64,000 nt of DNA from Butyrivibrio sp. Lineage in GTDB: Bacteria; Bacillota; Clostridia; Lachnospirales; Lachnospiraceae. Positions 1-64,000 of the stretch are shown piece by piece. The notes under the pieces are model-generated. The model saw nothing but the letters and a program-made list of their open reading frames with translations. It did no database searches and was not told the origin of the DNA. The number at the start of each line of letters is the position of its first letter. The first letter of the stretch is position 1. The DNA lies in assembly GCF_017433805.1 (NCBI RefSeq), contig NZ_JAFRGN010000007.1, positions 62,001 to 126,000 on the forward strand, in the 5' to 3' direction. The position numbers and the translations under genes are program-made.

Positions 1-13
1 TATATGTTACCAT
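1..13 (-). CDS. possible start of next operon gene (13 nt visible)
   Basis: An ATG at 13..11 follows the AsnB stop codon by 11 nt and is preceded by an AAAGGTGA ribosome-binding-like sequence. Only four codons are inside the window, so no product can be named. It is consistent with the leftward operon continuing beyond the edge. Confidence 0.2.
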
Positions 14-24
14 TTGTCACCTTT

Positions 25-1908
25 TCAAACTGATACATTAAAAATCTTAACCCATCTTGCCGAATCGATAATTCTCCACATAAGACCATTTTTAAGCTGT
101 AAATCTTTGTCATCAGATTTTATCCACCTCAATACTCTGTCTGTATCAAATAAATCTTTAAACTCCTTCAGAGCTTTTTCAAGTTCTCTGTGATAAAAAT
201 CCCTATTCTCAGCAAACCATTTCTCACCAGGTGTCTCAAATCCAAATTTACTTATCCTTTTCTGAACTTTTTCTGGTAGTATCCCGCTTAATCCATCTCT
301 TAAAATCGCCTTAGTATACCCATTTCTTAGTTTATACTCAAATGGCATATCATAGACCGTATCTACCAGTCTATAGTCTAAGAAAGGATTTCTCGATTCT
401 ATAGAAAACGCCATTGAATACCTATCACCCTGATGCATCTGATATAAAAGCTCATTTTCCATATAAGTCTTAATAAATGCTTCCGGATTGCGTTTGGGAT
501 AGATCAATTCATTTTTTAAAACATTCTTTATCACCGATTGGCTAAAAGGCAATTTAGCAATTTTCATCAAATAAAGCCTTTTAAGCCCCTTTTCCATAAA
601 CACGGGAGTTAAAAAGCTTTTAATTGCAGATAGCACAACCAATTTATAATTACTTTTTTCAGTAGGCACCCTAAGTCTAATATAGGCATCTACTTCTTTT
701 TTAAAAAGCTTATAATTTAGCATTTTTAGGGCATACAAAAAAAGAACTGTATAAAAATCTGTATACCCTGCAAGCTGTTCGTCAGAGCCTTGCCCATCTA
801 GCATAACTGTCAGGCCATTCTCCTTGGCAGCTTTACACACTGACCATTGAGCAAATCCGGTGGTGCCCGAGATAGGTTCATCCATATGCCAAATAAGTTT
901 ATCCAATTCAGCTATCATCGTCTTTTCATCAGGAAATATTTTATGCGAAGTCACATTAGTATTCTCTAAAACTTCATCAATATATTCCTGTTCATCATAT
1001 TCCTTTTCCTCAAAACATGATGATATAGTATGCTGCTCCTTAAAATCTTCCCTTACACCATCTCGTGTTACTAATCTATCCGCAATACATACTATAGCAG
1101 AACTATCCAATCCCCCTGACAAGAAATAACCAAGTGGAACATCAGAGCGCAACCTAAGCCTTACTGAGTCTTCAAAAACATCTCTAAAGGCATTACATGC
1201 ATCTGCATAAGATTCTTTAAATGATTTGTTCTTATGAACTTCATAGTATTTCTGAATCGTGTATTTATGATTATCAAGTTCGTAAATCAAATTATGTCCA
1301 GGTTTCAACTGATAAATATCTTTAAATAACGTATATGGAGGTCTTTCTATATTACCTCTGATAATATACTGCATCAAAAGCTCTCTATTTGCTCTTGGAT
1401 TATTATCGAGTATTTCAAAGAACTGTTTAATTTCTGAGGCAATCAGAAACATCCCTTCACTTTCAGTGTAGTAAAATGGTTTAACCCCGAACCTATCTCT
1501 GGAGCAAAACAGCTTTTGCTGTTTTTGATCATATAGAACAAATGACCACATGCCATTAAAATGTTCTACGCATTTCTCCCCCCATTCTTTATAAGCAATT
1601 ATCACTACTTCTGTATCGGTCTTTGTTTGAAAAGTATGCCCTCTACTTATTAACTCATCTCTTAGCTCAATATAGTTATAGATCTCTCCGTTGTAAACCA
1701 ACACGAAATTATTAACCTTTTCAAATGGCTGATGTCCATCACTCGATGTATCTATAATAGCTAATCGCCTATGACCAAGAGCAACTTTTTCATCATAAAA
1801 AGTGCCTCTATCATCAGGGCCTCTATGCGCAATTATATCAGTCATCAGCTCAAATTTCGCTTTATCAATGACACCCTTTTGTCTTATACAAGCAGAAATA
1901 CCACACAT
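25..1908 (-). CDS. asnB: asparagine synthase (glutamine-hydrolysing), AsnB family
   Basis: The 627-residue length is normal for AsnB. The protein starts MCGIS, leaving Cys2 as the N-terminal nucleophile of the class II glutamine amidotransferase domain (about residues 2-210, with HRGPDD and YNGEIYNY motifs). The ATP-pyrophosphatase loop SGGLDSS lies at about 262-268 in the C-terminal synthase domain. The family transfers glutamine-derived ammonia to an AMP-activated carboxylate, classically aspartate. Copies inside polysaccharide loci are thought to amidate uronic acids or other sugar acids, and the adjoining amidotransferase, HisF and HisH genes make that plausible here (inference). It lies 15 nt after the WbpG-like gene in the same operon. 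A second AsnB is at 58.1-60.0 kb. Confidence 0.9.
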   Translation of the reverse strand: MCGISACIRQKGVIDKAKFELMTDIIAHRGPDDRGTFYDEKVALGHRRLAIIDTSSDGHQPFEKVNNFVLVYNGEIYNYIELRDELISRGHTFQTKTDTEVVIIAYKEWGEKCVEHFNGMWSFVLYDQKQQKLFCSRDRFGVKPFYYTESEGMFLIASEIKQFFEILDNNPRANRELLMQYIIRGNIERPPYTLFKDIYQLKPGHNLIYELDNHKYTIQKYYEVHKNKSFKESYADACNAFRDVFEDSVRLRLRSDVPLGYFLSGGLDSSAIVCIADRLVTRDGVREDFKEQHTISSCFEEKEYDEQEYIDEVLENTNVTSHKIFPDEKTMIAELDKLIWHMDEPISGTTGFAQWSVCKAAKENGLTVMLDGQGSDEQLAGYTDFYTVLFLYALKMLNYKLFKKEVDAYIRLRVPTEKSNYKLVVLSAIKSFLTPVFMEKGLKRLYLMKIAKLPFSQSVIKNVLKNELIYPKRNPEAFIKTYMENELLYQMHQGDRYSMAFSIESRNPFLDYRLVDTVYDMPFEYKLRNGYTKAILRDGLSGILPEKVQKRISKFGFETPGEKWFAENRDFYHRELEKALKEFKDLFDTDRVLRWIKSDDKDLQLKNGLMWRIIDSARWVKIFNVSV

Positions 1909-1923
1909 ACTATTTCCTTACCC

Positions 1924-3063
1924 TTACTTAATAATCTTATGTTTAATGCTTTGCAAACAGTGTTTCAAAGCTAGCTCGTTTGGATAATCAGCAACAGTTT
2001 TATTGGGCGCAGCTAGTATTTCCTGCCATTCTTGTTCTGAAATATCGAGTTTCTTAAGTACATATTCTGTTTCCTCAGCCATCTGCTCTGGCGTACTTGT
2101 AGGAATCTGAATCTCAGCAAGCCCTTCATCTCTTGTCATTTCTCCGCCTACAATGAGACTAGAAATATGATCTCTGCGCTTCTCCCATCCATATTTCTGA
2201 GGCAGATAAACTTCCTGGAAGAACTTTGTAAACCTTGATTCAAAATGTTTACCACCATAATACTTCCAGCCAAACTCTTTCTCCAAAAGAGCAATTGCTC
2301 CTTTTTTAGAATAATCAATATATTCTAATGGATTAATAAATTTAACCGGATAAAAATATTCATAGCCAAAGTACTGATCCCAAAATGTAATGTGCGGATA
2401 TTTTTTTAGAGATATTTTCCCTCTTCCACACTTTTTATATACACCCTTAATATTTATCCAATCTCTTGGCGATTGCTGGTAAGCATGGGAAAGAATTCCT
2501 TCTGTAGCAAGATTGGCACCATTCATTAAATATTTGATGTGATGTTTCTTGCAGTATTGTCTGACGGCTGCAATAAAACAGTGATCCTGAGGAACATCTT
2601 GATTAGCCAGTCCTGAAAACATATATGCGCGCTGCAATTCCTTAATAGTTGGCCAATCCATAACCACTGTATGAAGATCATATCCTAGTTTAGCGCACAT
2701 CTTTTCGATATTCTGAACTGCTATTTCCGAATTCCATCCAGCATCCACATGAATTGCTAATACTCTAAGTCCATATTCATGACATAAATACAAAAGATAT
2801 GAGCTGTCTACACCACCAGATATTCCTAATGCGCAATCGTATTCATCATTTTTACAGTCTTCCTTCATTTTGTTGATTATTTCAGAAAGCTGTTTTTCTC
2901 CATTATCCTTATAATGGCTATACTGTTTGCATAGATCATCGTACTCATGGCAATAGTTGCAAACACCATTTTCATCAAGCACAAGATTGGGATCGCTGGT
3001 AGTATCCATGATGCATCTGCTACATATTTTGTACTGTATTTTTTTATTTGCTGTAGATTCCAT
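1924..3063 (-). CDS. N-acetyl sugar amidotransferase, WbpG/PseA-like
   Basis: This 379-residue PP-loop protein has SGGVDSS at about residues 80-86. Two CxxC pairs near the N terminus (CSRC at about 14-17 and CNYC at about 36-39) look like a zinc-binding knuckle typical of the family. Known relatives (WbpG, LPS biosynthesis; PseA, pseudaminic acid) convert a sugar N-acetyl group to an acetamidino group, taking ammonia from a HisH/HisF-like glutaminase complex. The next two upstream genes are exactly such HisF- and HisH-like proteins, and the start overlaps the HisF-like gene by 20 nt, so the three products probably act together in the cytoplasm. The exact sugar is inferred from other genes in the locus. 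Confidence 0.88.
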   Translation of the reverse strand: MESTANKKIQYKICSRCIMDTTSDPNLVLDENGVCNYCHEYDDLCKQYSHYKDNGEKQLSEIINKMKEDCKNDEYDCALGISGGVDSSYLLYLCHEYGLRVLAIHVDAGWNSEIAVQNIEKMCAKLGYDLHTVVMDWPTIKELQRAYMFSGLANQDVPQDHCFIAAVRQYCKKHHIKYLMNGANLATEGILSHAYQQSPRDWINIKGVYKKCGRGKISLKKYPHITFWDQYFGYEYFYPVKFINPLEYIDYSKKGAIALLEKEFGWKYYGGKHFESRFTKFFQEVYLPQKYGWEKRRDHISSLIVGGEMTRDEGLAEIQIPTSTPEQMAEETEYVLKKLDISEQEWQEILAAPNKTVADYPNELALKHCLQSIKHKIIK

Positions 3064-3805
3064 TCTCTATTAACTCTTTCTCTTCTGGATAATTAATTAA
3101 TACAGCCTGTTTGTCTCCAAAAAAAACAAAAAGACTACCTGCTGCTACTGCATCTGCCCCTGCGTCTAATGCATATTTTAGATCAGCAACTGTTCTAGCT
3201 CCACCACACGCTATTACAGGAATCTGTACAGCGCTTGAAACTGCAGATATTGTCTTTTGATCATAACCAATTCTCATACCATCATTATCTATAGAGTATA
3301 ACAATATCTCTCCCGCACCATAATCAGCATATTTTACAGCCATATCAACTGGGTTCTGCTTTAATTTCTTACCGCCATCTTCGACATAGCATGAAACTCC
3401 AAATAGCCCTTTTCTATAATCTATAGAACATACAATACTCTGACTACCAAAATATTCCGCTGCCTGTCTTATTAGATTGTAGTTACTAGCAGCAGTATTA
3501 ATCACCACTTTTTCAAATCCTAATCTAAATAGTCTCTTTATCTGATCGATATTATTAATTCCGCCGCCGTAACTAAGAGGCATAAATGCTTCAGAAGCCA
3601 TCTTTTCTAACAGTTCAAAATCTGGTTCTTTATTCTCCTTAGTGGCTGTAATATCAAGAATACATAATTCATCAACATACTTTTCATTAAATATCTTGAT
3701 GGCATTTATCGGATCACCCAAATACTGCGCCTTATCAAATTTCTTGGTTTTTACCAAATTACCATCTTGTATTAGCAAGGTCGGTATCACTCTTGGTCTA
3801 TTCAT
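3044..3805 (-). CDS. HisF-like cyclase-type subunit of a sugar amidination complex
   Basis: The 253-residue protein is a HisF-type (beta-alpha)8 barrel with SYGGGI at about 78-83 and a conserved CGGARTVADL segment near the C terminus. Aligned by eye with imidazole-glycerol-phosphate synthase, the second catalytic Asp is kept (SIDYRK, equivalent to HisF Asp130). The first, normally in an IPCLD motif, is replaced (IPTLL). This fits a HisF paralogue that channels ammonia to the WbpG-like amidotransferase rather than making histidine. It lies 6 nt after the HisH-like gene and overlaps the amidotransferase gene. No other his genes are nearby. Confidence 0.85.
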   Translation of the reverse strand: MNRPRVIPTLLIQDGNLVKTKKFDKAQYLGDPINAIKIFNEKYVDELCILDITATKENKEPDFELLEKMASEAFMPLSYGGGINNIDQIKRLFRLGFEKVVINTAASNYNLIRQAAEYFGSQSIVCSIDYRKGLFGVSCYVEDGGKKLKQNPVDMAVKYADYGAGEILLYSIDNDGMRIGYDQKTISAVSSAVQIPVIACGGARTVADLKYALDAGADAVAAGSLFVFFGDKQAVLINYPEEKELIENGIYSK

Positions 3806-3811
3806 AAACTA

Positions 3812-4423
3812 TCATACCCTGACAAAATTCTTAAATATTTGCATCCCATACTTATGGCTCTTTTCAGGATGAAACTGAAAGCCATATATATTTCCCTTTG
3901 ATATACCCGCCACAAAATCATAACCATAGTTACACGTCATAAGCACATCAGAAGCATCATCGCAAACAGCGTGAAAACTGTGAACAAAGTAGAATCTATT
4001 CTCGTCACGCTGCATATCATCTACGATTGAATCCTCTTTTTTAATGTCCACGTAGCTCCAGCCCATATGAGGGATTTTGTAGTCGTCATTTAGCCGAAAT
4101 CTCACAGAATCAAACGGTAATAAACTAAGGCCCTCCAACTCTCCTTCTTCGCTTTTACGTCCTAACAGCTGCATTCCAAGGCAAATACCCATAATAGGCT
4201 TATTATCTTTAAGCACAGCATCTTTTATTGCGTCAAATAGACCAAAAGAATGCATATTGCTTACTCCCTGATCAAATGCTCCTACTCCAGGGAGAATCAG
4301 CTTATCTGCATTCTTAATATCATCTATGTTTCTGGAAATCTTAACTTCATCATATCCTATTTTATGTAACATATTCTTAATAGAAGCCAGATTTCCCATA
4401 TCATAATCAATAATTACAATCAT
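3812..4423 (-). CDS. HisH-like glutamine amidotransferase subunit
   Basis: This class I glutaminase of about 203 residues keeps the full catalytic triad: Cys in GICLGMQLL and His and Glu in FQFHPEKSH. PGVGAFD near residue 47 is a HisH hallmark. It should hydrolyse glutamine and pass ammonia through the HisF-like partner to the WbpG-like enzyme. The chosen start is the ATG at 4423, with GGTGG 5 nt upstream. A TTG one codon earlier is possible. Its place between the Gfo/Idh oxidoreductase and HisF-like genes supports a sugar-modification role rather than histidine synthesis. Confidence 0.87.
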   Translation of the reverse strand: MIVIIDYDMGNLASIKNMLHKIGYDEVKISRNIDDIKNADKLILPGVGAFDQGVSNMHSFGLFDAIKDAVLKDNKPIMGICLGMQLLGRKSEEGELEGLSLLPFDSVRFRLNDDYKIPHMGWSYVDIKKEDSIVDDMQRDENRFYFVHSFHAVCDDASDVLMTCNYGYDFVAGISKGNIYGFQFHPEKSHKYGMQIFKNFVRV

Positions 4424-4449
4424 CAATCCACCATCTTATTTATAAACAT

Positions 4450-5541
4450 TTATACAGAACCCATTTTGTCAAACCGTCCTTCAAACTCTAATGTTGAACA
4501 GCTGTCTAATGGAAACTTAACCATCTGTCCTGTTGCAGCTGATTTATATATAGCCAAAACAAGCTCAAGAGCTCTTTTACCAGCCTCTGCATCTACATAA
4601 GGTTGCCTATCACTCTGAATTGCGTCAATAACATCAGCATATAATGGTGTATGTCCGAATCCATATACATTAGGCGGATTCTCATGAAACCTAGCCTTAA
4701 CTTCTTCTGGATCATCCAGCATGTCTGAGAAACGCCACTCTTCAATTACATTAACTGATGTACCTCCTGCTTTTACAGTTCCCTTTTCTCCAAAAAGATA
4801 CAACGTTTCTTCAAGATTCTTTGGATAAATGTTGGTAGTTCCCTCTACTATACCGTAAGAACCATTTCTAAACTTAATAAGTGCAATTCCCAGGTCTTCT
4901 GCTTCAATGTAATCATGTTTGAGACGATCAGTCATCCCAACAACGCAGTCAATCTCATCTCCCATCATCCATCTGAGAAGATCAATATTATGGATACACT
5001 GATTCATAAGTGCACCACCGTCCTGTGCCCAAGTTCCTCTCCATTTAGCACGAGAATAATACTCATAATCTCTCGCCCACCTAATATGCGCCGTTCCATG
5101 AAGCAACTTCCCAAATCTCTCCATATCAACAGCTTCTCGAATCTTCTGGATAGACTTGTTAAACCTATTCTGATGGCAAGCACATACTTTTAATCCTTCC
5201 TCCTTTGCTGCCGTAATTATACGATCAGCATCTGCAAGCGATAAAGCTATAGGTTTCTCAATGATTATATTAGCATGTCCTTTTTTTAAGCAATTAATTG
5301 CGATCTCAGCATGTTTGCCTGATTCTGTCGCTATAGCGACTAGTTCTGGTTTTTCCTTATCTAACATTTCAAGGTAATCAGTATAGCAATGTACCTGTTC
5401 AGGCAATTTGAACTTCACCATCTTGTCATGCATATTTTGCTCAACAATATCACAAATAGCCACAATCTCAAGGCCATTATTCTGCGCTGCCACAATATGG
5501 TTAGGTGATATACGGCCACAGCCAATTAACGCATATTTCAT
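4450..5541 (-). CDS. Gfo/Idh/MocA oxidoreductase, WbpB/WlbA-like
   Basis: The 363-residue NAD-dependent sugar dehydrogenase begins with a Rossmann motif (ALIGCGRIS, about residues 3-11), then the EKP motif (about 95-97) and a GGALMNQCIHNIDLLRW catalytic-region segment with the conserved His. The HQNRFNKSIQ and HIRWARD stretches resemble the WbpB/WlbA group, which oxidises C3 of UDP-GlcNAcA to the 3-keto sugar. A matching aminotransferase (34.5 kb), N-acetyltransferase (32.9 kb) and 2-epimerase (25.4 kb) are in the same locus, so it likely starts a diacetamido-uronate pathway (inference). An RBS-like GGGAG precedes ATG 5541. Confidence 0.82.
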   Translation of the reverse strand: MKYALIGCGRISPNHIVAAQNNGLEIVAICDIVEQNMHDKMVKFKLPEQVHCYTDYLEMLDKEKPELVAIATESGKHAEIAINCLKKGHANIIIEKPIALSLADADRIITAAKEEGLKVCACHQNRFNKSIQKIREAVDMERFGKLLHGTAHIRWARDYEYYSRAKWRGTWAQDGGALMNQCIHNIDLLRWMMGDEIDCVVGMTDRLKHDYIEAEDLGIALIKFRNGSYGIVEGTTNIYPKNLEETLYLFGEKGTVKAGGTSVNVIEEWRFSDMLDDPEEVKARFHENPPNVYGFGHTPLYADVIDAIQSDRQPYVDAEAGKRALELVLAIYKSAATGQMVKFPLDSCSTLEFEGRFDKMGSV

Positions 5542-5635
5542 AAACTACTCCCTTTTAAGTCCAAAATAGATGAAAATATTTAACCAATCATTTCATTATA
5601 GCAATATTTCCCCTAAAAGCCAAAACGCTTTATAC

Positions 5636-6734
5636 TCATTCCTTAAGATACTCTAGAACTGGCTTCATAGTAATATTCATATCAGCATTTTTTCTACAAA
5701 AATCAACGATAGTCTCCTTCAGTGTTTCCTTTGTTCCATATTGTTCTAAGTTCTCATAAAAATGCACTATTTTGTCCATATCTATAACAGAACTATCATT
5801 ATTGAACTGGATAAAAAAAGGAACGTCTTTACCTATAAAAATATCTTCTCTACATCCCGACACTATAGGTAGTCCATGTAATAGATACTCTCTAATTTTA
5901 AGCGCACTGGATAGGTATAGTTTTCTTTTATATGCGCCAAAGATTCCGAGCCCAATATCTGCCTTTTTATATACTTCTTCTAGCCTTTCCCCTGTTAATT
6001 TCCCATAAAAAAAAATCGAATCTGTCAATCCAAGTTTTTGAACTAATTTCTTGTAATAATTAAGTTCTGTTCCTTCACCTACCATATGAAACAAAAATTC
6101 GACTTCATGCTCTTCTTCATTGTATTGTTTCAGACCTTTAATAACGCGCTCATACCCATGAGACTTTTGAAAATTCCCAACTGTGAATAGATTTATTACT
6201 TTTTTCTCCATTTCACATTCCTATTCCATTAATAATTCTTATCGTTTTTATTCCCCAAATATAATCATCTTCAGAGAACGTCACCAATCTATCAACGTGC
6301 TTTTTTAGTTGCTTCCTATAATGTCTATCCTTAAAAAACCATGGCCACATAGTACCATTCTGAAAAAGCTCACGATCATAAGGATAGGTCGGTAGCTCAA
6401 ATACCACTTTAGCATCAGGATATTTTTCCCTGATTTTGCTCAAGAAATACATGTATTTTCTGTCCATTACCTGAGCTCGAATATAGAAAAAATGCACTTT
6501 ATTCCCATTAGCTTTTTCTTTTATTTCATCCAGCGCATCTTCATATTTAGCTCCCCATGATCCCCCTGGAAGACGCCATAAAATGGATTTTATAATGTTT
6601 GATTCTTCTTTTTCGATGACTATCCTATCTACATCATACTCCTGTGATAAAGCCTTGATTTGCGCAAGAACTTTTTTCTCAACGCCCAGAAATGCTGTTT
6701 TAGAGCCAATATGTATATAAAATCCTTTTTCCAA
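5636..6734 (-). pseudogene. GT4-type glycosyltransferase split into two reading frames
   Basis: Two frames read through one GT-B glycosyltransferase. The N-terminal half (6734..6213, 173 residues) ends just after INGIG, where GT4 enzymes enter the interdomain linker. The C-terminal half (6211..5636, 191 residues) opens with INLFTVGNFQKSHGYERVI, the classic start of the donor-binding domain, and has a GLPIVSG segment. Together they give about 364 residues, normal for the family. The first frame stops at TGA 6215..6213, with an ATG one base later. Adding one base near GGAATG and one to the A6 run at about 6203 joins the frames sensibly. It may be a pseudogene, a sequencing artefact, or less likely a two-subunit enzyme. 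Confidence 0.7.
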
Positions 6735-6748
6735 CTAACCTACCTCTT

Positions 6749-7621
6749 TTATACAGGAACAATCTTCCATTTATCACAAATAAATGCTTTCATCAACTTC
6801 GTATTTTTCTCTTCATCTTGAAGCCATTTATCCGGAACAAGTACAATCTTATCATCACGATCTGACAACCAAGCAGACCACCAACTAAAAGTCGAATTTG
6901 CTGTAATAAGGCACCTAGCCTTTTTCATCATCAGCATATCGATATCAGCTGAAGAACTGATAGTATTATCTACAAAGGTAACATTTCCGATGTCCGCAAG
7001 ATTCGCTTTACACCAATCTATATCGTCAGAAAAAACATACAGGGGAATATTATTTTCTCCTAGTTCCTTACAAGCAATTGAAACTGCTCTTTTATAGTAT
7101 TCTTTGCTCAAAGAAATATAGATTTTATTATATCCTTCCTGAGTATAATCGCCGCGTCTTACATGAATTGCTATGGCATTATGCGCTTCCAACATATTCA
7201 AAAGTGCATTTTCTTTTTCTGAAACATTCCCAATATAAGACAATTCGTTTCTTATGTCATTTGAAATATTCTCAAAATACTGCTTGTTCTGCCAGTAGCC
7301 ATAGTAAAATCTATAATTAAACAGAAAAACCCTTGGATCCAACTGATATTCAGAATACTCTTTGTAGGTTCCTGCTAGCCAAGCCACAAACGGGATTTTC
7401 TGAAATAGCAGCCTTATTTTATTATAGTATTCATGATTGCAAAAATCATATTTATGAATGTTATAGTTTTGAATGGCTAATTTCCTATCATTTACCGTAC
7501 TATAAAACCCAGTATCAAATTCAATCAAACAATGTTTCCTGTCTTCTAGCATTCTAGCAAATGCATACTGGAACATCTGATTTCCAAGTCCACCATTCAA
7601 GGCAATTATTCTTTTTCTCAT
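6749..7621 (-). CDS. alpha-1,2-fucosyltransferase-like glycosyltransferase (GT11)
   Basis: The 290-residue protein has the GT11 signature: GGLGNQMFQYAFAR at 10-23, HVRRGDY at 153-159 in the donor-site region, and a C-terminal NSTFSWWSAWL segment. The family transfers L-fucose (sometimes other deoxyhexoses) from the GDP sugar to a terminal hexose in alpha-1,2 linkage, in the cytoplasm before export. No GDP-fucose synthesis genes are in the window, so the donor must come from elsewhere or the specificity differs. It lies between a split GT4 and a GT2 gene. A second GT11 gene is at 35.7-36.6 kb. Confidence 0.85.
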   Translation of the reverse strand: MRKRIIALNGGLGNQMFQYAFARMLEDRKHCLIEFDTGFYSTVNDRKLAIQNYNIHKYDFCNHEYYNKIRLLFQKIPFVAWLAGTYKEYSEYQLDPRVFLFNYRFYYGYWQNKQYFENISNDIRNELSYIGNVSEKENALLNMLEAHNAIAIHVRRGDYTQEGYNKIYISLSKEYYKRAVSIACKELGENNIPLYVFSDDIDWCKANLADIGNVTFVDNTISSSADIDMLMMKKARCLITANSTFSWWSAWLSDRDDKIVLVPDKWLQDEEKNTKLMKAFICDKWKIVPV

Positions 7622-7629
7622 AATTTATC

Positions 7630-8688
7630 TCAGCGATATACCATCTTCTTAAAACGAAAAAGCATCCTATCTACCATATGAAGCATCACGAGTTTTTTAT
7701 TTATGTATAGACGATATCTTAGCTTATTTATAAACTTCAACTTTATTTCCTTTTTATTAGACACGAAGAAGTTCTTATTATCTTCCAAAATGCCACTTAA
7801 TGCCACTTTCTTTTCACTCAAGCTTATATCTCGTTTATTGTATTTAAATAAATGCTCCATTACTGTATTCAGCGCATTGGAATCATATGATAATAATAGT
7901 TCATTGGCTTCAGATGAACTATACTTTTGATCATCACAGATTTTCTGTACAATTCCTCTCACCTTGCTATATATATAAATCGCATCCCTAATATCCTTTT
8001 CGCTTTTATAATGAACAATACTATCATCCCTCAATATATAATTGTAAAGGCATTCATTTATTAACAAAAAGTCAGAAGCATATTTGATAATATATGCTGT
8101 CTGAAGCTTATCTTCACCAATATTAACTGCACAATCATATATTTCATCTATGTGTTCTTTAAGGAAGTTCCCTTTTACAACTTTCCCCCATACACGATTA
8201 TATTTGTCAGTACCGGCAAATTTCTCTAGCATTGACTCTTTAGAAATAGATTCTGTTTCAAAATTAGTTATAAAACTCTTTTTTTTACCATTTTCACTGC
8301 ATAGATAATATCCGCAAACCAATACATCAGGTCGACTTTTACTTATGTAGCGATCAATTACCTCTAAAAAATCATCTTCGATATAATCATCAGAATCAAC
8401 AAAAATATAATACTCTCCTGATGCATTTTTTACTCCAGTAGCTCTAGCCTGTAAAAGTCCCAAATTACTCTGACGAAATACAAATATGTTCGAATATTTA
8501 GCAGCATATCCATCACATATTTTGCCGGAATTATCTGTAGATCCATCATCCACCAAAATCATTTCACAATATGATTCGAATAATGGTTGGCTCAATATAG
8601 ATTCTATACACCTATCTATATATTTTTCCACATTATATACTGGAATCAAAAAACTATATTTAATATTTCTTTTTTTTTCGTTAAGCAT
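7630..8688 (-). CDS. family 2 glycosyltransferase
   Basis: This 352-residue GT-A enzyme has an N-terminal FLIPVYN motif at about 13-19, VDDGSTDNSG at about 44-53 and the metal-binding VDSDDYI at about 97-103. The remaining 200 residues are the variable acceptor region, with no transmembrane segment in the core. It should add one sugar to a lipid-linked precursor at the inner membrane face. It sits directly after the GT11 gene in the operon, 9 nt apart. Donor and acceptor cannot be deduced. Confidence 0.85.
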   Translation of the reverse strand: MLNEKKRNIKYSFLIPVYNVEKYIDRCIESILSQPLFESYCEMILVDDGSTDNSGKICDGYAAKYSNIFVFRQSNLGLLQARATGVKNASGEYYIFVDSDDYIEDDFLEVIDRYISKSRPDVLVCGYYLCSENGKKKSFITNFETESISKESMLEKFAGTDKYNRVWGKVVKGNFLKEHIDEIYDCAVNIGEDKLQTAYIIKYASDFLLINECLYNYILRDDSIVHYKSEKDIRDAIYIYSKVRGIVQKICDDQKYSSSEANELLLSYDSNALNTVMEHLFKYNKRDISLSEKKVALSGILEDNKNFFVSNKKEIKLKFINKLRYRLYINKKLVMLHMVDRMLFRFKKMVYR

Positions 8689-8723
8689 CGCTAGCCTTTC
8701 ATCACATCAATATTCCAATCCCC

Positions 8724-10305
8724 TCACTTCACCCAAATACATACATTACAATTATTAGCCTCGCTCGAAATATGATATTCATCACTTAATCTATATCCGT
8801 CTTCTTGCAATACTTCTTTGTACTCATCTTCAGCATAATCTCCCAAAGCTACCACTTCATAAAAGCCTTCACTTATTTTCTCTTTGCTATCCCCAATATA
8901 ATCAACATACTGCTCCGTCAATTTAAACGCATTTGGAAATATCATCTTTTTTATATCATCTGACTTTTCTAACTTGTTCAACAGACCAACAGAATAGCAA
9001 TTAGAATGCCCATAATTATCAGAATATATTCCCTTTTCAAGGCAATAAAATGAAAGTGGTAGTGCATCCACCTTGACTTTGTCCACGTCTACTATTCGAG
9101 CATCTAAATCCTCATATAGGCGATTATACTCGCTAAAATACTTTTCTGGTTTAGGATTCATAAAAATAAATGATGATATAAGTACCGTTTGAACTATTAA
9201 AACACAAGCCAATTGCCTAGGTCGACATAAAACAAACATTTTATCAGGCAAATAGTTCCATTCCTGAACTGCAACAAGTATAAAGTAAGGGAATAATAAT
9301 TGTATATAATATGTGTATGATGTACCATCATTTGTACTCAAATATAAAGCTATTACGAACATAGTAATAGCCATTACAGCTTCAAATGTTGAAGCAAAAG
9401 AAATAGATTCTTTATATTTTTTTCTTTCGTAGAAACTATTATTCTACTGACAATAGCCCATAGCACTGTTATATATAATGGAAAATAATAAAATCCAAGC
9501 TTAATAAATCTCAAAATAGATCTTAATAATTGATAATCATTATAAATAGCAAGTAAATATATATTCACAGTAAAATATGTCGGAAACATGATAGCCGTAA
9601 CAACTATAGATATTCCCCCAATAAATATTCCATACAAAGCAAATGACAATGCATCTTTTCGCCGTTTGATAAAAAGATACACCAATTGTTCAATTGAAAC
9701 AAAAACAAAATACTGTTTAACATAAAACTCTGCAATACATATTAAAGCATACAGTAATGGTCTATATTCCCCGACTCGTCATCTTTTTTAGTAGCATAAA
9801 TAAGGATAATTAATAGAGTTACACCCAAGCAGTCAGAATATACGCCCGCAAATGCAGTATACCTCCATTATAATGATATTCCATAAATGCATCCCAAAAC
9901 AACCGAAACATGCTTTTGATACATCATGTTTACTCGAGCAAATAAATAAACACCAATCATTTCAATAATCAAACAAAGAAATTCAGCAAACAAAATTGCA
10001 TAGTGCACATCAAGAGAAAACAGCGGGGATATTAAAAGCGGAAACAATACTCCATACATATACGCGGGATAAGTTCTACCTAATTCATCGGTAATTAAAA
10101 ACGGATTTTCTGCATCATGTAAATATTCCGCTATTTTAAGAGCGACACCTTCACGCAATTCAGTTTGAAAAGCAATCCCATCAGAGCCCGAACAATTCAA
10201 AACATACACTATCTTAAAAAAGTATATTGCTAATATGATGCCTATTCCCAGTAATATAATTAGTCGATATTCTTTTAATTCATCCTGCTTATTGAATTTA
10301 ATCAC
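8724..10305 (-). pseudogene. broken polytopic membrane protein (glycosyltransferase-like)
   Basis: Pieces of one hydrophobic protein are spread over two frames. The likely original start is a GTG at 10305 after a strong GAGGGGG. The first piece has a TM helix and a DELGRTYPAYMYG stretch resembling membrane GT-C proteins. An in-frame TAA lies at 9870..9868, and the same frame then continues (AFAGVYSDCLGV). Later frame changes fit one missing G in a GGGG run (about 9769) and one missing A in an A7 run (about 9420). Adding those bases restores SGEYRPLLYAL and KEKKYKESIS. Longest open pieces: 9868-10305, 9374-9685 and 8724-9374. As written it cannot give a full product. Confidence 0.65.
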
Positions 10306-10470
10306 TAAAGTCCCCCTCAATATTCTTTGTAAAAAATTATGCACAATGCGCGGTCCCGTAAAAATACTGCATTTCACAATTACTATTCACAGTCTTTAGA
10401 AATCAGTGCCGAATTTACATCGCCACGGTTCCGAGAATCCGAATTGTATTTAGAGAAAGAATAACTATAA

Positions 10471-11917
10471 CTAATATTCATAAAAAATAGCAATGCTATT
10501 AAATCCATAGTATTTAGCAACCGCCACGTTTACCCAATAAGATGGATCATCCGATAGATAGAAATTGTATATATCATCAATTGTAGGTGGGAAATCAATA
10601 CTTGATATTCTAACATCCTCACCCTCATTATAGCCTTTTAGCGATTCTATAAATTCTTTACAATAATAATAATGACTTTCATATACTTCTTCAGACAAGT
10701 TCCTTGATATTTGGAATATTTTAACATTTGAAATTCCATATCCATCCAACATAAATACGATAGTAGCTATCATGATAATTGTAATCCGTAAACATTTTTC
10801 TTGTTCTGATTCAATATGACACCTGAGTTTTTTTCCAATCAAATAAGAAAAATTTATTGATGATAGAATTATTGCTACATCCATCAAAAAGGCACATCTA
10901 TCTGGTAAAGCCTCCGATGAATAGCCTAATGATATTGGAAATGAAGTTACAATAGGCGCAAAAAGTCCTAGCGCACTAACAATGATTTTAGCATCTGTGG
11001 TGGAATTGTTCTCCAATTTTGCACCAAACATAAACCCCATTAACAAAACTAATATTATCAAGAACACAATATTAGTGGACTTAAATAAAATATTCCATCT
11101 TGAACTAGTCACATTTATTGTGTCATATAAAGCTCTCAAAGGGTGTATTCCACTTTCATCTATCGCTGAATGGCGAACAAAATTTCCTGGTGCCACAGCA
11201 TTTATTCCAGCTGCGATTACCCATGCTATCGTAATAATGATATTATACACGGGGATTTTTTTTGTAGAAAGTAAGAGATATAAAACAAAAAGCAAAGCCA
11301 CAAAACATCCAGTCCCTGATACAGTGAGGGACCCCCCATAGCCATAACACCTAGTACAATGGCGCCCACAAAGCTTATCGTACTTTTCTTTTCATAAGTA
11401 TTCCAAAATAATACAATCGCAAATAGTAAAATAGATAGTGGGAAACTGTATGATGTAGCTCCAGAAAACCAAAAGAATATTTCTGGATAAGATTCAAATC
11501 CGCAGAAAGAAAAAACTAATATGGCAATTATCATTAGTTTTACATGGAGCTTTTCTTTGGCATTTACACTTAATGCTTTCCAAGCGAATATTATAAGTGA
11601 AACATAAAACATTAAGGCATTTGCAGCCATAATGCATCTCAATTGTCTAAATCCAAAATTATTTATCGGACTTAATAAAGCCTGTAAAAACATTGAGAAA
11701 TATGTTCCCTGCCAAGTTAGATATATTGATTTAGAGTACGTAAATGACGCCAATAAATATTCCATAAAAGATACATGAAAAATACCTACTCCATTACCAT
11801 GGCTAAAATCATCCGCAGCTAAAACGCTATATGATGCCGCATGAACCATTGATATAACCATGTAAAAAATGCAACATACTGTAAAAATGGAAATCACTAT
11901 TTCATGATTTTTTTCAT
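10471..11917 (-). pseudogene. DUF6056-like polytopic membrane protein, frameshifted
   Basis: Two overlapping frames (11897..11226 and 11301..10471) together make one multi-pass protein resembling the two DUF6056 proteins at 53.4 and 62.8 kb: an early DDF motif, WQGTYFSMF, and APGNFVRHSA after the middle helices. Two single-base deficits explain the break. After ATG 11917, which has a perfect GGAGG, an A7 run needs one more A to read MKKNHEIVISIF. At about 11330 a G6 run needs one more G to read MGGSLTVSGTG. Function of the family is unknown, but members recur in surface-glycan loci. It could be phase-off, decayed, or misread. Confidence 0.65.
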
Positions 11918-11993
11918 TTTTCCTCCAAAGAATACTACTTTTAGTTATTTTTTCATTGTTATAGAACTAATGTTATGCTTATTACATATTAAC

Positions 11994-12929
11994 TTAGCGC
12001 AAATTGCCAAATATTTTTTGATTAATATATTTGCTAAAATTGTCCGCAACAAAAGGCTTAAGATGGGTGATATCGATAAAATCCTCGTATGATGATAATC
12101 CCATCTCGTTAGTATAATTTATGTAATTATTTTTGTAACGAGTATTAGCAAGAGCATTTATTATCAATTCATCTATTATTTTTCGCTCGTCATCTGTGTG
12201 AGACTTGGTTTCCCCACTCCACAATGGTGGCATAACAACAAATAATTCTATTCCTTCATTTTCACAAGTTGTTATTATTTTTATGAAGTAGTTGTATTGT
12301 AGGTCTAAAATACTATAATCTCGATCAATAGTTGTGTCCGGATCAGCATTACCATAAGCAATGTACTGTCCATTTGGCTTTTGATAACTAACATCGTTAG
12401 GAACAGGGGTATTGAAAATGTACATAATAAGTGGTATAAATGCATTTTGTTTATTCTGCCATATTACTGAGTAGTATTTTTCATTTTCTTTAAACCATGA
12501 ATTATTTCCAAAGTCTTTACTGTATTCATTTGAAAAACGCTTAGAATAAATGTAGTTTCTAGTATCTGATAGGAAAGAAAACTGAAAATAATCAGTTCCA
12601 ATAATTAAATAATCTATCTTTTTTCTATTTTGAAGCAGATAAAGAAGCTTATAATACATCTGGTTATATGAGTCATTATCATGGGCAAAGTTGTATGAAT
12701 TCACACTAGGGAATAGGTCAGGATTAATGTCTCTATATATTCTTGAATTGCCCAAAAAGTAGCAATTATAATCAGAACTGACCGCATTACTAAATGACAT
12801 ATTTATTTGATCAGCTGTTGTCGGACCCAAATAGATTGATACACACTTAGTTGCAAAACGAATATATGACGTTACCAATAATGCACATATGCAGACAAAT
12901 AACAGCATTTTTATCATGAGTTTTCTCAT
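11994..12929 (-). CDS. membrane-anchored SGNH-hydrolase-like protein, MBOAT partner
   Basis: The 311-residue protein has one N-terminal membrane helix (about 6-24), then an extracytoplasmic domain with a block-I-like LGNSRIYRDI (about 59-68, where SGNH enzymes have the catalytic Ser in GxS) and a C-terminal DITHLKP matching the DxxH block that supplies Asp and His. It follows the MBOAT gene by 21 nt. DltD and AlgX/AlgJ-type proteins pair with MBOAT acyltransferases in the same way to deliver acyl groups to extracellular polymers. I infer O-acylation of the surface glycan, with unknown acyl group. Confidence 0.75.
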   Translation of the reverse strand: MRKLMIKMLLFVCICALLVTSYIRFATKCVSIYLGPTTADQINMSFSNAVSSDYNCYFLGNSRIYRDINPDLFPSVNSYNFAHDNDSYNQMYYKLLYLLQNRKKIDYLIIGTDYFQFSFLSDTRNYIYSKRFSNEYSKDFGNNSWFKENEKYYSVIWQNKQNAFIPLIMYIFNTPVPNDVSYQKPNGQYIAYGNADPDTTIDRDYSILDLQYNYFIKIITTCENEGIELFVVMPPLWSGETKSHTDDERKIIDELIINALANTRYKNNYINYTNEMGLSSYEDFIDITHLKPFVADNFSKYINQKIFGNLR

Positions 12930-12950
12930 TTTCTAATTCGTGCCACCTTT

Positions 12951-14381
12951 TTAGAATTGAAAATATAAAAAATTTTTTTCTCCTACGCTTGCAAACAAGA
13001 AAATCCACATAACTAGAAAGATGTACACAATCCATCGTATAACTATTTTCTGTTCGCCAAGCCAAAGAATAACATCTTTTTGTAATGATACTAAATCATA
13101 ACCTGCTAGTATGATAAGAACAAAAAGCATCTTGGCATATTCAAAATATTCTAATCCAGATTTATTACCAAGGTATTGTTTCCATTTGCATATACCACTA
13201 AACATATGAGAAATAACAAATATAGCATCTTTTAAGGATTCTGCTCGAAAGAATACCCACGCTATATTACAAAAAGAAAATACAACAAACCATGAAAAAA
13301 TAGAATATAACCAATGACGGTTATAAAATTTGAAACTCTTTTGTATCATACGTTCTAGCAACTGGGCTGCGCCATGTATCCCACCCCATATTATAAAAGT
13401 CCAGTTAGCACCGTGCCATAACCCACTTAGCAAAAAGGTCATAAACAAATTAATCGCATTTCGAAATTTACTTCTTCTATTGCCTCCAATAGGTATGTAA
13501 AAATAATCTCTAAACCATGTGGAAAGAGATATATGCCATCTAGACCAAAATTCCTTGATAGATTTTGAATAATATGGGCTTTTGAAGTTCTCCATTAGCG
13601 TTATGCCAAGCATTCTTGCAGTACCAATTGCGATATCGGAATATCCAGAGAAATCACAGTAAATCTGAATAGAAAATCCTATAACAGCTAAAAATAAATG
13701 AAAACCAGTGTTGGCATCCAGAGAAGCATATACCGAATCCACATAGAATGCTATAGCATCAGCAATACACATTTTTTTAAACAACCCCCACAGAATCCTT
13801 TTGAGTCCGTATGAAGCGTTGTCATAATCAAAAAAATGCTCAGTCTTTATCTGTGGCAATAAATTATTGGTTCGTTCTATAGGACCAGCAACTAATTGAG
13901 GAAAAAAAGAAATAAATGTTGCATAGTACCCAAAATTATGCTCAGCCTCTATCTCACCACGATAGACATCTGTTATATAACTTATAGTTTGAAATGTATA
14001 AAAAGAAATACCCACCGGTAAAAGAAGCTTGATTGTCTGGGGACTTAATTTAATACCCACAAATGATACTACTTCTGCAAAGGTAGATATGGTGAAATTT
14101 AAATATTTAAAAACAAACAAAACGCCCAGGCAAAGTATTGCTGCTACTAGCAATATTGCTTTTTTATTTCTGTTACGCTGTTCGTTTTCAATAAGAATAG
14201 CCGCAAAAAAAGAGATTGCTGTTGTAAAAAAAATGAGTATTACATATTTCACATTCCAACTCATGTAGAAATAATAGCTAGATGCCAACAGTAAAAGCCA
14301 TCTAAATTTGTGTGGAATCCCCCAATAAATAAAAAAAACAACAGGCAAAAACAGGGCATATGAAAATGAATTAAATAACAT
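12951..14381 (-). CDS. MBOAT family O-acyltransferase (DltB/AlgI-like)
   Basis: The 476-residue multi-pass protein has the MBOAT core: PVGISFYTFQ (about 117-126), GPIERTNNLLPQ, CDFSGYSDIAIG, FWSRWHISLSTWFRDY and WHGANWTFIIWG, which contains the conserved catalytic His. The family moves an acyl group across or at the membrane to a carbohydrate or protein. The SGNH-like partner lies directly downstream. An adenylation enzyme and a carrier protein lie 6-10 kb upstream in the same operon, so activated acyl or aminoacyl groups could be supplied from a carrier as in the Dlt pathway (inference). Length is normal and the gene is intact. Confidence 0.88.
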   Translation of the reverse strand: MLFNSFSYALFLPVVFFIYWGIPHKFRWLLLLASSYYFYMSWNVKYVILIFFTTAISFFAAILIENEQRNRNKKAILLVAAILCLGVLFVFKYLNFTISTFAEVVSFVGIKLSPQTIKLLLPVGISFYTFQTISYITDVYRGEIEAEHNFGYYATFISFFPQLVAGPIERTNNLLPQIKTEHFFDYDNASYGLKRILWGLFKKMCIADAIAFYVDSVYASLDANTGFHLFLAVIGFSIQIYCDFSGYSDIAIGTARMLGITLMENFKSPYYSKSIKEFWSRWHISLSTWFRDYFYIPIGGNRRSKFRNAINLFMTFLLSGLWHGANWTFIIWGGIHGAAQLLERMIQKSFKFYNRHWLYSIFSWFVVFSFCNIAWVFFRAESLKDAIFVISHMFSGICKWKQYLGNKSGLEYFEYAKMLFVLIILAGYDLVSLQKDVILWLGEQKIVIRWIVYIFLVMWIFLFASVGEKNFLYFQF

Positions 14382-14415
14382 TTATCAATTCACCTTTCCA
14401 CAAAAATTTGTGAGC

Positions 14416-14562
14416 TTAACTCAAAAATATATTATACAACTTCTCGGTGTTATTTATCATATTGCTTATGTTTTCTCTAAGATTTGTTTTCATCTCTATA
14501 TACTCATCATCAATCTAGCTTTCATTTGGAAAAATGTAACAAAGTAATCCAAGCGCAACAAA
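14416..14562 (-). pseudogene. C-terminal remnant of an unidentified gene
   Basis: Directly after the GtrII-like gene stop, one frame reads YFVALGLLCYIFPNES, a TAG, then IDDEYIEMKTNLRENIS and onward to a TAA at 14418..14416. The text looks like coding sequence (charged, helical tail), but there is no start codon or RBS. I read it as the 3' end of a gene cut away by recombination. It occupies most of the gap between the GtrII-like and MBOAT genes. Confidence 0.35.
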
Positions 14563-14568
14563 ATATCA

Positions 14569-16107
14569 TTAATACTGCGCCCAATACAAAACGTTACCCT
14601 CAAACACCATCTGTTTCGTAGGGTTGAATGTGTCAAAGTCTTCCCAGTTCAAATCCGGGAAAAATCTTTCAACATCTTCTTCCGGTATATCCGCTCTTTT
14701 GTAGTTCTTACCATTAACATAGTTTAAGAATACTACATCGCACCATTCCTTATTTATTACCATATGCGTGCTAGGGTATCCCATGTAGTTCATGTTTGTA
14801 TTTGACTTGTCATAAGCATATATACCATTTTTTAAATGTGTTACTGCAACTGTATCAACTATATTCCCCGTTTCATCCTCGTATTCATCTATGATATTCT
14901 GCATCATCCTCATTTGAGCCATCTCCATTTTATTGGTAATAAGCACATCTGCAGCCATCGTCTGAACAGAGTATAAAACCACAAAAGCGTAGATCAAAAC
15001 AATTCCTTGGAAAAAATAAAATAATACTTTTCTATCTGAAATACAGACACATACACACTTATATGCCATAAGCATCTGCACACTAAGAGCCATAAATATG
15101 CCAATTAAAGTTCTGCTTGGCATATAGATTGTCGCCATTACAATGGCAAAAGATGGAGGTAGTAACCAGATTATTATTGTAAATAAAGCAAATAATACTA
15201 TTTTTTTCTTATCTTTAGCATACGCCAGACATATCAAAGATAATGCTATTAGTATAAAAACTAATAATCCCAAGAAATAAACAGGCATCAAACCATAATT
15301 GTGCTTTAAAACATTGATGTACTCCCTATAGACGTAGAAAATCTGGAGTAAAAATGGCGTTCTTTCTGCTGCCCCTATTATACTTTCTTTTACCTCTTTC
15401 TGACCCGAAATCATGGAAAATAGTCTCGGTGCCACAAGCACAAAAATCGCTGATATTCCTGAAATAGCGAAAAGATATATAACTTTTTTTAAAATTCTTG
15501 CTATGTTATCTTCATACTCATAAAAAAGTACGGCTATTCCATATAATATAACAATCTGATAATTTACTTGGTACGTTCCAACCGCTAAAAAGCACCATAA
15601 TAAAGCAGAGAAATACTTCCCTTTAGAATAATATACAACAGAAATTACGGATAATAAAAAGCCTAACCCTCCTCCCATTCCACCAAAAGCAAAAAACTCT
15701 ACATAAAATGGCGAAATCACTCCAAAAGCGATAATAGGATATAACCATTTTTTTCCATATATATAGTAAGTAGCATATAATTGTAATAACTCTGCACAGG
15801 CGCAAGACAAAAGAACCATTAATAATAGTTGCAAAACAAATCTATTACTAAGAAAATTAATTCCAATCTTATTAAATAAAAAATTGCAAACAGATTCAAA
15901 AGTAGAAACAACCCTCCCCCCCAAAAGATTGTTTTGCACAATCTTACTCCACATAATATTAGAATAATAGCCATTAACTATAGAAGCAGTATTGTCAGGA
16001 TCGTAGGTTTGATTTAAAAAAAGAGAATAACTAGCATAAATAAGTACAAAAAAAACAAATGTATTATGCGTAACATTTTTTATTTTAGTATATATAACAT
16101 TGTTCAT
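14569..16107 (-). CDS. polytopic membrane protein, GtrII-like glucosyltransferase or polymerase candidate
   Basis: The 512-residue protein has about 10-12 predicted membrane helices. A first extracytoplasmic loop contains TYDPDNTASIVNGYYSN, and a soluble C-terminal tail of about 110 residues is tyrosine- and asparagine-rich. The overall pattern resembles the GtrII/GT-C-like membrane glycosyltransferases that decorate O-antigens. A Wzy-type polymerase role cannot be excluded, since no other polymerase is evident. A strong AAGGAGG lies some way upstream, with further purine-rich sequence next to ATG 16107. The gene is intact between a flippase and the MBOAT pair. Confidence 0.5.
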   Translation of the reverse strand: MNNVIYTKIKNVTHNTFVFFVLIYASYSLFLNQTYDPDNTASIVNGYYSNIMWSKIVQNNLLGGRVVSTFESVCNFLFNKIGINFLSNRFVLQLLLMVLLSCACAELLQLYATYYIYGKKWLYPIIAFGVISPFYVEFFAFGGMGGGLGFLLSVISVVYYSKGKYFSALLWCFLAVGTYQVNYQIVILYGIAVLFYEYEDNIARILKKVIYLFAISGISAIFVLVAPRLFSMISGQKEVKESIIGAAERTPFLLQIFYVYREYINVLKHNYGLMPVYFLGLLVFILIALSLICLAYAKDKKKIVLFALFTIIIWLLPPSFAIVMATIYMPSRTLIGIFMALSVQMLMAYKCVCVCISDRKVLFYFFQGIVLIYAFVVLYSVQTMAADVLITNKMEMAQMRMMQNIIDEYEDETGNIVDTVAVTHLKNGIYAYDKSNTNMNYMGYPSTHMVINKEWCDVVFLNYVNGKNYKRADIPEEDVERFFPDLNWEDFDTFNPTKQMVFEGNVLYWAQY

Positions 16108-16190
16108 AGTAATCTTCTTCCCTTTCCTTATGTGCCTCCTTATTATTGGTATATATCACATGTGTAGTCCCTTCCTTGGATAGAAATATG

Positions 16191-16274
16191 CTACCACGAA
16201 AACATTGCATTCATAAATGGAACAATACTATCTTTCTCATTAAAACAAGGCACAATTATATCAAGATTCTTCAT
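16191..16274 (-). pseudogene. 27-codon remnant of a GT2 glycosyltransferase 5' end
   Basis: The ATG at 16274 overlaps the end of the flippase gene and starts MKNLDIIVPCFNEKDSI, the typical first strand of a GT2 enzyme. It hits TAG 16193..16191 after 27 codons. The rest of the gene is missing; next comes the RBS region of the GtrII-like gene. The overlap suggests a translationally coupled GT2 gene once followed the flippase and was replaced. Confidence 0.6.
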
Positions 16275-17784
16275 GTCTTATGACCACATTACTATATAGC
16301 ATTACTAACGCTAAAAAGATAACAAATATCAATGTACAAATTATACCATGAATAGCAATGTTTCCAAGCATAATACCAGTATCTATAAGTTCACATGCCT
16401 TACCCGCAATAAAACTTCCCGCAACACAAAGAAGCAGTCCTTCAAGTAATTTGACATAATAGTATCCCAAACTTTGATTAAAATAGTCTCTAATAAGAAC
16501 TTTCGATTCCCATGGAATCTCGATAAATACGATGCAAAGTATTGACGACAGCAATGCTCCTTCAATGCCAGCGAATCTTACCAGGATTATATCAAGAATA
16601 ATGTTAACAATCATAGATAAATAGGGTTTATATCTGTCTTCCCACCACATTCCATTTGCATTTTTGAATGATATAACAGATTTTCTTATCTGCATAACAA
16701 AAAAGTATATACAGAATAAAAACATCGTTCTGAAGGGGAGTAGCTTGTCACCCATCCATGCAGTCATAAACTCCGTATATAGATTGCTCATACAAACAAA
16801 TATCCAAATTACTAAGGCGCTATTGATTCCAAGAACCTTTTTAAATCTTATATAATTAGACTCCTTAGACTCAGTAACAATCGCATTTCCCACTGTCACA
16901 GTAAGAGCATTAAACAGCACTGCCAGAAACATTCCTAATGCAGAGACAACATACATATAATTTCCATATGTAGTAACCACAGACAAGCCACAAAAAAATG
17001 ACAATATTAGATTGTCCATGCTCGAAATAAGAGTTTCATCCATTTGATGCCCAAAAACTGATAATACTCTCTTTCTGATATCTCTCTTTTCTTCTGAACT
17101 AATATCACCAACACTACTAATCTGTGGGAAGTATTTTTTCTTGGAATAATATCTCAAAAAAACAACAAATAATGACTGTAGAAGGATTGCGCAAAAATAC
17201 ATCACAAACGATCTAAAAACAACTATCGCAATTATCTGTAACGTATATGCCAACAAAGCAGACAATAACTTAATATAATTAACTATATCGCCTCTCTGAT
17301 AAGCGTTAAATAATATGTCAGCTTCTGGCATTCCCAGATAGAGCACTATTGTGCTAACCAAGAATAGCAAATATGATGCATAAACATGCGAATCTGCAGG
17401 AACGTCAACTCCTACGATATACTTGATAAACGGAATGACACAGATACCAATCAGAGATACTATAGCTGCTATATATCCGTATACTTTTTTCAGAACACGG
17501 AGATATGCTCCAATACGTTTTATATCTCCTCTAGCAACTGGATCATAAAGGAAATAAACAATAACAGAACCCAATCCCAATTCTGTCATATTAAGCATAG
17601 ATATAATGGAATATAGAACAGTATTTAATCCAGCATATTCATATCCCATTATGTAAATCATCATTGATCTGATGATAAAAGGGCACAAGATTGACACTAC
17701 AACATAAACAAAGCCTGTCAATGTCATTCTTAAAGCATTTTTCTTTCTATGCGCTATTAAATTGTTATCATATTTCCTCTCCAT
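16261..17784 (-). CDS. Wzx-type oligosaccharide flippase
   Basis: About 507 residues with 12-14 membrane helices and few charged loops, matching the polysaccharide flippase (MOP/Wzx) family in length and layout. It should move the undecaprenyl-linked repeat unit to the outer face of the membrane. I chose ATG 17784, which lies two bases after the stop of the preceding gene. A GTG 24 bases earlier is possible. The same locus also contains an ABC exporter at 36.6 kb, so which carrier handles which product is open. Confidence 0.85.
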   Translation of the reverse strand: MERKYDNNLIAHRKKNALRMTLTGFVYVVVSILCPFIIRSMMIYIMGYEYAGLNTVLYSIISMLNMTELGLGSVIVYFLYDPVARGDIKRIGAYLRVLKKVYGYIAAIVSLIGICVIPFIKYIVGVDVPADSHVYASYLLFLVSTIVLYLGMPEADILFNAYQRGDIVNYIKLLSALLAYTLQIIAIVVFRSFVMYFCAILLQSLFVVFLRYYSKKKYFPQISSVGDISSEEKRDIRKRVLSVFGHQMDETLISSMDNLILSFFCGLSVVTTYGNYMYVVSALGMFLAVLFNALTVTVGNAIVTESKESNYIRFKKVLGINSALVIWIFVCMSNLYTEFMTAWMGDKLLPFRTMFLFCIYFFVMQIRKSVISFKNANGMWWEDRYKPYLSMIVNIILDIILVRFAGIEGALLSSILCIVFIEIPWESKVLIRDYFNQSLGYYYVKLLEGLLLCVAGSFIAGKACELIDTGIMLGNIAIHGIICTLIFVIFLALVMLYSNVVIRHEES

Positions 17785-17785
17785 A

Positions 17786-18982
17786 TTACTTTTTATACCT
17801 ATGTACACCTAGTCTTAAAAATATTGGTCTAACAATTCCTAGCAAAATCTTGTCCTTAAAGGAACATTTTAACCACTTTTGTTTAAATAAAACAAAGTCC
17901 ATTCTATCTGCATCAGAAAATAATTCTTCACGTTTCTTTTCATTTATGACGCTTTTTAGTAATTCAAAACTGCTACTAAAAACCATATTTTTCTGAACAT
18001 CCATCACTTCTAAATTATCTTTACATTTTTCTAAAAGCTCAGAACCCTTAAGAGTATTAACCATCAGCATAGAAACGCCTTTGTCATCCCACCATTTACG
18101 CGGAAGATACTGTTCATTCCAAAAATCTCCAACAGTAATATCCCCTGGGTGCAAGAAAGATCTATACTTACATTCATTACATGATCTGCCTAAAGCCTCA
18201 TATACTGATTGAAATAACCCGACTTCAGAAAGTGCGTATTTTGTTTTACACATCGTATTATCAGATTCCCATGATATACAAGAATCTCTCCAACCATAGC
18301 GCTTATCCCTAAATGAGATTTTCTTAAGCGTTCCTATCTTTTGTGTGTAGTAACCTACATTCTTCATCCAAAGCTTATTTGAAATAACTCCAGCGCAGAT
18401 AAAATCCATAAAAACTACGTTTTCTGCACTTATCTTCTTGAGTTTAAGAAGTCGTCTGATACCATTTACATAGCATGATGTTCCTGTAAACAAGACCGGT
18501 ATATTGTTATTTATGTCTTCTATCAGCATTTCTATGATATTATTGGACAGCTTCGCCTGAATATATTTGCTGCCTCTCATAGGATATGTCTCTTCTAGAG
18601 TTGTAGCCCTCTTATATTCTATTGAGCATGTTGGATAATTTATAACAACACCATACACACTACCGCCATCACTTATTATTGCTTTGGAAAATGCCGCAAA
18701 CATTCCCCCAGAAGATGATGAACACACAACTTCTTCATCAATATTTCTAGCAGCATAATATCTCTGATCAAAATCACACACATAATCACTTACTTCATCA
18801 CTATGATTAGGACATACTTCATAACATAATCTACAATTAACACATTTAGTATAATCAACGTTGTAACGATAAAATCCTTCATCATCGCATATAATTGACA
18901 TTGCCCCTGTCGGACACGCCACCGAGCATGCAGAACACCCCGTACAATTAGAACATGGTTTTATAGCATTAGTCATTAACAC
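17786..18982 (-). CDS. 4Fe-4S protein with F420 hydrogenase/dehydrogenase beta-subunit-like domain
   Basis: The 398-residue protein starts with two 4Fe-4S clusters: CSNCTGCSACSVACP at about 10-24 and CVNCRLCYEVCP at about 47-58. The FrhB-like FAD/Fe-S domain follows (SSSGGMFAAF at about 88-97, GTSCYVNGIRRL, and a CNECKYR cluster motif). Members next to polysaccharide pyruvyl transferases are common in Gram-positive glycan loci, and here the start overlaps that gene by 14 nt. A redox step on a sugar or its pyruvyl group is possible, but the reaction is not established. Confidence 0.82.
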   Translation of the reverse strand: MLMTNAIKPCSNCTGCSACSVACPTGAMSIICDDEGFYRYNVDYTKCVNCRLCYEVCPNHSDEVSDYVCDFDQRYYAARNIDEEVVCSSSSGGMFAAFSKAIISDGGSVYGVVINYPTCSIEYKRATTLEETYPMRGSKYIQAKLSNNIIEMLIEDINNNIPVLFTGTSCYVNGIRRLLKLKKISAENVVFMDFICAGVISNKLWMKNVGYYTQKIGTLKKISFRDKRYGWRDSCISWESDNTMCKTKYALSEVGLFQSVYEALGRSCNECKYRSFLHPGDITVGDFWNEQYLPRKWWDDKGVSMLMVNTLKGSELLEKCKDNLEVMDVQKNMVFSSSFELLKSVINEKKREELFSDADRMDFVLFKQKWLKCSFKDKILLGIVRPIFLRLGVHRYKK

Positions 18983-20132
18983 ATTTCCTCAAATAATCCA
19001 ATCCTTCATTCCTCACGGAAAGTAACCTACTCTGTAATTCAGAAGTATCTATTTCCTTTAATCCACAGAGCAAATTCCATATTTCATCGGATGTTTTTTC
19101 TTCAAAAACTTTTTCTGAAAAAACTCTTTCATCTAGGCCAACTCCCTGCAAAATCCCAAATATTCTATCTTTTGATTTTTCAAACATCTCTATCTGCGGT
19201 ATCAATGCTATAAATTCTTTAGAGAAATTTAGTGAAAAAGCAGTACCATGAAAGCTATTAGTCACAACATAATCTGCATTTATGAACAGCTGTAGCCATT
19301 CCAATGGACCATGCCCGTTTTCCTGCGAAACAGTATATACATTTAAATTTCTTTTCTCCGCAATCAGATTAGCTATCTGATTACACATTTTATCTTTTCC
19401 TGTCAGATCATATACCAATACATAATTTGTAATATCAGGCTTGTTGTTCTGGGATATTTGGTTCCAAGCATCAAAGTCTAGTAACAATGTAGGATCACAA
19501 TGACTTGCTATATTTTTATCTTCAGAAAGCAACTCTTTTATGATACCAACTGACGCCTTTTCTCTAACTGAAATAGAATTAAATCTACTCAAATAAGTTC
19601 TATAACTCTTTCTATACTTGAGTGGAATCTGTTTCATTCCCAGAGATGATGCATAGCTGAACTTTTTGTTCCCATCACTTACAAAATCTAATAAATATGT
19701 GCAATCCAAATTGACTTTTCCTGGATTCCACACCTGATCAGAACCCACTATGAATGTATCAAATACTTCATTAAGATTCCTAAGTTGGCCTTTTTTTACA
19801 GGTTCCGTATATGGCATCAGATTCCAAAACGTCTCAAATCTTCTTTCTAGTTCATCTGAATATGTTACTACATCTTTTCTAGCCAAAAGATATTCCTGCA
19901 AAATCTCACGACAAGTATACGATGGAGTATCATCTCGCCTTAAGACTGCACTACTTATCTTTCTGGCAAGCCAGACGATAAAATCCGGTTTATAGTCTCT
20001 CCTATAATTTAAATATTGACATTTGCCATTAAAATGAAGGATATGTGTTATGGCATGCCATAACGCATATCCTTGCAAAGATGCACCATAATTATAGGAT
20101 TTGATAAATGAAATAATAGCTATATTCTTCAT
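18969..20132 (-). CDS. polysaccharide pyruvyl transferase family protein
   Basis: The 387-residue protein has the PF04230-type layout: an N-terminal SYNYGASLQGYAL segment (about 12-24), VGSDQVWNPG in the middle and a late VVTNSFHGTAFSLNF motif with the conserved His. The family transfers pyruvate ketals from phosphoenolpyruvate to sugars, adding negative charge. It overlaps the adenylation gene by 4 nt (ATGA type) and the Fe-S gene by 14 nt, so the three are co-translated. Confidence 0.85.
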   Translation of the reverse strand: MKNIAIISFIKSYNYGASLQGYALWHAITHILHFNGKCQYLNYRRDYKPDFIVWLARKISSAVLRRDDTPSYTCREILQEYLLARKDVVTYSDELERRFETFWNLMPYTEPVKKGQLRNLNEVFDTFIVGSDQVWNPGKVNLDCTYLLDFVSDGNKKFSYASSLGMKQIPLKYRKSYRTYLSRFNSISVREKASVGIIKELLSEDKNIASHCDPTLLLDFDAWNQISQNNKPDITNYVLVYDLTGKDKMCNQIANLIAEKRNLNVYTVSQENGHGPLEWLQLFINADYVVTNSFHGTAFSLNFSKEFIALIPQIEMFEKSKDRIFGILQGVGLDERVFSEKVFEEKTSDEIWNLLCGLKEIDTSELQSRLLSVRNEGLDYLRKCVND

Positions 20133-21667
20133 TCAGCTTTCTTAATAGTCTCCTTCATCTTCTTCCTATCAATCTTACCATTTGAATTAATCGGAAAAGC
20201 ATCAAATCTGACAACTCTTGATGGTCTCATATAAGAAGGTAAAAGCTTATTAGCTTCTGCAAGAACATCTTGCTCATCAGCTGATCCGTTATAGCATAAA
20301 ACTATCTCATCAACAGACTCTTCATATATTGCTACTGCAATATCCATCTGCTCTATAGCAGCCACTACATTCTCTATCTCACCAAGTTCTATACGATACC
20401 CTAAATGCTTAATCTGATTGTCTTTTCTTCCAGCATATATAAGGTTCTCGTCATCCATCCACATTCCCAGATCGCCTGTACGATAAATCATTTCAGGATA
20501 ATGTGGATTTACAGGGTTTTGAACAAATGCTTTCGCTGTCTGCTCTGGATTATTATAATATCCATACGCTAGGAATGGTCCTCTGACGCAAATCTCTCCC
20601 ATTCCCTCTGAGCCAGGCTCTATCTTTCTGTTGCTTTCATCAAGCAAGAATACATCACAATTATCAAAATGACATCCTATTGGAATACTCTTAGAAATGT
20701 CCATTTTTTCTTGGCATATATAATATGTGCAAGTATCTGTAACTTCTGTTGGTCCATATAGATTAGCAAACAAAGCTTTGGGTAACGCATCCTTCCAGAT
20801 ATTCAAATACTTGGATGGCAAAGGCTCTCCAGCAAAAAGAACATTTTTAAGGAAGGTTGCATCATATGAGTTAAACAGTCCTCTATCTGCCACAAGTTCC
20901 ATTGCTGTAGGAACCCAGTAAATCGTATTTACACATTGCTCTTTCATATAATCAAAGAGTCTTATAGGAAATGAAAATAGCATCTTGGGTATTATAACTA
21001 GTGTTGCGCCCAAATAGAGAGTTACAAATATATCCAATACAGACATACTAAAGTAAAAAGGTGTCTGACTTCCGAATACTGTTTCCTGATCTAACGAAAA
21101 CGTAGATGCTACAGCTCTAGAATAGGCCACAACAGAACTATGTCCCACCACAGTTCCTTTAGGAACGCCTGTAGAACCTGAAGTAAATAGTATATACGCT
21201 GGATCCGTATCTACAATATTTCTCTTAATCTGTTCTATTCTCTCATGATCAGATTCAACCCCAATTAGTTCATCAACGTCAAGAATCTCCGCCTTAATAT
21301 CTTTACTTTTTCCTAACGCCTTAGCACCCTTAGAATCTGCAATAATTATATTCGAATCCAAGGTATCTAATATTTTTTCTATTCTCTCAATAGGAGATTT
21401 AATATCTAATACAGTATATGGATTGCCAGAATACATAATGCCAAGCATAACAGCAAGACACTTAGGTGATTTATTCATAGCAATTGCAACAGTGGCTGAT
21501 TTCCCGGTACTATCCGTTCTCTTCAGTATCCCTGTAGCTATAGACATTGCAAATGACTTGAGGCCAGAATACGTAATTTGCTCATCTCCGGAACATATGG
21601 CACATTTATCGCCATACTTGCCAACTGTTGCCTCAAACATCTCAATTATTGTAGGTACTTTATTCAT
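20129..21667 (-). CDS. AMP-binding adenylation enzyme (DltA-like amino or acyl acid activation)
   Basis: A 512-residue stand-alone adenylation domain. Motifs in order: ILFTSGSTGVPKGT (about 152-165, P-loop), NLYGPTEVT (about 309-317), YRTGDLG (about 389-395), and the C-terminal NGKIDRKKM with the catalytic Lys. Its size and lack of condensation or thiolation domains resemble D-alanine-carrier ligase. A free carrier protein gene lies 2.6 kb upstream in the operon and an AAC(3)-like acyltransferase just after it. Together they probably load an amino or hydroxy acid on the carrier for transfer to a sugar amine or hydroxyl. The substrate is not readable from sequence. Confidence 0.85.
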   Translation of the reverse strand: MNKVPTIIEMFEATVGKYGDKCAICSGDEQITYSGLKSFAMSIATGILKRTDSTGKSATVAIAMNKSPKCLAVMLGIMYSGNPYTVLDIKSPIERIEKILDTLDSNIIIADSKGAKALGKSKDIKAEILDVDELIGVESDHERIEQIKRNIVDTDPAYILFTSGSTGVPKGTVVGHSSVVAYSRAVASTFSLDQETVFGSQTPFYFSMSVLDIFVTLYLGATLVIIPKMLFSFPIRLFDYMKEQCVNTIYWVPTAMELVADRGLFNSYDATFLKNVLFAGEPLPSKYLNIWKDALPKALFANLYGPTEVTDTCTYYICQEKMDISKSIPIGCHFDNCDVFLLDESNRKIEPGSEGMGEICVRGPFLAYGYYNNPEQTAKAFVQNPVNPHYPEMIYRTGDLGMWMDDENLIYAGRKDNQIKHLGYRIELGEIENVVAAIEQMDIAVAIYEESVDEIVLCYNGSADEQDVLAEANKLLPSYMRPSRVVRFDAFPINSNGKIDRKKMKETIKKAE

Positions 21668-21676
21668 TCTATATAA

Positions 21677-22705
21677 TCACTCTCCATAAACATCTATCGT
21701 CTGCTTATGACTTATAATCTTCAAAAAATACTGATGCAGAATCTCAACTAACACGTACCATGCAAATACCGGATGGAGCATAAATACTGGACTTGAATAA
21801 TTAATCGACATCCTTACCCCATCAAAAATAGTAGGTATTATGGTAATTACATATAGTGGAAACAAAAACTTTCTAGCTGTAAGCTTCCTGGAACTCTGTG
21901 ATCTTGCACCATACCCCGAGCTCTCAACATTATGGACATTATTGACCACTCGGAACTTAAGCTTTTTGAGATATGTTCTAAAGTCTGACTTACTCCTGTG
22001 TATATGATCATCACCAAGAATACATCCAACATAACCTGTATCTCTGATAATATGATCAAATATGGCCGTAGTATTTTCAACTTGCATCTGTTCAGGATAC
22101 ATGCGATGAATATACTCCATATCCATCATTACACCGCTATCTCCTATAGGGCGAATATCTGTTTCTCCAAACTTTCCTATACAGTATTCCTTACTATCTA
22201 GCGTATTCTTATCCCATATCAGTTTGTTCATTCCAAGCTTATAAGTTCTATATACAAAGCATGAAAAGGGGTCTCCCACCGCATTTATATATTTACCAAT
22301 TGGATTATAATTCGGCGGATTAACTGTTCCTATTGAAATACAATGTAAATAATCATATTTCTCAAGAAAATCATATCGGTCTTGCAGAATCGTCTTAGTT
22401 GGAAGCTCTTCGTCACTGTCCATTATCAGCACATACTTACCATGAGCACACTGCATACCTTTAATTTTTCCTGGTTCAGGTAGTTTCGCTTCATTATGGA
22501 GCACCACAGCATTGTATTTATGAGCAAGCTCTACTGTTCTATCTGAAGATCCTCCATCAAGCACAAGTAGTTCTATCTGATTCTGATCCATACTCTGACT
22601 TCTTATGCTCTTCAGTGCGTATTCAATGGTGTTCTCTGAATTATAGGCAACCATAATAATACTCAACCAATATGATGGTCGCCAAGAATTATCATTTACT
22701 CTCAT
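21677..22705 (-). CDS. family 2 glycosyltransferase with C-terminal membrane segments
   Basis: This 342-residue GT2 enzyme has SIIMVAYNSENTIEYAL at about 15-31, VLDGGSSDRT at about 48-57 and IMDSDEE at about 93-99 as the DxD site. The C-terminal third contains at least one hydrophobic helix (FLFPLYVITIIPTIF), suggesting membrane attachment. It overlaps the methyltransferase gene end by 14 nt and lies 9 nt upstream of the adenylation gene. Donor and acceptor are unknown. Confidence 0.82.
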   Translation of the reverse strand: MRVNDNSWRPSYWLSIIMVAYNSENTIEYALKSIRSQSMDQNQIELLVLDGGSSDRTVELAHKYNAVVLHNEAKLPEPGKIKGMQCAHGKYVLIMDSDEELPTKTILQDRYDFLEKYDYLHCISIGTVNPPNYNPIGKYINAVGDPFSCFVYRTYKLGMNKLIWDKNTLDSKEYCIGKFGETDIRPIGDSGVMMDMEYIHRMYPEQMQVENTTAIFDHIIRDTGYVGCILGDDHIHRSKSDFRTYLKKLKFRVVNNVHNVESSGYGARSQSSRKLTARKFLFPLYVITIIPTIFDGVRMSINYSSPVFMLHPVFAWYVLVEILHQYFLKIISHKQTIDVYGE

Positions 22706-23359
22706 AAATAATGATTTCCTGCTTTAATATCTTACTTATAACAGAGCTCTTATTATATATCTCTTCAAAATGCTCTGTTGCCTCTATAACACGTTTATGA
22801 AGTGGATTTTTATATATAATAACTATTTTTCTTGGATTATCTTCCAGCGTACTAATAATCTTATCAAGAACTATTTTGAGTACACCCCCATCAAAAGGAT
22901 TATATAGATAAAAATAGTTATACTTAGAATAATCATTAAATAAAGTTGCATCGGCCTGAATTATATGAAACATATTATCATCTATTTTTTTCTCTTTCTG
23001 ATAATCTCATAATTATTTCTTGCCACGCTGCATAATTCCCGCGAATACTCTATTCCGTCAGTTTTCGTAAACCCTAGCTTGTAGAAATAATACAGCATCC
23101 TGCCTTTTCCACATCCAATATCCAAAACACTATCTTTTTTAGCGGAAGAAATATTTATATATTTTTTTATAGGATTATTAAATAACAAATTAGACTGCTC
23201 GTATCCTACAAAATGGTCTTCCTCTAAACCATTATATATCCCCAACTCAGAATCTATAAAATCTATCCCTTTACCAAAATTCAGATAATTTCCAATAAGC
23301 GAAGACTCTCTAACAAGCCATCTATATACATAAATTAAAGCTATTTTAAAAGCACCCAC
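22692..23359 (-). pseudogene. SAM-dependent methyltransferase, frameshifted at an A7 run
   Basis: The first 125 codons (GTG 23359, preceded by AGGAGAGGAA) encode the N half of a class I methyltransferase with the SAM-binding motif VLDIGCGKGRM at about 78-88. The frame ends at TAG right after an A7 run at about 22986-22992. The next frame continues the fold (MFHIIQADATLF, then FFLYNPFDGG-like strands) to 22692. One extra A would give RKKIDDNMFHIIQ and a protein of about 221 residues. Transcriptional slippage, true mutation and base-call error are all possible. Neighbours overlap at both ends, so the gene was once part of the operon. Confidence 0.7.
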
Positions 23360-24290
23360 TTCCTCTCCTCCGTTTTCTCCAATACCTTTTAGGAATCATA
23401 TAGAGCAAACGTCCATTCCTAGCCTCTTCGACAAGTCTTCTGCCCAAATCTCCACCATTTCGGGTAAAGCCTATATATACTCCTCCTGGATATGCTGCAG
23501 TAAGGAATCCATTTTTCTTGAGCCAACGTTCACTATACGCCATTCTATAAAACCTATAGAATTCGTCATCGCGATGTAACACTTCCTTTTTGACTACCCC
23601 TTCAGCTGTCTTGATGTAATATGTTTGCTCGTAATACCAATCTTTGATTGGCCACTCATCTGGTCCAAGGACATCTTCTGGATAGTTCATCATTGTGCAG
23701 CACTGACAAGCTTCTATTCCGAAATACAAAATCTTAACATTATGATCCACGCAATATTCCCAGGCAGTTTTGGGACCTTGAGCCACTACCGCGTCAATAT
23801 TATTCGCCATCATAGCTTCAGCATGTTTACCCTTGGCAGCTAAAGTCTGCAGTGGAAACTCACTGCGAACTACTCCTTTTCTTCTGATAAAAACATTAGG
23901 AAGCATGCCTGTCCATGCTATAGTTCGCTTAGGGTCATAATAATATCCCCCGAGTTTTTCATCATATTTGCATTCAGGGTATGCAGCAAAAACAAGAGTG
24001 CCTGTCCCCCCAACCATGCCTTCGAGAGTATCTAATATTTCTTTAGATGTAACATCACAAGAGTTCAATCCATCCATGCTTGAATGCACCAGCAGAATAT
24101 CTCCATCATGAACATCAAGCTCATTCAAATATTTTTTGACAGCCTCCCAGTTTTCTTTAGTCGGCTTCTGACCACTGTCATTTTGTTTTTTCATCAGTTT
24201 CAAAGCCTTCTTTTTGATGCCAGGAAACTTATGCAACGTGCATCTTATAGCAATTTCTAATGAAGGAATATACTCAAATACCTTATTCAT
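23346..24290 (-). CDS. AAC(3)-family N-acyltransferase
   Basis: The 314-residue enzyme resembles aminoglycoside 3-N-acetyltransferases: LLVHSSMDGLNSC at about 61-73, GGTGTLVFAAYP at about 90-101, and a later FGIEACQCCTM segment. In glycan loci such proteins acylate amino sugars rather than antibiotics. The ATG at 24290 overlaps the carrier protein stop (ATGAATAA), which argues that the acyl donor is the carrier-bound group made by the adenylation enzyme (inference). Length fits the family. The C-terminal tail is strongly basic (KRYWRKRRRG). Confidence 0.8.
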   Translation of the reverse strand: MNKVFEYIPSLEIAIRCTLHKFPGIKKKALKLMKKQNDSGQKPTKENWEAVKKYLNELDVHDGDILLVHSSMDGLNSCDVTSKEILDTLEGMVGGTGTLVFAAYPECKYDEKLGGYYYDPKRTIAWTGMLPNVFIRRKGVVRSEFPLQTLAAKGKHAEAMMANNIDAVVAQGPKTAWEYCVDHNVKILYFGIEACQCCTMMNYPEDVLGPDEWPIKDWYYEQTYYIKTAEGVVKKEVLHRDDEFYRFYRMAYSERWLKKNGFLTAAYPGGVYIGFTRNGGDLGRRLVEEARNGRLLYMIPKRYWRKRRRGSGCF

Positions 24291-24510
24291 TTTGTAAACT
24301 CTCAATCATCTTCATGATAGAACGGGCAGATTCAAAATTCTCTGGAACCAGTGTCTCCAAATCTATCGTGATCCCATAATGATTCTCTAATTCAGAGACA
24401 ATAGCAACAATGTCCATAGATTCTAATAATTCATCAGAAACAAGCGCTTGCTCATTTTCAAAATCAACATCCTCTTTAACACTTTTTAATACTGCAATAA
24501 GCTCTTCCAT
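24283..24510 (-). CDS. acyl/peptidyl carrier protein
   Basis: The 75-residue acidic protein has the carrier-protein helix pattern, with Ser in LLESMDIVAIVSELE (about residues 29-43) as the likely phosphopantetheine site (normally DSL; here ESM). It probably carries the acid activated by the adenylation enzyme in the same operon. ATGAATAA overlap with the AAC(3)-like gene indicates coupled translation. It is separate from fatty-acid synthesis, since no fab genes are present. Confidence 0.87.
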   Translation of the reverse strand: MEELIAVLKSVKEDVDFENEQALVSDELLESMDIVAIVSELENHYGITIDLETLVPENFESARSIMKMIESLQNE

Positions 24511-24531
24511 CTTCTCACCTTTACCAATCTT

Positions 24532-25356
24532 TCAATTTAAAATACTACTCAAAGTAGCTAGCTCTATTTGCTCATCCTGTAAGTATTCAATAATCCGGCT
24601 GATACTATCAAGGCATCTACAGCCCGCCAAATATGGATGATCATATACTACTATGATATCATTCTTATCAATTGCTCTCTTGAATTCATCTGATATTTGA
24701 TCCAGATTCATTCCCTTTGCCAGGCAGCTTTCCCAAAAAGCCACTCCACCTGGCTCTCCCAAAAGATTTATTCCTACATCTGTAAGTCCATCTTTCTGGC
24801 TTATAATGTGCTGCTCTACACCATGAAAATCAGCACTAAACTTAAATCCCAATTCAGACAGGACACGGGATAAACTCTCAGGATGATTAAACGTAGGCGC
24901 AGCAAAGCCTCCTAGCTCATATTCTTGCGCAATTTTCCTGATTCTATCAATGGCCCATTCTATTTCTCCACGTAATTTATCCTCAGGCCACTCATTAGCA
25001 TGAAACTGCCATGTAGCATGGTTACGTCCACCATGAATACCTACTTCGCAATACGGGTTACTAACAAGATTTTTAATTTGTTTCGTATACCAGGCATTAC
25101 GAGGATTAATAATTGCTGCAACCAAATAGTCTAATGTTCCAAGTTTCTCATAAGCTGTAAGAGATTTGCAATGTTCTATCTCATCATCTGCCGCTTTATT
25201 TGACAGCAGAGAATCCTTTATTGATACAGCTCTTCCCATATTCAAGAAAAATGTGAAAGGCACTTTGTAACCCTCTGACAGCCTCAGTAAATTAGGAACA
25301 CCATCCCTGATACACTTATGTGTATCTATATCAAATCTAAAACAAACCTTTTTCAT
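24532..25356 (-). CDS. NodB-type polysaccharide deacetylase
   Basis: The 274-residue protein begins FRFDIDTHKC with the metal-binding Asp pair of NodB enzymes (about residues 6-15) and has HGGRNHATW at about 113-121 as the His motif. A late VYDHPYL segment (about 251-257) gives the last His region. The fold removes N- or O-acetyl groups from carbohydrates. No signal peptide is visible, so action on a cytoplasmic precursor is likely. It lies between the carrier protein and epimerase genes. A deacetylated amine could then be re-acylated by the AAC(3)-like enzyme (inference). Confidence 0.8.
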   Translation of the reverse strand: MKKVCFRFDIDTHKCIRDGVPNLLRLSEGYKVPFTFFLNMGRAVSIKDSLLSNKAADDEIEHCKSLTAYEKLGTLDYLVAAIINPRNAWYTKQIKNLVSNPYCEVGIHGGRNHATWQFHANEWPEDKLRGEIEWAIDRIRKIAQEYELGGFAAPTFNHPESLSRVLSELGFKFSADFHGVEQHIISQKDGLTDVGINLLGEPGGVAFWESCLAKGMNLDQISDEFKRAIDKNDIIVVYDHPYLAGCRCLDSISRIIEYLQDEQIELATLSSILN

Positions 25357-25366
25357 AAATACTTAT

Positions 25367-26455
25367 TTACTCCAAGCAATCCGCTATAACACTTGATGGG
25401 GTTCCGGATAAATCTGTATGCCTGATGTAGTTACGATACTCGTGTGCAAAGGAAATGATCTCGTCTACGTCTGAATAAAGCTTGGCATTCTCGCCCAATC
25501 CTTCATTTCTCTCGGTAGTCTTTCTCATTATCAGAGTGGGCTTGCCCATATAGAATAGTTCTTCCTGATTGCTTCCTCCATCAGTGATAACAAATTCCGA
25601 ACCCTTTAACAGCTTCATGAAGCTGAAATAATCCACTCTCGATAACAATATAACATTAGGACTATTCTCGACTTTATCCATTAATCCTAATCTCTCCAAT
25701 GCATTACGCGTTATCGAATGAAGTATGAATACACACTTATATTCAGATGATATTTGCAAGGCATTCATTACAGCAGCTCTGAACAGTTTTTCATTTGCTA
25801 CATTTTCCTGCCTGTGCATAACAAATACAAAATATGGCTTTTCTTCTGACAAAATATGGCTTATTTCTTCGCATGCAGCTATCTGTTCAGATACTTTTAA
25901 ACTATCTAGCAATGTGTTCTGTCCAGTAGAAACAGCTTTTCCTTTAACAGCTTGCAGATTAGATAATGCCTGCTCGCCAGGAGCAAAATGAAGTCTTGCT
26001 ATTGAACTGGTCAGCTTTCTATCAATTTCTTCTGGAAAAGGATTAAATATATTATGTGATCTAAGTCCAGCTTCTACATGGCATACTGTCATACCCAAAG
26101 ATCTACCAATTCTGGCTCCCATATAAGTAGATACAGTATCTCCATGAACAATCATATATGAATTAGAATTAACAGCTTCTGGAAACTCTTTTCTAATAAT
26201 GGAAGCTGCACTCCTATATGTCTTAATCCACCAACTCAGTAAACCAGCTGCACTCTTTTTGATATCCTTTTCATCACTAAGCTTCAGATCAACATTGCCG
26301 CAATCTGTCTTTTGAAAAATAACACTCTTTGTAATATCATTTTGGCCGCTGGCAATTATATGATATTTTCTCCCGCGCCTCTTAAGTTCCAGCATTACAG
26401 GGAATACCTTTATAAGCTCAGCTTCTGTGCCAATAAAAAAGAAAATCTCACTCAT
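25367..26455 (-). CDS. non-hydrolysing UDP-N-acetylglucosamine 2-epimerase family (WecB/WbpI-like)
   Basis: About 362 residues. Family residues are present: HGDTVS (catalytic Asp), HVEAGLRS (Glu), FPEEIDRKLTS (Glu and Arg) and VMHRQEN (His). A later GSNQEELFYMGKPTLIMR contains the UDP-binding Glu. It inverts C2 of UDP-GlcNAc or of its 2,3-diacetamido uronate. With the WbpB-, WbpE- and WbpD-like genes it could be the WbpI step giving UDP-ManNAc3NAcA, but plain UDP-ManNAc formation cannot be excluded. ATG 26455 overlaps the stop of the broken deacetylase gene (TAATG). Confidence 0.82.
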   Translation of the reverse strand: MSEIFFFIGTEAELIKVFPVMLELKRRGRKYHIIASGQNDITKSVIFQKTDCGNVDLKLSDEKDIKKSAAGLLSWWIKTYRSAASIIRKEFPEAVNSNSYMIVHGDTVSTYMGARIGRSLGMTVCHVEAGLRSHNIFNPFPEEIDRKLTSSIARLHFAPGEQALSNLQAVKGKAVSTGQNTLLDSLKVSEQIAACEEISHILSEEKPYFVFVMHRQENVANEKLFRAAVMNALQISSEYKCVFILHSITRNALERLGLMDKVENSPNVILLSRVDYFSFMKLLKGSEFVITDGGSNQEELFYMGKPTLIMRKTTERNEGLGENAKLYSDVDEIISFAHEYRNYIRHTDLSGTPSSVIADCLE

Positions 26456-27399
26456 TATATACACCACTTTTTGAAAATATAATCAGGCCATTTGCCTCTT
26501 CTTTCAGACAATGTCAACAAGCATCTCTGCGGAAACCAACGGTAGAACAAACATCCAAAAAGCTTTCGTTCATATTTTTGGGCCTTATACACAACAACAG
26601 GCCAATAATGATCAATAGTTGAATTACCAGTTTAGTATTTCCTTACATAACATTTATGGATTTGCTCCATTTTAACTTCTTTTTCAAGATCGGAAAAATT
26701 GCTATTCATAAACTGATATCTGCTACTATCACCTTTATTAATAAAATCAAGCAGTGACTCCTGCAAGGTCTTTTCCTGCGCATTATACCAAAAAGCATGT
26801 GTTAGAATATGAAGACGCTTATAATCACCTGAATCTATAATCTCTCCAACAGACTCTCTCCATCTTCTCCTAGAATCCGATAAATATTTAAACTCTTTAA
26901 AATATACGCTTCCATAGCTGTTAACGACGTTAGGTATCTGCAAATCCGAGTCTAATATCATTTTACTCGGTCTATGCATGGAGACAACTGTTACAGGCAT
27001 TTCGACTGCTCCAGCTAGCAAATTACATTCTTCAACTATTTTATTCTTTATAGCGTTTAAATCATTGTCAAACTCTGGATATATAACTTCATCAAAATGT
27101 AGTCCTATCTCATGTCCACACTTTATAATCTTCTGACAGCAATTATGCGATTCCTTAGAAAATACATTGTAGTTTTCATTTGTAAGCATAACAAAATATG
27201 TACTGCGTACACCTAACTCTTGTTCTAACTCAGCAAGTTTTACAGACATTGCTAAATCATAATCTACATCATGCCTAAGGATGGCACATTTTTCTGTAGC
27301 TTGCCAATTGTGATAATCGGCAATTACTTAATTTGAATCTAACAATTGATGAATTAAGTTTCGATATGAAGAATACGTAAATTGCATAATTTCTTCCAT
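26455..27399 (-). pseudogene. polysaccharide deacetylase-like gene with two in-frame TAA codons
   Basis: One uninterrupted frame runs from ATG 27399 to TAA 26457..26455 except for two stops: TAA 27330..27328 and TAA 26634..26632. Between the start and first stop it reads MEEIMQFTYSSYRNLIHQLL. Just after it comes ILRHDVDYDLAM, the metal-binding motif 1 of this deacetylase family. The middle part (from ATG 27249, 205 residues) contains SMHRPS and THAFWY. The last part reads DHYWPVVVYKAQKYERKL and ends as TAATG onto the epimerase start. Reinitiation at 27249 would lack RHDVD, so the free middle product should be inactive. Confidence 0.65.
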
Positions 27400-27409
27400 G
27401 TCTTTCTAC

Positions 27410-28357
27410 TTATTTAACCATTTTATCGATATTACTTACTTTAGAAATATAGATTGGTCTGCCCTTAAGTTCCAAATATATTCGAGCCATATATTCTCCT
27501 ATAACCCCGAGAAGTGTAATGATCACTCCGCCCATTAGCATTAGAAGAAGAATAATAGTCGTAGTATCCTCCCAGGCTCTTACACCCGAAAGAGTATTTT
27601 TTAACAAAATAACAGCATAAACAACAGTAGCAGCTACCAAGCAAATCCCAAGCCATACAGCTGCGCGAAGAGGTGTCGTAGCAAATGACACAAATCCATG
27701 CCAGGCATATCTTGCCAATCCCCAGAAAGACCACTTACTATTTCCTGCAAATCTCTCAACATTCTTGTATTCAATCCATACAGTATCAAATCCAACCCAT
27801 GACATAATACCTTTTATAAACCTCTCTCTTTCAGAAAGAGATACTATGGCATCTGCCATCTGCTTGGTCATGATTCGATAGTCCGATCCTCCGGGAACTA
27901 GTTTCATAGAGGTCACTTTATTGATAATCCGGTAGAAACCTCTAGAAAAGAAACTTCTGATTATTGGCTCACCGTTTCTACTAACTCTCCTAGCCCCGCA
28001 GCAATCATGTCCTTCTTCCAACTTAGCTATCATATCAGGTAGTAGAGCTGGAGGATGCTGAAGATCTGCATCCATAAGTGCAACATAATCTCCCTGACAG
28101 TTTTCGAATCCGGCATATATAGCAGCCTCTTTGCCAAAATTACGAGCAAAAGATATGTACCTTATCTTGTCATCACCATAATCACTTGCAAGTTTTTGTA
28201 TTTCAACTAGTGTATCATCACTACTTCCATCATTTATGTACAATAAAGAAAATGAATAGCCAGACAACTGGCTAAATACCTTATTAACCTCTATATATAG
28301 TTTTGCTATACATTCTTGCTCATTATAGCAAGGCACAATTATTTCTATATGCTTCAT
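27410..28357 (-). CDS. GT2 glycosyltransferase, polyprenyl-phosphate type (GtrB/DPM1-like)
   Basis: The 315-residue protein has IIVPCYNEQECIAKL at about 6-20, INDGSSDDT at about 41-49, and ALMDADLQHPP at about 93-103. GGSDYRIM and two C-terminal TM helices (about 230-255 and 265-290) follow. This is the architecture of enzymes that make undecaprenyl-phosphate sugars for periplasmic-side glycosylation by GT-C enzymes. The GtrII-like protein at 14.6 kb, or the broken GT-C-like gene, could use its product (inference). A similar enzyme is encoded at 33.5 kb. Confidence 0.85.
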   Translation of the reverse strand: MKHIEIIVPCYNEQECIAKLYIEVNKVFSQLSGYSFSLLYINDGSSDDTLVEIQKLASDYGDDKIRYISFARNFGKEAAIYAGFENCQGDYVALMDADLQHPPALLPDMIAKLEEGHDCCGARRVSRNGEPIIRSFFSRGFYRIINKVTSMKLVPGGSDYRIMTKQMADAIVSLSERERFIKGIMSWVGFDTVWIEYKNVERFAGNSKWSFWGLARYAWHGFVSFATTPLRAAVWLGICLVAATVVYAVILLKNTLSGVRAWEDTTTIILLLMLMGGVIITLLGVIGEYMARIYLELKGRPIYISKVSNIDKMVK

Positions 28358-28399
28358 TATGATATTTCGCCTTCATCTTTTGATTCTGCTTTTCAATTC

Positions 28400-29596
28400 T
28401 TATATCAGGTTCAAATAGCCATCTACCATTGCTTCAATGCTAAATTTCCCTACTGCTTCATTAGCTTTTTGTTCGCACGCATGTACAACATTCTCTCCAG
28501 ACAGCGCCTGTATAATAGCATTTGCAAGATACTGTTCCTCAATTTGCAATGACTCTGCCGCTGAACACTCTTTTTCGCTACATATTGGAGAAATAATACC
28601 ATATTCTGCTTGGTATATATTGCCTAAAAGCTCGCCTTCTAATGGCAATTCTGGTGCCAACACCTCCCTGGCGCCGGATTTAAAATCAGTGGCTACGCAG
28701 GGCGTGCCCAATACCAATGCTTCAATAAGCGAACTCGGTAATCCCTCAAAAATAGATGACATGACAAAAAGGTCTGCTCTGGCCATATACTTAAAAGGAT
28801 TATCTACTGCACCTTTAAATACAACTCTGTCCTGAAGATTTAGATCCTCACATAACTTCTTAAGGTACTGCTCCTGTTCCCCAGCACCTAGTATTAGCAA
28901 TAGCACATCAGGAATATCTCTGATTATTAACTGCATAGCTCTGATAAGATGCCAATATCCTTTAGCCTTGGTCAATCTTCCTACACTAATCAAAACAGTA
29001 TGATTATCAAACATTTTGTTCTCATCATCTGTTAATTGCTCTTTTGACATGGTTTTAATTTCATTGAAATCAAAGCCATTATATATTGTCACTAAATTAT
29101 TCCCTTTATAATGTATCTGCTCTCGAAGGTCCTGCTCTACTCCCTTCGACACTGCAACCACATTATCAGCATGTCCATAAAATAGCCTGACTAACGGAAA
29201 AACTATATATTTGTATTTCCAATCAAATCCTGATGCAGAAAGTTTGGAATGCACTGTAGTAATTACTTTAGTATATCTTTTGCCAGTAATAATATTAGCT
29301 ACATTTGCACTATCCAAGAAGCTAATAGCCGCGTTATAATTACCTGTCTTTTTCAACTTACATAGTTTAGATAGTCTTCTAAAAAACACACGTATCTGAT
29401 ACGATAATTTGCCTTTATCGTCTTCATGAGGCATTCCCAAATCAATGATATTGCCCTTATATGGGTACGACATATCACTTGCATCATTAAGTAATATATC
29501 TACTTCACACTCTTCCGGCAGTCCCATTATCAGGTTAGACGCTACTCGTTGAGCTCCACCATTACTCAAACTGGATACTATAATCAGTAACTTCAT
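28400..29596 (-). CDS. family 4 glycosyltransferase
   Basis: The 398-residue GT-B enzyme begins LLIIVSSLSNGGAQRVASN (nucleotide-sugar transferase N-domain). It has ISVGRLTKAKGYWHLI at the start of the C-domain, and SSIFEGLPSSLIEALVLG carries the E-x7-E donor site at about 277-294. It is retaining and cytosolic or peripheral at the membrane. It is flanked by GT2 and DUF362 genes in the same operon. The sugar is unknown. Confidence 0.87.
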   Translation of the reverse strand: MKLLIIVSSLSNGGAQRVASNLIMGLPEECEVDILLNDASDMSYPYKGNIIDLGMPHEDDKGKLSYQIRVFFRRLSKLCKLKKTGNYNAAISFLDSANVANIITGKRYTKVITTVHSKLSASGFDWKYKYIVFPLVRLFYGHADNVVAVSKGVEQDLREQIHYKGNNLVTIYNGFDFNEIKTMSKEQLTDDENKMFDNHTVLISVGRLTKAKGYWHLIRAMQLIIRDIPDVLLLILGAGEQEQYLKKLCEDLNLQDRVVFKGAVDNPFKYMARADLFVMSSIFEGLPSSLIEALVLGTPCVATDFKSGAREVLAPELPLEGELLGNIYQAEYGIISPICSEKECSAAESLQIEEQYLANAIIQALSGENVVHACEQKANEAVGKFSIEAMVDGYLNLI

Positions 29597-29613
29597 TATT
29601 GTCCTTCATGTTT

Positions 29614-31062
29614 TTATTTGATGAATGCGTCCTTCCATCCACTGGAAGGGACAAATCTCCAATTTACATCATTATCCAAATCATCTAGCAATCCGCAGTA
29701 TTCCTTAATATTAGATGTGATACAAGGTTTGATATTCTTACCAAAGCCATATTTTTCAATACTTAACGCTGTCTGAATAGTTGGTATTTTCTTAATATCA
29801 GCCCCCATTAATGATGCTATCACATAATCAAAAATCATCTGATTTTCTCCTAATGCAATAACCCCAAGATTCTTGGGCGATGGCATTACTGGGCCTTCTT
29901 TTTCTCCAGATATTATCATGTCTGCTATAATTACCACTTTTCTCTGCGGCTTTTCACATAACTTGCCTTTTTTATCAGCATACACGAGAATCTTGTTGAG
30001 ATCATTAATCGTCCTACTGATAGTATGATTACCACTCCAACTACCTTCTCCTGGTTCTCTGTGTATGACATTGGCTAGGATTTTGAACCCATAAGCCAGA
30101 AAGAAAGCAGGTCTGGCTATCAAGTATTTGCCATCCCCTTCTTTCATGTTCTTGTAATCATATAATTTATCGCTCATTACGCGAAGTATACTCTTGTGTT
30201 TGTACTCATCTCCACCATTTTCCACACTACCTACGGTATGATGAGGCAGATACTCTTTTCTAGCATTTATCCCCACCATATTTTTCATGGCTATAGTAAC
30301 GCCCGCTTTACGGTGTGTTTTGGGTTTAGGCATGTTAATTACAACATCTGCTGCAAGGAGATAATTACTAACATAATACTCATGCTTTTCTGAATTATGG
30401 TGTGAAGCAAGCCTTCTAGGATCATAATTGGTTATTCTCAGATTCTTCAATGATTCTTCGCTGTCTTCATAGAACTCACTATCTTCAGCCAGATTTATTA
30501 TTGTCCCAGAATTCCTGTTATCAATAGTCTGCTTATGGGTGCCCATTACAATATCAGATTTAAGCTCTCTGAAATCAACTAGTGAAATATCTATTCCCTT
30601 AGATTTGTAATAATTAACCAAATCCTCTAATCCGCTTTCACGGATGAGAACATCAAATTTGCATTCCTGCATCGGGGCATCACCTATTACTATAGTTCCT
30701 TTTCCATTCTGCGCCTTAATAACATAATCAACTACCGGAGCTATAACAGAAGGATTAGTAAATAGACAGTCTGTTCCCTCCCCAGAACGATTAACATCCA
30801 TTACCAGATTAGGCTTAATTAGTACGTTTGATGTCTCATTTATAAATTCTCCAAACGGGTTCCAATCTTTTGTGCCATAATGCTCGGCATCGTAGCCATA
30901 TAGATGAATTGCCTCCCTCACAGAATTATATACATCATTTTCACCTGAAGAAATCTCTTCAAAAATGTATTCTGGGTATTTTTGAGATGGTCTGAATAAT
31001 TCTCTCTTAGACGGATAATAAGTCTTTTCGGTTTTATATATAGAAATATCACACTGTGTCAT
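29614..31062 (-). CDS. DUF362 domain protein
   Basis: The 482-residue protein has the DUF362 pattern: VLIKPNLVMDVN at about 80-91, IVIGDAPMQE at about 125-134, and MPKPKTHRKAGVTIAMKNMV at about 240-259. No Fe-S cysteine clusters are evident, unlike many DUF362 proteins that carry ferredoxin domains. The biochemical role of this family in glycan loci is not established. It lies between a GT4 and two ATP-grasp genes, 11 nt from the next one, so a role on the same glycan is likely. Basic KPKTHRKAG and acidic pockets suggest binding of a phosphorylated ligand (weak inference). Confidence 0.7.
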   Translation of the reverse strand: MTQCDISIYKTEKTYYPSKRELFRPSQKYPEYIFEEISSGENDVYNSVREAIHLYGYDAEHYGTKDWNPFGEFINETSNVLIKPNLVMDVNRSGEGTDCLFTNPSVIAPVVDYVIKAQNGKGTIVIGDAPMQECKFDVLIRESGLEDLVNYYKSKGIDISLVDFRELKSDIVMGTHKQTIDNRNSGTIINLAEDSEFYEDSEESLKNLRITNYDPRRLASHHNSEKHEYYVSNYLLAADVVINMPKPKTHRKAGVTIAMKNMVGINARKEYLPHHTVGSVENGGDEYKHKSILRVMSDKLYDYKNMKEGDGKYLIARPAFFLAYGFKILANVIHREPGEGSWSGNHTISRTINDLNKILVYADKKGKLCEKPQRKVVIIADMIISGEKEGPVMPSPKNLGVIALGENQMIFDYVIASLMGADIKKIPTIQTALSIEKYGFGKNIKPCITSNIKEYCGLLDDLDNDVNWRFVPSSGWKDAFIK

Positions 31063-31073
31063 AAATAATCTCG

Positions 31074-31955
31074 CTATTTCTTTGGTATTTTTATATAATC
31101 GCCCATTGTCTTACCAAATTCTGTGGGATTGAATTTCTCACACCCTGATCCATGATAAAGTGTTATCTCTCCAAAGTAGATTTTGTCATAAATCACATAT
31201 AAATCCACTCTAGCCTGTGTTAAGCCCTTGGAGAGGTTAGACGCCACCTCAAGCATTTCCCGCAAGCATTCTGGTCTAGTAATTTGATGTCTGGGGTTAG
31301 TAGGATACTTGATCTGCGCTGGAATATATTCCCATTCAGGTGTATACAGATTTCGTTCATGCTTGGTAAATCTGCCAAAATCCACTTGGATAACCTTGGG
31401 TACTCCATCAAAGCAAAATATCTTATAGTCTTTTAATTCTGTACCAGACTCATCCACCAAGTATTTCTCTGCATATACTCTTGGCACCAACCCCTTATAT
31501 GCCCATTCTCGTCCATGAAGATAATAGTCTCTTTTTAGTCTGTTTCCTAGAAATCTACTCGCCCTCTTACTATCAAAAGAATCCTTATTATGGCAAATTA
31601 CAATTCCTCCACTGTCATGCGTGCATTTAAGTACAAACTGATTGGGTAGTTTATCATAGTCAATATCGTCGCAAGAATCCCATGGTCCTCCCACTACTGG
31701 AATGAGGTATTCTGCACCAATTCTATCTGTCACAAATTTTCTTACTTCAAGTTTATCGGCCAATTTATGATAATCAGGATTGTGATCATATAGCTTAATC
31801 CATTGAATTTTATCATTAAATGTTACAGGATTCTTCAGATTAAGAGTGCCACCATTAACAAATTTATACTGCAATTTAGCAAATGATAAGTCATCAATTG
31901 GCGAAAGTAAAACATATATTAAATGGGTTAACTTATCTCTTATTATCTCGTTCAT
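31074..31955 (-). CDS. TupA-like ATP-grasp protein (copy 1)
   Basis: About 293 residues from ATG 31955, which overlaps the stop of the upstream paralogue (ATGA). Motifs: NDKIQWIKLYDHNP (about 47-60), FVLKCTHDSGGIVICHN (ATP-grasp glycine-rich lid, about 112-128), and VDLYVIYDKIYFGEITLYHGSG with the metal-binding Glu near the end. The family is named after the teichuronopeptide protein TupA; ligation of amino acids to sugar acids has been suggested. It forms a tandem pair with the next gene. Confidence 0.8.
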   Translation of the reverse strand: MNEIIRDKLTHLIYVLLSPIDDLSFAKLQYKFVNGGTLNLKNPVTFNDKIQWIKLYDHNPDYHKLADKLEVRKFVTDRIGAEYLIPVVGGPWDSCDDIDYDKLPNQFVLKCTHDSGGIVICHNKDSFDSKRASRFLGNRLKRDYYLHGREWAYKGLVPRVYAEKYLVDESGTELKDYKIFCFDGVPKVIQVDFGRFTKHERNLYTPEWEYIPAQIKYPTNPRHQITRPECLREMLEVASNLSKGLTQARVDLYVIYDKIYFGEITLYHGSGCEKFNPTEFGKTMGDYIKIPKK

Positions 31956-32890
31956 CTTTTCTCTGGCAGTATAAGTTTCTGTCCTAATTTGAAATCCCAA
32001 TCACCTGGAATAAATTTAAAGAAACCATCCCAGGTATAGAAAGTCATTTCACCAAAAATATAGTCATCTTTATCTACATAAAAATCTACTCTTACTGTAG
32101 GAAAATCCTGTGCAAGCTTCTCCGAAGCATTTATCATATCTTTAATACATTGGGGCATTACATTTTCTTCTTTAGAATTAGCATAGTAATTTGTTACCAT
32201 ATCTAGTCTGTTTAAATCTCTATCATAGAAATCATTTGTCCTAAAATCTAATCTACTATGTGCAATTCCCTTACACACAGTAATGAACTCTACTTTGCCA
32301 TTTAGGCATGTAATCTTGTATTCTACTGAGCTACTTTTTCCCAGAGTATCAACATATGGCTCCGCAATAATTCTAGGCTTTACGTTCTTATACTGCCACT
32401 CTCTTCCAGCATAATAGAAATTTCTCTTTAATCTGGAATTAAGAAACGCATTAATTTCTTCTACATCACATTTCTTCTTATCCCTTATAATACGTAAGCC
32501 CCCACTGTCATGCGTTACTTTGAGTACAAATGCATCTGGTAACCTGTCATAATCAATATCTTCTGCATTATCCCAAACCCCAATACATGGAATTACATGG
32601 CTTTCGCCAATCTTATCCGCAACATACTTCTTTACTTCATACTTATCCACCATCTTTGTAAGAAGTGGATCATGGTGATTAACCTTAAGCCACTGCAATT
32701 TTTCTGAAAAGGTCTGTGGATCATTAAAATCCATTTCTTTTCCATAAAAATATTTGCATAATTTATTAAGATACTTTTCATCTGGAACATCATGAAAATG
32801 TCCGTGAGCTCCAAGATATTTGTAAATACAATATCTCAAGTTGGTCGCTTTAACCATCTGGATGTTAAAAATCAAGCTATTTAATCCCAT
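31952..32890 (-). CDS. TupA-like ATP-grasp protein (copy 2)
   Basis: The 312-residue paralogue of the neighbouring protein has SEKLQWLKVNHHDPL at about 62-76, FVLKVTHDSGGLRIIRD at about 126-142 and VDFYVDKDDYIFGEMTFYTW near the C terminus. Spacing of all three ATP-grasp motifs matches copy 1, but overall identity looks moderate, suggesting old duplication and different substrates. It follows the WbpD-like gene by 7 nt. If these are amide ligases, uronic-acid carboxylates made by the Wbp-like pathway are obvious acceptors (inference). Confidence 0.8.
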   Translation of the reverse strand: MGLNSLIFNIQMVKATNLRYCIYKYLGAHGHFHDVPDEKYLNKLCKYFYGKEMDFNDPQTFSEKLQWLKVNHHDPLLTKMVDKYEVKKYVADKIGESHVIPCIGVWDNAEDIDYDRLPDAFVLKVTHDSGGLRIIRDKKKCDVEEINAFLNSRLKRNFYYAGREWQYKNVKPRIIAEPYVDTLGKSSSVEYKITCLNGKVEFITVCKGIAHSRLDFRTNDFYDRDLNRLDMVTNYYANSKEENVMPQCIKDMINASEKLAQDFPTVRVDFYVDKDDYIFGEMTFYTWDGFFKFIPGDWDFKLGQKLILPEKR

Positions 32891-32896
32891 ATTTAA

Positions 32897-33481
32897 TCAC
32901 TCTAACCTCGTAGATAAACAGTTATTTTCTTTTGAATACAAGCGTCCACAGTCCGGACAAATATATCTTCCATTTTCTACCAAATCAAGTACCTGCCCGC
33001 ATTCGCACACCCACCCTATCTGCTTTGCAGGAACTCCAGCCATAAGAGCATGAGGTTTTACATCACAGGTCACTACCGCTCCTGCAGCAATCGTTGCATG
33101 ATGCCCAATCTCGTGTCCGCAAACTATTGTGCAGTTGGCGCCAAGGGTAGCATCATGTCGAATTACAGTAGACAAATATTTGTGATTCTTTGGATAACGA
33201 GATCTTGGAGTAAGATCATTTGTAAACACGCAACTTGGCCCACAGAACACATAGTCTTCTATAGTGACACCTTCATAGATGGATACATTGTTCTGTACTT
33301 TTACCCCGTCCCCAAGGGTAACGTTATTGGAAATGTTTACATTCTGGCCCAGAGAACAATTTGCACCAATAACTGCACCTGATTGAATATGACTAAAATG
33401 CCAAATCTTGGTATTATCACCTATCTTGACATCGTTATCTACTATTGACGTTTCATGTATATAGTAATTACTATCATTCAT
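32897..33481 (-). CDS. left-handed beta-helix N-acetyltransferase, WbpD/WlbB-like
   Basis: About 194 residues of hexapeptide repeats (IGDNTKIWHFSHIQ, IGANCSLGQNVNI, VTIEDYVFCGPSCVFTND and others). This resembles the UDP-2-acetamido-3-amino-2,3-dideoxyglucuronate N-acetyltransferase group. A C-terminal zinc-ribbon-like tail (CECG, then CPDCG about 22 residues later) is an extra, also seen in some WlbB-like proteins. Start ATG 33481 overlaps the preceding stop (ATGAATGA). With the WbpE-like aminotransferase two genes upstream it should acetylate the 3-amino group made there. Confidence 0.83.
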   Translation of the reverse strand: MNDSNYYIHETSIVDNDVKIGDNTKIWHFSHIQSGAVIGANCSLGQNVNISNNVTLGDGVKVQNNVSIYEGVTIEDYVFCGPSCVFTNDLTPRSRYPKNHKYLSTVIRHDATLGANCTIVCGHEIGHHATIAAGAVVTCDVKPHALMAGVPAKQIGWVCECGQVLDLVENGRYICPDCGRLYSKENNCLSTRLE

Positions 33482-34427
33482 CTTTTTTATTTCCAAATTC
33501 CTCTATCGACTTCACGCTATATGGCGCATAAACATGTACACCATAATATGTCTTGATAAGTATCTCGCTCATAAGTCCAAATATGATCATGATGAGACCA
33601 ATGATAACGAAAAAAATGGTAAGAAGTGGTGGAAATATATTATTTGACATCTTGGCACCAGATAAAAACAACACTACTGACCACACAGCGCAAATGAAAC
33701 CAAGTATTTCAAAAAACATCCCCATTCCGCCAAGGAGGTGAAGCGGTCTCGTGGAAAACTTATTCCAAAACCACACTGAAATCATATCTACAAATCCCTT
33801 GATAGTACGCTTCCAATTATATTTGGTATACCCAGAAGTCCTCGCCCTATGATTTACAACGACTTCTCCTATAGTGAAGCCTTTTATCTTAAGGATAGCA
33901 GGAATAAATCTGTGCTGTTCTCCATAAAGATTTACTCCTTTGAAACACTCTCTTTTGTAAACCTTAAGCGAACATCCACTATCATGAATTCCATCATGTA
34001 CAAGTAGATATCTCAGGAAATTCGCTCCTCTTGAAACAAATCTTTTCATAAAGGTATCCTTACGGTTCTTACGCCATCCAGACACCACATCAACACCCTC
34101 TTTTTCCAAATATTCCAGCATCTGAGGAATATCAGCAGGATCATTTTGGCCATCTCCATCCATAGTTACTATGTAGTCATACTGCGCAGCCTTGATTCCC
34201 GCATCCATTGCAGCTGTCTGTCCAAAATTCTTGCGCATTTTGATATATTTGAGCGGACTAAGAGTTCTGCACACTTCGTCAGTTCTATCCGAAGATCCAT
34301 CGTTTATAAAAATAATCTCATAAATATAATTGTTCTTCTCACAGACATCCTTAATTTCTCTGTGAAGATTTGCTATGTTGCCTTCCTCGTTGTAAACAGG
34401 AACCACAACAGATATTCTGTATTGCAT
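33474..34427 (-). CDS. GT2 glycosyltransferase, polyprenyl-phosphate type with two C-terminal TM helices
   Basis: The 317-residue protein has VVVPVYNEEGNIANL at about 7-21, FINDGSSDRTDE at about 39-50 and VTMDGDGQNDPADI at about 88-101 (DxD). A HDSGCSLKVYKRE segment and two hydrophobic helices (about 231-256 and 264-290) follow. It is GtrB/DPM1-like, likely loading a sugar on undecaprenyl phosphate. It is a paralogue of the gene at 27.4 kb and is translationally coupled to the WbpD-like gene. Confidence 0.85.
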   Translation of the reverse strand: MQYRISVVVPVYNEEGNIANLHREIKDVCEKNNYIYEIIFINDGSSDRTDEVCRTLSPLKYIKMRKNFGQTAAMDAGIKAAQYDYIVTMDGDGQNDPADIPQMLEYLEKEGVDVVSGWRKNRKDTFMKRFVSRGANFLRYLLVHDGIHDSGCSLKVYKRECFKGVNLYGEQHRFIPAILKIKGFTIGEVVVNHRARTSGYTKYNWKRTIKGFVDMISVWFWNKFSTRPLHLLGGMGMFFEILGFICAVWSVVLFLSGAKMSNNIFPPLLTIFFVIIGLIMIIFGLMSEILIKTYYGVHVYAPYSVKSIEEFGNKKDE

Positions 34428-34505
34428 AAAAGTCTCTCCCTACATATTTTGGTTAATGCATAATAACATAAAAATAATAAACTAATGAGAAAACGTTTGC
34501 AATCT

Positions 34506-35690
34506 TCAACTCAGTGAATCCATCACATCTTTTAAAGCCTTGCAAATATAATCGACTTCATCATCATGCAAATATGGATGTATCGGCAAACATAGAACAG
34601 TACTACAAAGTTTCTCAGTATTTGGACATTCTGCCTCAGCACTTCTTGTCTTTTCAAATGCTCCCTGCTTGTGCATAGGTTTTATATAGTAAATATTGGT
34701 TGGGATACCGGTTGAGCGCAACTCTTTTTGAACTACAGATCTGTCAATGTTTTCTGGAAGCTGAATTGTATACTGAGCCCAAGAACTATAGTATCTATCT
34801 GTTATATGTGGCACTGATAATCCCATAACATCTTTTAATAATTCATGATATTTTTCAGCAACATGGTTGACCCTATCAAGTTCATTAGAACAAAATGTTG
34901 GAAATTTGGCCAACAGTACTGCCGCCTGCATAGTATCAAGGCGAGAGTTCATACCAAGTCTTATATTATTATATTTGGCATTTGGATCATCTGGATGTTC
35001 CATATCTTTACCATGTACCGCTATTGACCTGCATAGCTCAGCCAATCTGTCATCATCTGTGAAGATTGCTCCTCCATCTCCATAACAACCAAGTGGTTTA
35101 GCCGGGAAGAAACTGGTAGTAGATATTGTACCCAATTTACCCGCCTTTATCTTTTCTCCATTATCCGTTGTATATTCACCGCCAAATCCTTGAGCAGCAT
35201 CTTCCAACAATATAAGCTTATATTCTTCACATATATTTTTGACAGCCTGATAGTCAAATGGCTGTCCAAAAAGGTCAACTGCCACAACAGCCTTAGGCTT
35301 TAGTTCTCCTTCTTCTATAATTTTATCTATAGCCTTTCTAAGTGAAGAAGCTGAAATATTATATGTATCTAAATCAACATCAACAAATATCGGAGTCGCA
35401 CCAACAGAAGCAGGACACTCTCCTGAGGAAAAGAAAGTAAAATCGGGAACAAATACTGCATCTCCTTTGCCTACTCCAGCTGACATTAGAGCAATAGAAA
35501 TAGCATCGGTACCATTAGCACAAGAAATACAATGCTTACGTCCCACATAATCAGCAAGCGTTTTCTCGAGTTCTTTTACCTGTGGCCCGCTAATAAAATG
35601 ACAACCTTCTATCACTGAAGACATCCCTGTATCTATCTCATTTTTAATAGCTTCATACTGTCTTTTTAAATCTCTAAATTCTATAGTCAA
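34506..35690 (-). CDS. DegT/DnrJ/EryC1 sugar aminotransferase, WbpE-like
   Basis: The 394-residue PLP enzyme has CANGTDAISIAL near 59-70, LLEDAAQGFGGEY at about 170-182 (Asp that contacts the PLP ring) and SFFPAKPLGCYGDGG with the Schiff-base Lys at about 206. FRDLKRQYEAIKNEID at the N terminus is typical of the WbpE/VioA group. It probably aminates C3 of the 3-keto-glucuronate formed by the WbpB-like enzyme, with glutamate as donor, before WbpD-like acetylation. RBS is AGGTGAATT-like before ATG 35690. Confidence 0.85.
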   Translation of the reverse strand: MTIEFRDLKRQYEAIKNEIDTGMSSVIEGCHFISGPQVKELEKTLADYVGRKHCISCANGTDAISIALMSAGVGKGDAVFVPDFTFFSSGECPASVGATPIFVDVDLDTYNISASSLRKAIDKIIEEGELKPKAVVAVDLFGQPFDYQAVKNICEEYKLILLEDAAQGFGGEYTTDNGEKIKAGKLGTISTTSFFPAKPLGCYGDGGAIFTDDDRLAELCRSIAVHGKDMEHPDDPNAKYNNIRLGMNSRLDTMQAAVLLAKFPTFCSNELDRVNHVAEKYHELLKDVMGLSVPHITDRYYSSWAQYTIQLPENIDRSVVQKELRSTGIPTNIYYIKPMHKQGAFEKTRSAEAECPNTEKLCSTVLCLPIHPYLHDDEVDYICKALKDVMDSLS

Positions 35691-35705
35691 AATAATTCAC
35701 CTCTT

Positions 35706-36602
35706 TTACTTAATACCATTCCAATCAGAGAATGTCTTTTTATCCAAGGATTCCACATCAGGATAAACTATTAATGGATTCATACTATCATTAAGGTATG
35801 CTGCCCATAACGAGAACGTGGAATTAGCAATAATATTATTTTTCATTCTGCTCATCAAAAGCATGTCCACATGCGCTAATTCATTATCATACCCCGCCAC
35901 AACAGTTTTATTATCGATCCATTCAAATGCTGTCTCAGCATAGGACTTGTCATCTGAGAAAATGAAAAACTTAGCCTGATCTACCCTATCCTGTACATAC
36001 TCAACCGCCTTCTTATAATAGGACAATCCTACTTCTTTTTCATATTCACTTCCAACATAATCTCCACGTCTTACATGCAATGAAACAGCATTATCCCTGA
36101 GCATTTCATCAGTTATGTATTTATCACATTCTTTAGGAAACTTGAGTTTATTCCTCAAGCCTTCGATATTGCCTTTGAAATAATCTATATTCTGCCAATA
36201 TCCATCAAAATATCTTAAACCACTATTTAATGCATCTATGACCTCTAATGTATCTGTATTGCTTATTTCCGTCCAGTATGCATTTTCCCTTTTGTTAAAG
36301 AGTCTATCATTTATCTTTATCCTTAAAGCATTTAGCCTGTCAGCACCTTTTCCGCCATACATTATAGGGATCTGACCCGAATGCTTGATGATATCCCAAT
36401 TAGATGCAACCTCTATGTCTATATTGGAGAAAATGTTCCAGATTCCCATTTCACCATGTGCTGATCTTATCTTGTAGTATGACAAATCTGCCAAAACGTC
36501 GTAATCTGGGCATTGTTGTTTCAGCCATTCGCAAAATGCATATTCATATAATTGATTTCCAAGTCCTCCTTGGAATTTTACCATTAGCTTTCTTTCCATC
36601 AT
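35706..36602 (-). CDS. alpha-1,2-fucosyltransferase-like glycosyltransferase (GT11), second copy
   Basis: About 298 residues from ATG 36602 (a second ATG follows at once). Motifs: MVKFQGGLGNQLYEYAF near 7-23, SLHVRRGDYVGSEYE mid-protein, and IIANSTFSLWAAYL near the C terminus. The frame is open further upstream to 36860, but that stretch lies inside the ABC transporter gene and has no family similarity, so I set the start just 4 nt after the ABC stop codon. Likely adds fucose or a related deoxy sugar. Only modestly similar to the GT11 at 6.7 kb. Confidence 0.83.
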   Translation of the reverse strand: MMERKLMVKFQGGLGNQLYEYAFCEWLKQQCPDYDVLADLSYYKIRSAHGEMGIWNIFSNIDIEVASNWDIIKHSGQIPIMYGGKGADRLNALRIKINDRLFNKRENAYWTEISNTDTLEVIDALNSGLRYFDGYWQNIDYFKGNIEGLRNKLKFPKECDKYITDEMLRDNAVSLHVRRGDYVGSEYEKEVGLSYYKKAVEYVQDRVDQAKFFIFSDDKSYAETAFEWIDNKTVVAGYDNELAHVDMLLMSRMKNNIIANSTFSLWAAYLNDSMNPLIVYPDVESLDKKTFSDWNGIK

Positions 36603-36606
36603 ACAC

Positions 36607-38382
36607 TTACAGTCCAAGTTCCGCTTTAGTTCTTTCAATAAGTTTTCCATTAGAAACTTCATATATTCTATCGCAGTTCCTAACTGTTGATAATCTATGC
36701 GCCACAATAATGAGGGTCTTCTCTCCATGAAGCGCATCAATTGACTCCATAAGGGATTTCTCGGTTTCATTATCAAGAGCAGCCGTAGCTTCATCAAACA
36801 CAATAACTTGTGTTTCAAAGTAAAGTGCTCTTGCAATAGCCACTCTCTGTCTCTGTCCACCGGAGAATTTCACTCCACGCTCACCTACTATTGTATCCAG
36901 TCCCTCATCTAATGTCTTCACAAAGTCGCCAAGCTGAGCCTGCTCGATTGCTTTCCATACTTTATCATCATCAATTTCTTCCGGAGTAAGTCCAAAAGCT
37001 ATATTATTTCTTAGAGAATCATCTGTAAGGAAAATGCTCTGTTGAACATACGCAAGCATATGACTCCAAGAGTCTATGCATTCTGTAATATCAATTCCAT
37101 TTACTTTAACTTCTCCGCTTTGAGGTGTGAACAGACCTAGGATTATATCGATAAGTGTCGTTTTACCAGAGCCAGACGCACCAATGAATGCTACAGACTC
37201 ACCTCTTTTAATTTCTAATGATAATCCATTGATTACGTCTTTATCCGCACCAGTGTATCTCCAATGAATATCATTAAGTGTAATACTATTAAATTCCATT
37301 TCTGGAACTATGGAAGTAGCGGACTTATCTGATTCCAGCACTCCTTCTGCATTGACACTCGTAAGATTTTCATATGCTTCATCAACACCCGGTTTCTGGA
37401 AGATGATCTGTGTCGCAGATCTAGAAATTGTTGACATTGCAGGAAGCATCTTGATTCCACCAACAGCAAACACCGCCAGCTGTGGAAGGAATGAACTAAG
37501 ATCTGCCCCCTGTAGCACTCTTACATACAAAATTGATATGATACCAGACATGAAAACTGTTTCAATAATTCTGATTGGGAATGTCTGTACGGTGATATAT
37601 TTGGCTTCTAGCCTTCCTTTATTTTCAAAAGCATCTTCGTAAGCATCAATAAAACGATCTTTCCTACGCATTGCCATTATCTCTTTGATACCTTCAAGTA
37701 TCTCATATGAATACTTTGTAACGCGTGTCTCAGCAACACGCTGCTCTCTACCCAAAAAGCTAGTTTTCTTTCTAAGAATAACCACCAAAATATACATGCA
37801 AACAAGTGAAATGCCAAGAAGTCCTATCGCCATAGTCAAATCGGTGTATGCCAGAAATGCTGCTATCATGAGAAGTGTGAGAATCTGTGTTATAAGATCA
37901 AATAATGTTCCCAGTGCATCCTTAACGCAGCCTACATCATTACCAATTCCACGGATTATCACAGAGCTGTTCGTCTCTACAAAAAACTGATATGGTTTAC
38001 TCATGTATGCTCTGAGCATCTTAACAGATAACTTTTTCTGTAATTTGAATCTGTATGAATTCTGGAAATATGCAGAATACATCAGAAATGCATTCTTAAA
38101 AATGTAGAACACAACTAAAGCAAAGCTCATAAACAATACAAGCTGCATTCCACTTATTCCAGTGATATCAATTATACTGCCAATAATAGGATATTCTCTT
38201 ACCTTCTCTGGAGAAGCTATCGCGTTTATAAAAGGAACTATGAGGCTGACTCCAACCGTTTCCAAAACTGCACACAACAAAATATCAGCCAAAACCACAT
38301 AGGATTTCCGCCTGTCGCCCTTATCAAGGATTCCGAATATTCTTTTAATTACATCAATGAATTTTCTTATGTCATTAGTCAT
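36607..38382 (-). CDS. ABC exporter, fused permease and ATPase (MsbA-type)
   Basis: The 591-residue half-transporter has six membrane helices in about residues 1-320. The nucleotide-binding domain follows: Walker A GASGSGKT (about 400-407), signature FSGGQRQRV (about 507-515), Walker B VIVFDEATAALD and the H-loop AHRLST. It probably exports lipid-linked oligosaccharide or another lipid. Its start overlaps the GT4 gene by 8 nt. A 200-bp internally deleted copy of this gene lies at 41834-42033. Confidence 0.87.
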   Translation of the reverse strand: MTNDIRKFIDVIKRIFGILDKGDRRKSYVVLADILLCAVLETVGVSLIVPFINAIASPEKVREYPIIGSIIDITGISGMQLVLFMSFALVVFYIFKNAFLMYSAYFQNSYRFKLQKKLSVKMLRAYMSKPYQFFVETNSSVIIRGIGNDVGCVKDALGTLFDLITQILTLLMIAAFLAYTDLTMAIGLLGISLVCMYILVVILRKKTSFLGREQRVAETRVTKYSYEILEGIKEIMAMRRKDRFIDAYEDAFENKGRLEAKYITVQTFPIRIIETVFMSGIISILYVRVLQGADLSSFLPQLAVFAVGGIKMLPAMSTISRSATQIIFQKPGVDEAYENLTSVNAEGVLESDKSATSIVPEMEFNSITLNDIHWRYTGADKDVINGLSLEIKRGESVAFIGASGSGKTTLIDIILGLFTPQSGEVKVNGIDITECIDSWSHMLAYVQQSIFLTDDSLRNNIAFGLTPEEIDDDKVWKAIEQAQLGDFVKTLDEGLDTIVGERGVKFSGGQRQRVAIARALYFETQVIVFDEATAALDNETEKSLMESIDALHGEKTLIIVAHRLSTVRNCDRIYEVSNGKLIERTKAELGL

Positions 38383-39577
38383 TTTGTATCTCTACACGTT
38401 CTACTAAATATCTAAATAACTCGAGGTAGCTTTCCGATGTTTTTTGCCACGAAAACTTCTCTTTTACCAGGTGTGAACTCTGTTCGCCCTGCTCCAGCGT
38501 TAAGTTTCCGTTAGATAACATAGCAATCAGGCGCTTGCCAAATTCACTTGACCCTTCTACAAATCCATTACCATCTATAAGTTCGTCGCTTCCCTGGCAT
38601 GGTGTCATGAGAATAGGAAGTCCATAGGACATAGCCTCCAACACTACGTTAGGCATTCCTTCTTTCCTAGATGGAAACACAAAAATGTCGGCATTTCTAT
38701 AGTATTCTGGCAGTTCGTTCTTGTTCTTTTGACCATAGAAAACTACTGTGTCTTGTAAGTCGTGCTCTGATGCGAGATTTTCCAGTGTTTCTCGGTATGG
38801 GCCATCACCTACTATCTGGAATAGTAAGTTTTTGCCGACGCTATTGCAATACTCACGAACAGAAGCTAGCTGCGGAATAATATCCTGTAAGCCTTTTCTT
38901 TCGATGAGCCTGGAAACAAATAGAAGGTTGATGGTATTGTCCTGGCACGCTTCCTGACTAGTTGTGGATACATAGGTGGAATCTTTTTCTGCAAAGGCAT
39001 TCAGATCTGCTCCATTAGGAATTACCATTATTTCTTTTTTATCATAGAAATCTTCAGCAAGTTTTTTGAGTCCCTTACTATTAGCCACAAGAGCATCTGC
39101 ATTCTTCCATATAGTTTTAATTGCAGGGCCTATCAGCTTATATACCTTTGTGAATCTATCCTGGAATCCAGGAATATCACCGCCTCCAAATCTGATAACG
39201 TATGGCAGCTTGTATTTCTTTTTAAGATAATACCCTACAGGGCCACTTGGAATGCCGAAGAATATCTGGCAAATGTCATATTTATTATCTTTTTCCAACC
39301 GGTCAGCTACTGGAAGCGCTTTTTTAAGATAATCAAGCATTTCAGCAAAGCTACAATGTTCTTTATGTTTTCTTTTGGTTTTGAGCCTTGTGATGGTTAC
39401 GCAGCCGCTTGTGTCTTTGGTTTCAATTATTTCATGTTCCTTGAGGCCATCAAACCATACTGTTACTATATCAACTTCATGCCCACATCTTGCATATTGC
39501 CTTGCAAGATTCATACAAGCATTGGCTCCACCTCCACCAATTGGTGGGTATTCGTGGGAGATTATTAGAATATTCAT
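38375..39577 (-). CDS. family 4 glycosyltransferase
   Basis: The 400-residue GT-B protein begins ILIISHEYPPIGGGGANAC (about 3-21). It has LLFVSRLIERKGLQDIIPQL at the C-domain start and FPSRKEGMPNVVLEAMSYG with the E-x7-E motif at about 305-323. It is the first full GT gene after the PsiE-like gene, so it may be near the 5' end of the long operon. It overlaps the ABC gene. Confidence 0.87.
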   Translation of the reverse strand: MNILIISHEYPPIGGGGANACMNLARQYARCGHEVDIVTVWFDGLKEHEIIETKDTSGCVTITRLKTKRKHKEHCSFAEMLDYLKKALPVADRLEKDNKYDICQIFFGIPSGPVGYYLKKKYKLPYVIRFGGGDIPGFQDRFTKVYKLIGPAIKTIWKNADALVANSKGLKKLAEDFYDKKEIMVIPNGADLNAFAEKDSTYVSTTSQEACQDNTINLLFVSRLIERKGLQDIIPQLASVREYCNSVGKNLLFQIVGDGPYRETLENLASEHDLQDTVVFYGQKNKNELPEYYRNADIFVFPSRKEGMPNVVLEAMSYGLPILMTPCQGSDELIDGNGFVEGSSEFGKRLIAMLSNGNLTLEQGEQSSHLVKEKFSWQKTSESYLELFRYLVERVEIQND

Positions 39578-39598
39578 ATGTTATAATCTACGCCTTTC

Positions 39599-39997
39599 TT
39601 ACTCTTCCTCTTTAAAATCAAACTCATGGAATAGGAATCGTCTACACAGCAGCAGAATTGCAATACTCACTATACTAACAAGTGCTTCCAGTGGTTTCTC
39701 ATGACCCACAACAAGCGATCTTGCTATAGCAAAAATAAGCACCTCAATAACTGTATTCATTGAATGTTTGATGAGCATTCGTATAAACTCTATTACAATT
39801 ACTGCATTAAAGGCCGTAACCAGTATGTCTTCTACGTATACGCCAAAGTCCAGGCTGGAAAAGGTAAATACATGAAGTGCAAGCTGTACACAACTATATA
39901 CTACTCCAACAAGTAATATGGCTGCTACGATTTTCTCTAAAAAGCTTGGCATTTTCAGTATTATTCTGTGTATTTTCTCAAGTGTAGGCATACTCAT
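39599..39997 (-). CDS. PsiE-like small membrane protein
   Basis: The 132-residue protein has about four membrane helices and a conserved IEFIRMLIKHSMNTVIEVL loop (about 69-87), resembling the phosphate-starvation-inducible PsiE family. The C-terminal tail is acidic (HEFDFKEEE). Function is unknown; it may be a membrane accessory of the glycan machinery. It lies 21 nt before the GT4 gene in the operon. A 13-codon scrap of a related gene end lies at 40085-40123. Confidence 0.65.
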   Translation of the reverse strand: MSMPTLEKIHRIILKMPSFLEKIVAAILLVGVVYSCVQLALHVFTFSSLDFGVYVEDILVTAFNAVIVIEFIRMLIKHSMNTVIEVLIFAIARSLVVGHEKPLEALVSIVSIAILLLCRRFLFHEFDFKEEE

Positions 39998-40084
39998 TAA
40001 GGCATTCCTCCATTACTCGTGGTCATTACCGCAAAACCGCAAAAATCACATCTGCAACGTAAATCAGCAGCATGATAATTCATT

Positions 40085-40123
40085 TCACTCTTCTTTATAA
40101 TCAAACTCATGAACAATAGCCTT
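40085..40123 (-). pseudogene. remnant of a second psiE-like gene 3' end
   Basis: Twelve codons plus stop read KAIVHEFDYKEE, nearly the same as the end of the intact PsiE-like protein (HEFDFKEEE). There is no start. It follows directly after the first hairpin repeat and belongs to the patchwork of gene scraps in this stretch. Confidence 0.6.
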
Positions 40124-40125
40124 AG

Positions 40126-40157
40126 AAAAAATGCGGTGTGGAAAATCCACACCGCAT
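40126..40157 (-). terminator. intrinsic terminator after desulfoferrodoxin gene
   Basis: A perfect 12-nt stem (ATGCGGTGTGGA with its complement, 40131-40142 and 40146-40157, loop AAA on the plus strand) is followed on the minus strand by six T. It fits termination of the leftward desulfoferrodoxin transcript before the large glycan operon. Confidence 0.8.
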
Positions 40158-40178
40158 CCACTCTAGACATTATACAAC
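40131..40178. repeat. 48-bp hairpin repeat, copy 1
   Basis: This segment matches 42068-42115 at about 46 of 48 positions. It includes the 12-nt stem hairpin and, on the minus strand, an upstream GTTGTATAAT that resembles a -10 element. The second copy lies about 1.94 kb away in the same orientation. Confidence 0.85.
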
Positions 40179-40239
40179 AACCCGAAGATGATAGATAGAG
40201 TTCGTATATCTTCTACTTAATCCTAGCTTCAGTATTAAC

Positions 40240-40614
40240 TTACACTTCTTTAACCCACAGGCCGTGAAGATTGCAGTACTCGTAGACTGCCACAGCTTTT
40301 TCGCCAGCTGGAAGTACAAATTCAGCAACTGGTTTCTCGGAAGGCTTCAGGTACTTGATCTGAGCACCGGTTGTTGTCTCAAGTGCTATGAACTGAATGT
40401 AGTGGTTATCCATCATAGGATGTTCCACTTCGCCAATCTGAACCTTAACAGTGTTTCCCTCTACTGTTACAGCTGGTACGTGCTTTTCTACTGCACCGTC
40501 AACAGCGCCAGGTACAAGCTCTTTCATTGGCTGTCCGCAGCACACTACTGGAACGCCTGAATCATTAAGCTTGGTGATAATGTTTCCGCAAGTTTCACAT
40601 CTGTAGAATTTCAT
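40240..40614 (-). CDS. dfx: desulfoferrodoxin (two-iron superoxide reductase)
   Basis: About 124 residues from ATG 40614, chosen because GGAGGG lies 8 nt upstream (an in-frame ATG 18 nt earlier lacks one). The N-terminal desulforedoxin domain has CETCGNII and VVCCGQPM, giving the four Cys iron site. The C-terminal superoxide reductase domain has EKHVPAV, VEHPM, NHYI and CNLHGLW, supplying the His4-Cys iron site. It reduces superoxide to peroxide in anaerobes without making oxygen. It is out of theme inside a glycan locus and stands between gene remnants. Confidence 0.95.
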   Translation of the reverse strand: MKFYRCETCGNIITKLNDSGVPVVCCGQPMKELVPGAVDGAVEKHVPAVTVEGNTVKVQIGEVEHPMMDNHYIQFIALETTTGAQIKYLKPSEKPVAEFVLPAGEKAVAVYEYCNLHGLWVKEV

Positions 40615-40688
40615 GAGAACGCCCTCCTTCATTGAGTAGATAATTGTATTATCATTATATCATCAATATTTGATTATTTATGTTCTTT

Positions 40689-40757
40689 TTATCTAACAAC
40701 CTTCTCAAAATCCTCAGCTTCGCTAATCACAGATATATTGCATTTCTTGGCCTGCAT
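40689..40757 (-). pseudogene. internally deleted remnant of flavin reductase-rubredoxin gene
   Basis: A 22-codon frame (ATG 40757) reads KKCNISVISEAEDFEKVVR. The first part matches CNISVLS in the middle of the intact protein at 54.75-55.39 kb, and the last part matches its C terminus DDFEKIIR. The two are joined with about 130 codons missing. There is no RBS worth noting. Confidence 0.55.
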
Positions 40758-40763
40758 ATTCAC

Positions 40764-40802
40764 TTATATTTGTAATGTTTTGAAATATCTTATAGACTCC
40801 AT
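40764..40802 (-). pseudogene. 5' remnant of an acyltransferase-3 gene
   Basis: Twelve codons from ATG 40802 read MESIRYFKTLQI then stop. This matches the first residues of the intact acyltransferase at 47.3-48.4 kb (MESKKYFKTLQI), and the few bases before the ATG also agree. It lies 7 nt after the end of the 40.8-41.8 kb glycosyltransferase gene. Confidence 0.65.
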
Positions 40803-40809
40803 TATTGTT

Positions 40810-41784
40810 CTATCTCTGTTCAATGCACTTCTTTAGATATGTTGCTCTTGTGCTAGCAAGGTGTTTATTGATAAATGTACTGTAGATATCTTTATCTATT
40901 TCTTTTCCCGAAAGGTACTGATCCATAGTGGCCTTGAATTCGTCATAGTCCTTGATGTTAGGGCATATCTTGTTAAGCTCGAGTTCTCTTGTCTCTTCGT
41001 TGTCGGTGTATCTGCCTATGAGGTGGCAGTAGAAAACTGCGCTCTCATAGAATCTAGCAGTGACAAGATCAGCTCCGCCGAAGACATTTCGGCTGTTGTC
41101 ACACTTAGGTGTAGAGACAATGCTGACTCTTGCTCTTCTCATCATATCAACAAACTCAGGTCTACCTGGGAGCTTACCTATATCCCCTCTAGTTGTTGAG
41201 GTGTAGTGCAGAGAAGCGTTTTCGCCCTGGTAAATGTACTCTACATCAGGATGTTCCTTGCAGTAATCCAGCATGTATTGGTGCATTACTGGGTTCTTCC
41301 TGCCTATCTGGATTACATCTATATCTTTGTCCGGTACTTCCTGTGTATAGTACTGATCTGATACACACTGATGGATGAAATATACGTTCTGGCAGCCCTT
41401 GGATTTCATCTCATTGTAGATATCCTTGGATGCTACAAAAAAAGCTGGAAGATCTTTGGTTGCTTCCATTATCTCATCTATCATACTTCTGGCAAAATCA
41501 AGATATATTGGGATAATGTTCCTGGTAGGAATCATATAGTAGCCTTCAGCATCCATTATAATGAGAACGCCCATCTTATCAGGGTCAGTTATTTTGTATT
41601 TCCATACTTTATTAGGAAACAGTTTTTTGGTATATCTTTTTAATCTACGTGAGATCTTGTCAAACAGGTTGTTGGTGAGACTCTCCACTGTAGTGCCCCA
41701 CTCTTTGGCCCATATATCTTCCCACTCGAATAGTACATCCCATGATGGCCATGTGATGTAGCCTCTTTCTGAATAAACTTTCAT
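40810..41784 (-). CDS. glycosyltransferase-like protein (CgeB-type C-terminal domain)
   Basis: The 324-residue protein has a C-terminal half resembling CgeB/YkvP glycosyltransferase domains: VIQIGRKNPVMHQYMLDYC at about 159-177, MMRRARVSIVSTP, and a VTARFYESAVFYC donor-site-like segment. The N-terminal half is family-specific and basic (RRLKRYTKKLF). No signal or TM segment is seen. It is flanked upstream by an ABC-exporter scrap and downstream by an acyltransferase scrap, so it seems to have been inserted by recombination. Substrate unknown. Confidence 0.6.
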   Translation of the reverse strand: MKVYSERGYITWPSWDVLFEWEDIWAKEWGTTVESLTNNLFDKISRRLKRYTKKLFPNKVWKYKITDPDKMGVLIIMDAEGYYMIPTRNIIPIYLDFARSMIDEIMEATKDLPAFFVASKDIYNEMKSKGCQNVYFIHQCVSDQYYTQEVPDKDIDVIQIGRKNPVMHQYMLDYCKEHPDVEYIYQGENASLHYTSTTRGDIGKLPGRPEFVDMMRRARVSIVSTPKCDNSRNVFGGADLVTARFYESAVFYCHLIGRYTDNEETRELELNKICPNIKDYDEFKATMDQYLSGKEIDKDIYSTFINKHLASTRATYLKKCIEQR

Positions 41785-41833
41785 TTGTATGTCCTTCTTG
41801 CTAGAACCGTTTTGAATACAAGTCTATTTTCTA

Positions 41834-42033
41834 TGATATATTTGGCTTCTAGTTTACCTTTATTTTCAAATGCCCCTTCGTAAGCATCAATAAAGCGTTC
41901 TTTTCTCCGCATTGCCATTATCTCCTTGATACCCTCAAGCATCTCATAAGAATACTTGGTAACACGTGTCTCAGCAACTCTCTGTTCTCTTCCCAGAAAG
42001 CTACATCAATGATTTTTTAATATCATTAGTCAT
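41834..42033 (-). pseudogene. internally deleted copy of the ABC exporter gene
   Basis: From ATG 42033 it reads MTNDIKKSLM then stop. One base on, another frame reads FLGREQRVAETRVTKYSYE and onward to about FENKGKLEAKYI. These match the N terminus and residues of about 206-264 of the intact exporter at 36.6-38.4 kb, with the stretch between lost. Nucleotide identity in the retained part is high (most differences at third positions). Confidence 0.8.
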
Positions 42034-42067
42034 TTTGTATTACTACTCAACCTCTCAAACATGAAAT

Positions 42068-42115
42068 ATGCGGTGTGGAAAATCCACACCGCATCCACTC
42101 TTGATATTATACAAC
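42068..42115. repeat. 48-bp hairpin repeat, copy 2
   Basis: Near-identical to 40131-40178, with the same ATGCGGTGTGGA stem and AAA loop. On the minus strand it follows the DAC-like gene by 36 nt and could terminate that operon, although the T-run seen at copy 1 is degraded here (ATATTTC). Confidence 0.85.
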
Positions 42116-42150
42116 ATCACGCTACCGAATGATAGAATGCATCTGCCTTC

Positions 42151-43443
42151 TCACTTATCACTAGATGTTACATTTGTATATGTATCTGGAATAAATATGT
42201 CAACCATCCCATCTTCAGATATTACTGCCACTACAAAATATATTTTGCCAGCGTCCTTAACTAAAGATGAGCCATATGTATAAAGCGAGTTAAAACGTGC
42301 ACCTCTGCCTGGATCGCCTTCCAAGATGGCTTTTCCATCGACTATTGCTCCTACGCCGTAGCATTCACCCTCCAAATTGAGCAATATAGCGCCATCTATC
42401 GCAGTAACTCCAGAAGATTCTATTAGCTTTTTATCCAATTGCCTAGGCTGAATTTTTCTTGCTCTTTTTAGATTTGTTAATCTGTCAACCTCGAGCAGCA
42501 AGTGCTTATTCTTATTTTTTCCCTTATCCCCGATAAAAACTAGGCCTGTCCCATGAGAAGCAAACTGACTTGCGCACTCTATTACTGCTTTTACTGTAGC
42601 AGCATCTTTAGGTTCAAGATATCCATCCAGTTTAGACAACTGAGCAGACACTTCGTTTTTGGGCTCCAAGAAAGGAATGTGGAACACGCCTTCTCTATAG
42701 TCCAACAAAACATCCTGCTGCTTTGACACATTTCTGTATACCACCCAGGATAACTTACTTTTGATGTCTATGTATACACTTCCTTCTTTCAACCTATTAT
42801 TTTTGACAATTCCCAGCATCTTATATTCATATTTGCCGTCTTTTTTACAAACAGAAATCAGTAAACTATTATTCTTACCCGCTAATTCCATATATTTCTT
42901 AATAGTCCTGAGATTATCAGTTGCAAATAACAGCGGTCCATCATCACTGATAAATTTAACTAGCATTTTATTATCGCATTTATCTAATCCCTTAGTAAAA
43001 AAGCACAGCGTCGATTTATTAAATCTTTTTTCATATTCCATAGCAGAAACATGTATCAACAGCTCAGTCTCAGGTAACTTATACTTCTTCATTACCTTCT
43101 TGCGATACTCTTCTATAAACCAATCTTTCTTTGAAAAATTGCCTAACAAATAGTTGACTCGGTTGGCATCGCATCTTCTGTTGAGATTATCCACCAGCAA
43201 TGATAGTACTAAATCATCCTTTAGTGATTTCTGTAATTCGTCACATATTACTTCCAGTATAAAGCTTAATGAATCTGCTTTTTTCTGATATTCTTTAGCC
43301 ACTTCCCAACATAAAACGTGTTTTTCAACTTTACACGATATTTTGTCAGAAATATCCAGACTCTGCTTCATATCAAATATTTTTTTTATTCTTTCAGAAA
43401 TGTCTTCCAGTACCTTTTGGCTGTCAGTCTCAGTGTTCCCCAT
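42151..43443 (-). CDS. DAC-like (degenerate diadenylate cyclase fold) putative nucleotide sensor
   Basis: The 430-residue protein has a helical N-terminal region (about 1-120). The C-terminal part resembles DisA_N/DAC domains: TAIDGAILLNLEGECYGVG with the DGA motif at about 349-351, and DPGRGARFNSLYTYGSS about 30 residues later, where active cyclases have RHR. The RHR positions are changed (RFN), so synthesis of c-di-AMP is unlikely. Inactive DAC-like sensor domains are known from nucleotide-centred conflict systems. It starts 14 nt inside the end of the metallopeptidase-like gene, so both are co-translated. Family assignment is by eye and moderate. Confidence 0.55.
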   Translation of the reverse strand: MGNTETDSQKVLEDISERIKKIFDMKQSLDISDKISCKVEKHVLCWEVAKEYQKKADSLSFILEVICDELQKSLKDDLVLSLLVDNLNRRCDANRVNYLLGNFSKKDWFIEEYRKKVMKKYKLPETELLIHVSAMEYEKRFNKSTLCFFTKGLDKCDNKMLVKFISDDGPLLFATDNLRTIKKYMELAGKNNSLLISVCKKDGKYEYKMLGIVKNNRLKEGSVYIDIKSKLSWVVYRNVSKQQDVLLDYREGVFHIPFLEPKNEVSAQLSKLDGYLEPKDAATVKAVIECASQFASHGTGLVFIGDKGKNKNKHLLLEVDRLTNLKRARKIQPRQLDKKLIESSGVTAIDGAILLNLEGECYGVGAIVDGKAILEGDPGRGARFNSLYTYGSSLVKDAGKIYFVVAVISEDGMVDIFIPDTYTNVTSSDK

Positions 43444-46213
43444 TTTTTAGTAGTTTCTCCCAATTCTTCTCACCAATTTCGTTATAGTAATTAGCAATAT
43501 GTTTATGAATATCAATAATAATATCGCTTGTTCCAACTCCACCTTTTTCAACAGAAAAGAGCTCAAACATTTCTTTTACACTTTTCCGTTTCATATCTCT
43601 CTTTTCATTCTTTTCGGAATTAAGTTCATCCAGCTTGCTTACGCAATGCATAAGGTACTCAGCTATAAGTTTTAAAACGTACTTATCTTCCATGATGGTT
43701 AAACTAGATATTCCATCCCTTGTTAGTTCCTTTTTATTCTTAATAGAATCCGCTAACTTTTTTATTTCTTTTCCCTTTTCTTGTCTTTCGCGAGATAGGT
43801 ATTTGTCCATTTCCTCCTTGGCTATTTTTGCAGTTTTAACGCAGTCGCTATCTGTAAAAGCGTTATCACCACACTGTATATCTCCTTTCTTCCAATGATA
43901 CTTTTGGCAGTGGATCATACAATAAGTAACAAGTGCTGATCTAAGTGAAAAAACTGTAATACAATCAAAATCCTCTTGTCCTTGGTATTTAAGTTCTCTT
44001 ACAACCAACTCTATATACTCACTAAATGAATATTGTAAAGTCTTTATACAAATTAGATCTGCTATGCATTCTTTGTATAAGTAAAAGAGTATAGAAAAGA
44101 CACCTTTAATATCAAATAATCCTCTAAGAGTTTCACCTGTAAATTCCTGTCCCCAGCGATGTATATCCTGTGACAATTCTTCGATTTTCTTGTCAGGTTC
44201 TTCATTGTCCAATTGATAATAGTATTCTCTTTGCAACAGAGAATGCCATATTTTCTTCGGATCCATCTGTACAATACAGACCATCACGTTCTTTTCCCTT
44301 GGCACCACCCATTCTCTATGATAGATTCGTTTTTTTAAATGATTTGACATAGGGTCATCTTTACTGAAGTTTTTGGCTATCCATATTTCATTAGCCTCTT
44401 CTGCTAAAGTTTCTATATCCTCTGCCATCTCGTCCCAAATATCATCATAAAGTGCAAACTTAAATCTCTTATCTCTGCCTTTTTCCTGCCTGGATTTCTG
44501 AAATGATAATCTGATGTATTTTACATACATATATGCCATTATCTTCGTAGTAATCTCAGCACGCTCTTTCCTGTTTCTTATTCCTCCCCCGACGTTATGT
44601 GCCACCTCATGTCCCAAAATAAACATCAAATCACGTGGTCGATAGGTATTTATTTCCGGAAGTTCCATTAGAAATAGCCTCTTTGTGTCAGATATTGTGC
44701 TAAACTTTTCTCTTAATTTCACAAAATCAGAGACTCCAGGATAAGCCAGAAAAACATATTCATGTTCCTCTTCGTTATCATTCACAAATGTACCGAGGTA
44801 TTCCTTCATGTTATAAATATAGGCATTGTAAAATGCCAGTAGTTTCACAGGAGTTTCATACACTCTCACATCAAAGTCTGGAGCCTGAGTAAACTGACGA
44901 TCAGACCTAACAGAATTCTGAACCAACAAGCTGAATTCTCTAACAAACCCATAAGCAGATCTAAAAAAGGCGTTACGTATTTGCTCAATTCCTCTATCTG
45001 CAGCTTCTGGGTTTTCCTTGTAATAATCAAGCATTTCTTCTTCATCGTTCAATGCCTGTTCGGCCAAGTCGATCAAAATTGACATCTGCGTAAGCATCGT
45101 TTGAAATAGATAATCATGAATAGGGCTTACCTCAAATTTGCCTAAAGAATTTAAAATACTCAAAAAATATCGTCCAAGATGAGAGATTTCCCCATTTTTA
45201 CCAGCTCTACTCTGCCATTCTTTACATCGATCAACCAACACTCTACATAAGACAGGCTCATTTTCACATATCTTTCCAGTCTTATTCGCCACAGGGAGTC
45301 CTTTAGTGCTGATCTTATTCGAATCATAATCCGAACCTATGATTGTAGTAACTCCAACTAGATTGTCCTGATATATTTTACTGGTATGGTTGAAAATGCC
45401 TTCCTTCTGCTTATAGAAAGAAAGGAAAATATCCCACGGCAACTCTCCTATCTCAAATTTGATATCATTGCAGCCTAGCACACCCTGTTTACTAATAGTT
45501 CCAATATATTCTTCGCCACCTTTTTCTTTTATCTCTTCAAGCATATGGTTATAAACAACATCAGCCAATTCTAGTTCTAGCGCAATAATATATATCTGTA
45601 TATTTCTTGCTATTCCAAGCTCCTTTCTACATTTACCTTTATTGATCATTTTCATATTGATTGAAGCAAAAGAATAGCCATAGCTCACTCTAAGCCCAGC
45701 TTTTCCTAAATGAATATCTTCTATTATCTTGGCTCCATCTTCATATTTTTTGCATTTGAGAACAAGTATAATATCACTATAGTCAATGCTAAAATACGTT
45801 ATAGCCTTAACATCTGTATTTTCGACACTGTCCTCTAATGCCGCAGCCTTTTTTAGTGATTCCTTGGAGCAAATGTCCTTGTCTATTTGAAGCATGGAAA
45901 AAAACAGGAATGGATAATCTGCAGTTTCACTATCCTTCCAGAAAATAGCATCCCTCTGTTTTGTATCATCGTCATCTCTAAATCCAAACACCGTTTGTAT
46001 GGAATAGCTTCCGCACAGCTCCTCGCTTTGAGATCTCTGGGCATGCCATAATTTTTCAAAATCTAAAGCGCCTTCCATGTTTTCAAAAAGATTTTCACCC
46101 ACCAACATGTCGTCATAATATCCCAGTATTTTCCACTGTACGTCCTCTACAGCCGGCTTAGAAGGTGGAAGATAATCGTTAAACAAATAAAACGGTCTAC
46201 ATACTTTTCCCAT
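43430..46213 (-). CDS. large HExxH metallopeptidase-like protein
   Basis: The 927-residue cytosolic-looking protein has no signal peptide. A gluzincin-type HEVAHN is at about 534-539, and YKECIADLICIK at about 712-723 offers an ExxAD-type third zinc ligand, as in M48 peptidases. The N-terminal 450 residues match no family I know; the C-terminal 200 are charged and helical. ATG 46213 follows a GGGG-containing RBS. It is paired by a 14-nt overlap with the DAC-like sensor gene. A cytosolic protease controlled by a nucleotide signal would suit an abortive-infection effector (inference). No similar gene is elsewhere in the window. Confidence 0.55.
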   Translation of the reverse strand: MGKVCRPFYLFNDYLPPSKPAVEDVQWKILGYYDDMLVGENLFENMEGALDFEKLWHAQRSQSEELCGSYSIQTVFGFRDDDDTKQRDAIFWKDSETADYPFLFFSMLQIDKDICSKESLKKAAALEDSVENTDVKAITYFSIDYSDIILVLKCKKYEDGAKIIEDIHLGKAGLRVSYGYSFASINMKMINKGKCRKELGIARNIQIYIIALELELADVVYNHMLEEIKEKGGEEYIGTISKQGVLGCNDIKFEIGELPWDIFLSFYKQKEGIFNHTSKIYQDNLVGVTTIIGSDYDSNKISTKGLPVANKTGKICENEPVLCRVLVDRCKEWQSRAGKNGEISHLGRYFLSILNSLGKFEVSPIHDYLFQTMLTQMSILIDLAEQALNDEEEMLDYYKENPEAADRGIEQIRNAFFRSAYGFVREFSLLVQNSVRSDRQFTQAPDFDVRVYETPVKLLAFYNAYIYNMKEYLGTFVNDNEEEHEYVFLAYPGVSDFVKLREKFSTISDTKRLFLMELPEINTYRPRDLMFILGHEVAHNVGGGIRNRKERAEITTKIMAYMYVKYIRLSFQKSRQEKGRDKRFKFALYDDIWDEMAEDIETLAEEANEIWIAKNFSKDDPMSNHLKKRIYHREWVVPREKNVMVCIVQMDPKKIWHSLLQREYYYQLDNEEPDKKIEELSQDIHRWGQEFTGETLRGLFDIKGVFSILFYLYKECIADLICIKTLQYSFSEYIELVVRELKYQGQEDFDCITVFSLRSALVTYCMIHCQKYHWKKGDIQCGDNAFTDSDCVKTAKIAKEEMDKYLSRERQEKGKEIKKLADSIKNKKELTRDGISSLTIMEDKYVLKLIAEYLMHCVSKLDELNSEKNEKRDMKRKSVKEMFELFSVEKGGVGTSDIIIDIHKHIANYYNEIGEKNWEKLLKNGEH

Positions 46214-46234
46214 ACTTTTCCCCTAACAATCCCC

Positions 46235-46268
46235 ATGTTTTATAATAAAAAAACTGGCAAGAACCTTC
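46235..46268 (-). terminator. intrinsic terminator after the 59-residue small gene
   Basis: The stem ACTGGCA/TGCCAGT (46242-46248 and 46262-46268) is followed on the minus strand by a run of seven T. It separates the small gene from the metallopeptidase-like gene. Confidence 0.8.
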
Positions 46269-46322
46269 GTCCTGCCAGTCAAATACTAACTTCACAAAAA
46301 TATTTAATACACATTAACACTA

Positions 46323-46502
46323 TCACACCTTAACCAGCTCGCCCAACTCATTATGTCTTGCTCTACTACGTGTTACTGTCCTACCATTTACATCTCTTCT
46401 ATCAATAAAGCAACTGTACTCTTCATCCTCTTGATCACCATATATCAATTCATACAAATCTTCTATCGAGTACGGTATTTCTCTTCTAACATCTGCTCTC
46501 AT
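46323..46502 (-). CDS. small charged protein, 59 residues, unknown
   Basis: ATG 46502 has GGAGG 7 nt upstream, a clear promoter 62 nt further up and a terminator 55 nt after the stop, so it is a complete small transcription unit. The protein starts MRADVRREIPYSIEDLYELI and has an acidic centre (DQEDEEY) and a basic RDVNGRTVTRSRARH segment. I do not recognise a family. It lies directly upstream of the metallopeptidase/DAC pair and could be part of that module (regulator, antitoxin or guard), or independent. Confidence 0.6.
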   Translation of the reverse strand: MRADVRREIPYSIEDLYELIYGDQEDEEYSCFIDRRDVNGRTVTRSRARHNELGELVKV

Positions 46503-46783
46503 AATAACGCCTCCACTTGGTTACTCTTTCCAAAAAAACAAAGTTGGGTTAGTGGTATCTGCTATTATAGCAGAGCACTATCACTACATCAACATTTTTT
46601 TCTGAAAAAAAGCATTAAAAAAAAATAATCCTCCCTAAAATTACCTACAATAATAATATAATAATAGTATATTACAAAAAAAATAATAAATTTGTTAAAT
46701 CTATCAAAACTGTAACATTTTTCCGATTACTTCTCTTCTAATAATAACATATATACTGTATTTTGTGTTTATTTTCTCTTTTC
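46503..46783. other. AT-rich intergenic region
   Basis: It contains the small-gene promoter and leader (46503-46592). The rest (46593-46783) is very AT-rich with A and T runs. No further gene or hairpin was found. It separates the acyltransferase operon end from the small-gene unit. Confidence 0.5.
46564..46592 (-). promoter_or_regulatory. sigma-70-type promoter of the small gene
   Basis: On the minus strand, TTGATG (46592..46587), a 17-nt spacer and a perfect TATAAT (46569..46564). Transcription would begin about 55 nt before the small gene start. Confidence 0.75.
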
Positions 46784-47239
46784 TCATATATTTAGTATTT
46801 TCCTTGCATATGAACACGTCGCTGTAACTTTCGCATTGTTACGCTCAGCTTCTTCCAATACTTTATATACCAAACGCTTAGCTATTCCTTTGCCTTGATA
46901 ATCCGAGGATACGCCTGTGTGGTAAATATTCCAAACGTCATCAGTAATCTGATAATCGCACTCACCTATTTCTTTTCCATTGTCTAGAGCGATGCTTCGG
47001 TTACTTTCTTGATCAAACGTCACATCTATATCATGTCTATACAAGCATGTCAGTGCGCCTGATGGGCACTGACTAATTGCCTGCCATATTTCTTTGGTCT
47101 CAGCATTATTAAGATTGATCCATGGCTTTTGCCCTGGACAAAAGGTCTTGGGGCTACCATTGACACATCTTCTCGCATGAAAACACTTATCAGAATTCCA
47201 AAATACTACGATATCATCATTCTCATAGGTTCTGTGCAT
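46784..47239 (-). CDS. Fe-S (Fer4_19-like) and GNAT acetyltransferase fusion
   Basis: The 151-residue protein has an N-terminal divergent 4Fe-4S-like domain (CFHARRCVNGSPKTFCPG at about 20-37 and CPSGALTC at about 58-65). A short GNAT domain of the YjdJ type follows (IYHTGVSSDYQGKGIAKRLV at about 109-128, acetyl-CoA-binding QGKGIA loop). Such fusions occur in Clostridia, and their substrate is unknown. It is the last gene of the acyltransferase operon, 15 nt after it. Confidence 0.78.
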   Translation of the reverse strand: MHRTYENDDIVVFWNSDKCFHARRCVNGSPKTFCPGQKPWINLNNAETKEIWQAISQCPSGALTCLYRHDIDVTFDQESNRSIALDNGKEIGECDYQITDDVWNIYHTGVSSDYQGKGIAKRLVYKVLEEAERNNAKVTATCSYARKILNI

Positions 47240-47254
47240 AAGATATCTCCGTAA

Positions 47255-48385
47255 TTATCGCTTTTTGCATCTATCTACAACAACTGAAAATAACATCGTT
47301 AAAACAAATGAAATCAAACTCCATAGCCATATATTAACGTCACCGATACGTCTAAGGATCCCATGTATCAAACTGATAACCGGTACATGTATGAGAAATG
47401 CATATTGAGATAATGCTGCTAATATGAGGAATGGCTTAGTTATTATATTGAGCGTTTTGTTATAGTTAAGTTTGTATGTGCTAGCGTTCTCAAGTGTTGC
47501 CAAATGGTAGATCAGGATAACTGTAGGTACAGTAAAATAGAATCCTGAATTCATTATCCAGCTATAACTTGCTGGCAATGTTCCATTTTTCAAATCTCCA
47601 GCATAGATGAGGACTATCGAGAGTATTGATGCTGTTGCAGCAATAGCAATTGATAATGTTGTATTCTGATGCTCCGGTAGATGTCTCTTTTCCCCATAAA
47701 TATATCCTGCCTGCATAGCTATCAGATAATCTCCTATTCTTGATAGCGGGCTTTCGTATATATACAGCATGGATGAATCTTTGTAGTGATTAACAAACAT
47801 TATGTTGATCACTATTGTAATGGCATAGATCAGTAATGAAATAAGAATAGCTCTAGTCACTATTGAGGTCATGGCTTTCTCAGAGCCGTAGAGCTTATGC
47901 ATGATCTGAAGGAATAGTGGTGTTAACAGAAATAGCAACAAGCTCAGTGATAAATACCAAGTGACGATGTTGTACTCACTAAATATGTTGTACCACCAGC
48001 CACTCTTAGGGCCCCAATCAGAAATCAGAAAGGCGTTGGATACCAGTTTGCCAAGTGCTATTGGAAGCCTCTCCCCAAGAGAATTTATGACTGCATCTTT
48101 TACACTATAAGCATATAATCCGAAGGCTATAATCAACATCACTAGATGCAATGGATATATGCGTCTTATTTTCCTTACAGCATTCTTCCATGATGCTCTA
48201 GGACTACAATCAATTTCCTGACCATATCCATGAACAGCATTCAGAAACCCACTTAGCATGAGGAACACAGTTATGCTCCACCTGGAGAACACATCAGGCA
48301 GAAGTGTCGTGTGGAAGAAGAAAATGCCAAGGAAAGCTAATGCACGCAGTATTTGTAATGTTTTGAAATATTTTTTAGACTCCAT
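47255..48385 (-). CDS. acyltransferase-3 family membrane O-acyltransferase
   Basis: The 376-residue protein has about ten membrane helices. LRALAFLGIFFFHTTLL (about 13-29) holds the catalytic His region, and a RKIRRIYPLHL motif (about 71-81) follows. The family (OafA/NodX type) uses acyl-CoA to O-acetylate sugars of surface glycans. Start ATG 48385. Its 5' end has been copied to 40764-40802. Confidence 0.88.
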   Translation of the reverse strand: MESKKYFKTLQILRALAFLGIFFFHTTLLPDVFSRWSITVFLMLSGFLNAVHGYGQEIDCSPRASWKNAVRKIRRIYPLHLVMLIIAFGLYAYSVKDAVINSLGERLPIALGKLVSNAFLISDWGPKSGWWYNIFSEYNIVTWYLSLSLLLFLLTPLFLQIMHKLYGSEKAMTSIVTRAILISLLIYAITIVINIMFVNHYKDSSMLYIYESPLSRIGDYLIAMQAGYIYGEKRHLPEHQNTTLSIAIAATASILSIVLIYAGDLKNGTLPASYSWIMNSGFYFTVPTVILIYHLATLENASTYKLNYNKTLNIITKPFLILAALSQYAFLIHVPVISLIHGILRRIGDVNIWLWSLISFVLTMLFSVVVDRCKKR

Positions 48386-48408
48386 TATTAGTTCAATCCC
48401 GTCTTAAC

Positions 48409-48930
48409 TTAATGGTACAGAAACCACACATATCTGTCTATATCACTTGGGCTGTAGTCACCTGACTCTTTTACCAGAGTGTATAGTTCTTGCTCATCCT
48501 GGAGCTGAATACGTTTATATCCATTCTTGTCATAGAAACGAAGTGCTCTCTGGTTAACAGGATCTACGCACCAGTATACCTTGGTGATTCCGAGTTCTGT
48601 GTTAGCTTTATCTAGTATTACTGCCATAGCAGCCTTGGAATAGCCCTTACCCATAGCAGCTTTTCTGATTGTGATTCCGAACTCAGCTGACTTAGTCTCT
48701 ATATTTATATTCTTGAGACTTATTGTGCCCATGTATTCATCTGTGTCGTCATCTGCTATAGCAAGGTGGAGATTTTCGTCCTGGCTATCCAGACTTTTCT
48801 TGATGAAGTTCTCACAGTCCTCTAATGTCAGCTTGGAGAAGTCTCTGTGAAGGTCATGCACCACTGAATCATCATGCATCCATTCCAGCATGAGTGGAGC
48901 ATCTTGTAATTGTAATGAGCGAAGTTTCAT
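48409..48930 (-). CDS. GNAT N-acetyltransferase, RimJ/RimL-like
   Basis: The 173-residue GNAT protein has LRSLQLQDAPLMLEWMHDD at its N terminus and the acetyl-CoA loop RKAAMGKGYSKAAM at about 88-101. VYWCVDPVNQRALRFYDKNG is typical of RimJ/RimL relatives, including those acting on amino sugars. It lies 4 nt after the glycosyltransferase gene and 23 nt before the acyltransferase gene, so acetylation of a sugar nucleotide amine is likely but unproven. Confidence 0.82.
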   Translation of the reverse strand: MKLRSLQLQDAPLMLEWMHDDSVVHDLHRDFSKLTLEDCENFIKKSLDSQDENLHLAIADDDTDEYMGTISLKNINIETKSAEFGITIRKAAMGKGYSKAAMAVILDKANTELGITKVYWCVDPVNQRALRFYDKNGYKRIQLQDEQELYTLVKESGDYSPSDIDRYVWFLYH

Positions 48931-48934
48931 TGTG

Positions 48935-50182
48935 TTATGCCTCTTTTTCTATAGTTTCCAGGATCATGTTTGCTACGTTTTCACTTATGCAGTCAGCAAA
49001 TAATTCCTCTATCTGGCTATGATCTGCTGTTTGTCCCTTATATTTCTGAGCAAACTCAGTCAGATCCCTTGCTATTTCATCGATATCCTGGTCAGGTGCT
49101 ACGCTGAGCGCCATAGGATATCTCTCCATATATGGAAGAGAAGGACAGTTAGGAATCTGGCATATATTCAGAATAGGCTTACCTGTGTTTATATACTCAA
49201 TTAGCTTGGATGGAAGCATATTCTTGATATTGTTGTTAAGGTTAATGAGTACGTGAGCTTCCTTCTGGGCCTTAATGGATTCTGATGAGCTAACCCAACC
49301 ATGGAGAACTAGTCTGTCTCCTAAGATTTCTTTATATTGAGCTACTGTCTTCTCAGATCCGCCGCCATATAAATGGAGGATGTAGTTCTTATGAAGTTTA
49401 GTGAATAGCTTCAGCATCAGTTCTGGATTTCTGATGTCGTCGTATAACTGGCCAACATATACAAAGTTGATGTTGGAATCAGCATCTAAAGATTCTTGCG
49501 TATTCTCTGTTTTTGAATCGAGCTTCTGCACTTTTGGCACACGGAAGGTTACTACCTTCTGGGCCAAATCAGCCGGCAAATAGTCCATATCATTACCAAC
49601 AAAATCTAAAGCAAAGACTTTATGCGATGTTTCAAATACATGCAGTTCCTTTTGCAGATGCTTAGGCCTTGCTTTCTGTGTTGTCGATGGATTATTGGTG
49701 TATGGATCCATCATTATGACGTATTTGTTGTTACTGATATTGGCATTAGCCAGTGCATCTGCTATGTAATACGGCTCTGTTACAGCAATTACAGAATCAA
49801 AGCTATGCTCTGAGCACAGCTTCTCAATCTGCCTCTTATACTCATTCCTGATTTCTGATGATTCATAGTATTTCTTATCAATCAGCTTCTGCAAAAATAC
49901 TGGGTGTGAGACAACATATGTTGCCTTACCAAGCGATGAAGCGTTGATCCACTTATCACTTTTAGTCACGTCGTTTAGTACGTCATCCTCGGCAACTTTG
50001 AATGTCCACACTTTGTTTAGCGCAGCTGCCTTTTCTTTATCCAGTTCATGGTATTTATCTTCTCTGGCCAGGCAATACACTTCATTTCCACCAGCAAGCC
50101 ATGTCTTGGTAAGCTCATAGACAATGCCTACGTTAGCGCCACAGCTGGAAGATAAATTGTCTAATACAAGGAGTATTCTCAT
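48935..50182 (-). CDS. GT4-like glycosyltransferase
   Basis: About 415 residues from ATG 50182 (GGAG 9 nt upstream; a longer frame begins at 50209). ILLVLDNLSSSCGANVG opens the protein. NFVYVGQLYDDIRNPELML starts the C-domain, and MLPSKLIEYINTGKPIL is the donor-site segment, where the first Glu of E-x7-E is altered. It is probably a glycosyltransferase of the GT-B fold. It heads an operon with the GNAT, acyltransferase and Fe-S/GNAT genes. Confidence 0.72.
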   Translation of the reverse strand: MRILLVLDNLSSSCGANVGIVYELTKTWLAGGNEVYCLAREDKYHELDKEKAAALNKVWTFKVAEDDVLNDVTKSDKWINASSLGKATYVVSHPVFLQKLIDKKYYESSEIRNEYKRQIEKLCSEHSFDSVIAVTEPYYIADALANANISNNKYVIMMDPYTNNPSTTQKARPKHLQKELHVFETSHKVFALDFVGNDMDYLPADLAQKVVTFRVPKVQKLDSKTENTQESLDADSNINFVYVGQLYDDIRNPELMLKLFTKLHKNYILHLYGGGSEKTVAQYKEILGDRLVLHGWVSSSESIKAQKEAHVLINLNNNIKNMLPSKLIEYINTGKPILNICQIPNCPSLPYMERYPMALSVAPDQDIDEIARDLTEFAQKYKGQTADHSQIEELFADCISENVANMILETIEKEA

Positions 50183-50437
50183 ATTTGTCGCTCCGTTATA
50201 ATTCTTCATTCCTATTATACTAGGCCATTATCCAACATAATAGCCGGTAAATGCAACTCGTAATAACATTTCCGACGAAAATATAATTCATTTTAACATT
50301 TGCTTTCATTGCTGATGGTTACATGCTACGATTCCATTTCTTATATCATCGTTTAACCAAAACAAAATTTCATATTTTCTGAATATCGTGTTATAAATTA
50401 TCATTTTTCACATATTGTTCATAATTTTAGGATTGTT

Positions 50438-50466
50438 TTGACTTGCGCAAATATACAAAATACAGT
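50438..50466 (+). promoter_or_regulatory. candidate promoter for an intergenic RNA
   Basis: TTGACT (50438-50443), a 17-nt spacer and TACAGT (50461-50466) on the plus strand. No open reading frame follows before the terminator, so the transcript would be non-coding. Confidence 0.4.
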
Positions 50467-50470
50467 ATCT

Positions 50471-50665
50471 TAACTAAGCGTTGTAACGACAAGTCTTTTG
50501 CCGTAAGCAGTCCTTACCCCAATATCTCGTTTTCGCTCTGCACCGAATCTTGCGAAGCGGTATTGATTCTGAGGTAACACGCATTGGGAATATTAAAATA
50601 CTGTATTTTTTCGATAAAACGCCCTGTCAGATAACTACATCAAGTTACCTGACAGGGCGTTTTAT
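50471..50665 (+). ncRNA. candidate structured small RNA (family unknown)
   Basis: Downstream of the promoter-like site, nested complementary pairs can be drawn by eye. They are GCGTTGT with ACACGC, TTACC with GGTAA, CAATA with TATTG, and TTCGC with GCGAA as the apical stem. This gives a rod-like fold with a 5' bulge that contains a small hairpin. The transcript would end at the terminator at 50617-50664. The rod layout is reminiscent of 6S RNA, but it is shorter than usual and I cannot match a consensus. It could equally be a leader or a decayed element. Confidence 0.3.
50617..50664. terminator. strong bidirectional terminator
   Basis: A 21-nt stem with one mismatch (core ACGCCCTGTCAG and its complement, loop ACATCA) is flanked by TTTTATTG on the right and by a T-rich stretch on the minus strand. 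It ends the leftward GT4 transcript (50695-51840) and any rightward intergenic RNA. Confidence 0.85.
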
Positions 50666-50694
50666 TGTTTTGGAAATATTTATTATCTTCGCAA

Positions 50695-51840
50695 TTAATC
50701 TAGTTTAGATGCGACTTCTTTGGCAACTGATTCTGGTGCAAACTTCTCTTTGCATGTCTCTGATACAAGCTTCATATGCTCGCTACTAAATCTGCTCCTA
50801 TTGCCTTGATAGTCACTTACCATCACTTTCATGGCTTCTGTTAAGGCATCTACATCATCAACCGGAACGAGGATGCCATTTGTATCATCTACAAAGTCCT
50901 CTGGCCCGCCACACTTTGTTGCTATAACAGGAGTTCCGGTAGCAAGCGCTTCGATATAGACAATGCCAAAGGTTTCAGATCGGCTTGGAAGAACGAAGCA
51001 ATCGCTCTTTGCAAGTTTATCCGCAAACTCTTTTCTCACATATGAGCCTGTGAAGGTTATGTTATCGATTATACCTAGCTCTGAAGCTAGGTTCTTAATT
51101 ATTGGAAGTTCTGGACCGTCGCCCATGATTGTGAGGTGAGTTTCTGTTGATATTTCATTGCGAAACTTGGCATATGCCTTAACCAGAACATCAAAGCCTT
51201 TGCCATGATTAGCACTGGCCGCAGATAGGAATTCAAACGTATCGCCAGGATGCCTTGCATCGCTGAACTTAAATTCACTCAGATCCACGATATTAGGAAT
51301 TACAACGCTGTCTGCTCCGTAGTTCTTTTTAACATCTCTCGCAAGTGCGTTACTGACTGCTATGACAGTTCTGGCACCTTTCAGCGCTTTTTCTTTTCTC
51401 TTCTCTATAGCTTCTCCCTCGTTAAGAGGAGTGATGTGCTCAGTTACAATATATGGTACATTTTTCTGTTCGCAGTAGTCTGTCACAGAAATGGCCTGTT
51501 GACAGCAGTGAACGTGGATGCATCGAGGAATACCGAACTCTTTTTCTATTCTCTTGATTGCTCTGTTAAATGAGTAGTCCTGTGCTTTGTACTTAAGCTC
51601 TGGAGAAAATGGGCCCCATGGGAAGTTGTATTCGATGACAGGAATTCCTGCCTTCTCAAATCTATTATAGCCCCACTTACGGATTCTCCTGAAGGACCTC
51701 ATATCAAGGGCTAGGAACACTATCTTTTCCCCGATATTATGAAGAGCCTTGGCCTGGTCGAACTGAAAGAGGCCATTTATCGGATATTTCTCTGACGGGC
51801 ATCCCCAGGACACCTCCAAAACGTAGCTGTTATCGTTCAT
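50695..51840 (-). CDS. family 4 glycosyltransferase
   Basis: The 381-residue GT-B protein has an N-domain HVHCCQQAISV segment and IVTEHITPLNEGE. FLSAASANHGKGFDVLV starts the C-domain, and SRSETFGIVYIEALATG has the E-x7-E donor site at about 292-308. GPEDFVDDTNG follows as usual for GT4. It is the last gene before the bidirectional terminator and follows the DUF3307 gene by 16 nt. Confidence 0.88.
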   Translation of the reverse strand: MNDNSYVLEVSWGCPSEKYPINGLFQFDQAKALHNIGEKIVFLALDMRSFRRIRKWGYNRFEKAGIPVIEYNFPWGPFSPELKYKAQDYSFNRAIKRIEKEFGIPRCIHVHCCQQAISVTDYCEQKNVPYIVTEHITPLNEGEAIEKRKEKALKGARTVIAVSNALARDVKKNYGADSVVIPNIVDLSEFKFSDARHPGDTFEFLSAASANHGKGFDVLVKAYAKFRNEISTETHLTIMGDGPELPIIKNLASELGIIDNITFTGSYVRKEFADKLAKSDCFVLPSRSETFGIVYIEALATGTPVIATKCGGPEDFVDDTNGILVPVDDVDALTEAMKVMVSDYQGNRSRFSSEHMKLVSETCKEKFAPESVAKEVASKLD

Positions 51841-51856
51841 TTTTCTTATTCAACCC

Positions 51857-52597
51857 TCATATCAGAACACTTGCAAGTAGTACACAAAGAAAGCTTAGTA
51901 GTGTCCCCAGCAGATAGTACTCAGCAAAGTCTTTTTCATTAACAATCTTGTTGTACCTGGTAATCGACTTGGCAGTGAGGACAAGTCCCAGTGCAGAATA
52001 CTGGCCGATAGCAATGAGAATAATCATTATAATTCTCTCTATTGTACCAATCATTATACCTGCATTCTTGGTAGCAATAATAGCATTCATATCCGTTCCT
52101 GCACCGATTGGTTTGTACTCTGCCAGGAACTTCTGAATCAAAATATTGGATGGCTTATGTAATATTAGTAGCACCAAAATCCACCTAAGCACACTATCCA
52201 AACTAAAAGAGTAATAGCCAGACACGGCGTCCAATATTTTTGTGTTCACAACGAAATTGTACCTGAACATAAAAAATGCCATTAGCAATATGCTAATCAA
52301 ATGCGCCACCTGATCAATCCAAAATGTGTTCCAGCTATTTTTGAAGACTCTTTTCCTAATCAGTATATATTTAAGCGAATCTATAATAGCATGGGCTAAA
52401 GCTGTCAAAAATGCTGCTATTATCATGTCTGGATGCGGAACTAAAAGCGCCAATGCAAGTGATACAAGCAGATATTCAACTGAGTGTTTCAAAACCCCCG
52501 TATACTTCTTTTCTTTTTCTGTTGCAAGCTTTTCTGTTTGAAAATAAAAATCCCCCAAAATATGGGCAAATCCAAGATACAAATAATATTTGGTCAT
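51857..52597 (-). CDS. DUF3307 membrane protein
   Basis: The 246-residue protein has about six to seven membrane helices. The family signature GFAHILGDFYFQTEKLA is at about 9-25 and DSLKYILIRK is near 92. The role is unknown. Homologues are often next to SatD, as here, where the start overlaps the satD stop by 4 nt (ATGA). That arrangement suggests a sensor or effector pair in which SatD controls or signals to the membrane protein (inference). Confidence 0.8.
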   Translation of the reverse strand: MTKYYLYLGFAHILGDFYFQTEKLATEKEKKYTGVLKHSVEYLLVSLALALLVPHPDMIIAAFLTALAHAIIDSLKYILIRKRVFKNSWNTFWIDQVAHLISILLMAFFMFRYNFVVNTKILDAVSGYYSFSLDSVLRWILVLLILHKPSNILIQKFLAEYKPIGAGTDMNAIIATKNAGIMIGTIERIIMIILIAIGQYSALGLVLTAKSITRYNKIVNEKDFAEYYLLGTLLSFLCVLLASVLI

Positions 52598-53256
52598 CTT
52601 GTAATCTCCACGATTGTCTTATTTATTATGTCTTCTATGTCCATATATGTTATAAAGTTAGCCATAGCAAGTCGCCTTGCCACTGTAGATTGCGTTGTAC
52701 CAAGCCTTCTGGCAATCTCTGACTGACTATCATTATTACTGATAGCCTCCATGACAGTAGCTCTTTGCTCGTCAGACCAGCTATTGTCTATAAGCTTGTT
52801 CAATCTAAAAAAAGCGTTGAGATGCTCAAGTTCGAGATCATCTTTCTGCTCATAATACCCCACCTTCACATCAGGCGCCTGATGTTTGAGCTTTTTCTCC
52901 ATAATTCTTAATTCATCAATCATCTCTCTAGCGGCATAATATGCTGGTCCGTCAGCACCTATGGCTGCAGTTTTCTTGATAGGAGTTGTAATATCGCCTA
53001 TTCCTATGCCAAATCTAACCTCTACTGGATAAAGCTGTCGTTGAATTGCTCTGATCATCTCCAACAAGTGATCACCATTATGCAACAGCACTTGAAATTC
53101 ATCTCCCAGCGTTATCACAAATTTCGCCGCTATATCACTGCCATAATTCTCATTTAGAGCATTCAGGATCTTATTAAGTTTCCTCTGTATATTCCCTCTG
53201 TCCTGAATATTCTTGGAATATCTAATATCACCAATTATCGCTATATAACGCTTCAT
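52594..53256 (-). CDS. satD: SatD family protein: cyclase-like domain plus HTH
   Basis: About 220 residues from ATG 53256 (AGGAG about 9 nt upstream; the longer frame to 53352 runs through the promoter). The N-terminal domain has AIIGDIRYSK (4-13), VITLGDEFQVLL (about 45-56), VRFGIGIGDIT and AYYAAREMIDEL, a pattern like class III nucleotide cyclases. The C-terminal part is a helix-turn-helix (SQSEIARRLGTTQSTVARRL, about 180-199). SatD was named from the acid-stress sat operon of streptococci, and its biochemistry is unsettled. Three operator-like palindromes overlap its promoter, so autoregulation is likely. Confidence 0.82.
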   Translation of the reverse strand: MKRYIAIIGDIRYSKNIQDRGNIQRKLNKILNALNENYGSDIAAKFVITLGDEFQVLLHNGDHLLEMIRAIQRQLYPVEVRFGIGIGDITTPIKKTAAIGADGPAYYAAREMIDELRIMEKKLKHQAPDVKVGYYEQKDDLELEHLNAFFRLNKLIDNSWSDEQRATVMEAISNNDSQSEIARRLGTTQSTVARRLAMANFITYMDIEDIINKTIVEITR

Positions 53257-53323
53257 TGCTGTTTTTCTCCTAATAGATATCATTAACGCAATGCATTTAT
53301 GTGGTTTACTTCGATATAATAAA

Positions 53324-53352
53324 ATTATGCACATATAATGCATAATTGTCAA
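53324..53352 (-). promoter_or_regulatory. promoter of satD-DUF3307
   Basis: Perfect TTGACA (53352..53347), a 17-nt spacer and CATAAT (53329..53324) on the minus strand. The first palindromic site covers the -10 and part of the spacer, and the second abuts the -35. Confidence 0.75.
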
Positions 53353-53401
53353 TAATGCGTTATACGTGCATAAAATAGGTTTATTCGTTATATGTGAATA
53401 A
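53325..53401. promoter_or_regulatory. three phased operator-like palindromes
   Basis: Three 21-bp inverted-repeat sites start at 53325, 53353 and 53381, exactly 28 bp apart. Half-sites are TTATGCA/TGCATAA, TAATGC/GCATAA and TTATTC/GAATAA around related AT-rich centres. Their overlap with the satD promoter and SatD's HTH suggest cooperative repression by SatD itself or another regulator. Confidence 0.7.
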
Positions 53402-53420
53402 TTTTGAGGCGTAACACCTT

Positions 53421-54734
53421 CTACATTCCATTGCCAGAAAGAACGCCCTCGGTGTCATAGATATGATAGTAGATTGTCTGTCTGTCATAGAAAGAATCTC
53501 TGCCTACTGAGTAGATTGTTCCTGCAACCACCTCGAAAAGAGCCATAATGCTAAGCGCTACCAAAATTGCTGTTATGCCCTTTCTAAACGCCAGCGTTCC
53601 TTCTGATCTGACTATCATCGCAAGTGATGATGCAAATCCGATACAAATAAGAAGAAGTGGCAACTGGAAGATTCTGTTAGCAAAACCGCCAGCAAAGGTC
53701 ATAACATATACACTTACGAAGGCAAGCAGGTAGAAAAGTGTTTCCTCTGGGAGGTTAACTTTTCTCTTGGCTGCATCAGCTTCTGTATTAGTCTGCTTGT
53801 AATGTCTGTATACTGTAAGTCCTAACGCAATTGCAAAAGGTATCATCAAGAACATGAGTGTGTAGAAAGACTCTCTGCCAATTCTAAAAATATAATTCTT
53901 GATGATGCTATTGGATTCTGCGTTTGCAGCCGCTGTCCTTGCCACGTTACCTGGCGCAAGGATCAGGAATGCTACGCCTATTGCACAGGACACAGCACCA
54001 AGGATCTGATAAATCTGGACTTTGTGCTTGTTGTAGATCATGTAGATAAAGAACAACATCAGTGCAAATAATATAGTGCAGGCCCCAGCCTCATTGGAGA
54101 GGCCGGAAATAAAGCCTAGTACTATATATATAATTGTTGATAGGATAACGTTGGATGTGTTCTGGTTATCAGCTGATGTGTAAGCTTTCTTATCAGAAAC
54201 ATCACAGTAAGTCTTGTAGTACATGAGCCCGAATATCAGAATGATCAGGTTGGTCCACAGATATGTGACTGTTCCTGTGATCCATGTAACTACTTCTGAA
54301 AAATCGGGCATGAAGAACCACAGCATAAGATAAATTGCAGATAACTCAATAACACTTGCAATTAACGGTGCTTCGCCTGCTGCCTCTTTTTCTTTGGCCA
54401 TCTTATTATGGAATACCAACGCGTACTGGTGAATAACATTGGCAACAGCAATATATATCAGTGAGTTAACCACCACGAAAACCATCTTGGGCAACATCAG
54501 CATGAGCTGAATGAAGAACATGGAAATTGCTCTTCCGCCCCAGGTCATATAGTAGGTTGCAACTGATGGGAATATCTGCGCCACACTCACAATCCTGCTG
54601 CCATCCGCAAATGATGTCTGATGCTGATAATCGTCAACAAAGGCTGGCATCCTATATGCAAGAAACGCTATTATGCATCCCCAGAAGATATTTACAAGTA
54701 TTAAATTAAGTGTGTGTTTCTTAGTACTACTCAA
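53421..54734 (-). CDS. DUF6056-like polytopic membrane protein
   Basis: The 437-residue protein has about 10-11 TM helices, an early extracytoplasmic DDYQHQTSFADGSRI (about 33-47) and TYYMTWGGRAISMFF. APGNVARTAAANAESNS comes mid-protein (about 263-279). The DDF/DDY plus WxGR plus APGN pattern is shared with the broken gene at 10.5-11.9 kb and the gene at 62.8 kb. The DD acidic pair in the first loop is reminiscent of GT-C catalytic sites. Function is unproven. Confidence 0.7.
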   Translation of the reverse strand: MSSTKKHTLNLILVNIFWGCIIAFLAYRMPAFVDDYQHQTSFADGSRIVSVAQIFPSVATYYMTWGGRAISMFFIQLMLMLPKMVFVVVNSLIYIAVANVIHQYALVFHNKMAKEKEAAGEAPLIASVIELSAIYLMLWFFMPDFSEVVTWITGTVTYLWTNLIILIFGLMYYKTYCDVSDKKAYTSADNQNTSNVILSTIIYIVLGFISGLSNEAGACTILFALMLFFIYMIYNKHKVQIYQILGAVSCAIGVAFLILAPGNVARTAAANAESNSIIKNYIFRIGRESFYTLMFLMIPFAIALGLTVYRHYKQTNTEADAAKRKVNLPEETLFYLLAFVSVYVMTFAGGFANRIFQLPLLLICIGFASSLAMIVRSEGTLAFRKGITAILVALSIMALFEVVAGTIYSVGRDSFYDRQTIYYHIYDTEGVLSGNGM

Positions 54735-54752
54735 GTCGAACTGCTCCGTGTT

Positions 54753-55385
54753 TTATCTAATAATTTTCTCAAAATCATCCTTGCCGTGCTTGCAGATAGG
54801 GCAGATGAAATCGTCAGGAAGCTCCTCGCCTACATACTCATAGCCGCAAATGAGGCATTTCCAAATGGTCTCACCCTTAGGTGTTGTGCCCACTGGCTGT
54901 GGCTTGGGCTTGATGTTGTTCTGATAGTATTCATAAGTGCAGGATGAAACATCAGATAACACAACCATCTCAGTTGGCTCGCAGATAAAGAGAGTGTGTG
55001 AGCCCAGATCTACCTCTTTTTCCACCTTGAGGGAGAAGTATGCGTTGGTGCCTGCCTTGATATATGGGATTCCGTTCTCAGCTATAGCATAGGAATCCGC
55101 AGGAAAATCAGGAGCGAACTTATCCACATCTCTGCCTGACTGGAAGCCAAAATGCTTGAAGATGTCAAAAGAAGCCTCTGTGCTGAGGACAGAAATATTG
55201 CAAAGGCCGGTATCTTTGATCATGTCGTGAGTGTAATTGGCCTTGTTGATAGCAATAGAAATTCTGTTGGGATCAGATGCCACCTGAATCGCGGTGTTGG
55301 TGATACAACCGTTCTTCTTGTCACCTCTGACTGCGGTACACACAAATAAACCATACGATAATTTGTACATTGCCTTAGTATCCAT
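54753..55385 (-). CDS. flavin reductase-like and rubredoxin fusion protein
   Basis: About 210 residues from ATG 55385 (GGAG 7 nt upstream). The N-terminal flavin-reductase-like FMN domain spans about 1-150 (TNTAIQVASDPNRISIAINK, CNISVLS). A C-terminal rubredoxin domain has CLICGYEY at about 171-178 and CPICKHG at about 197-203, supplying the Fe(Cys)4 site. This is the layout of high-molecular-weight rubredoxin/flavoredoxin, which passes NAD(P)H electrons to oxygen or peroxide reductases in anaerobes. It is next to rubrerythrin. Confidence 0.88.
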   Translation of the reverse strand: MDTKAMYKLSYGLFVCTAVRGDKKNGCITNTAIQVASDPNRISIAINKANYTHDMIKDTGLCNISVLSTEASFDIFKHFGFQSGRDVDKFAPDFPADSYAIAENGIPYIKAGTNAYFSLKVEKEVDLGSHTLFICEPTEMVVLSDVSSCTYEYYQNNIKPKPQPVGTTPKGETIWKCLICGYEYVGEELPDDFICPICKHGKDDFEKIIR

Positions 55386-55424
55386 GCTCGCTCCATCCTT
55401 TCGTTTAATCAATTACTAGTTCTA

Positions 55425-55433
55425 ATTATAACA
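55425..55433 (-). promoter_or_regulatory. extended -10 promoter element before the flavin reductase-rubredoxin gene
   Basis: TGTTATAAT on the minus strand is a perfect extended -10 about 40 nt before the gene start. No good -35 is seen at the right spacing, which is acceptable for extended -10 promoters. Confidence 0.5.
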
Positions 55434-55455
55434 TGCCTTGATAATTGCTGTGATA

Positions 55456-56019
55456 TCAATAATTCTCAGCCTTGAGCTGGAAGTATGCCTGTGGGTGATT
55501 GCAAACTGGGCAAACTTCTGGAGCCTGCTTGCCAACTACGATGTGACCACAGTTACTGCACTGCCATACACAGTCGCCATCTCTTGAGAATACAAGCTTA
55601 TCCTCAACATTTTTGAGGAGCTTTCTATAGCGCTCTTCATGCTCTTTTTCTATGGCTGCTACGCCCTCGAAGAGCTCTGCAATCTCATCAAAGCCTTCTT
55701 CTCTTGCCTTTTTAGCAAAAGATGGATACATCTCTTTCCACTCGTAAGCCTCGCCATCAGCTGCATCCTTGAGGCAATCTACTGTTGTTCCGATTCCAGA
55801 GAGAATCTTGTACCATATCTCAGCGTGCTCTTTTTCATTAGCTGCTGTCTCTGCAAATATATTAGAAATCTGAACATAGCCTTCTTTCTTGGCCTTTGAT
55901 GCAAAGAAAGTATATTTGTTTCTTGCCTCTGACTCACCAGCGAATGCTGCCAGGAGGTTCTTCTCTGTCTCGGTTCCCTTTAAATCCTCTGCTCTACATC
56001 TCCATTTGTTCTCTGACAT
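55456..56019 (-). CDS. rbr: rubrerythrin
   Basis: About 187 residues from ATG 56019. The N-terminal di-iron four-helix domain has [23 protein letters not shown] and [10 protein letters not shown] carrying the Glu/His ligands. The C-terminal rubredoxin domain has CSNCGHI and CPVCNHP. It detoxifies hydrogen peroxide in anaerobes with electrons from rubredoxin-type donors such as the neighbouring fusion protein. Length is typical. Confidence 0.95.
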
Positions 56020-56093
56020 TGTTGTTTTTCCTTCCTTTTCTTGTAAGTAATATGTAATAGTGTCGTTTCCCACATAAGAAATGGTTATAAAAA

Positions 56094-56123
56094 GAGAAGG
56101 CCATGAACAAACATAACCTTCTC
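56094..56123 (-). terminator. intrinsic terminator
   Basis: GAGAAGG/CCTTCTC stem (56094-56100 and 56117-56123) with five T following on the minus strand. It ends the transcript of the small 82-residue gene before rubrerythrin. Confidence 0.65.
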
Positions 56124-56171
56124 CATATATTATACATGTTAATTGTACGCAATTAAAGATTATTTAGCGTT

Positions 56172-56420
56172 TTATACTACTGTCTTTTCCTTGGATAGTT
56201 CTTCAAAAATCTTGTCTGCATCATAATCAGGAGCATATTTCAGTGCCGCATCATAAATGCGTTTAATATGTTCTTCATCCTCGTCTAACTCTTCTGCTAT
56301 TATCTCCGGAACATGCCCTTTGATTATTTTTTTACATACTAGCTTGATTAGTTTTATTTCTTCCCCGTTTCTTCTTTCTTCCTGAACATCAAAGCCCTTA
56401 AATTCGTCAAACAATCCCAT
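56172..56420 (-). CDS. small acidic hypothetical protein, 82 residues
   Basis: Charged, helical protein with ERRNGEEIKLIKLVCKKI and PEIIAEELDEDEEHIKRIY. This resembles the C-terminal tail of PD-(D/E)XK transposase-family (Rpn-type) proteins common in Lachnospiraceae, but no nuclease domain is present. It may be a relic or a small independent gene. A terminator follows at 56094-56123. Confidence 0.5.
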   Translation of the reverse strand: MGLFDEFKGFDVQEERRNGEEIKLIKLVCKKIIKGHVPEIIAEELDEDEEHIKRIYDAALKYAPDYDADKIFEELSKEKTVV

Positions 56421-56503
56421 ATATTCCTTCCTCTATCTTCATCTATTTTTTCATAAATACTCAAAAAAGCTTGACTTTCATATCAAACCCTAGTATCTTT
56501 TAA

Positions 56504-57076
56504 TCAAGAAATGGGTTTTTTGTCGTGTACAGCATTAAGTTGCTCAAGCGGGTTGCTCGTTTCTTTTTTTACGTCTATAACGTCATAAAGATACATTTTC
56601 TCATCCTCTGAATGTCTAACTAGCAACGATGCATGAAATGCATTATATCTCTCTACACTTCCATCTACTGCATACACCGGAATAGCAAATCTTGAATCGT
56701 ACCTGTACCAGCCATACTTAGCATTTCTATTATGCTTATCTTCATTGTTAAGGCGAAAGTGTTTACCATTAGCCGATGTTATCATCTCTGGTATTCCCTG
56801 TGATGCATTTGCCTTTGCTTTGGCTACAGCCCCATTAAGCGCATACGTATATTCTGATCCAGAATATTCGTTAGGCAAATCATTTCCGATAAATATCAAA
56901 TCTTTTGTGTCATCAACAGTATAGGCTTTTCCAACAAATTGTCTAAGATAATCTCTTACTTCATTCCAACTTATTGCCCTTTTTCCTTTAAACCGTATCT
57001 CGTCAATTATCACTATTTCTTTTCCGTTTTTATCCTTTACTATTTTTACTTTATCTGAAAAACTACTATCTGCCAC
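56504..57076 (-). CDS. hypothetical protein, 190 residues
   Basis: No family is recognised with confidence. Visible features: an N-terminal basic region (KVKIVKDKNGKEIVIIDEI), GYEYTYAL-like SGSEYTYALNGAVAKAKANA, then YGWYRYDSRFAIPVYAVDG and FHASLLVRHSEDEKMYLYDVIDVKKE. The last segment resembles conserved domains found at the ends of polyvalent phage proteins (low certainty). It is transcribed divergently from the XRE regulator, with a palindromic operator between, so the pair may be a mobile or toxin-regulator-like unit. Confidence 0.55.
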   Translation of the reverse strand: MADSSFSDKVKIVKDKNGKEIVIIDEIRFKGKRAISWNEVRDYLRQFVGKAYTVDDTKDLIFIGNDLPNEYSGSEYTYALNGAVAKAKANASQGIPEMITSANGKHFRLNNEDKHNRNAKYGWYRYDSRFAIPVYAVDGSVERYNAFHASLLVRHSEDEKMYLYDVIDVKKETSNPLEQLNAVHDKKPIS

Positions 57077-57178
57077 TACTATTCATCGCCCTTCTAATTA
57101 GCCATATTATTGCTATACGATAATGCTAACAATCCACATATATTAACCATATTGAAATATATATACTAATGTGCTATC

Positions 57179-57217
57179 GTAACCAATGGATAGTATTATA
57201 AAATATCCATTGGTTAC
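57179..57217. promoter_or_regulatory. perfect palindromic operator between divergent genes
   Basis: 14-nt perfect arms GTAACCAATGGATA (57179-57192) and its complement (57204-57217) around an 11-nt AT-rich spacer. It lies 27 nt before the XRE regulator start and overlaps a promoter-like TTGAAA-N17-TATCGT, as expected for autoregulation. Confidence 0.7.
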
Positions 57218-57243
57218 CGTCAACTATTTATTAGGATTCAACT

Positions 57244-57609
57244 ATGTCAAATCAGCTAATACCAGAACGATTAAAAAAAGCTAGAGAAAATCTTGGAATT
57301 ACCATGGCAGAAGCTTCACGAAGATTGAATTTATCCAAAATAGGCTACTGCAGATATGAATATGGTGATAGAATCCCATCACCTCAAACTGTCGATGTAA
57401 TAGCAAGAGTCTTTGGGACATCTGTGGCATACTTAACAGGAGGATCAAATGACATGTCCCCTGATTATAAAGTAATTAACAAAGCCGCAAGTCCTGAATT
57501 ATTTGAACTGATAGAAATACTTTCAGACTGTGATTCTCCCAAGCTGAAACGCATTTTAGCTTACGCCCAAAAGCTCAATTCTCTTCAAAAAAATAAAGTG
57601 GTCGAATAA
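57244..57609 (+). CDS. XRE-family helix-turn-helix regulator
   Basis: The 121-residue protein has a Cro/cI-type HTH at about 7-62: RLKKARENLGITMAEASRRL, then KIGYCRYEYGDRIPSPQTVD. The C-terminal tail is short. It is the first plus-strand gene in the window. The palindrome just upstream is the likely operator. It may repress itself and the divergent 190-residue gene. A hairpin at 57595-57623 ends the transcript. Confidence 0.88.
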   Translation: MSNQLIPERLKKARENLGITMAEASRRLNLSKIGYCRYEYGDRIPSPQTVDVIARVFGTSVAYLTGGSNDMSPDYKVINKAASPELFELIEILSDCDSPKLKRILAYAQKLNSLQKNKVVE

Positions 57610-57623
57610 AAATCGACCACTTT
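57595..57623. terminator. terminator between convergent genes
   Basis: Perfect 11-nt stem AAAGTGGTCGA with its complement (57613-57623), overlapping the XRE stop codon. A and T runs flank it, so it could serve both the XRE gene and the convergent cupin gene. Confidence 0.7.
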
Positions 57624-57640
57624 ATATAACATCCGTTCTA

Positions 57641-58066
57641 TCAGTTCTCCTTCTGACCAACCTCAATTTTCTGTCTGGTCATGGCAAGAAATTCGTCATA
57701 ATCTCTAATGTAATCACTCTCATCATAGAGCTCTGACGCAAGCACCATGAGTACTGCATCTGGTGAGAAATCATACATCTCTCTCCACATATCATTGGAG
57801 ATGTATAAACCTTCGTATGGTTTCTCAAGTGGAACAACCTTGGTTTCTGTTCCGTTATCGAGCTTGATCTTACAGCTTCCATGAATACATACAAGAATCT
57901 GCTCCAGCTTCTTGTGAGCATGTTTACCTCTCACAACTCCAGAAACTGTATCGTACATGTAGTAAACTCTCTTTATCTGAAATGGTATATCTTTAAATTC
58001 CTCAAGCGCCACCAGCTGGCCTCTGTCATCACCATGTGGCTGGAACATATACTTAACAACCTGCAT
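57641..58066 (-). CDS. QdtA/FdtA-like cupin, sugar 3,4-ketoisomerase family
   Basis: About 141 residues. A single cupin barrel with DDRGQLVALEE (about 13-23), RVYYMYDTVSGVVRGKHAHK (the RGxHAH active-site motif at about 47-52) and CIHGSCKI. The family converts dTDP-4-keto-6-deoxyglucose to the 3-keto isomer for amino-sugar synthesis. The partner transaminase and dTDP-sugar genes are not in the window. ATG 58066 has GGAGG 10 nt upstream; TTG 58072 is an alternative start. It follows AsnB 2. Confidence 0.85.
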   Translation of the reverse strand: MQVVKYMFQPHGDDRGQLVALEEFKDIPFQIKRVYYMYDTVSGVVRGKHAHKKLEQILVCIHGSCKIKLDNGTETKVVPLEKPYEGLYISNDMWREMYDFSPDAVLMVLASELYDESDYIRDYDEFLAMTRQKIEVGQKEN

Positions 58067-58113
58067 CTTCAATCATCCTCCGACTAGTATTTTAGCATGT
58101 TTATAGGCTATGC

Positions 58114-60024
58114 TCAACCACGATACCACTGCTCTGCCATAAGCATGTTCCATACAAGCTTGGTGTAGCCTGGATTCTCGGCTATATAATTCCAACAATA
58201 TCTGACAATCTTACCATCCAGTATTCCATCACGAATGAGCTTACTGTTATCTATCATTTCCTGAGCCCACTCACGAGTCTGTCCTTCCTTAAGCCACTTC
58301 TCAAGCGGGACTGCGAAGCCCTGTTTTGGCCTTTCCATCATTTCTTTTGGTACATACTTGTAAAGGATGTTCCTAAGGACACGCTTACTAACGCCGTCAC
58401 TGTACTTATACTGAGTTGGAATTCTCCATGCAAACTCTATGACATCCCTATCTAGCATAGGCATTCTGTTCTCAAGTGACACGGCCATTCCGGCGCGGTC
58501 AACCTTAACGAGAATATCATCAGGATGGTAAAAGAGCATATCATAAAGCTCCATGTCTGAAATCTGATCAGACAAGATGCTTGGCACCTGATTCTTCTGA
58601 GCTCTTCCTGTTACCACCTTCTCTAGTCCCACATGCTTCCTATCAAAAATAACATCTTTTAACTGGCATATATTCTGGGCACCAAGCGTTCCTATTATCC
58701 TATGAAGCTTAGGATTTCCTATGCTGTCAAATGGTGTCAGTACTGCTGCCCCAGTCTGCCTTATTCCCATAGGAATCTTATTTATCTTATTCCAGAATCC
58801 GTCACACTTCCAATAGCCTTCATATCCGCAGAACAGCTCATCACCAGCATCTCCGCTAAGAGAAACTGTAACCTTCTGTCTCGCTATCTTGCTGACAAAA
58901 TACGTTGGAATCATTGAAGCATCGCCAAAAGGCTCAGAGAAATAGTATCCCATTTGCGGAATTGCTTCCTGCATCTCTTTTTCCGAGATGATCATCTCTG
59001 TATGATCTGTTCCTAAATGGTTAGAGATATCTCTGGCATAATCTGCCTCGTTATATTTAGGATTATCAAATCCAATGGTGAAGGTCTTGATCTTCTGATC
59101 AGACATATCCTGCATCAGAGAAACAATTGTAGCACTGTCGATTCCTCCTGACAAAAACGCCCCCAGTGGAACATCAGCAATCATCTGATCTGAGATTGAG
59201 TTTCTAAGGAGCTTTTCGAGCTCCTGTGTAGCCTCCTCTTCTGATCCTGTAAACAGATTTCTCTGGCCGAACTTGGCAGCTTCTACCATAGACCAGTACT
59301 CTTCTATTTCCGGTTCTGCATCAGGATCCTTAAGTGTCAGGATTGTCCCTGGCATGAGCTTATTTATGCCCTGATAAATAGACATAGGCGCAGGAATGTA
59401 ACTATGGAGCATGTAATAGGACAGCGCCTCCAAATTCATCTCATTCCTAAATCCAGGTATTTCCCTAAATAGCGCTATATCAGACGCAAAGGCAAAAAAG
59501 CTTTCTCCACCTTCTGCCTGTACTCTTCCGTAGTAAAGAGGCTTCTCGCCTACTCTATCTCTTGCAAGCTGTAAAGTCTTATTCTCTCTGTCATAAACAG
59601 CGATAGCAAACATACCCTTACAAAGCTTCAAAGTTTCCTTGATGCCATAACGCTCTATTCCTTCAAGGAGCACCTCTGTATCAGATGTTCCTCTGAAGGA
59701 AAATTTAGAACCATCTGTCTTCTCAGAGCTATTTGATGACATAACATAGCCATCATTTACTAATTTATCTTTCAATTCCCTGACATTATAAATCTCGCCA
59801 TTATAAGAGATGACAAACCTTCCCGAGTGGGATACCATGGGCTGTGCCCCGGACTCACTAAGGTCCAGTATTGATAATCTCCTATGCCCCAGTGTCCATC
59901 CAGACTGCTCATCCAGCCAGTGTCCCTGAGCATCAGGTCCTCTGTGGACCATTCGATCTGTCATCTTCCTTATAACTTCTGCTCTATTTATCTTGTTATT
60001 GTAGAATCCTGCAATTCCGCACAT
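58114..60024 (-). CDS. asnB: asparagine synthase (glutamine-hydrolysing), AsnB family, second copy
   Basis: The 636-residue protein has Cys2 after MCGIAGF, RMVHRGPDAQGHW at about 22-34, YNGEIYN and GDELFCGYEGYW. The PP-loop SGGIDSA lies at about 288-294. It is closer to the asparagine-synthase/exosortase-type AsnB of glycan loci than to the first copy, since HRRLSILDLSESGAQPM is typical of that group. Its role may be asparagine synthesis or amidation of a sugar acid. It is divergent from the GT4 gene to its right. Confidence 0.9.
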   Translation of the reverse strand: MCGIAGFYNNKINRAEVIRKMTDRMVHRGPDAQGHWLDEQSGWTLGHRRLSILDLSESGAQPMVSHSGRFVISYNGEIYNVRELKDKLVNDGYVMSSNSSEKTDGSKFSFRGTSDTEVLLEGIERYGIKETLKLCKGMFAIAVYDRENKTLQLARDRVGEKPLYYGRVQAEGGESFFAFASDIALFREIPGFRNEMNLEALSYYMLHSYIPAPMSIYQGINKLMPGTILTLKDPDAEPEIEEYWSMVEAAKFGQRNLFTGSEEEATQELEKLLRNSISDQMIADVPLGAFLSGGIDSATIVSLMQDMSDQKIKTFTIGFDNPKYNEADYARDISNHLGTDHTEMIISEKEMQEAIPQMGYYFSEPFGDASMIPTYFVSKIARQKVTVSLSGDAGDELFCGYEGYWKCDGFWNKINKIPMGIRQTGAAVLTPFDSIGNPKLHRIIGTLGAQNICQLKDVIFDRKHVGLEKVVTGRAQKNQVPSILSDQISDMELYDMLFYHPDDILVKVDRAGMAVSLENRMPMLDRDVIEFAWRIPTQYKYSDGVSKRVLRNILYKYVPKEMMERPKQGFAVPLEKWLKEGQTREWAQEMIDNSKLIRDGILDGKIVRYCWNYIAENPGYTKLVWNMLMAEQWYRG

Positions 60025-60202
60025 TTATTCAATTCCATCATCACCAAGCATCGTTACAAAGTAACGCCATGCCAAGTGATTGTCCTTTATTGTAGATATT
60101 TCTTTTCCCATTATAAAAGCTGCAATTCCCCCTTTGCAATAGACTACTACCATAAAATAGTGATAAACTGTGATGGAAATAATCAAAGCAAAGGACACTA
60201 CA

Positions 60203-61447
60203 ATGGACAAAAAAGTTATCGTTGCAAACTATAGATATCACATTACTGGCGGGCCGGAAGTGTACATGTTCAAGTTTCTGGATAAGTGCGCCAGCATTGG
60301 ATATAAGGGAATACCATTCTCTGTGCGCTACAGCGTCAATGAGCCCACCGAATATTCCAAATATTTCATCTCAAGTAGGAGTGGTGACAGCGTATACTAC
60401 GACTCTATCAAGAAGACTCCAAGTGCTATTATCAAGACTCTTCAGGGGGCATTCTACAATCCAGAGACTGTCAGGAATATCAATAAACTGATTGACGATG
60501 AGAATCCTGAGGTTCTATATGCACTTCAGGTTATAAACACTCTTTCACCCAGCATTTTCAAGGCAGCCAAGAAAAGAGGTCTCAAGGTAGTTCACAGAAT
60601 TTCAGACTTTAACCTTGTGTGTCCTAGAAGTGACCTGCTTCGTGGCACTGATACCTGCAATGAGTGTGTTTGCGGAGATCTCAAGAAGTGCATCGAGCAC
60701 AGATGTTACCACGGTTCCAAGGCTGCATCAATGATAAGAGCCTACTCCATGATGTATCACAGATGGAAAAAGCTTTATAAGTACGTGGATTATTTCGTAA
60801 CACCTACAAACTTCACCAGAAACAAGCTGATCGAGGGTGGTTTCCCAGCTGAGAAGGTTGTGACAATTCCAACCTTTATCGATGCAGATGCTATTACACC
60901 TAATTATGAGAATTACGACTATCTCTTATTCCTCGGCAGAACAGTTAAGGAAAAAGGCCTTATTTATGCTGTTGAGGCCATGAAATACCTTGCGGAGTAT
61001 CCAGACTTAAGACTTAAGATTACTGGCAACTACGAGGATCAGGATCCTGAGGTTAAAGAGTTTATTGAGGCCAACAACCTCTCAGACAGAATTCAGTTCA
61101 CAGGCTTTGTGAGAGGTGAAGCTCTGACAAATCTCATCTCTAACGCTATGTGTGTTCTTTGTCCTGCCATCTGGTATGAGAACATGCCAAACACAGTAAT
61201 AGAGGCCTTTGCCTATGGCAAACCTGTTATAGCATCTAACTTTGGTTGTTTCCCAGAGCTGATTACAGACGGTACAGATGGATACTTATTTGAACCCAAG
61301 AATCCACAGGATTTAGCTTCAAAGGTTAAGCTTCTGTTGGCAGATGAGAGCTATAGAGAACTTGGCAAAAATGCCAGAAGAAAAGTAGAAGAAGTCTTCA
61401 ATCCAGAGCAGCATTTTGAGAAACTCAAGAAAATATTCGAGCTATAA
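60203..61447 (+). CDS. family 4 glycosyltransferase
   Basis: About 414 residues from ATG 60203 (AAAGGA 8 nt upstream; an earlier in-frame ATG lacks one). The N-domain has NYRYHITGGPEVYMFKFLD. A cysteine-rich insert CNECVCGDLKKCIEHRCYHG (about 150-169) suggests a bound metal. LLFLGRTVKEKGLIYAVEAM starts the C-domain, and ENMPNTVIEAFAYGKPVIAS has the E-x7-E site. Transcribed rightwards, opposite to most neighbours. The donor is unknown. Confidence 0.88.
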   Translation: MDKKVIVANYRYHITGGPEVYMFKFLDKCASIGYKGIPFSVRYSVNEPTEYSKYFISSRSGDSVYYDSIKKTPSAIIKTLQGAFYNPETVRNINKLIDDENPEVLYALQVINTLSPSIFKAAKKRGLKVVHRISDFNLVCPRSDLLRGTDTCNECVCGDLKKCIEHRCYHGSKAASMIRAYSMMYHRWKKLYKYVDYFVTPTNFTRNKLIEGGFPAEKVVTIPTFIDADAITPNYENYDYLLFLGRTVKEKGLIYAVEAMKYLAEYPDLRLKITGNYEDQDPEVKEFIEANNLSDRIQFTGFVRGEALTNLISNAMCVLCPAIWYENMPNTVIEAFAYGKPVIASNFGCFPELITDGTDGYLFEPKNPQDLASKVKLLLADESYRELGKNARRKVEEVFNPEQHFEKLKKIFEL

Positions 61448-61478
61448 AAGTTTCAAATCATTATGATGACATAATAAT

Positions 61479-61515
61479 AGCTCCAAGTAGACCATATATT
61501 AGTCTACTTGGAGCT
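61479..61515. terminator. bidirectional terminator between convergent GT4 and rubredoxin genes
   Basis: Perfect 14-nt stem AGCTCCAAGTAGAC with its complement (61502-61515) and a 9-nt loop, followed by TTTAT. Confidence 0.8.
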
Positions 61516-61546
61516 TTATCATTCTCATATTCTATTTTCTCTTTGA

Positions 61547-61705
61547 TCAGGCTTCAGCAGAAAAGTCTTCCTTACCTACACCGCAAAGTGGGCAAACGAA
61601 ATCAGCTGGAAGATCATCCCATTTTGTTCCTGGAGCAATCCCGTTATCAGGATCACCTGCTGCCTCGTCATAAATGTATCCACATGTGTTACATACATAC
61701 TTCAT
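61547..61705 (-). CDS. rubredoxin
   Basis: A 52-residue protein with [18 protein letters not shown] and [11 protein letters not shown], the full Fe(Cys)4 rubredoxin fold. AAGGAGG stands 8 nt before ATG 61705. It is an electron carrier for rubrerythrin and superoxide reductase in anaerobes; both partners are encoded in this window. Confidence 0.95.
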
Positions 61706-61810
61706 AGTCTAATCCTCCTTAAGTTTCATAATATAATCGTTGTTCATATAAGCGCCTAATATAATTATATCAACATTTAGAAGAATTGTTTATTAATATA
61801 TTGTAAACAA

Positions 61811-62779
61811 TCAGCGTCTCTTCAGATAATCAAAGACGAATCCAAAAATCTTGGGAATTGACCTGACATATACACTCTTATAAAAAGGCTTTCTGTATCT
61901 CTCTGGGATAGTCTTAATAATCTCGCCATAGCCCTTAAAATCTCTACTGACGAGCATACTAAGAAATCCTGGAGCAAAATAGGTATCATACCAGTTTGAG
62001 AAGTCTATCTCATCGCCCCACAGCTCGCTCATTCCATTCAAAAGAGATATATGATGGCTGAACTTCTCAAGTCGGGAGTATCTGGAATTGTAGTTCATCT
62101 TCTCAATATCTGCATCAACTACCCTGTGAGCATCTGCCACAAAGTCCATGATATAAACAGGGCCTTTTCTAAGAAGCAGAACTTCATCCACAGCATCGTC
62201 CACAAACTCGCTGATCTTCTTGGCCTGAGCAAAGTACTCTCTGCCTTCCTCAGTCAGGAAGTAGTTCCTAAGGAACATTCCCAAAAGTCCCAGTGGCTTA
62301 CACTGCTCATAGTCCTTAATAGAATACTCACTATTAAGCTGGGAAAGATCATGCGGAAGAATGTCATAGGCATGATCCTCAAAGTTCATTCTGAGTTCAA
62401 TCCTGCTAAAGCAGGCCACATACTGGGGATGTTCGTCCATGAACTTGGTCTCAACTTCAATCTTGTTCTCGTTTATCCAATAGTCATCACCAGAAAGATT
62501 CGTGATATATCTTCCCCTGCACATAGTACGGGCTTTGTAGATATTCGCTGGGATTCCTTCATTCTTTTCATTGAAATTAACTCGAATAATATCAGGATAC
62601 TTCTCCTGATACTCCTTGATAATCTCCCTTGTACCATCCTGTGAGCAGTCATCAGATATGATGAGCTCATAGTTGTAGTGCGTCTTCTGCGCAAGAACAC
62701 TCTCAATGGCCTGTCTTATGTATTTTTCATGGTAGTAGGTGAGCATGTATACGCTCACATCAATCTGTTTCTCTGACAT
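61811..62779 (-). CDS. family 2 glycosyltransferase
   Basis: About 322 residues from ATG 62779 (AGAGAG 4 nt upstream; a longer frame begins at 62806). VSVYMLTYYHEKYIRQAI opens the domain, followed by IISDDCSQDGTREII and LSGDDYWIN as the DxD-type site. It is soluble with no TM segment. It lies between the rubredoxin gene and a DUF6056-like gene. A 197-codon antisense frame inside it is ignored. Confidence 0.86.
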   Translation of the reverse strand: MSEKQIDVSVYMLTYYHEKYIRQAIESVLAQKTHYNYELIISDDCSQDGTREIIKEYQEKYPDIIRVNFNEKNEGIPANIYKARTMCRGRYITNLSGDDYWINENKIEVETKFMDEHPQYVACFSRIELRMNFEDHAYDILPHDLSQLNSEYSIKDYEQCKPLGLLGMFLRNYFLTEEGREYFAQAKKISEFVDDAVDEVLLLRKGPVYIMDFVADAHRVVDADIEKMNYNSRYSRLEKFSHHISLLNGMSELWGDEIDFSNWYDTYFAPGFLSMLVSRDFKGYGEIIKTIPERYRKPFYKSVYVRSIPKIFGFVFDYLKRR

Positions 62780-62827
62780 AATCTCTCTATTTCTTCCTGG
62801 TATCAACTACCTTATTTCACTCTGCCG

Positions 62828-64000
62828 TCACTGGCTTACTCCGTACGTTTCACCGTATTGCTCTATCCATTCATCTCTTGGAATCGCCCAAACCTTCTCT
62901 TTGCCATAGAAGATTCTGGCCATATAGTTATCCACATTGTCAGGGTCGCTGACAATTGGCATCTGCATGAGTGGGCCCTGCTCGTTATTGATCTCAGGTA
63001 CAACTGCCTCAGTTCCTTCGCCGCTTAGAATACGTCTCTGGAGCTGAATCTGCTCTTTATAATCATCCGCCTGTCCTGACAGATAATACTCCATACACAC
63101 ATAGTCTGTGTACTTCTTAACTCCATGTCTAAATGTAAATGCAATGACCAGTATCAAAAGAATAAATCCAGTCCACGACAATATGCCCATTACCACATGG
63201 TTATCATGGGCGCCATCAGTATCTTCGCTGCTAACTAACTTCCTTCGCAAGCTTATCTCCGCAACCAGCATTCCCCAGCCAATCAGATATATTTCTATGC
63301 CGATAGCACATGCAAAGAATGTCCAGAAGTTGAAGTTCACATATCCACTGGATACTATTCCTCCCGCATATACTCTTGGCGCATAGACGCTGGCATTCAG
63401 GCAGAACATAACAACTACGAACAGAATCGGATGGGAAAAGACCTTCTTGATAGCTTCATAATCCCTGTCTGCCACAAAGTTATGTGAAACAGCAAGGCTC
63501 TTGTCTGAAACCAGCTTAAACATAGATGCAGTAAGAGGAACGATAAGCAGTAATGCGATAAGAATAAATCCCTTTTCACCAATAAATACTGTAACCGCCT
63601 CTTTTACTGACATGGTAAAAGAACTGACTATTGTATCAAGAATTCCATTAGCCGGATCTGCTCCGTCCTTAATATCAGATGCTGCTCTTACTGCATTTCC
63701 TGGTGCGATCATGCTGATCACAAGGCCTGCCACAAGTGCAGCAAATGGAATCAGTAGTAATATATTTCTCTTATCTCTTTTGCCACCGATGACAAAATCC
63801 GCAAGCCACAACAGAAACAGTGCTATTGGAAGAAGAAGTGCTGCTGGATATGTTGCGCCTCCCATCAGCGCGCTTACTATAAATAGGAGCACAAGGTCTT
63901 TGGCCTTATGATCCATCAGAAACCTATCGCCCCAGACGATTCCGAGGATCGCCATGAACATTGGCATTACGTAATGTACACATCCAACCCACCAAAAGAA
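62828..64000 (-). CDS. DUF6056-like polytopic membrane protein (5' end outside window)
   Basis: At least 390 residues. The frame is open to the right edge, so the N terminus is missing. It has many TM helices, GGATYPAALLLPIALFLLW, and APGNAVRAASDIKDGADP mid-protein, matching the APGN motif of the other two DUF6056-like proteins. The C-terminal soluble tail carries Asn- and Tyr-rich VNNEQGPLMQMPIVSDP-like sequence. Function unknown; likely a membrane glycan enzyme by context. Confidence 0.7.
   Translation of the reverse strand, partial: FFWWVGCVHYVMPMFMAILGIVWGDRFLMDHKAKDLVLLFIVSALMGGATYPAALLLPIALFLLWLADFVIGGKRDKRNILLLIPFAALVAGLVISMIAPGNAVRAASDIKDGADPANGILDTIVSSFTMSVKEAVTVFIGEKGFILIALLLIVPLTASMFKLVSDKSLAVSHNFVADRDYEAIKKVFSHPILFVVVMFCLNASVYAPRVYAGGIVSSGYVNFNFWTFFACAIGIEIYLIGWGMLVAEISLRRKLVSSEDTDGAHDNHVVMGILSWTGFILLILVIAFTFRHGVKKYTDYVCMEYYLSGQADDYKEQIQLQRRILSGEGTEAVVPEINNEQGPLMQMPIVSDPDNVDNYMARIFYGKEKVWAIPRDEWIEQYGETYGVSQ

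Follow-up and report, generated by a model that had tools for sequence, protein, structure and literature searches.

The comparisons presented here establish the pairing of a gene for a predicted zinc metallopeptidase (PEP) with a partner gene, the exchange of that partner between loci, the conservation of the HExxH and E...D residues of PEP, the DAC fold of the partner found here, and the kinship of this partner with the DAC protein of the phage defense system DS-2. The locus lies within a 64,000-nt stretch of a Butyrivibrio sp. contig (NZ_JAFRGN010000007.1), referred to below as the window. With confidence just short of even, we read it as a three-part, probably horizontally acquired anti-phage module composed of a PEP core, a small fast-diverging protein and a swappable output. 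We infer that the module serves in defense and that control would run from PEP to its partner.

Organization of the locus

The genes and associated elements, in the order of transcription, are as follows.

46564–46592, minus strand: promoter-like site 5' of the small gene, TTGATG-17-TATAAT with extended TG (consensus scan, 10/12)
46323–46502, minus strand: small gene, 59 aa (ORF list), with a Shine-Dalgarno-like GGAGG
46252–46280, minus strand: intrinsic terminator or attenuator separating the small and PEP genes (hairpin z = −4.7)
43430–46213, minus strand: PEP, 927-aa gluzincin-like metallopeptidase (ORF list)
44597–44611, minus strand: predicted zinc-binding and catalytic motif HEVAH, PEP residues 535–539
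44057–44071, minus strand: presumed third-ligand motif ECIAD, PEP residues 715–719
42151–43443, minus strand: DACNH-DAC protein, 430 aa (ORF list; NF053872, E 1.4e-28)
42853–43059, minus strand: DACNH-like N-terminal domain, residues 129–197 of the 430-aa protein
42181–42627, minus strand: DAC-fold domain, residues 273–421 of the 430-aa protein
42388–42396, minus strand: DGA motif, residues 350–352 of the 430-aa protein
42286–42303, minus strand: GARFNS, residues 381–386 of the 430-aa protein, the family form of canonical GTRHRA
42068–42094, minus strand: terminator-like hairpin 3' of the operon, after the 430-aa gene (z = −5.9)
42064–42116, no strand: 53-bp repeat of 40127–40179 (94%), containing the 3' hairpin
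41834–42046, no strand: duplicated scrap of the 37593–38395 region, cassette boundary (88% over 170 bp, 87% over 46 bp)

The initial annotation had described a pair of overlapping genes bearing HEVAHN, ECIAD, DGA and RFN motifs, and the ORFs and motifs agree in every particular: the two reading frames overlap by 14 nt (43430–43443) and HEVAHN occupies PEP residues 535–540. The promoter and terminator assigned to the 59-aa gene were both located. This AT-rich DNA holds many promoter-like matches (29, versus 21.2 ± 4.4 in shuffled sequences). The hairpin behind the small gene was matched in stability by none of 200 shuffles, nor by any of 40 in a second test. None of 200 shuffles was as stable as the hairpin 3' of the 430-aa gene, and the overall terminator scan was barely above chance (4 versus 2.4 ± 1.5 in shuffles). 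The proposal that gene scraps and repeats bound the block holds downstream, where 41834–42003 repeats 37593–37762 (88%), 42002–42046 repeats 38350–38395 (87%) and the 53-bp repeat follows; upstream, the same search of the flank (46211–46800) returned only a weak inverted self-match (E 7e-4).

The locus is surrounded by polysaccharide-type genes. GC contents of 0.363 and 0.359 for the two genes, compared with a mean of 0.371 (sd 0.036) over the 54 ORFs of the window that reach 150 aa or more, PEP and DAC genes included, do not point to a foreign source. The search for a clean empty site found none; one genome of the same genus (G1040) carries orthologues of flanking genes in rearranged form, and the stretch fetched from it holds no PEP or DAC gene. 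Occurrence is patchy, at 14 of 397 genomes. Short matches in G501 (31 profile positions) and G873 (69) were counted as spurious. In 36 other genomes of the genus, several of them incomplete, no relative of either protein was found, and outside the family the PEP search recovered the host alone in samples of 299 and 224 genomes of the phylum. Searches for PEP in plasmids and viral contigs, and a scan of genome contigs using the single 430-aa protein as query (44 stretches), yielded no confirmed case. Horizontal acquisition of the module is probable in our reading.

The predicted metallopeptidase

HExxH is kept in all 16 PEP relatives, the window copy included, and E715 and D719 are invariant in the 14 that were aligned (L144 and L145, whose PEP runs across two frames, were left out), at 15–31% identity to the window PEP. 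A stricter E...D pattern search missed the third-ligand motif twice, in L009 owing to an overlap and also in L146. We take the E-x-x-A-D motif (ECIAD) to supply the third zinc ligand. On these motifs PEP is predicted to be a gluzincin-type zinc protease, zinc proteolysis itself being part of the prediction.

An HExxH followed by a later E-x-x-A-D is common to PEP and the M48-type gluzincins (PF01435). PEP differs from them in the roughly 175 residues between its motifs, in its large N- and C-terminal regions without assignment, and in a weak Pfam score (16.1 bits, below the curated cut-off of 20.3); one of seven PEP members matches Pfam M48 at E up to 1. No PEP match exceeded a curated cut-off in Pfam, and NCBIfam gave none that was significant; single members show weak Pfam matches to Guanylate_cyc (0.018) and GYD (0.11). 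A structure model of PEP built from three sequences was unusable (pLDDT 36.5), and PDB sequence searches with the PEP and DAC profiles returned weak, unrelated matches alone.

The DACNH-DAC protein

The DAC fold that the initial annotation proposed to look for is present in the 430-aa protein. Taken singly, this protein matches PF21750 (DACNH) at E 0.02, under the cut-off, and fails to match PF02457 even at E 10; in an 11-member alignment that includes it, DACNH is found in all members (E up to 1, best 1.2e-30) and PF02457 in seven (E up to 1). NF053872 (DS2_3_antiphage) matches residues 127–421, with a score (99.7 bits) far below the equivalog cut-off of 630. The annotation of DACNH as a probable sensor domain would suit a DAC protein that senses, and so counts against the model proposed below.

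Across 39 family rows, window included, R383, D350 and G351 are present in all and N385 in 38. R[YFH][NG] replaces RHR in every row, R-[YFH]-N-S being the family pattern, whereas RHR is found in the diadenylate cyclases CdaA and DisA (PF02457). The host has a DAC gene of its own, a single CdaA-like match, which carries GTRHRA. Thus, among the features of an active diadenylate cyclase, the 430-aa protein has DGA and the DAC fold and lacks RHR. It had been described as a degenerate, inactive sensor, a description that finds no support here: since the altered motif is family-wide, decay was rejected, and in the available part of the DS-2 report, defense is lost when either of two residues predicted to be catalytic in the DAC protein is mutated (PMC13092281). 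The conserved residues, together with the DS-2 mutants, argue that the site is under selection. The output of the DAC protein may be a nucleotide product.

Pairing and partner exchange

The PEP–DAC pair recurs in nine further genomes, so that it is more than a chance association. All 16 PEP homologues are paired with a partner gene, which in ten loci encodes a DAC protein, in either gene order, and in six a SIR2-type (two) or multi-TM protein (four). Both SIR2 partners match Pfam SIR2_2 (4e-15 and 5.9e-17) and PADLOC ThsA (9.3e-13 and 5.5e-15); multi-TM is a rough label because the hydropathy rule used to count TM segments also marks one in PEP itself (residues 705–723). In one locus (L112) a SLATT_5 gene lies 3' of the pair (3.8e-10; PADLOC RTasSLATT, 1.6e-14). 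PEP and DAC trees, compared by eye, have sub-groups in common; with pairing in ten of 16 PEP loci, this led us to reject chance neighborhood. The prospect that the homologues would prove to be solo housekeeping genes is contradicted for PEP, which is paired in all 16 loci, although only two of the 80 DAC relatives kept for the neighbor check (from 400) adjoin PEP, a figure that may be low since the PEP profile used there was an early three-sequence version.

The initial interpretation is thus upheld in part: the pair is a conserved module of conflict or defense character, with no PADLOC match and no significant NCBIfam match for PEP. PADLOC 2.0.0 matched none of the three window proteins and none of seven PEPs. 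Searches of the window with three nucleotidyltransferase and two patatin queries found no relative at E 0.01, and none with the HD, SLATT or SIR2 queries; membership in CBASS was rejected because CD-NTase and patatin relatives are missing from the window. Among 84 DAC-family loci, seven have a CD-NTase relative and two a patatin relative, and the HD, SLATT and SIR2 queries found no relative in any.

The small upstream gene

A Shine-Dalgarno-led small ORF of at least 53 aa precedes PEP in seven of the nine loci (out of 16) with room for one, where 0.17 would be expected, the cut-off having been picked after the loci were seen; L025 and L140 fell short of it. These genes adjoin PEP in DAC and SIR2 locus types alike, and their products are nearly devoid of mutual similarity (best E 0.015). 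Two of them (L138 and L113) resemble each other C-terminally by eye; a MAFFT alignment of nine showed no conserved C-terminal motif. A terminator often separates the small gene from the PEP gene (14 of 16 loci tested, L144 and L145 left out); two loci with a small ORF (L113 and L010) gave no terminator call, and in L009 a hairpin of similar energy lies inside coding sequence. The small gene appears to be a fast-diverging companion of the PEP gene, and such variability 5' of a protease suggests a rapidly evolving host–phage or self-control interface.

A model for the module and its alternatives

In the model we favor, the constant core is PEP, probably an infection sensor or proteolytic switch, and the small protein, made in excess over PEP from its own promoter and ahead of a terminator, is probably its inhibitor, bait or substrate. 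Infection would perturb the small protein, or PEP would sense infection; PEP, once freed, would switch on its partner through cleavage or contact. The output would be exchangeable, a DACNH-DAC protein here and a SIR2-type or multi-TM protein elsewhere. The DAC-like partner would make or sequester an adenine nucleotide, leading to growth arrest directly or through the opening of a pore. The pore idea comes from the SLATT gene found 3' of the pair in one genome. Features of the window that speak against the model are its polysaccharide-type gene surroundings and its lack of relatives of the CD-NTase, patatin, HD, SLATT and SIR2 queries. A more specific proposal is rather doubtful: that this is an undescribed class of immune module whose zinc protease senses infection, is restrained by a small, fast-evolving inhibitor or bait, and triggers plug-in outputs by proteolysis, the variant DAC (R[YFH]N) making a nucleotide other than ordinary c-di-AMP.

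The initial annotation had the DAC-like sensor controlling the protease. A SIR2 or multi-TM partner in six of 16 PEP loci makes the reverse more likely. In its full form, with a DACNH-DAC protein that turns on PEP, a toxic effector protease, upon binding a nucleotide produced in infected cells, this arrangement is unlikely; the sensor annotation of DACNH, the altered RHR motif and the fact that peptidases serve as effectors in certain conflict systems, as given in the accessible part of PMC7159879, speak for it, but PEP also pairs with effector-type SIR2 and multi-TM proteins, the window has no CD-NTase relative, and DGA and R383 are conserved. That conservation, a cyclase-type protein in one operon with a possible effector, and SLATT as third gene in L112 would suit a guard or decoy, by analogy with what the available text on Panoptes proposes (PMC12657218): a nucleotide made steadily by the DAC protein would keep PEP or SLATT off until phage sponges or nucleases removed it and freed the effector. 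If the DAC product must restrain PEP, however, its replacement by SIR2 or multi-TM proteins is hard to accommodate, and we regard a guard as highly improbable.

PEP might instead cut the small protein into a peptide signal or toxin, as in the zincin and FxSxx-COOH pairs of PMC7159879, with the partner as co-effector. In both DAC and SIR2 locus types a zincin-like peptidase has a small, fast-diverging neighbor gene; this, and the likeness of two small-protein C-termini, are consistent with this analogy, but the nine small proteins have no common C-terminal motif and a terminator frequently separates the two genes; we consider this reading quite unlikely. Very unlikely is a role outside immunity, as an accessory stress or c-di-AMP-homeostasis module tuning envelope or osmotic state: the host's own CdaA-like gene, the polysaccharide-type surroundings and the scarcity of CD-NTase, patatin, HD, SLATT and SIR2 relatives around DAC-family genes would fit, but the patchy occurrence, the SIR2, SLATT and CBASS-type links and the validation of a related DAC in DS-2 (PMC13092281, as far as available) do not.

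If the favored model is true, it would add a protease-centered, effector-swapping module to immunity, give the poorly understood DACNH-DAC family a second, independent genetic context after the DS-2 DAC, and render the question of whether the variant DAC is enzyme or receptor testable with a two-gene system.

Comparison with known systems

In the literature searched, some results of which were off topic, we found neither a description of the PEP–DAC pair nor a phage assay of a PEP locus. Toxin–antitoxin loci of the ToxIN type consist of a small antitoxin element, a terminator and then a larger toxin gene; the window shares this order, with a small ORF in place of RNA repeats and a peptidase in place of an RNase. 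In the zincin peptide-processing systems of NTP-dependent conflict systems, as set out in the accessible part of PMC7159879, a zincin-like peptidase adjoins a small fast-diverging protein, as here, the zincin being paired with FxSxx-COOH proteins and accompanied by vWA, radical-SAM or AP-ATPase genes; several PEP loci, in contrast, have an intergenic terminator, and the partner is a DAC, SIR2 or multi-TM protein. Panoptes optSE, in the text available (PMC12657218), is likewise a two-gene operon with a nucleotide-cyclase-type protein, but its mCpol is not a DAC and its effector is a membrane protein, not a peptidase. The closest counterpart to the 430-aa protein is in DS-2, an E. coli system of a phospholipase, a cGAS-like protein and a DAC that defends against phage, according to the available part of its report (PMC13092281). 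Unlike DS-2, the window has a metallopeptidase as partner and no CD-NTase or patatin relative; the DAC proteins themselves are homologous (NF053872), and two plasmid-borne DAC relatives, L017 and L019, adjoin patatin and nucleotidyltransferase genes as in DS-2 and have DG[AT] ... G[AS]R[YF]NS in common with the window copy.

Operon layout in the window

The three genes lie on the reverse strand and are listed in order of transcription:

46323-46502, (-), small gene, 59 aa
43430-46213, (-), gene of the predicted gluzincin-like metallopeptidase (PEP), 927 aa
42151-43443, (-), gene of the DAC-like protein, 430 aa, kin to the DS-2 DAC (DS2_3)

The two larger genes overlap by 14 nt, a TATAAT-type promoter site lies ahead of the small gene, and shuffle comparison revealed terminator-like hairpins between the small gene and the PEP gene (z -4.7) and 3' of the DAC-like gene (z -5.9). 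Over the whole scan, the excess of such sites is moderate at most, with 29 promoter-like sites vs 21.2 +/- 4.4 in shuffles and 4 terminator-like sites vs 2.4 +/- 1.5. Downstream of the operon, 41834-42046 is a duplicated scrap of 37593-38395, and a 53-bp repeat (42064-42116 and 40127-40179, 94%) bears a strong inverted repeat. The search for relatives covered 60 related genomes; in the 36 others of the same genus, some of which are incomplete, no relative of either PEP or the 430-aa protein was found.

PEP carries HEVAH at residues 535-539 and ECIAD at residues 715-719. HExxH is kept in all 16 PEPs, and W92, Y462, H535, E536, H539, R548, R551, E715, D719, R758 and Y853 are invariant among 14 aligned sequences; the natural reading of these motifs is that PEP is a predicted gluzincin. 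The window PEP scores 16.1 bits against Pfam M48, below the cut-off of 20.3, and seven PEPs gave no match in PADLOC and none with E < 0.08 in NCBIfam. The structure model was unusable (pLDDT 36.5).

Distribution of PEP and the DAC family

A PEP profile search across 397 genomes of the family to which the host belongs identified the protein in 14, host counted; phylum samples of 299 and 224 genomes contained no PEP outside that family, the sole match being the host. Together with G524 and the Lachnospiraceae contig L025, these 14 genomes provide the 16 PEP loci; the sequence of the Blautia sp. An81 locus (L100) was recovered within L009 (G510), from which the host's family would seem to be Lachnospiraceae. 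Among 299 family genomes, five full-length DAC matches were obtained (G000, G510, G803, G897, G935; two short matches were left out), and PEP adjoins every one. Comparison of the PEP and DAC trees by eye showed common sub-groups, (window,(L025,L114)) with L140, (L113,L138) and (L100,L112), the deeper DAC nodes being weakly supported (0.43, 0.62). The pair of PEP and DAC-like protein is conserved.

The DAC family is broader than these pairs: 400 relatives were found in genome contigs, and by an early PEP profile PEP adjoins two of the 80 kept (L025, L100). When four viral loci are included, a CD-NTase relative is present in 7/84 loci and a patatin relative in 2/84; queries with HD, SLATT and SIR2 partner genes found no relatives in these 84. 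Patatin and nucleotidyltransferase genes adjoin two of six plasmid DAC matches. At L011 (G045), 8028-10916, an HD-domain protein (Pfam HD 1.2e-11; PADLOC dGTPase 2.2e-11) is directly followed by a DACNH-DAC relative, possibly another two-gene DAC module.

Partner exchange and the small gene

The PEP partner is DAC-like in 10 of the 16 loci, with PEP first in the window, L025, L114 and L140 and DAC first in L009, L112, L113, L138, L139 and L143. Two loci (L010, L141) have SIR2 partners (Pfam SIR2_2 4e-15 and 5.9e-17) that match PADLOC ThsA (9.3e-13 and 5.5e-15). In the remaining four (L142, L144, L145, L146) the partner has 3-5 membrane segments predicted by a rough hydropathy rule that also calls one segment in PEP. 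PEP is spread over two reading frames in L144 (7874-10373) and L145 (7926-10521), possibly through frameshift, assembly error or decay. In L112 (G897; 13117-13773) the order is DAC-PEP-SLATT_5, the third gene (Pfam SLATT_5 3.8e-10; PADLOC RTasSLATT 1.6e-14) overlapping PEP by 4 nt.

Several neighbours were observed besides. Two serine-recombinase-like genes, one recognized by Pfam (Resolvase 2.2e-32) and the other by eye, adjoin the DAC-PEP pair of L143 (G1033; 157-3638), which suggests a mobile element. AAA_15/AAA_21 ATPase genes lie nearby in L138 and L146. Upstream of the pair in L025 (1-4217) are a receiver protein, a receiver-phosphorylase (PNP_UDP_1) protein and an 847-aa protein, truncated by the locus end, that has no Pfam match.

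Nine loci have 274-420 nt of noncoding sequence before PEP, and seven of them contain a Shine-Dalgarno-led, same-direction ORF of at least 53 aa there (0.17 expected from shuffles; threshold fixed after inspection). No ORF passed in L140 or L025, where a 63-aa ORF fails the Shine-Dalgarno rule. In L113, L138 and L143, where 274-364 nt separate the DAC and PEP genes, the small ORF sits between them and therefore belongs with PEP. With 14 of the 16 loci tested, terminator-like hairpins that beat 40/40 or 39/40 shuffles were called between small ORF and PEP in the window, L025, L114, L138, L143 and L141, and none in L113 or L010; a hairpin of comparable strength lies within coding sequence in L009. 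The small proteins are barely alike (window vs L114, E 0.015).

A model for control

In modular defence systems, a constant part found with varied effector-type partners is usually the sensor or switch. PEP is constant and its partners are differing effector-type proteins, which would make PEP, together with its small companion, the switch and the DAC-like protein the output. That output might be synthesis of a nucleotide that feeds a toxic state or a pore (SLATT), or the conserved DAC site might be used in another way. The initial annotation had proposed the reverse, a DAC-like sensor controlling the protease, which is possible but suits the exchange of partners less well than PEP as the switch.

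Comparison with known systems

Neither PEP nor the PEP-DAC pair is named in Pfam, NCBIfam or PADLOC, and the pair was not found in a search of openly licensed PMC papers. Section 24 of an account of NTP-dependent conflict systems (PMC7159879) describes zincins paired with a small variable protein, a parallel to PEP and its small gene, and Panoptes, a cyclase-effector operon (PMC12657218), parallels the PEP-DAC operon. We class the PEP modules as a putative variant among modular, effector-swapping immune operons.
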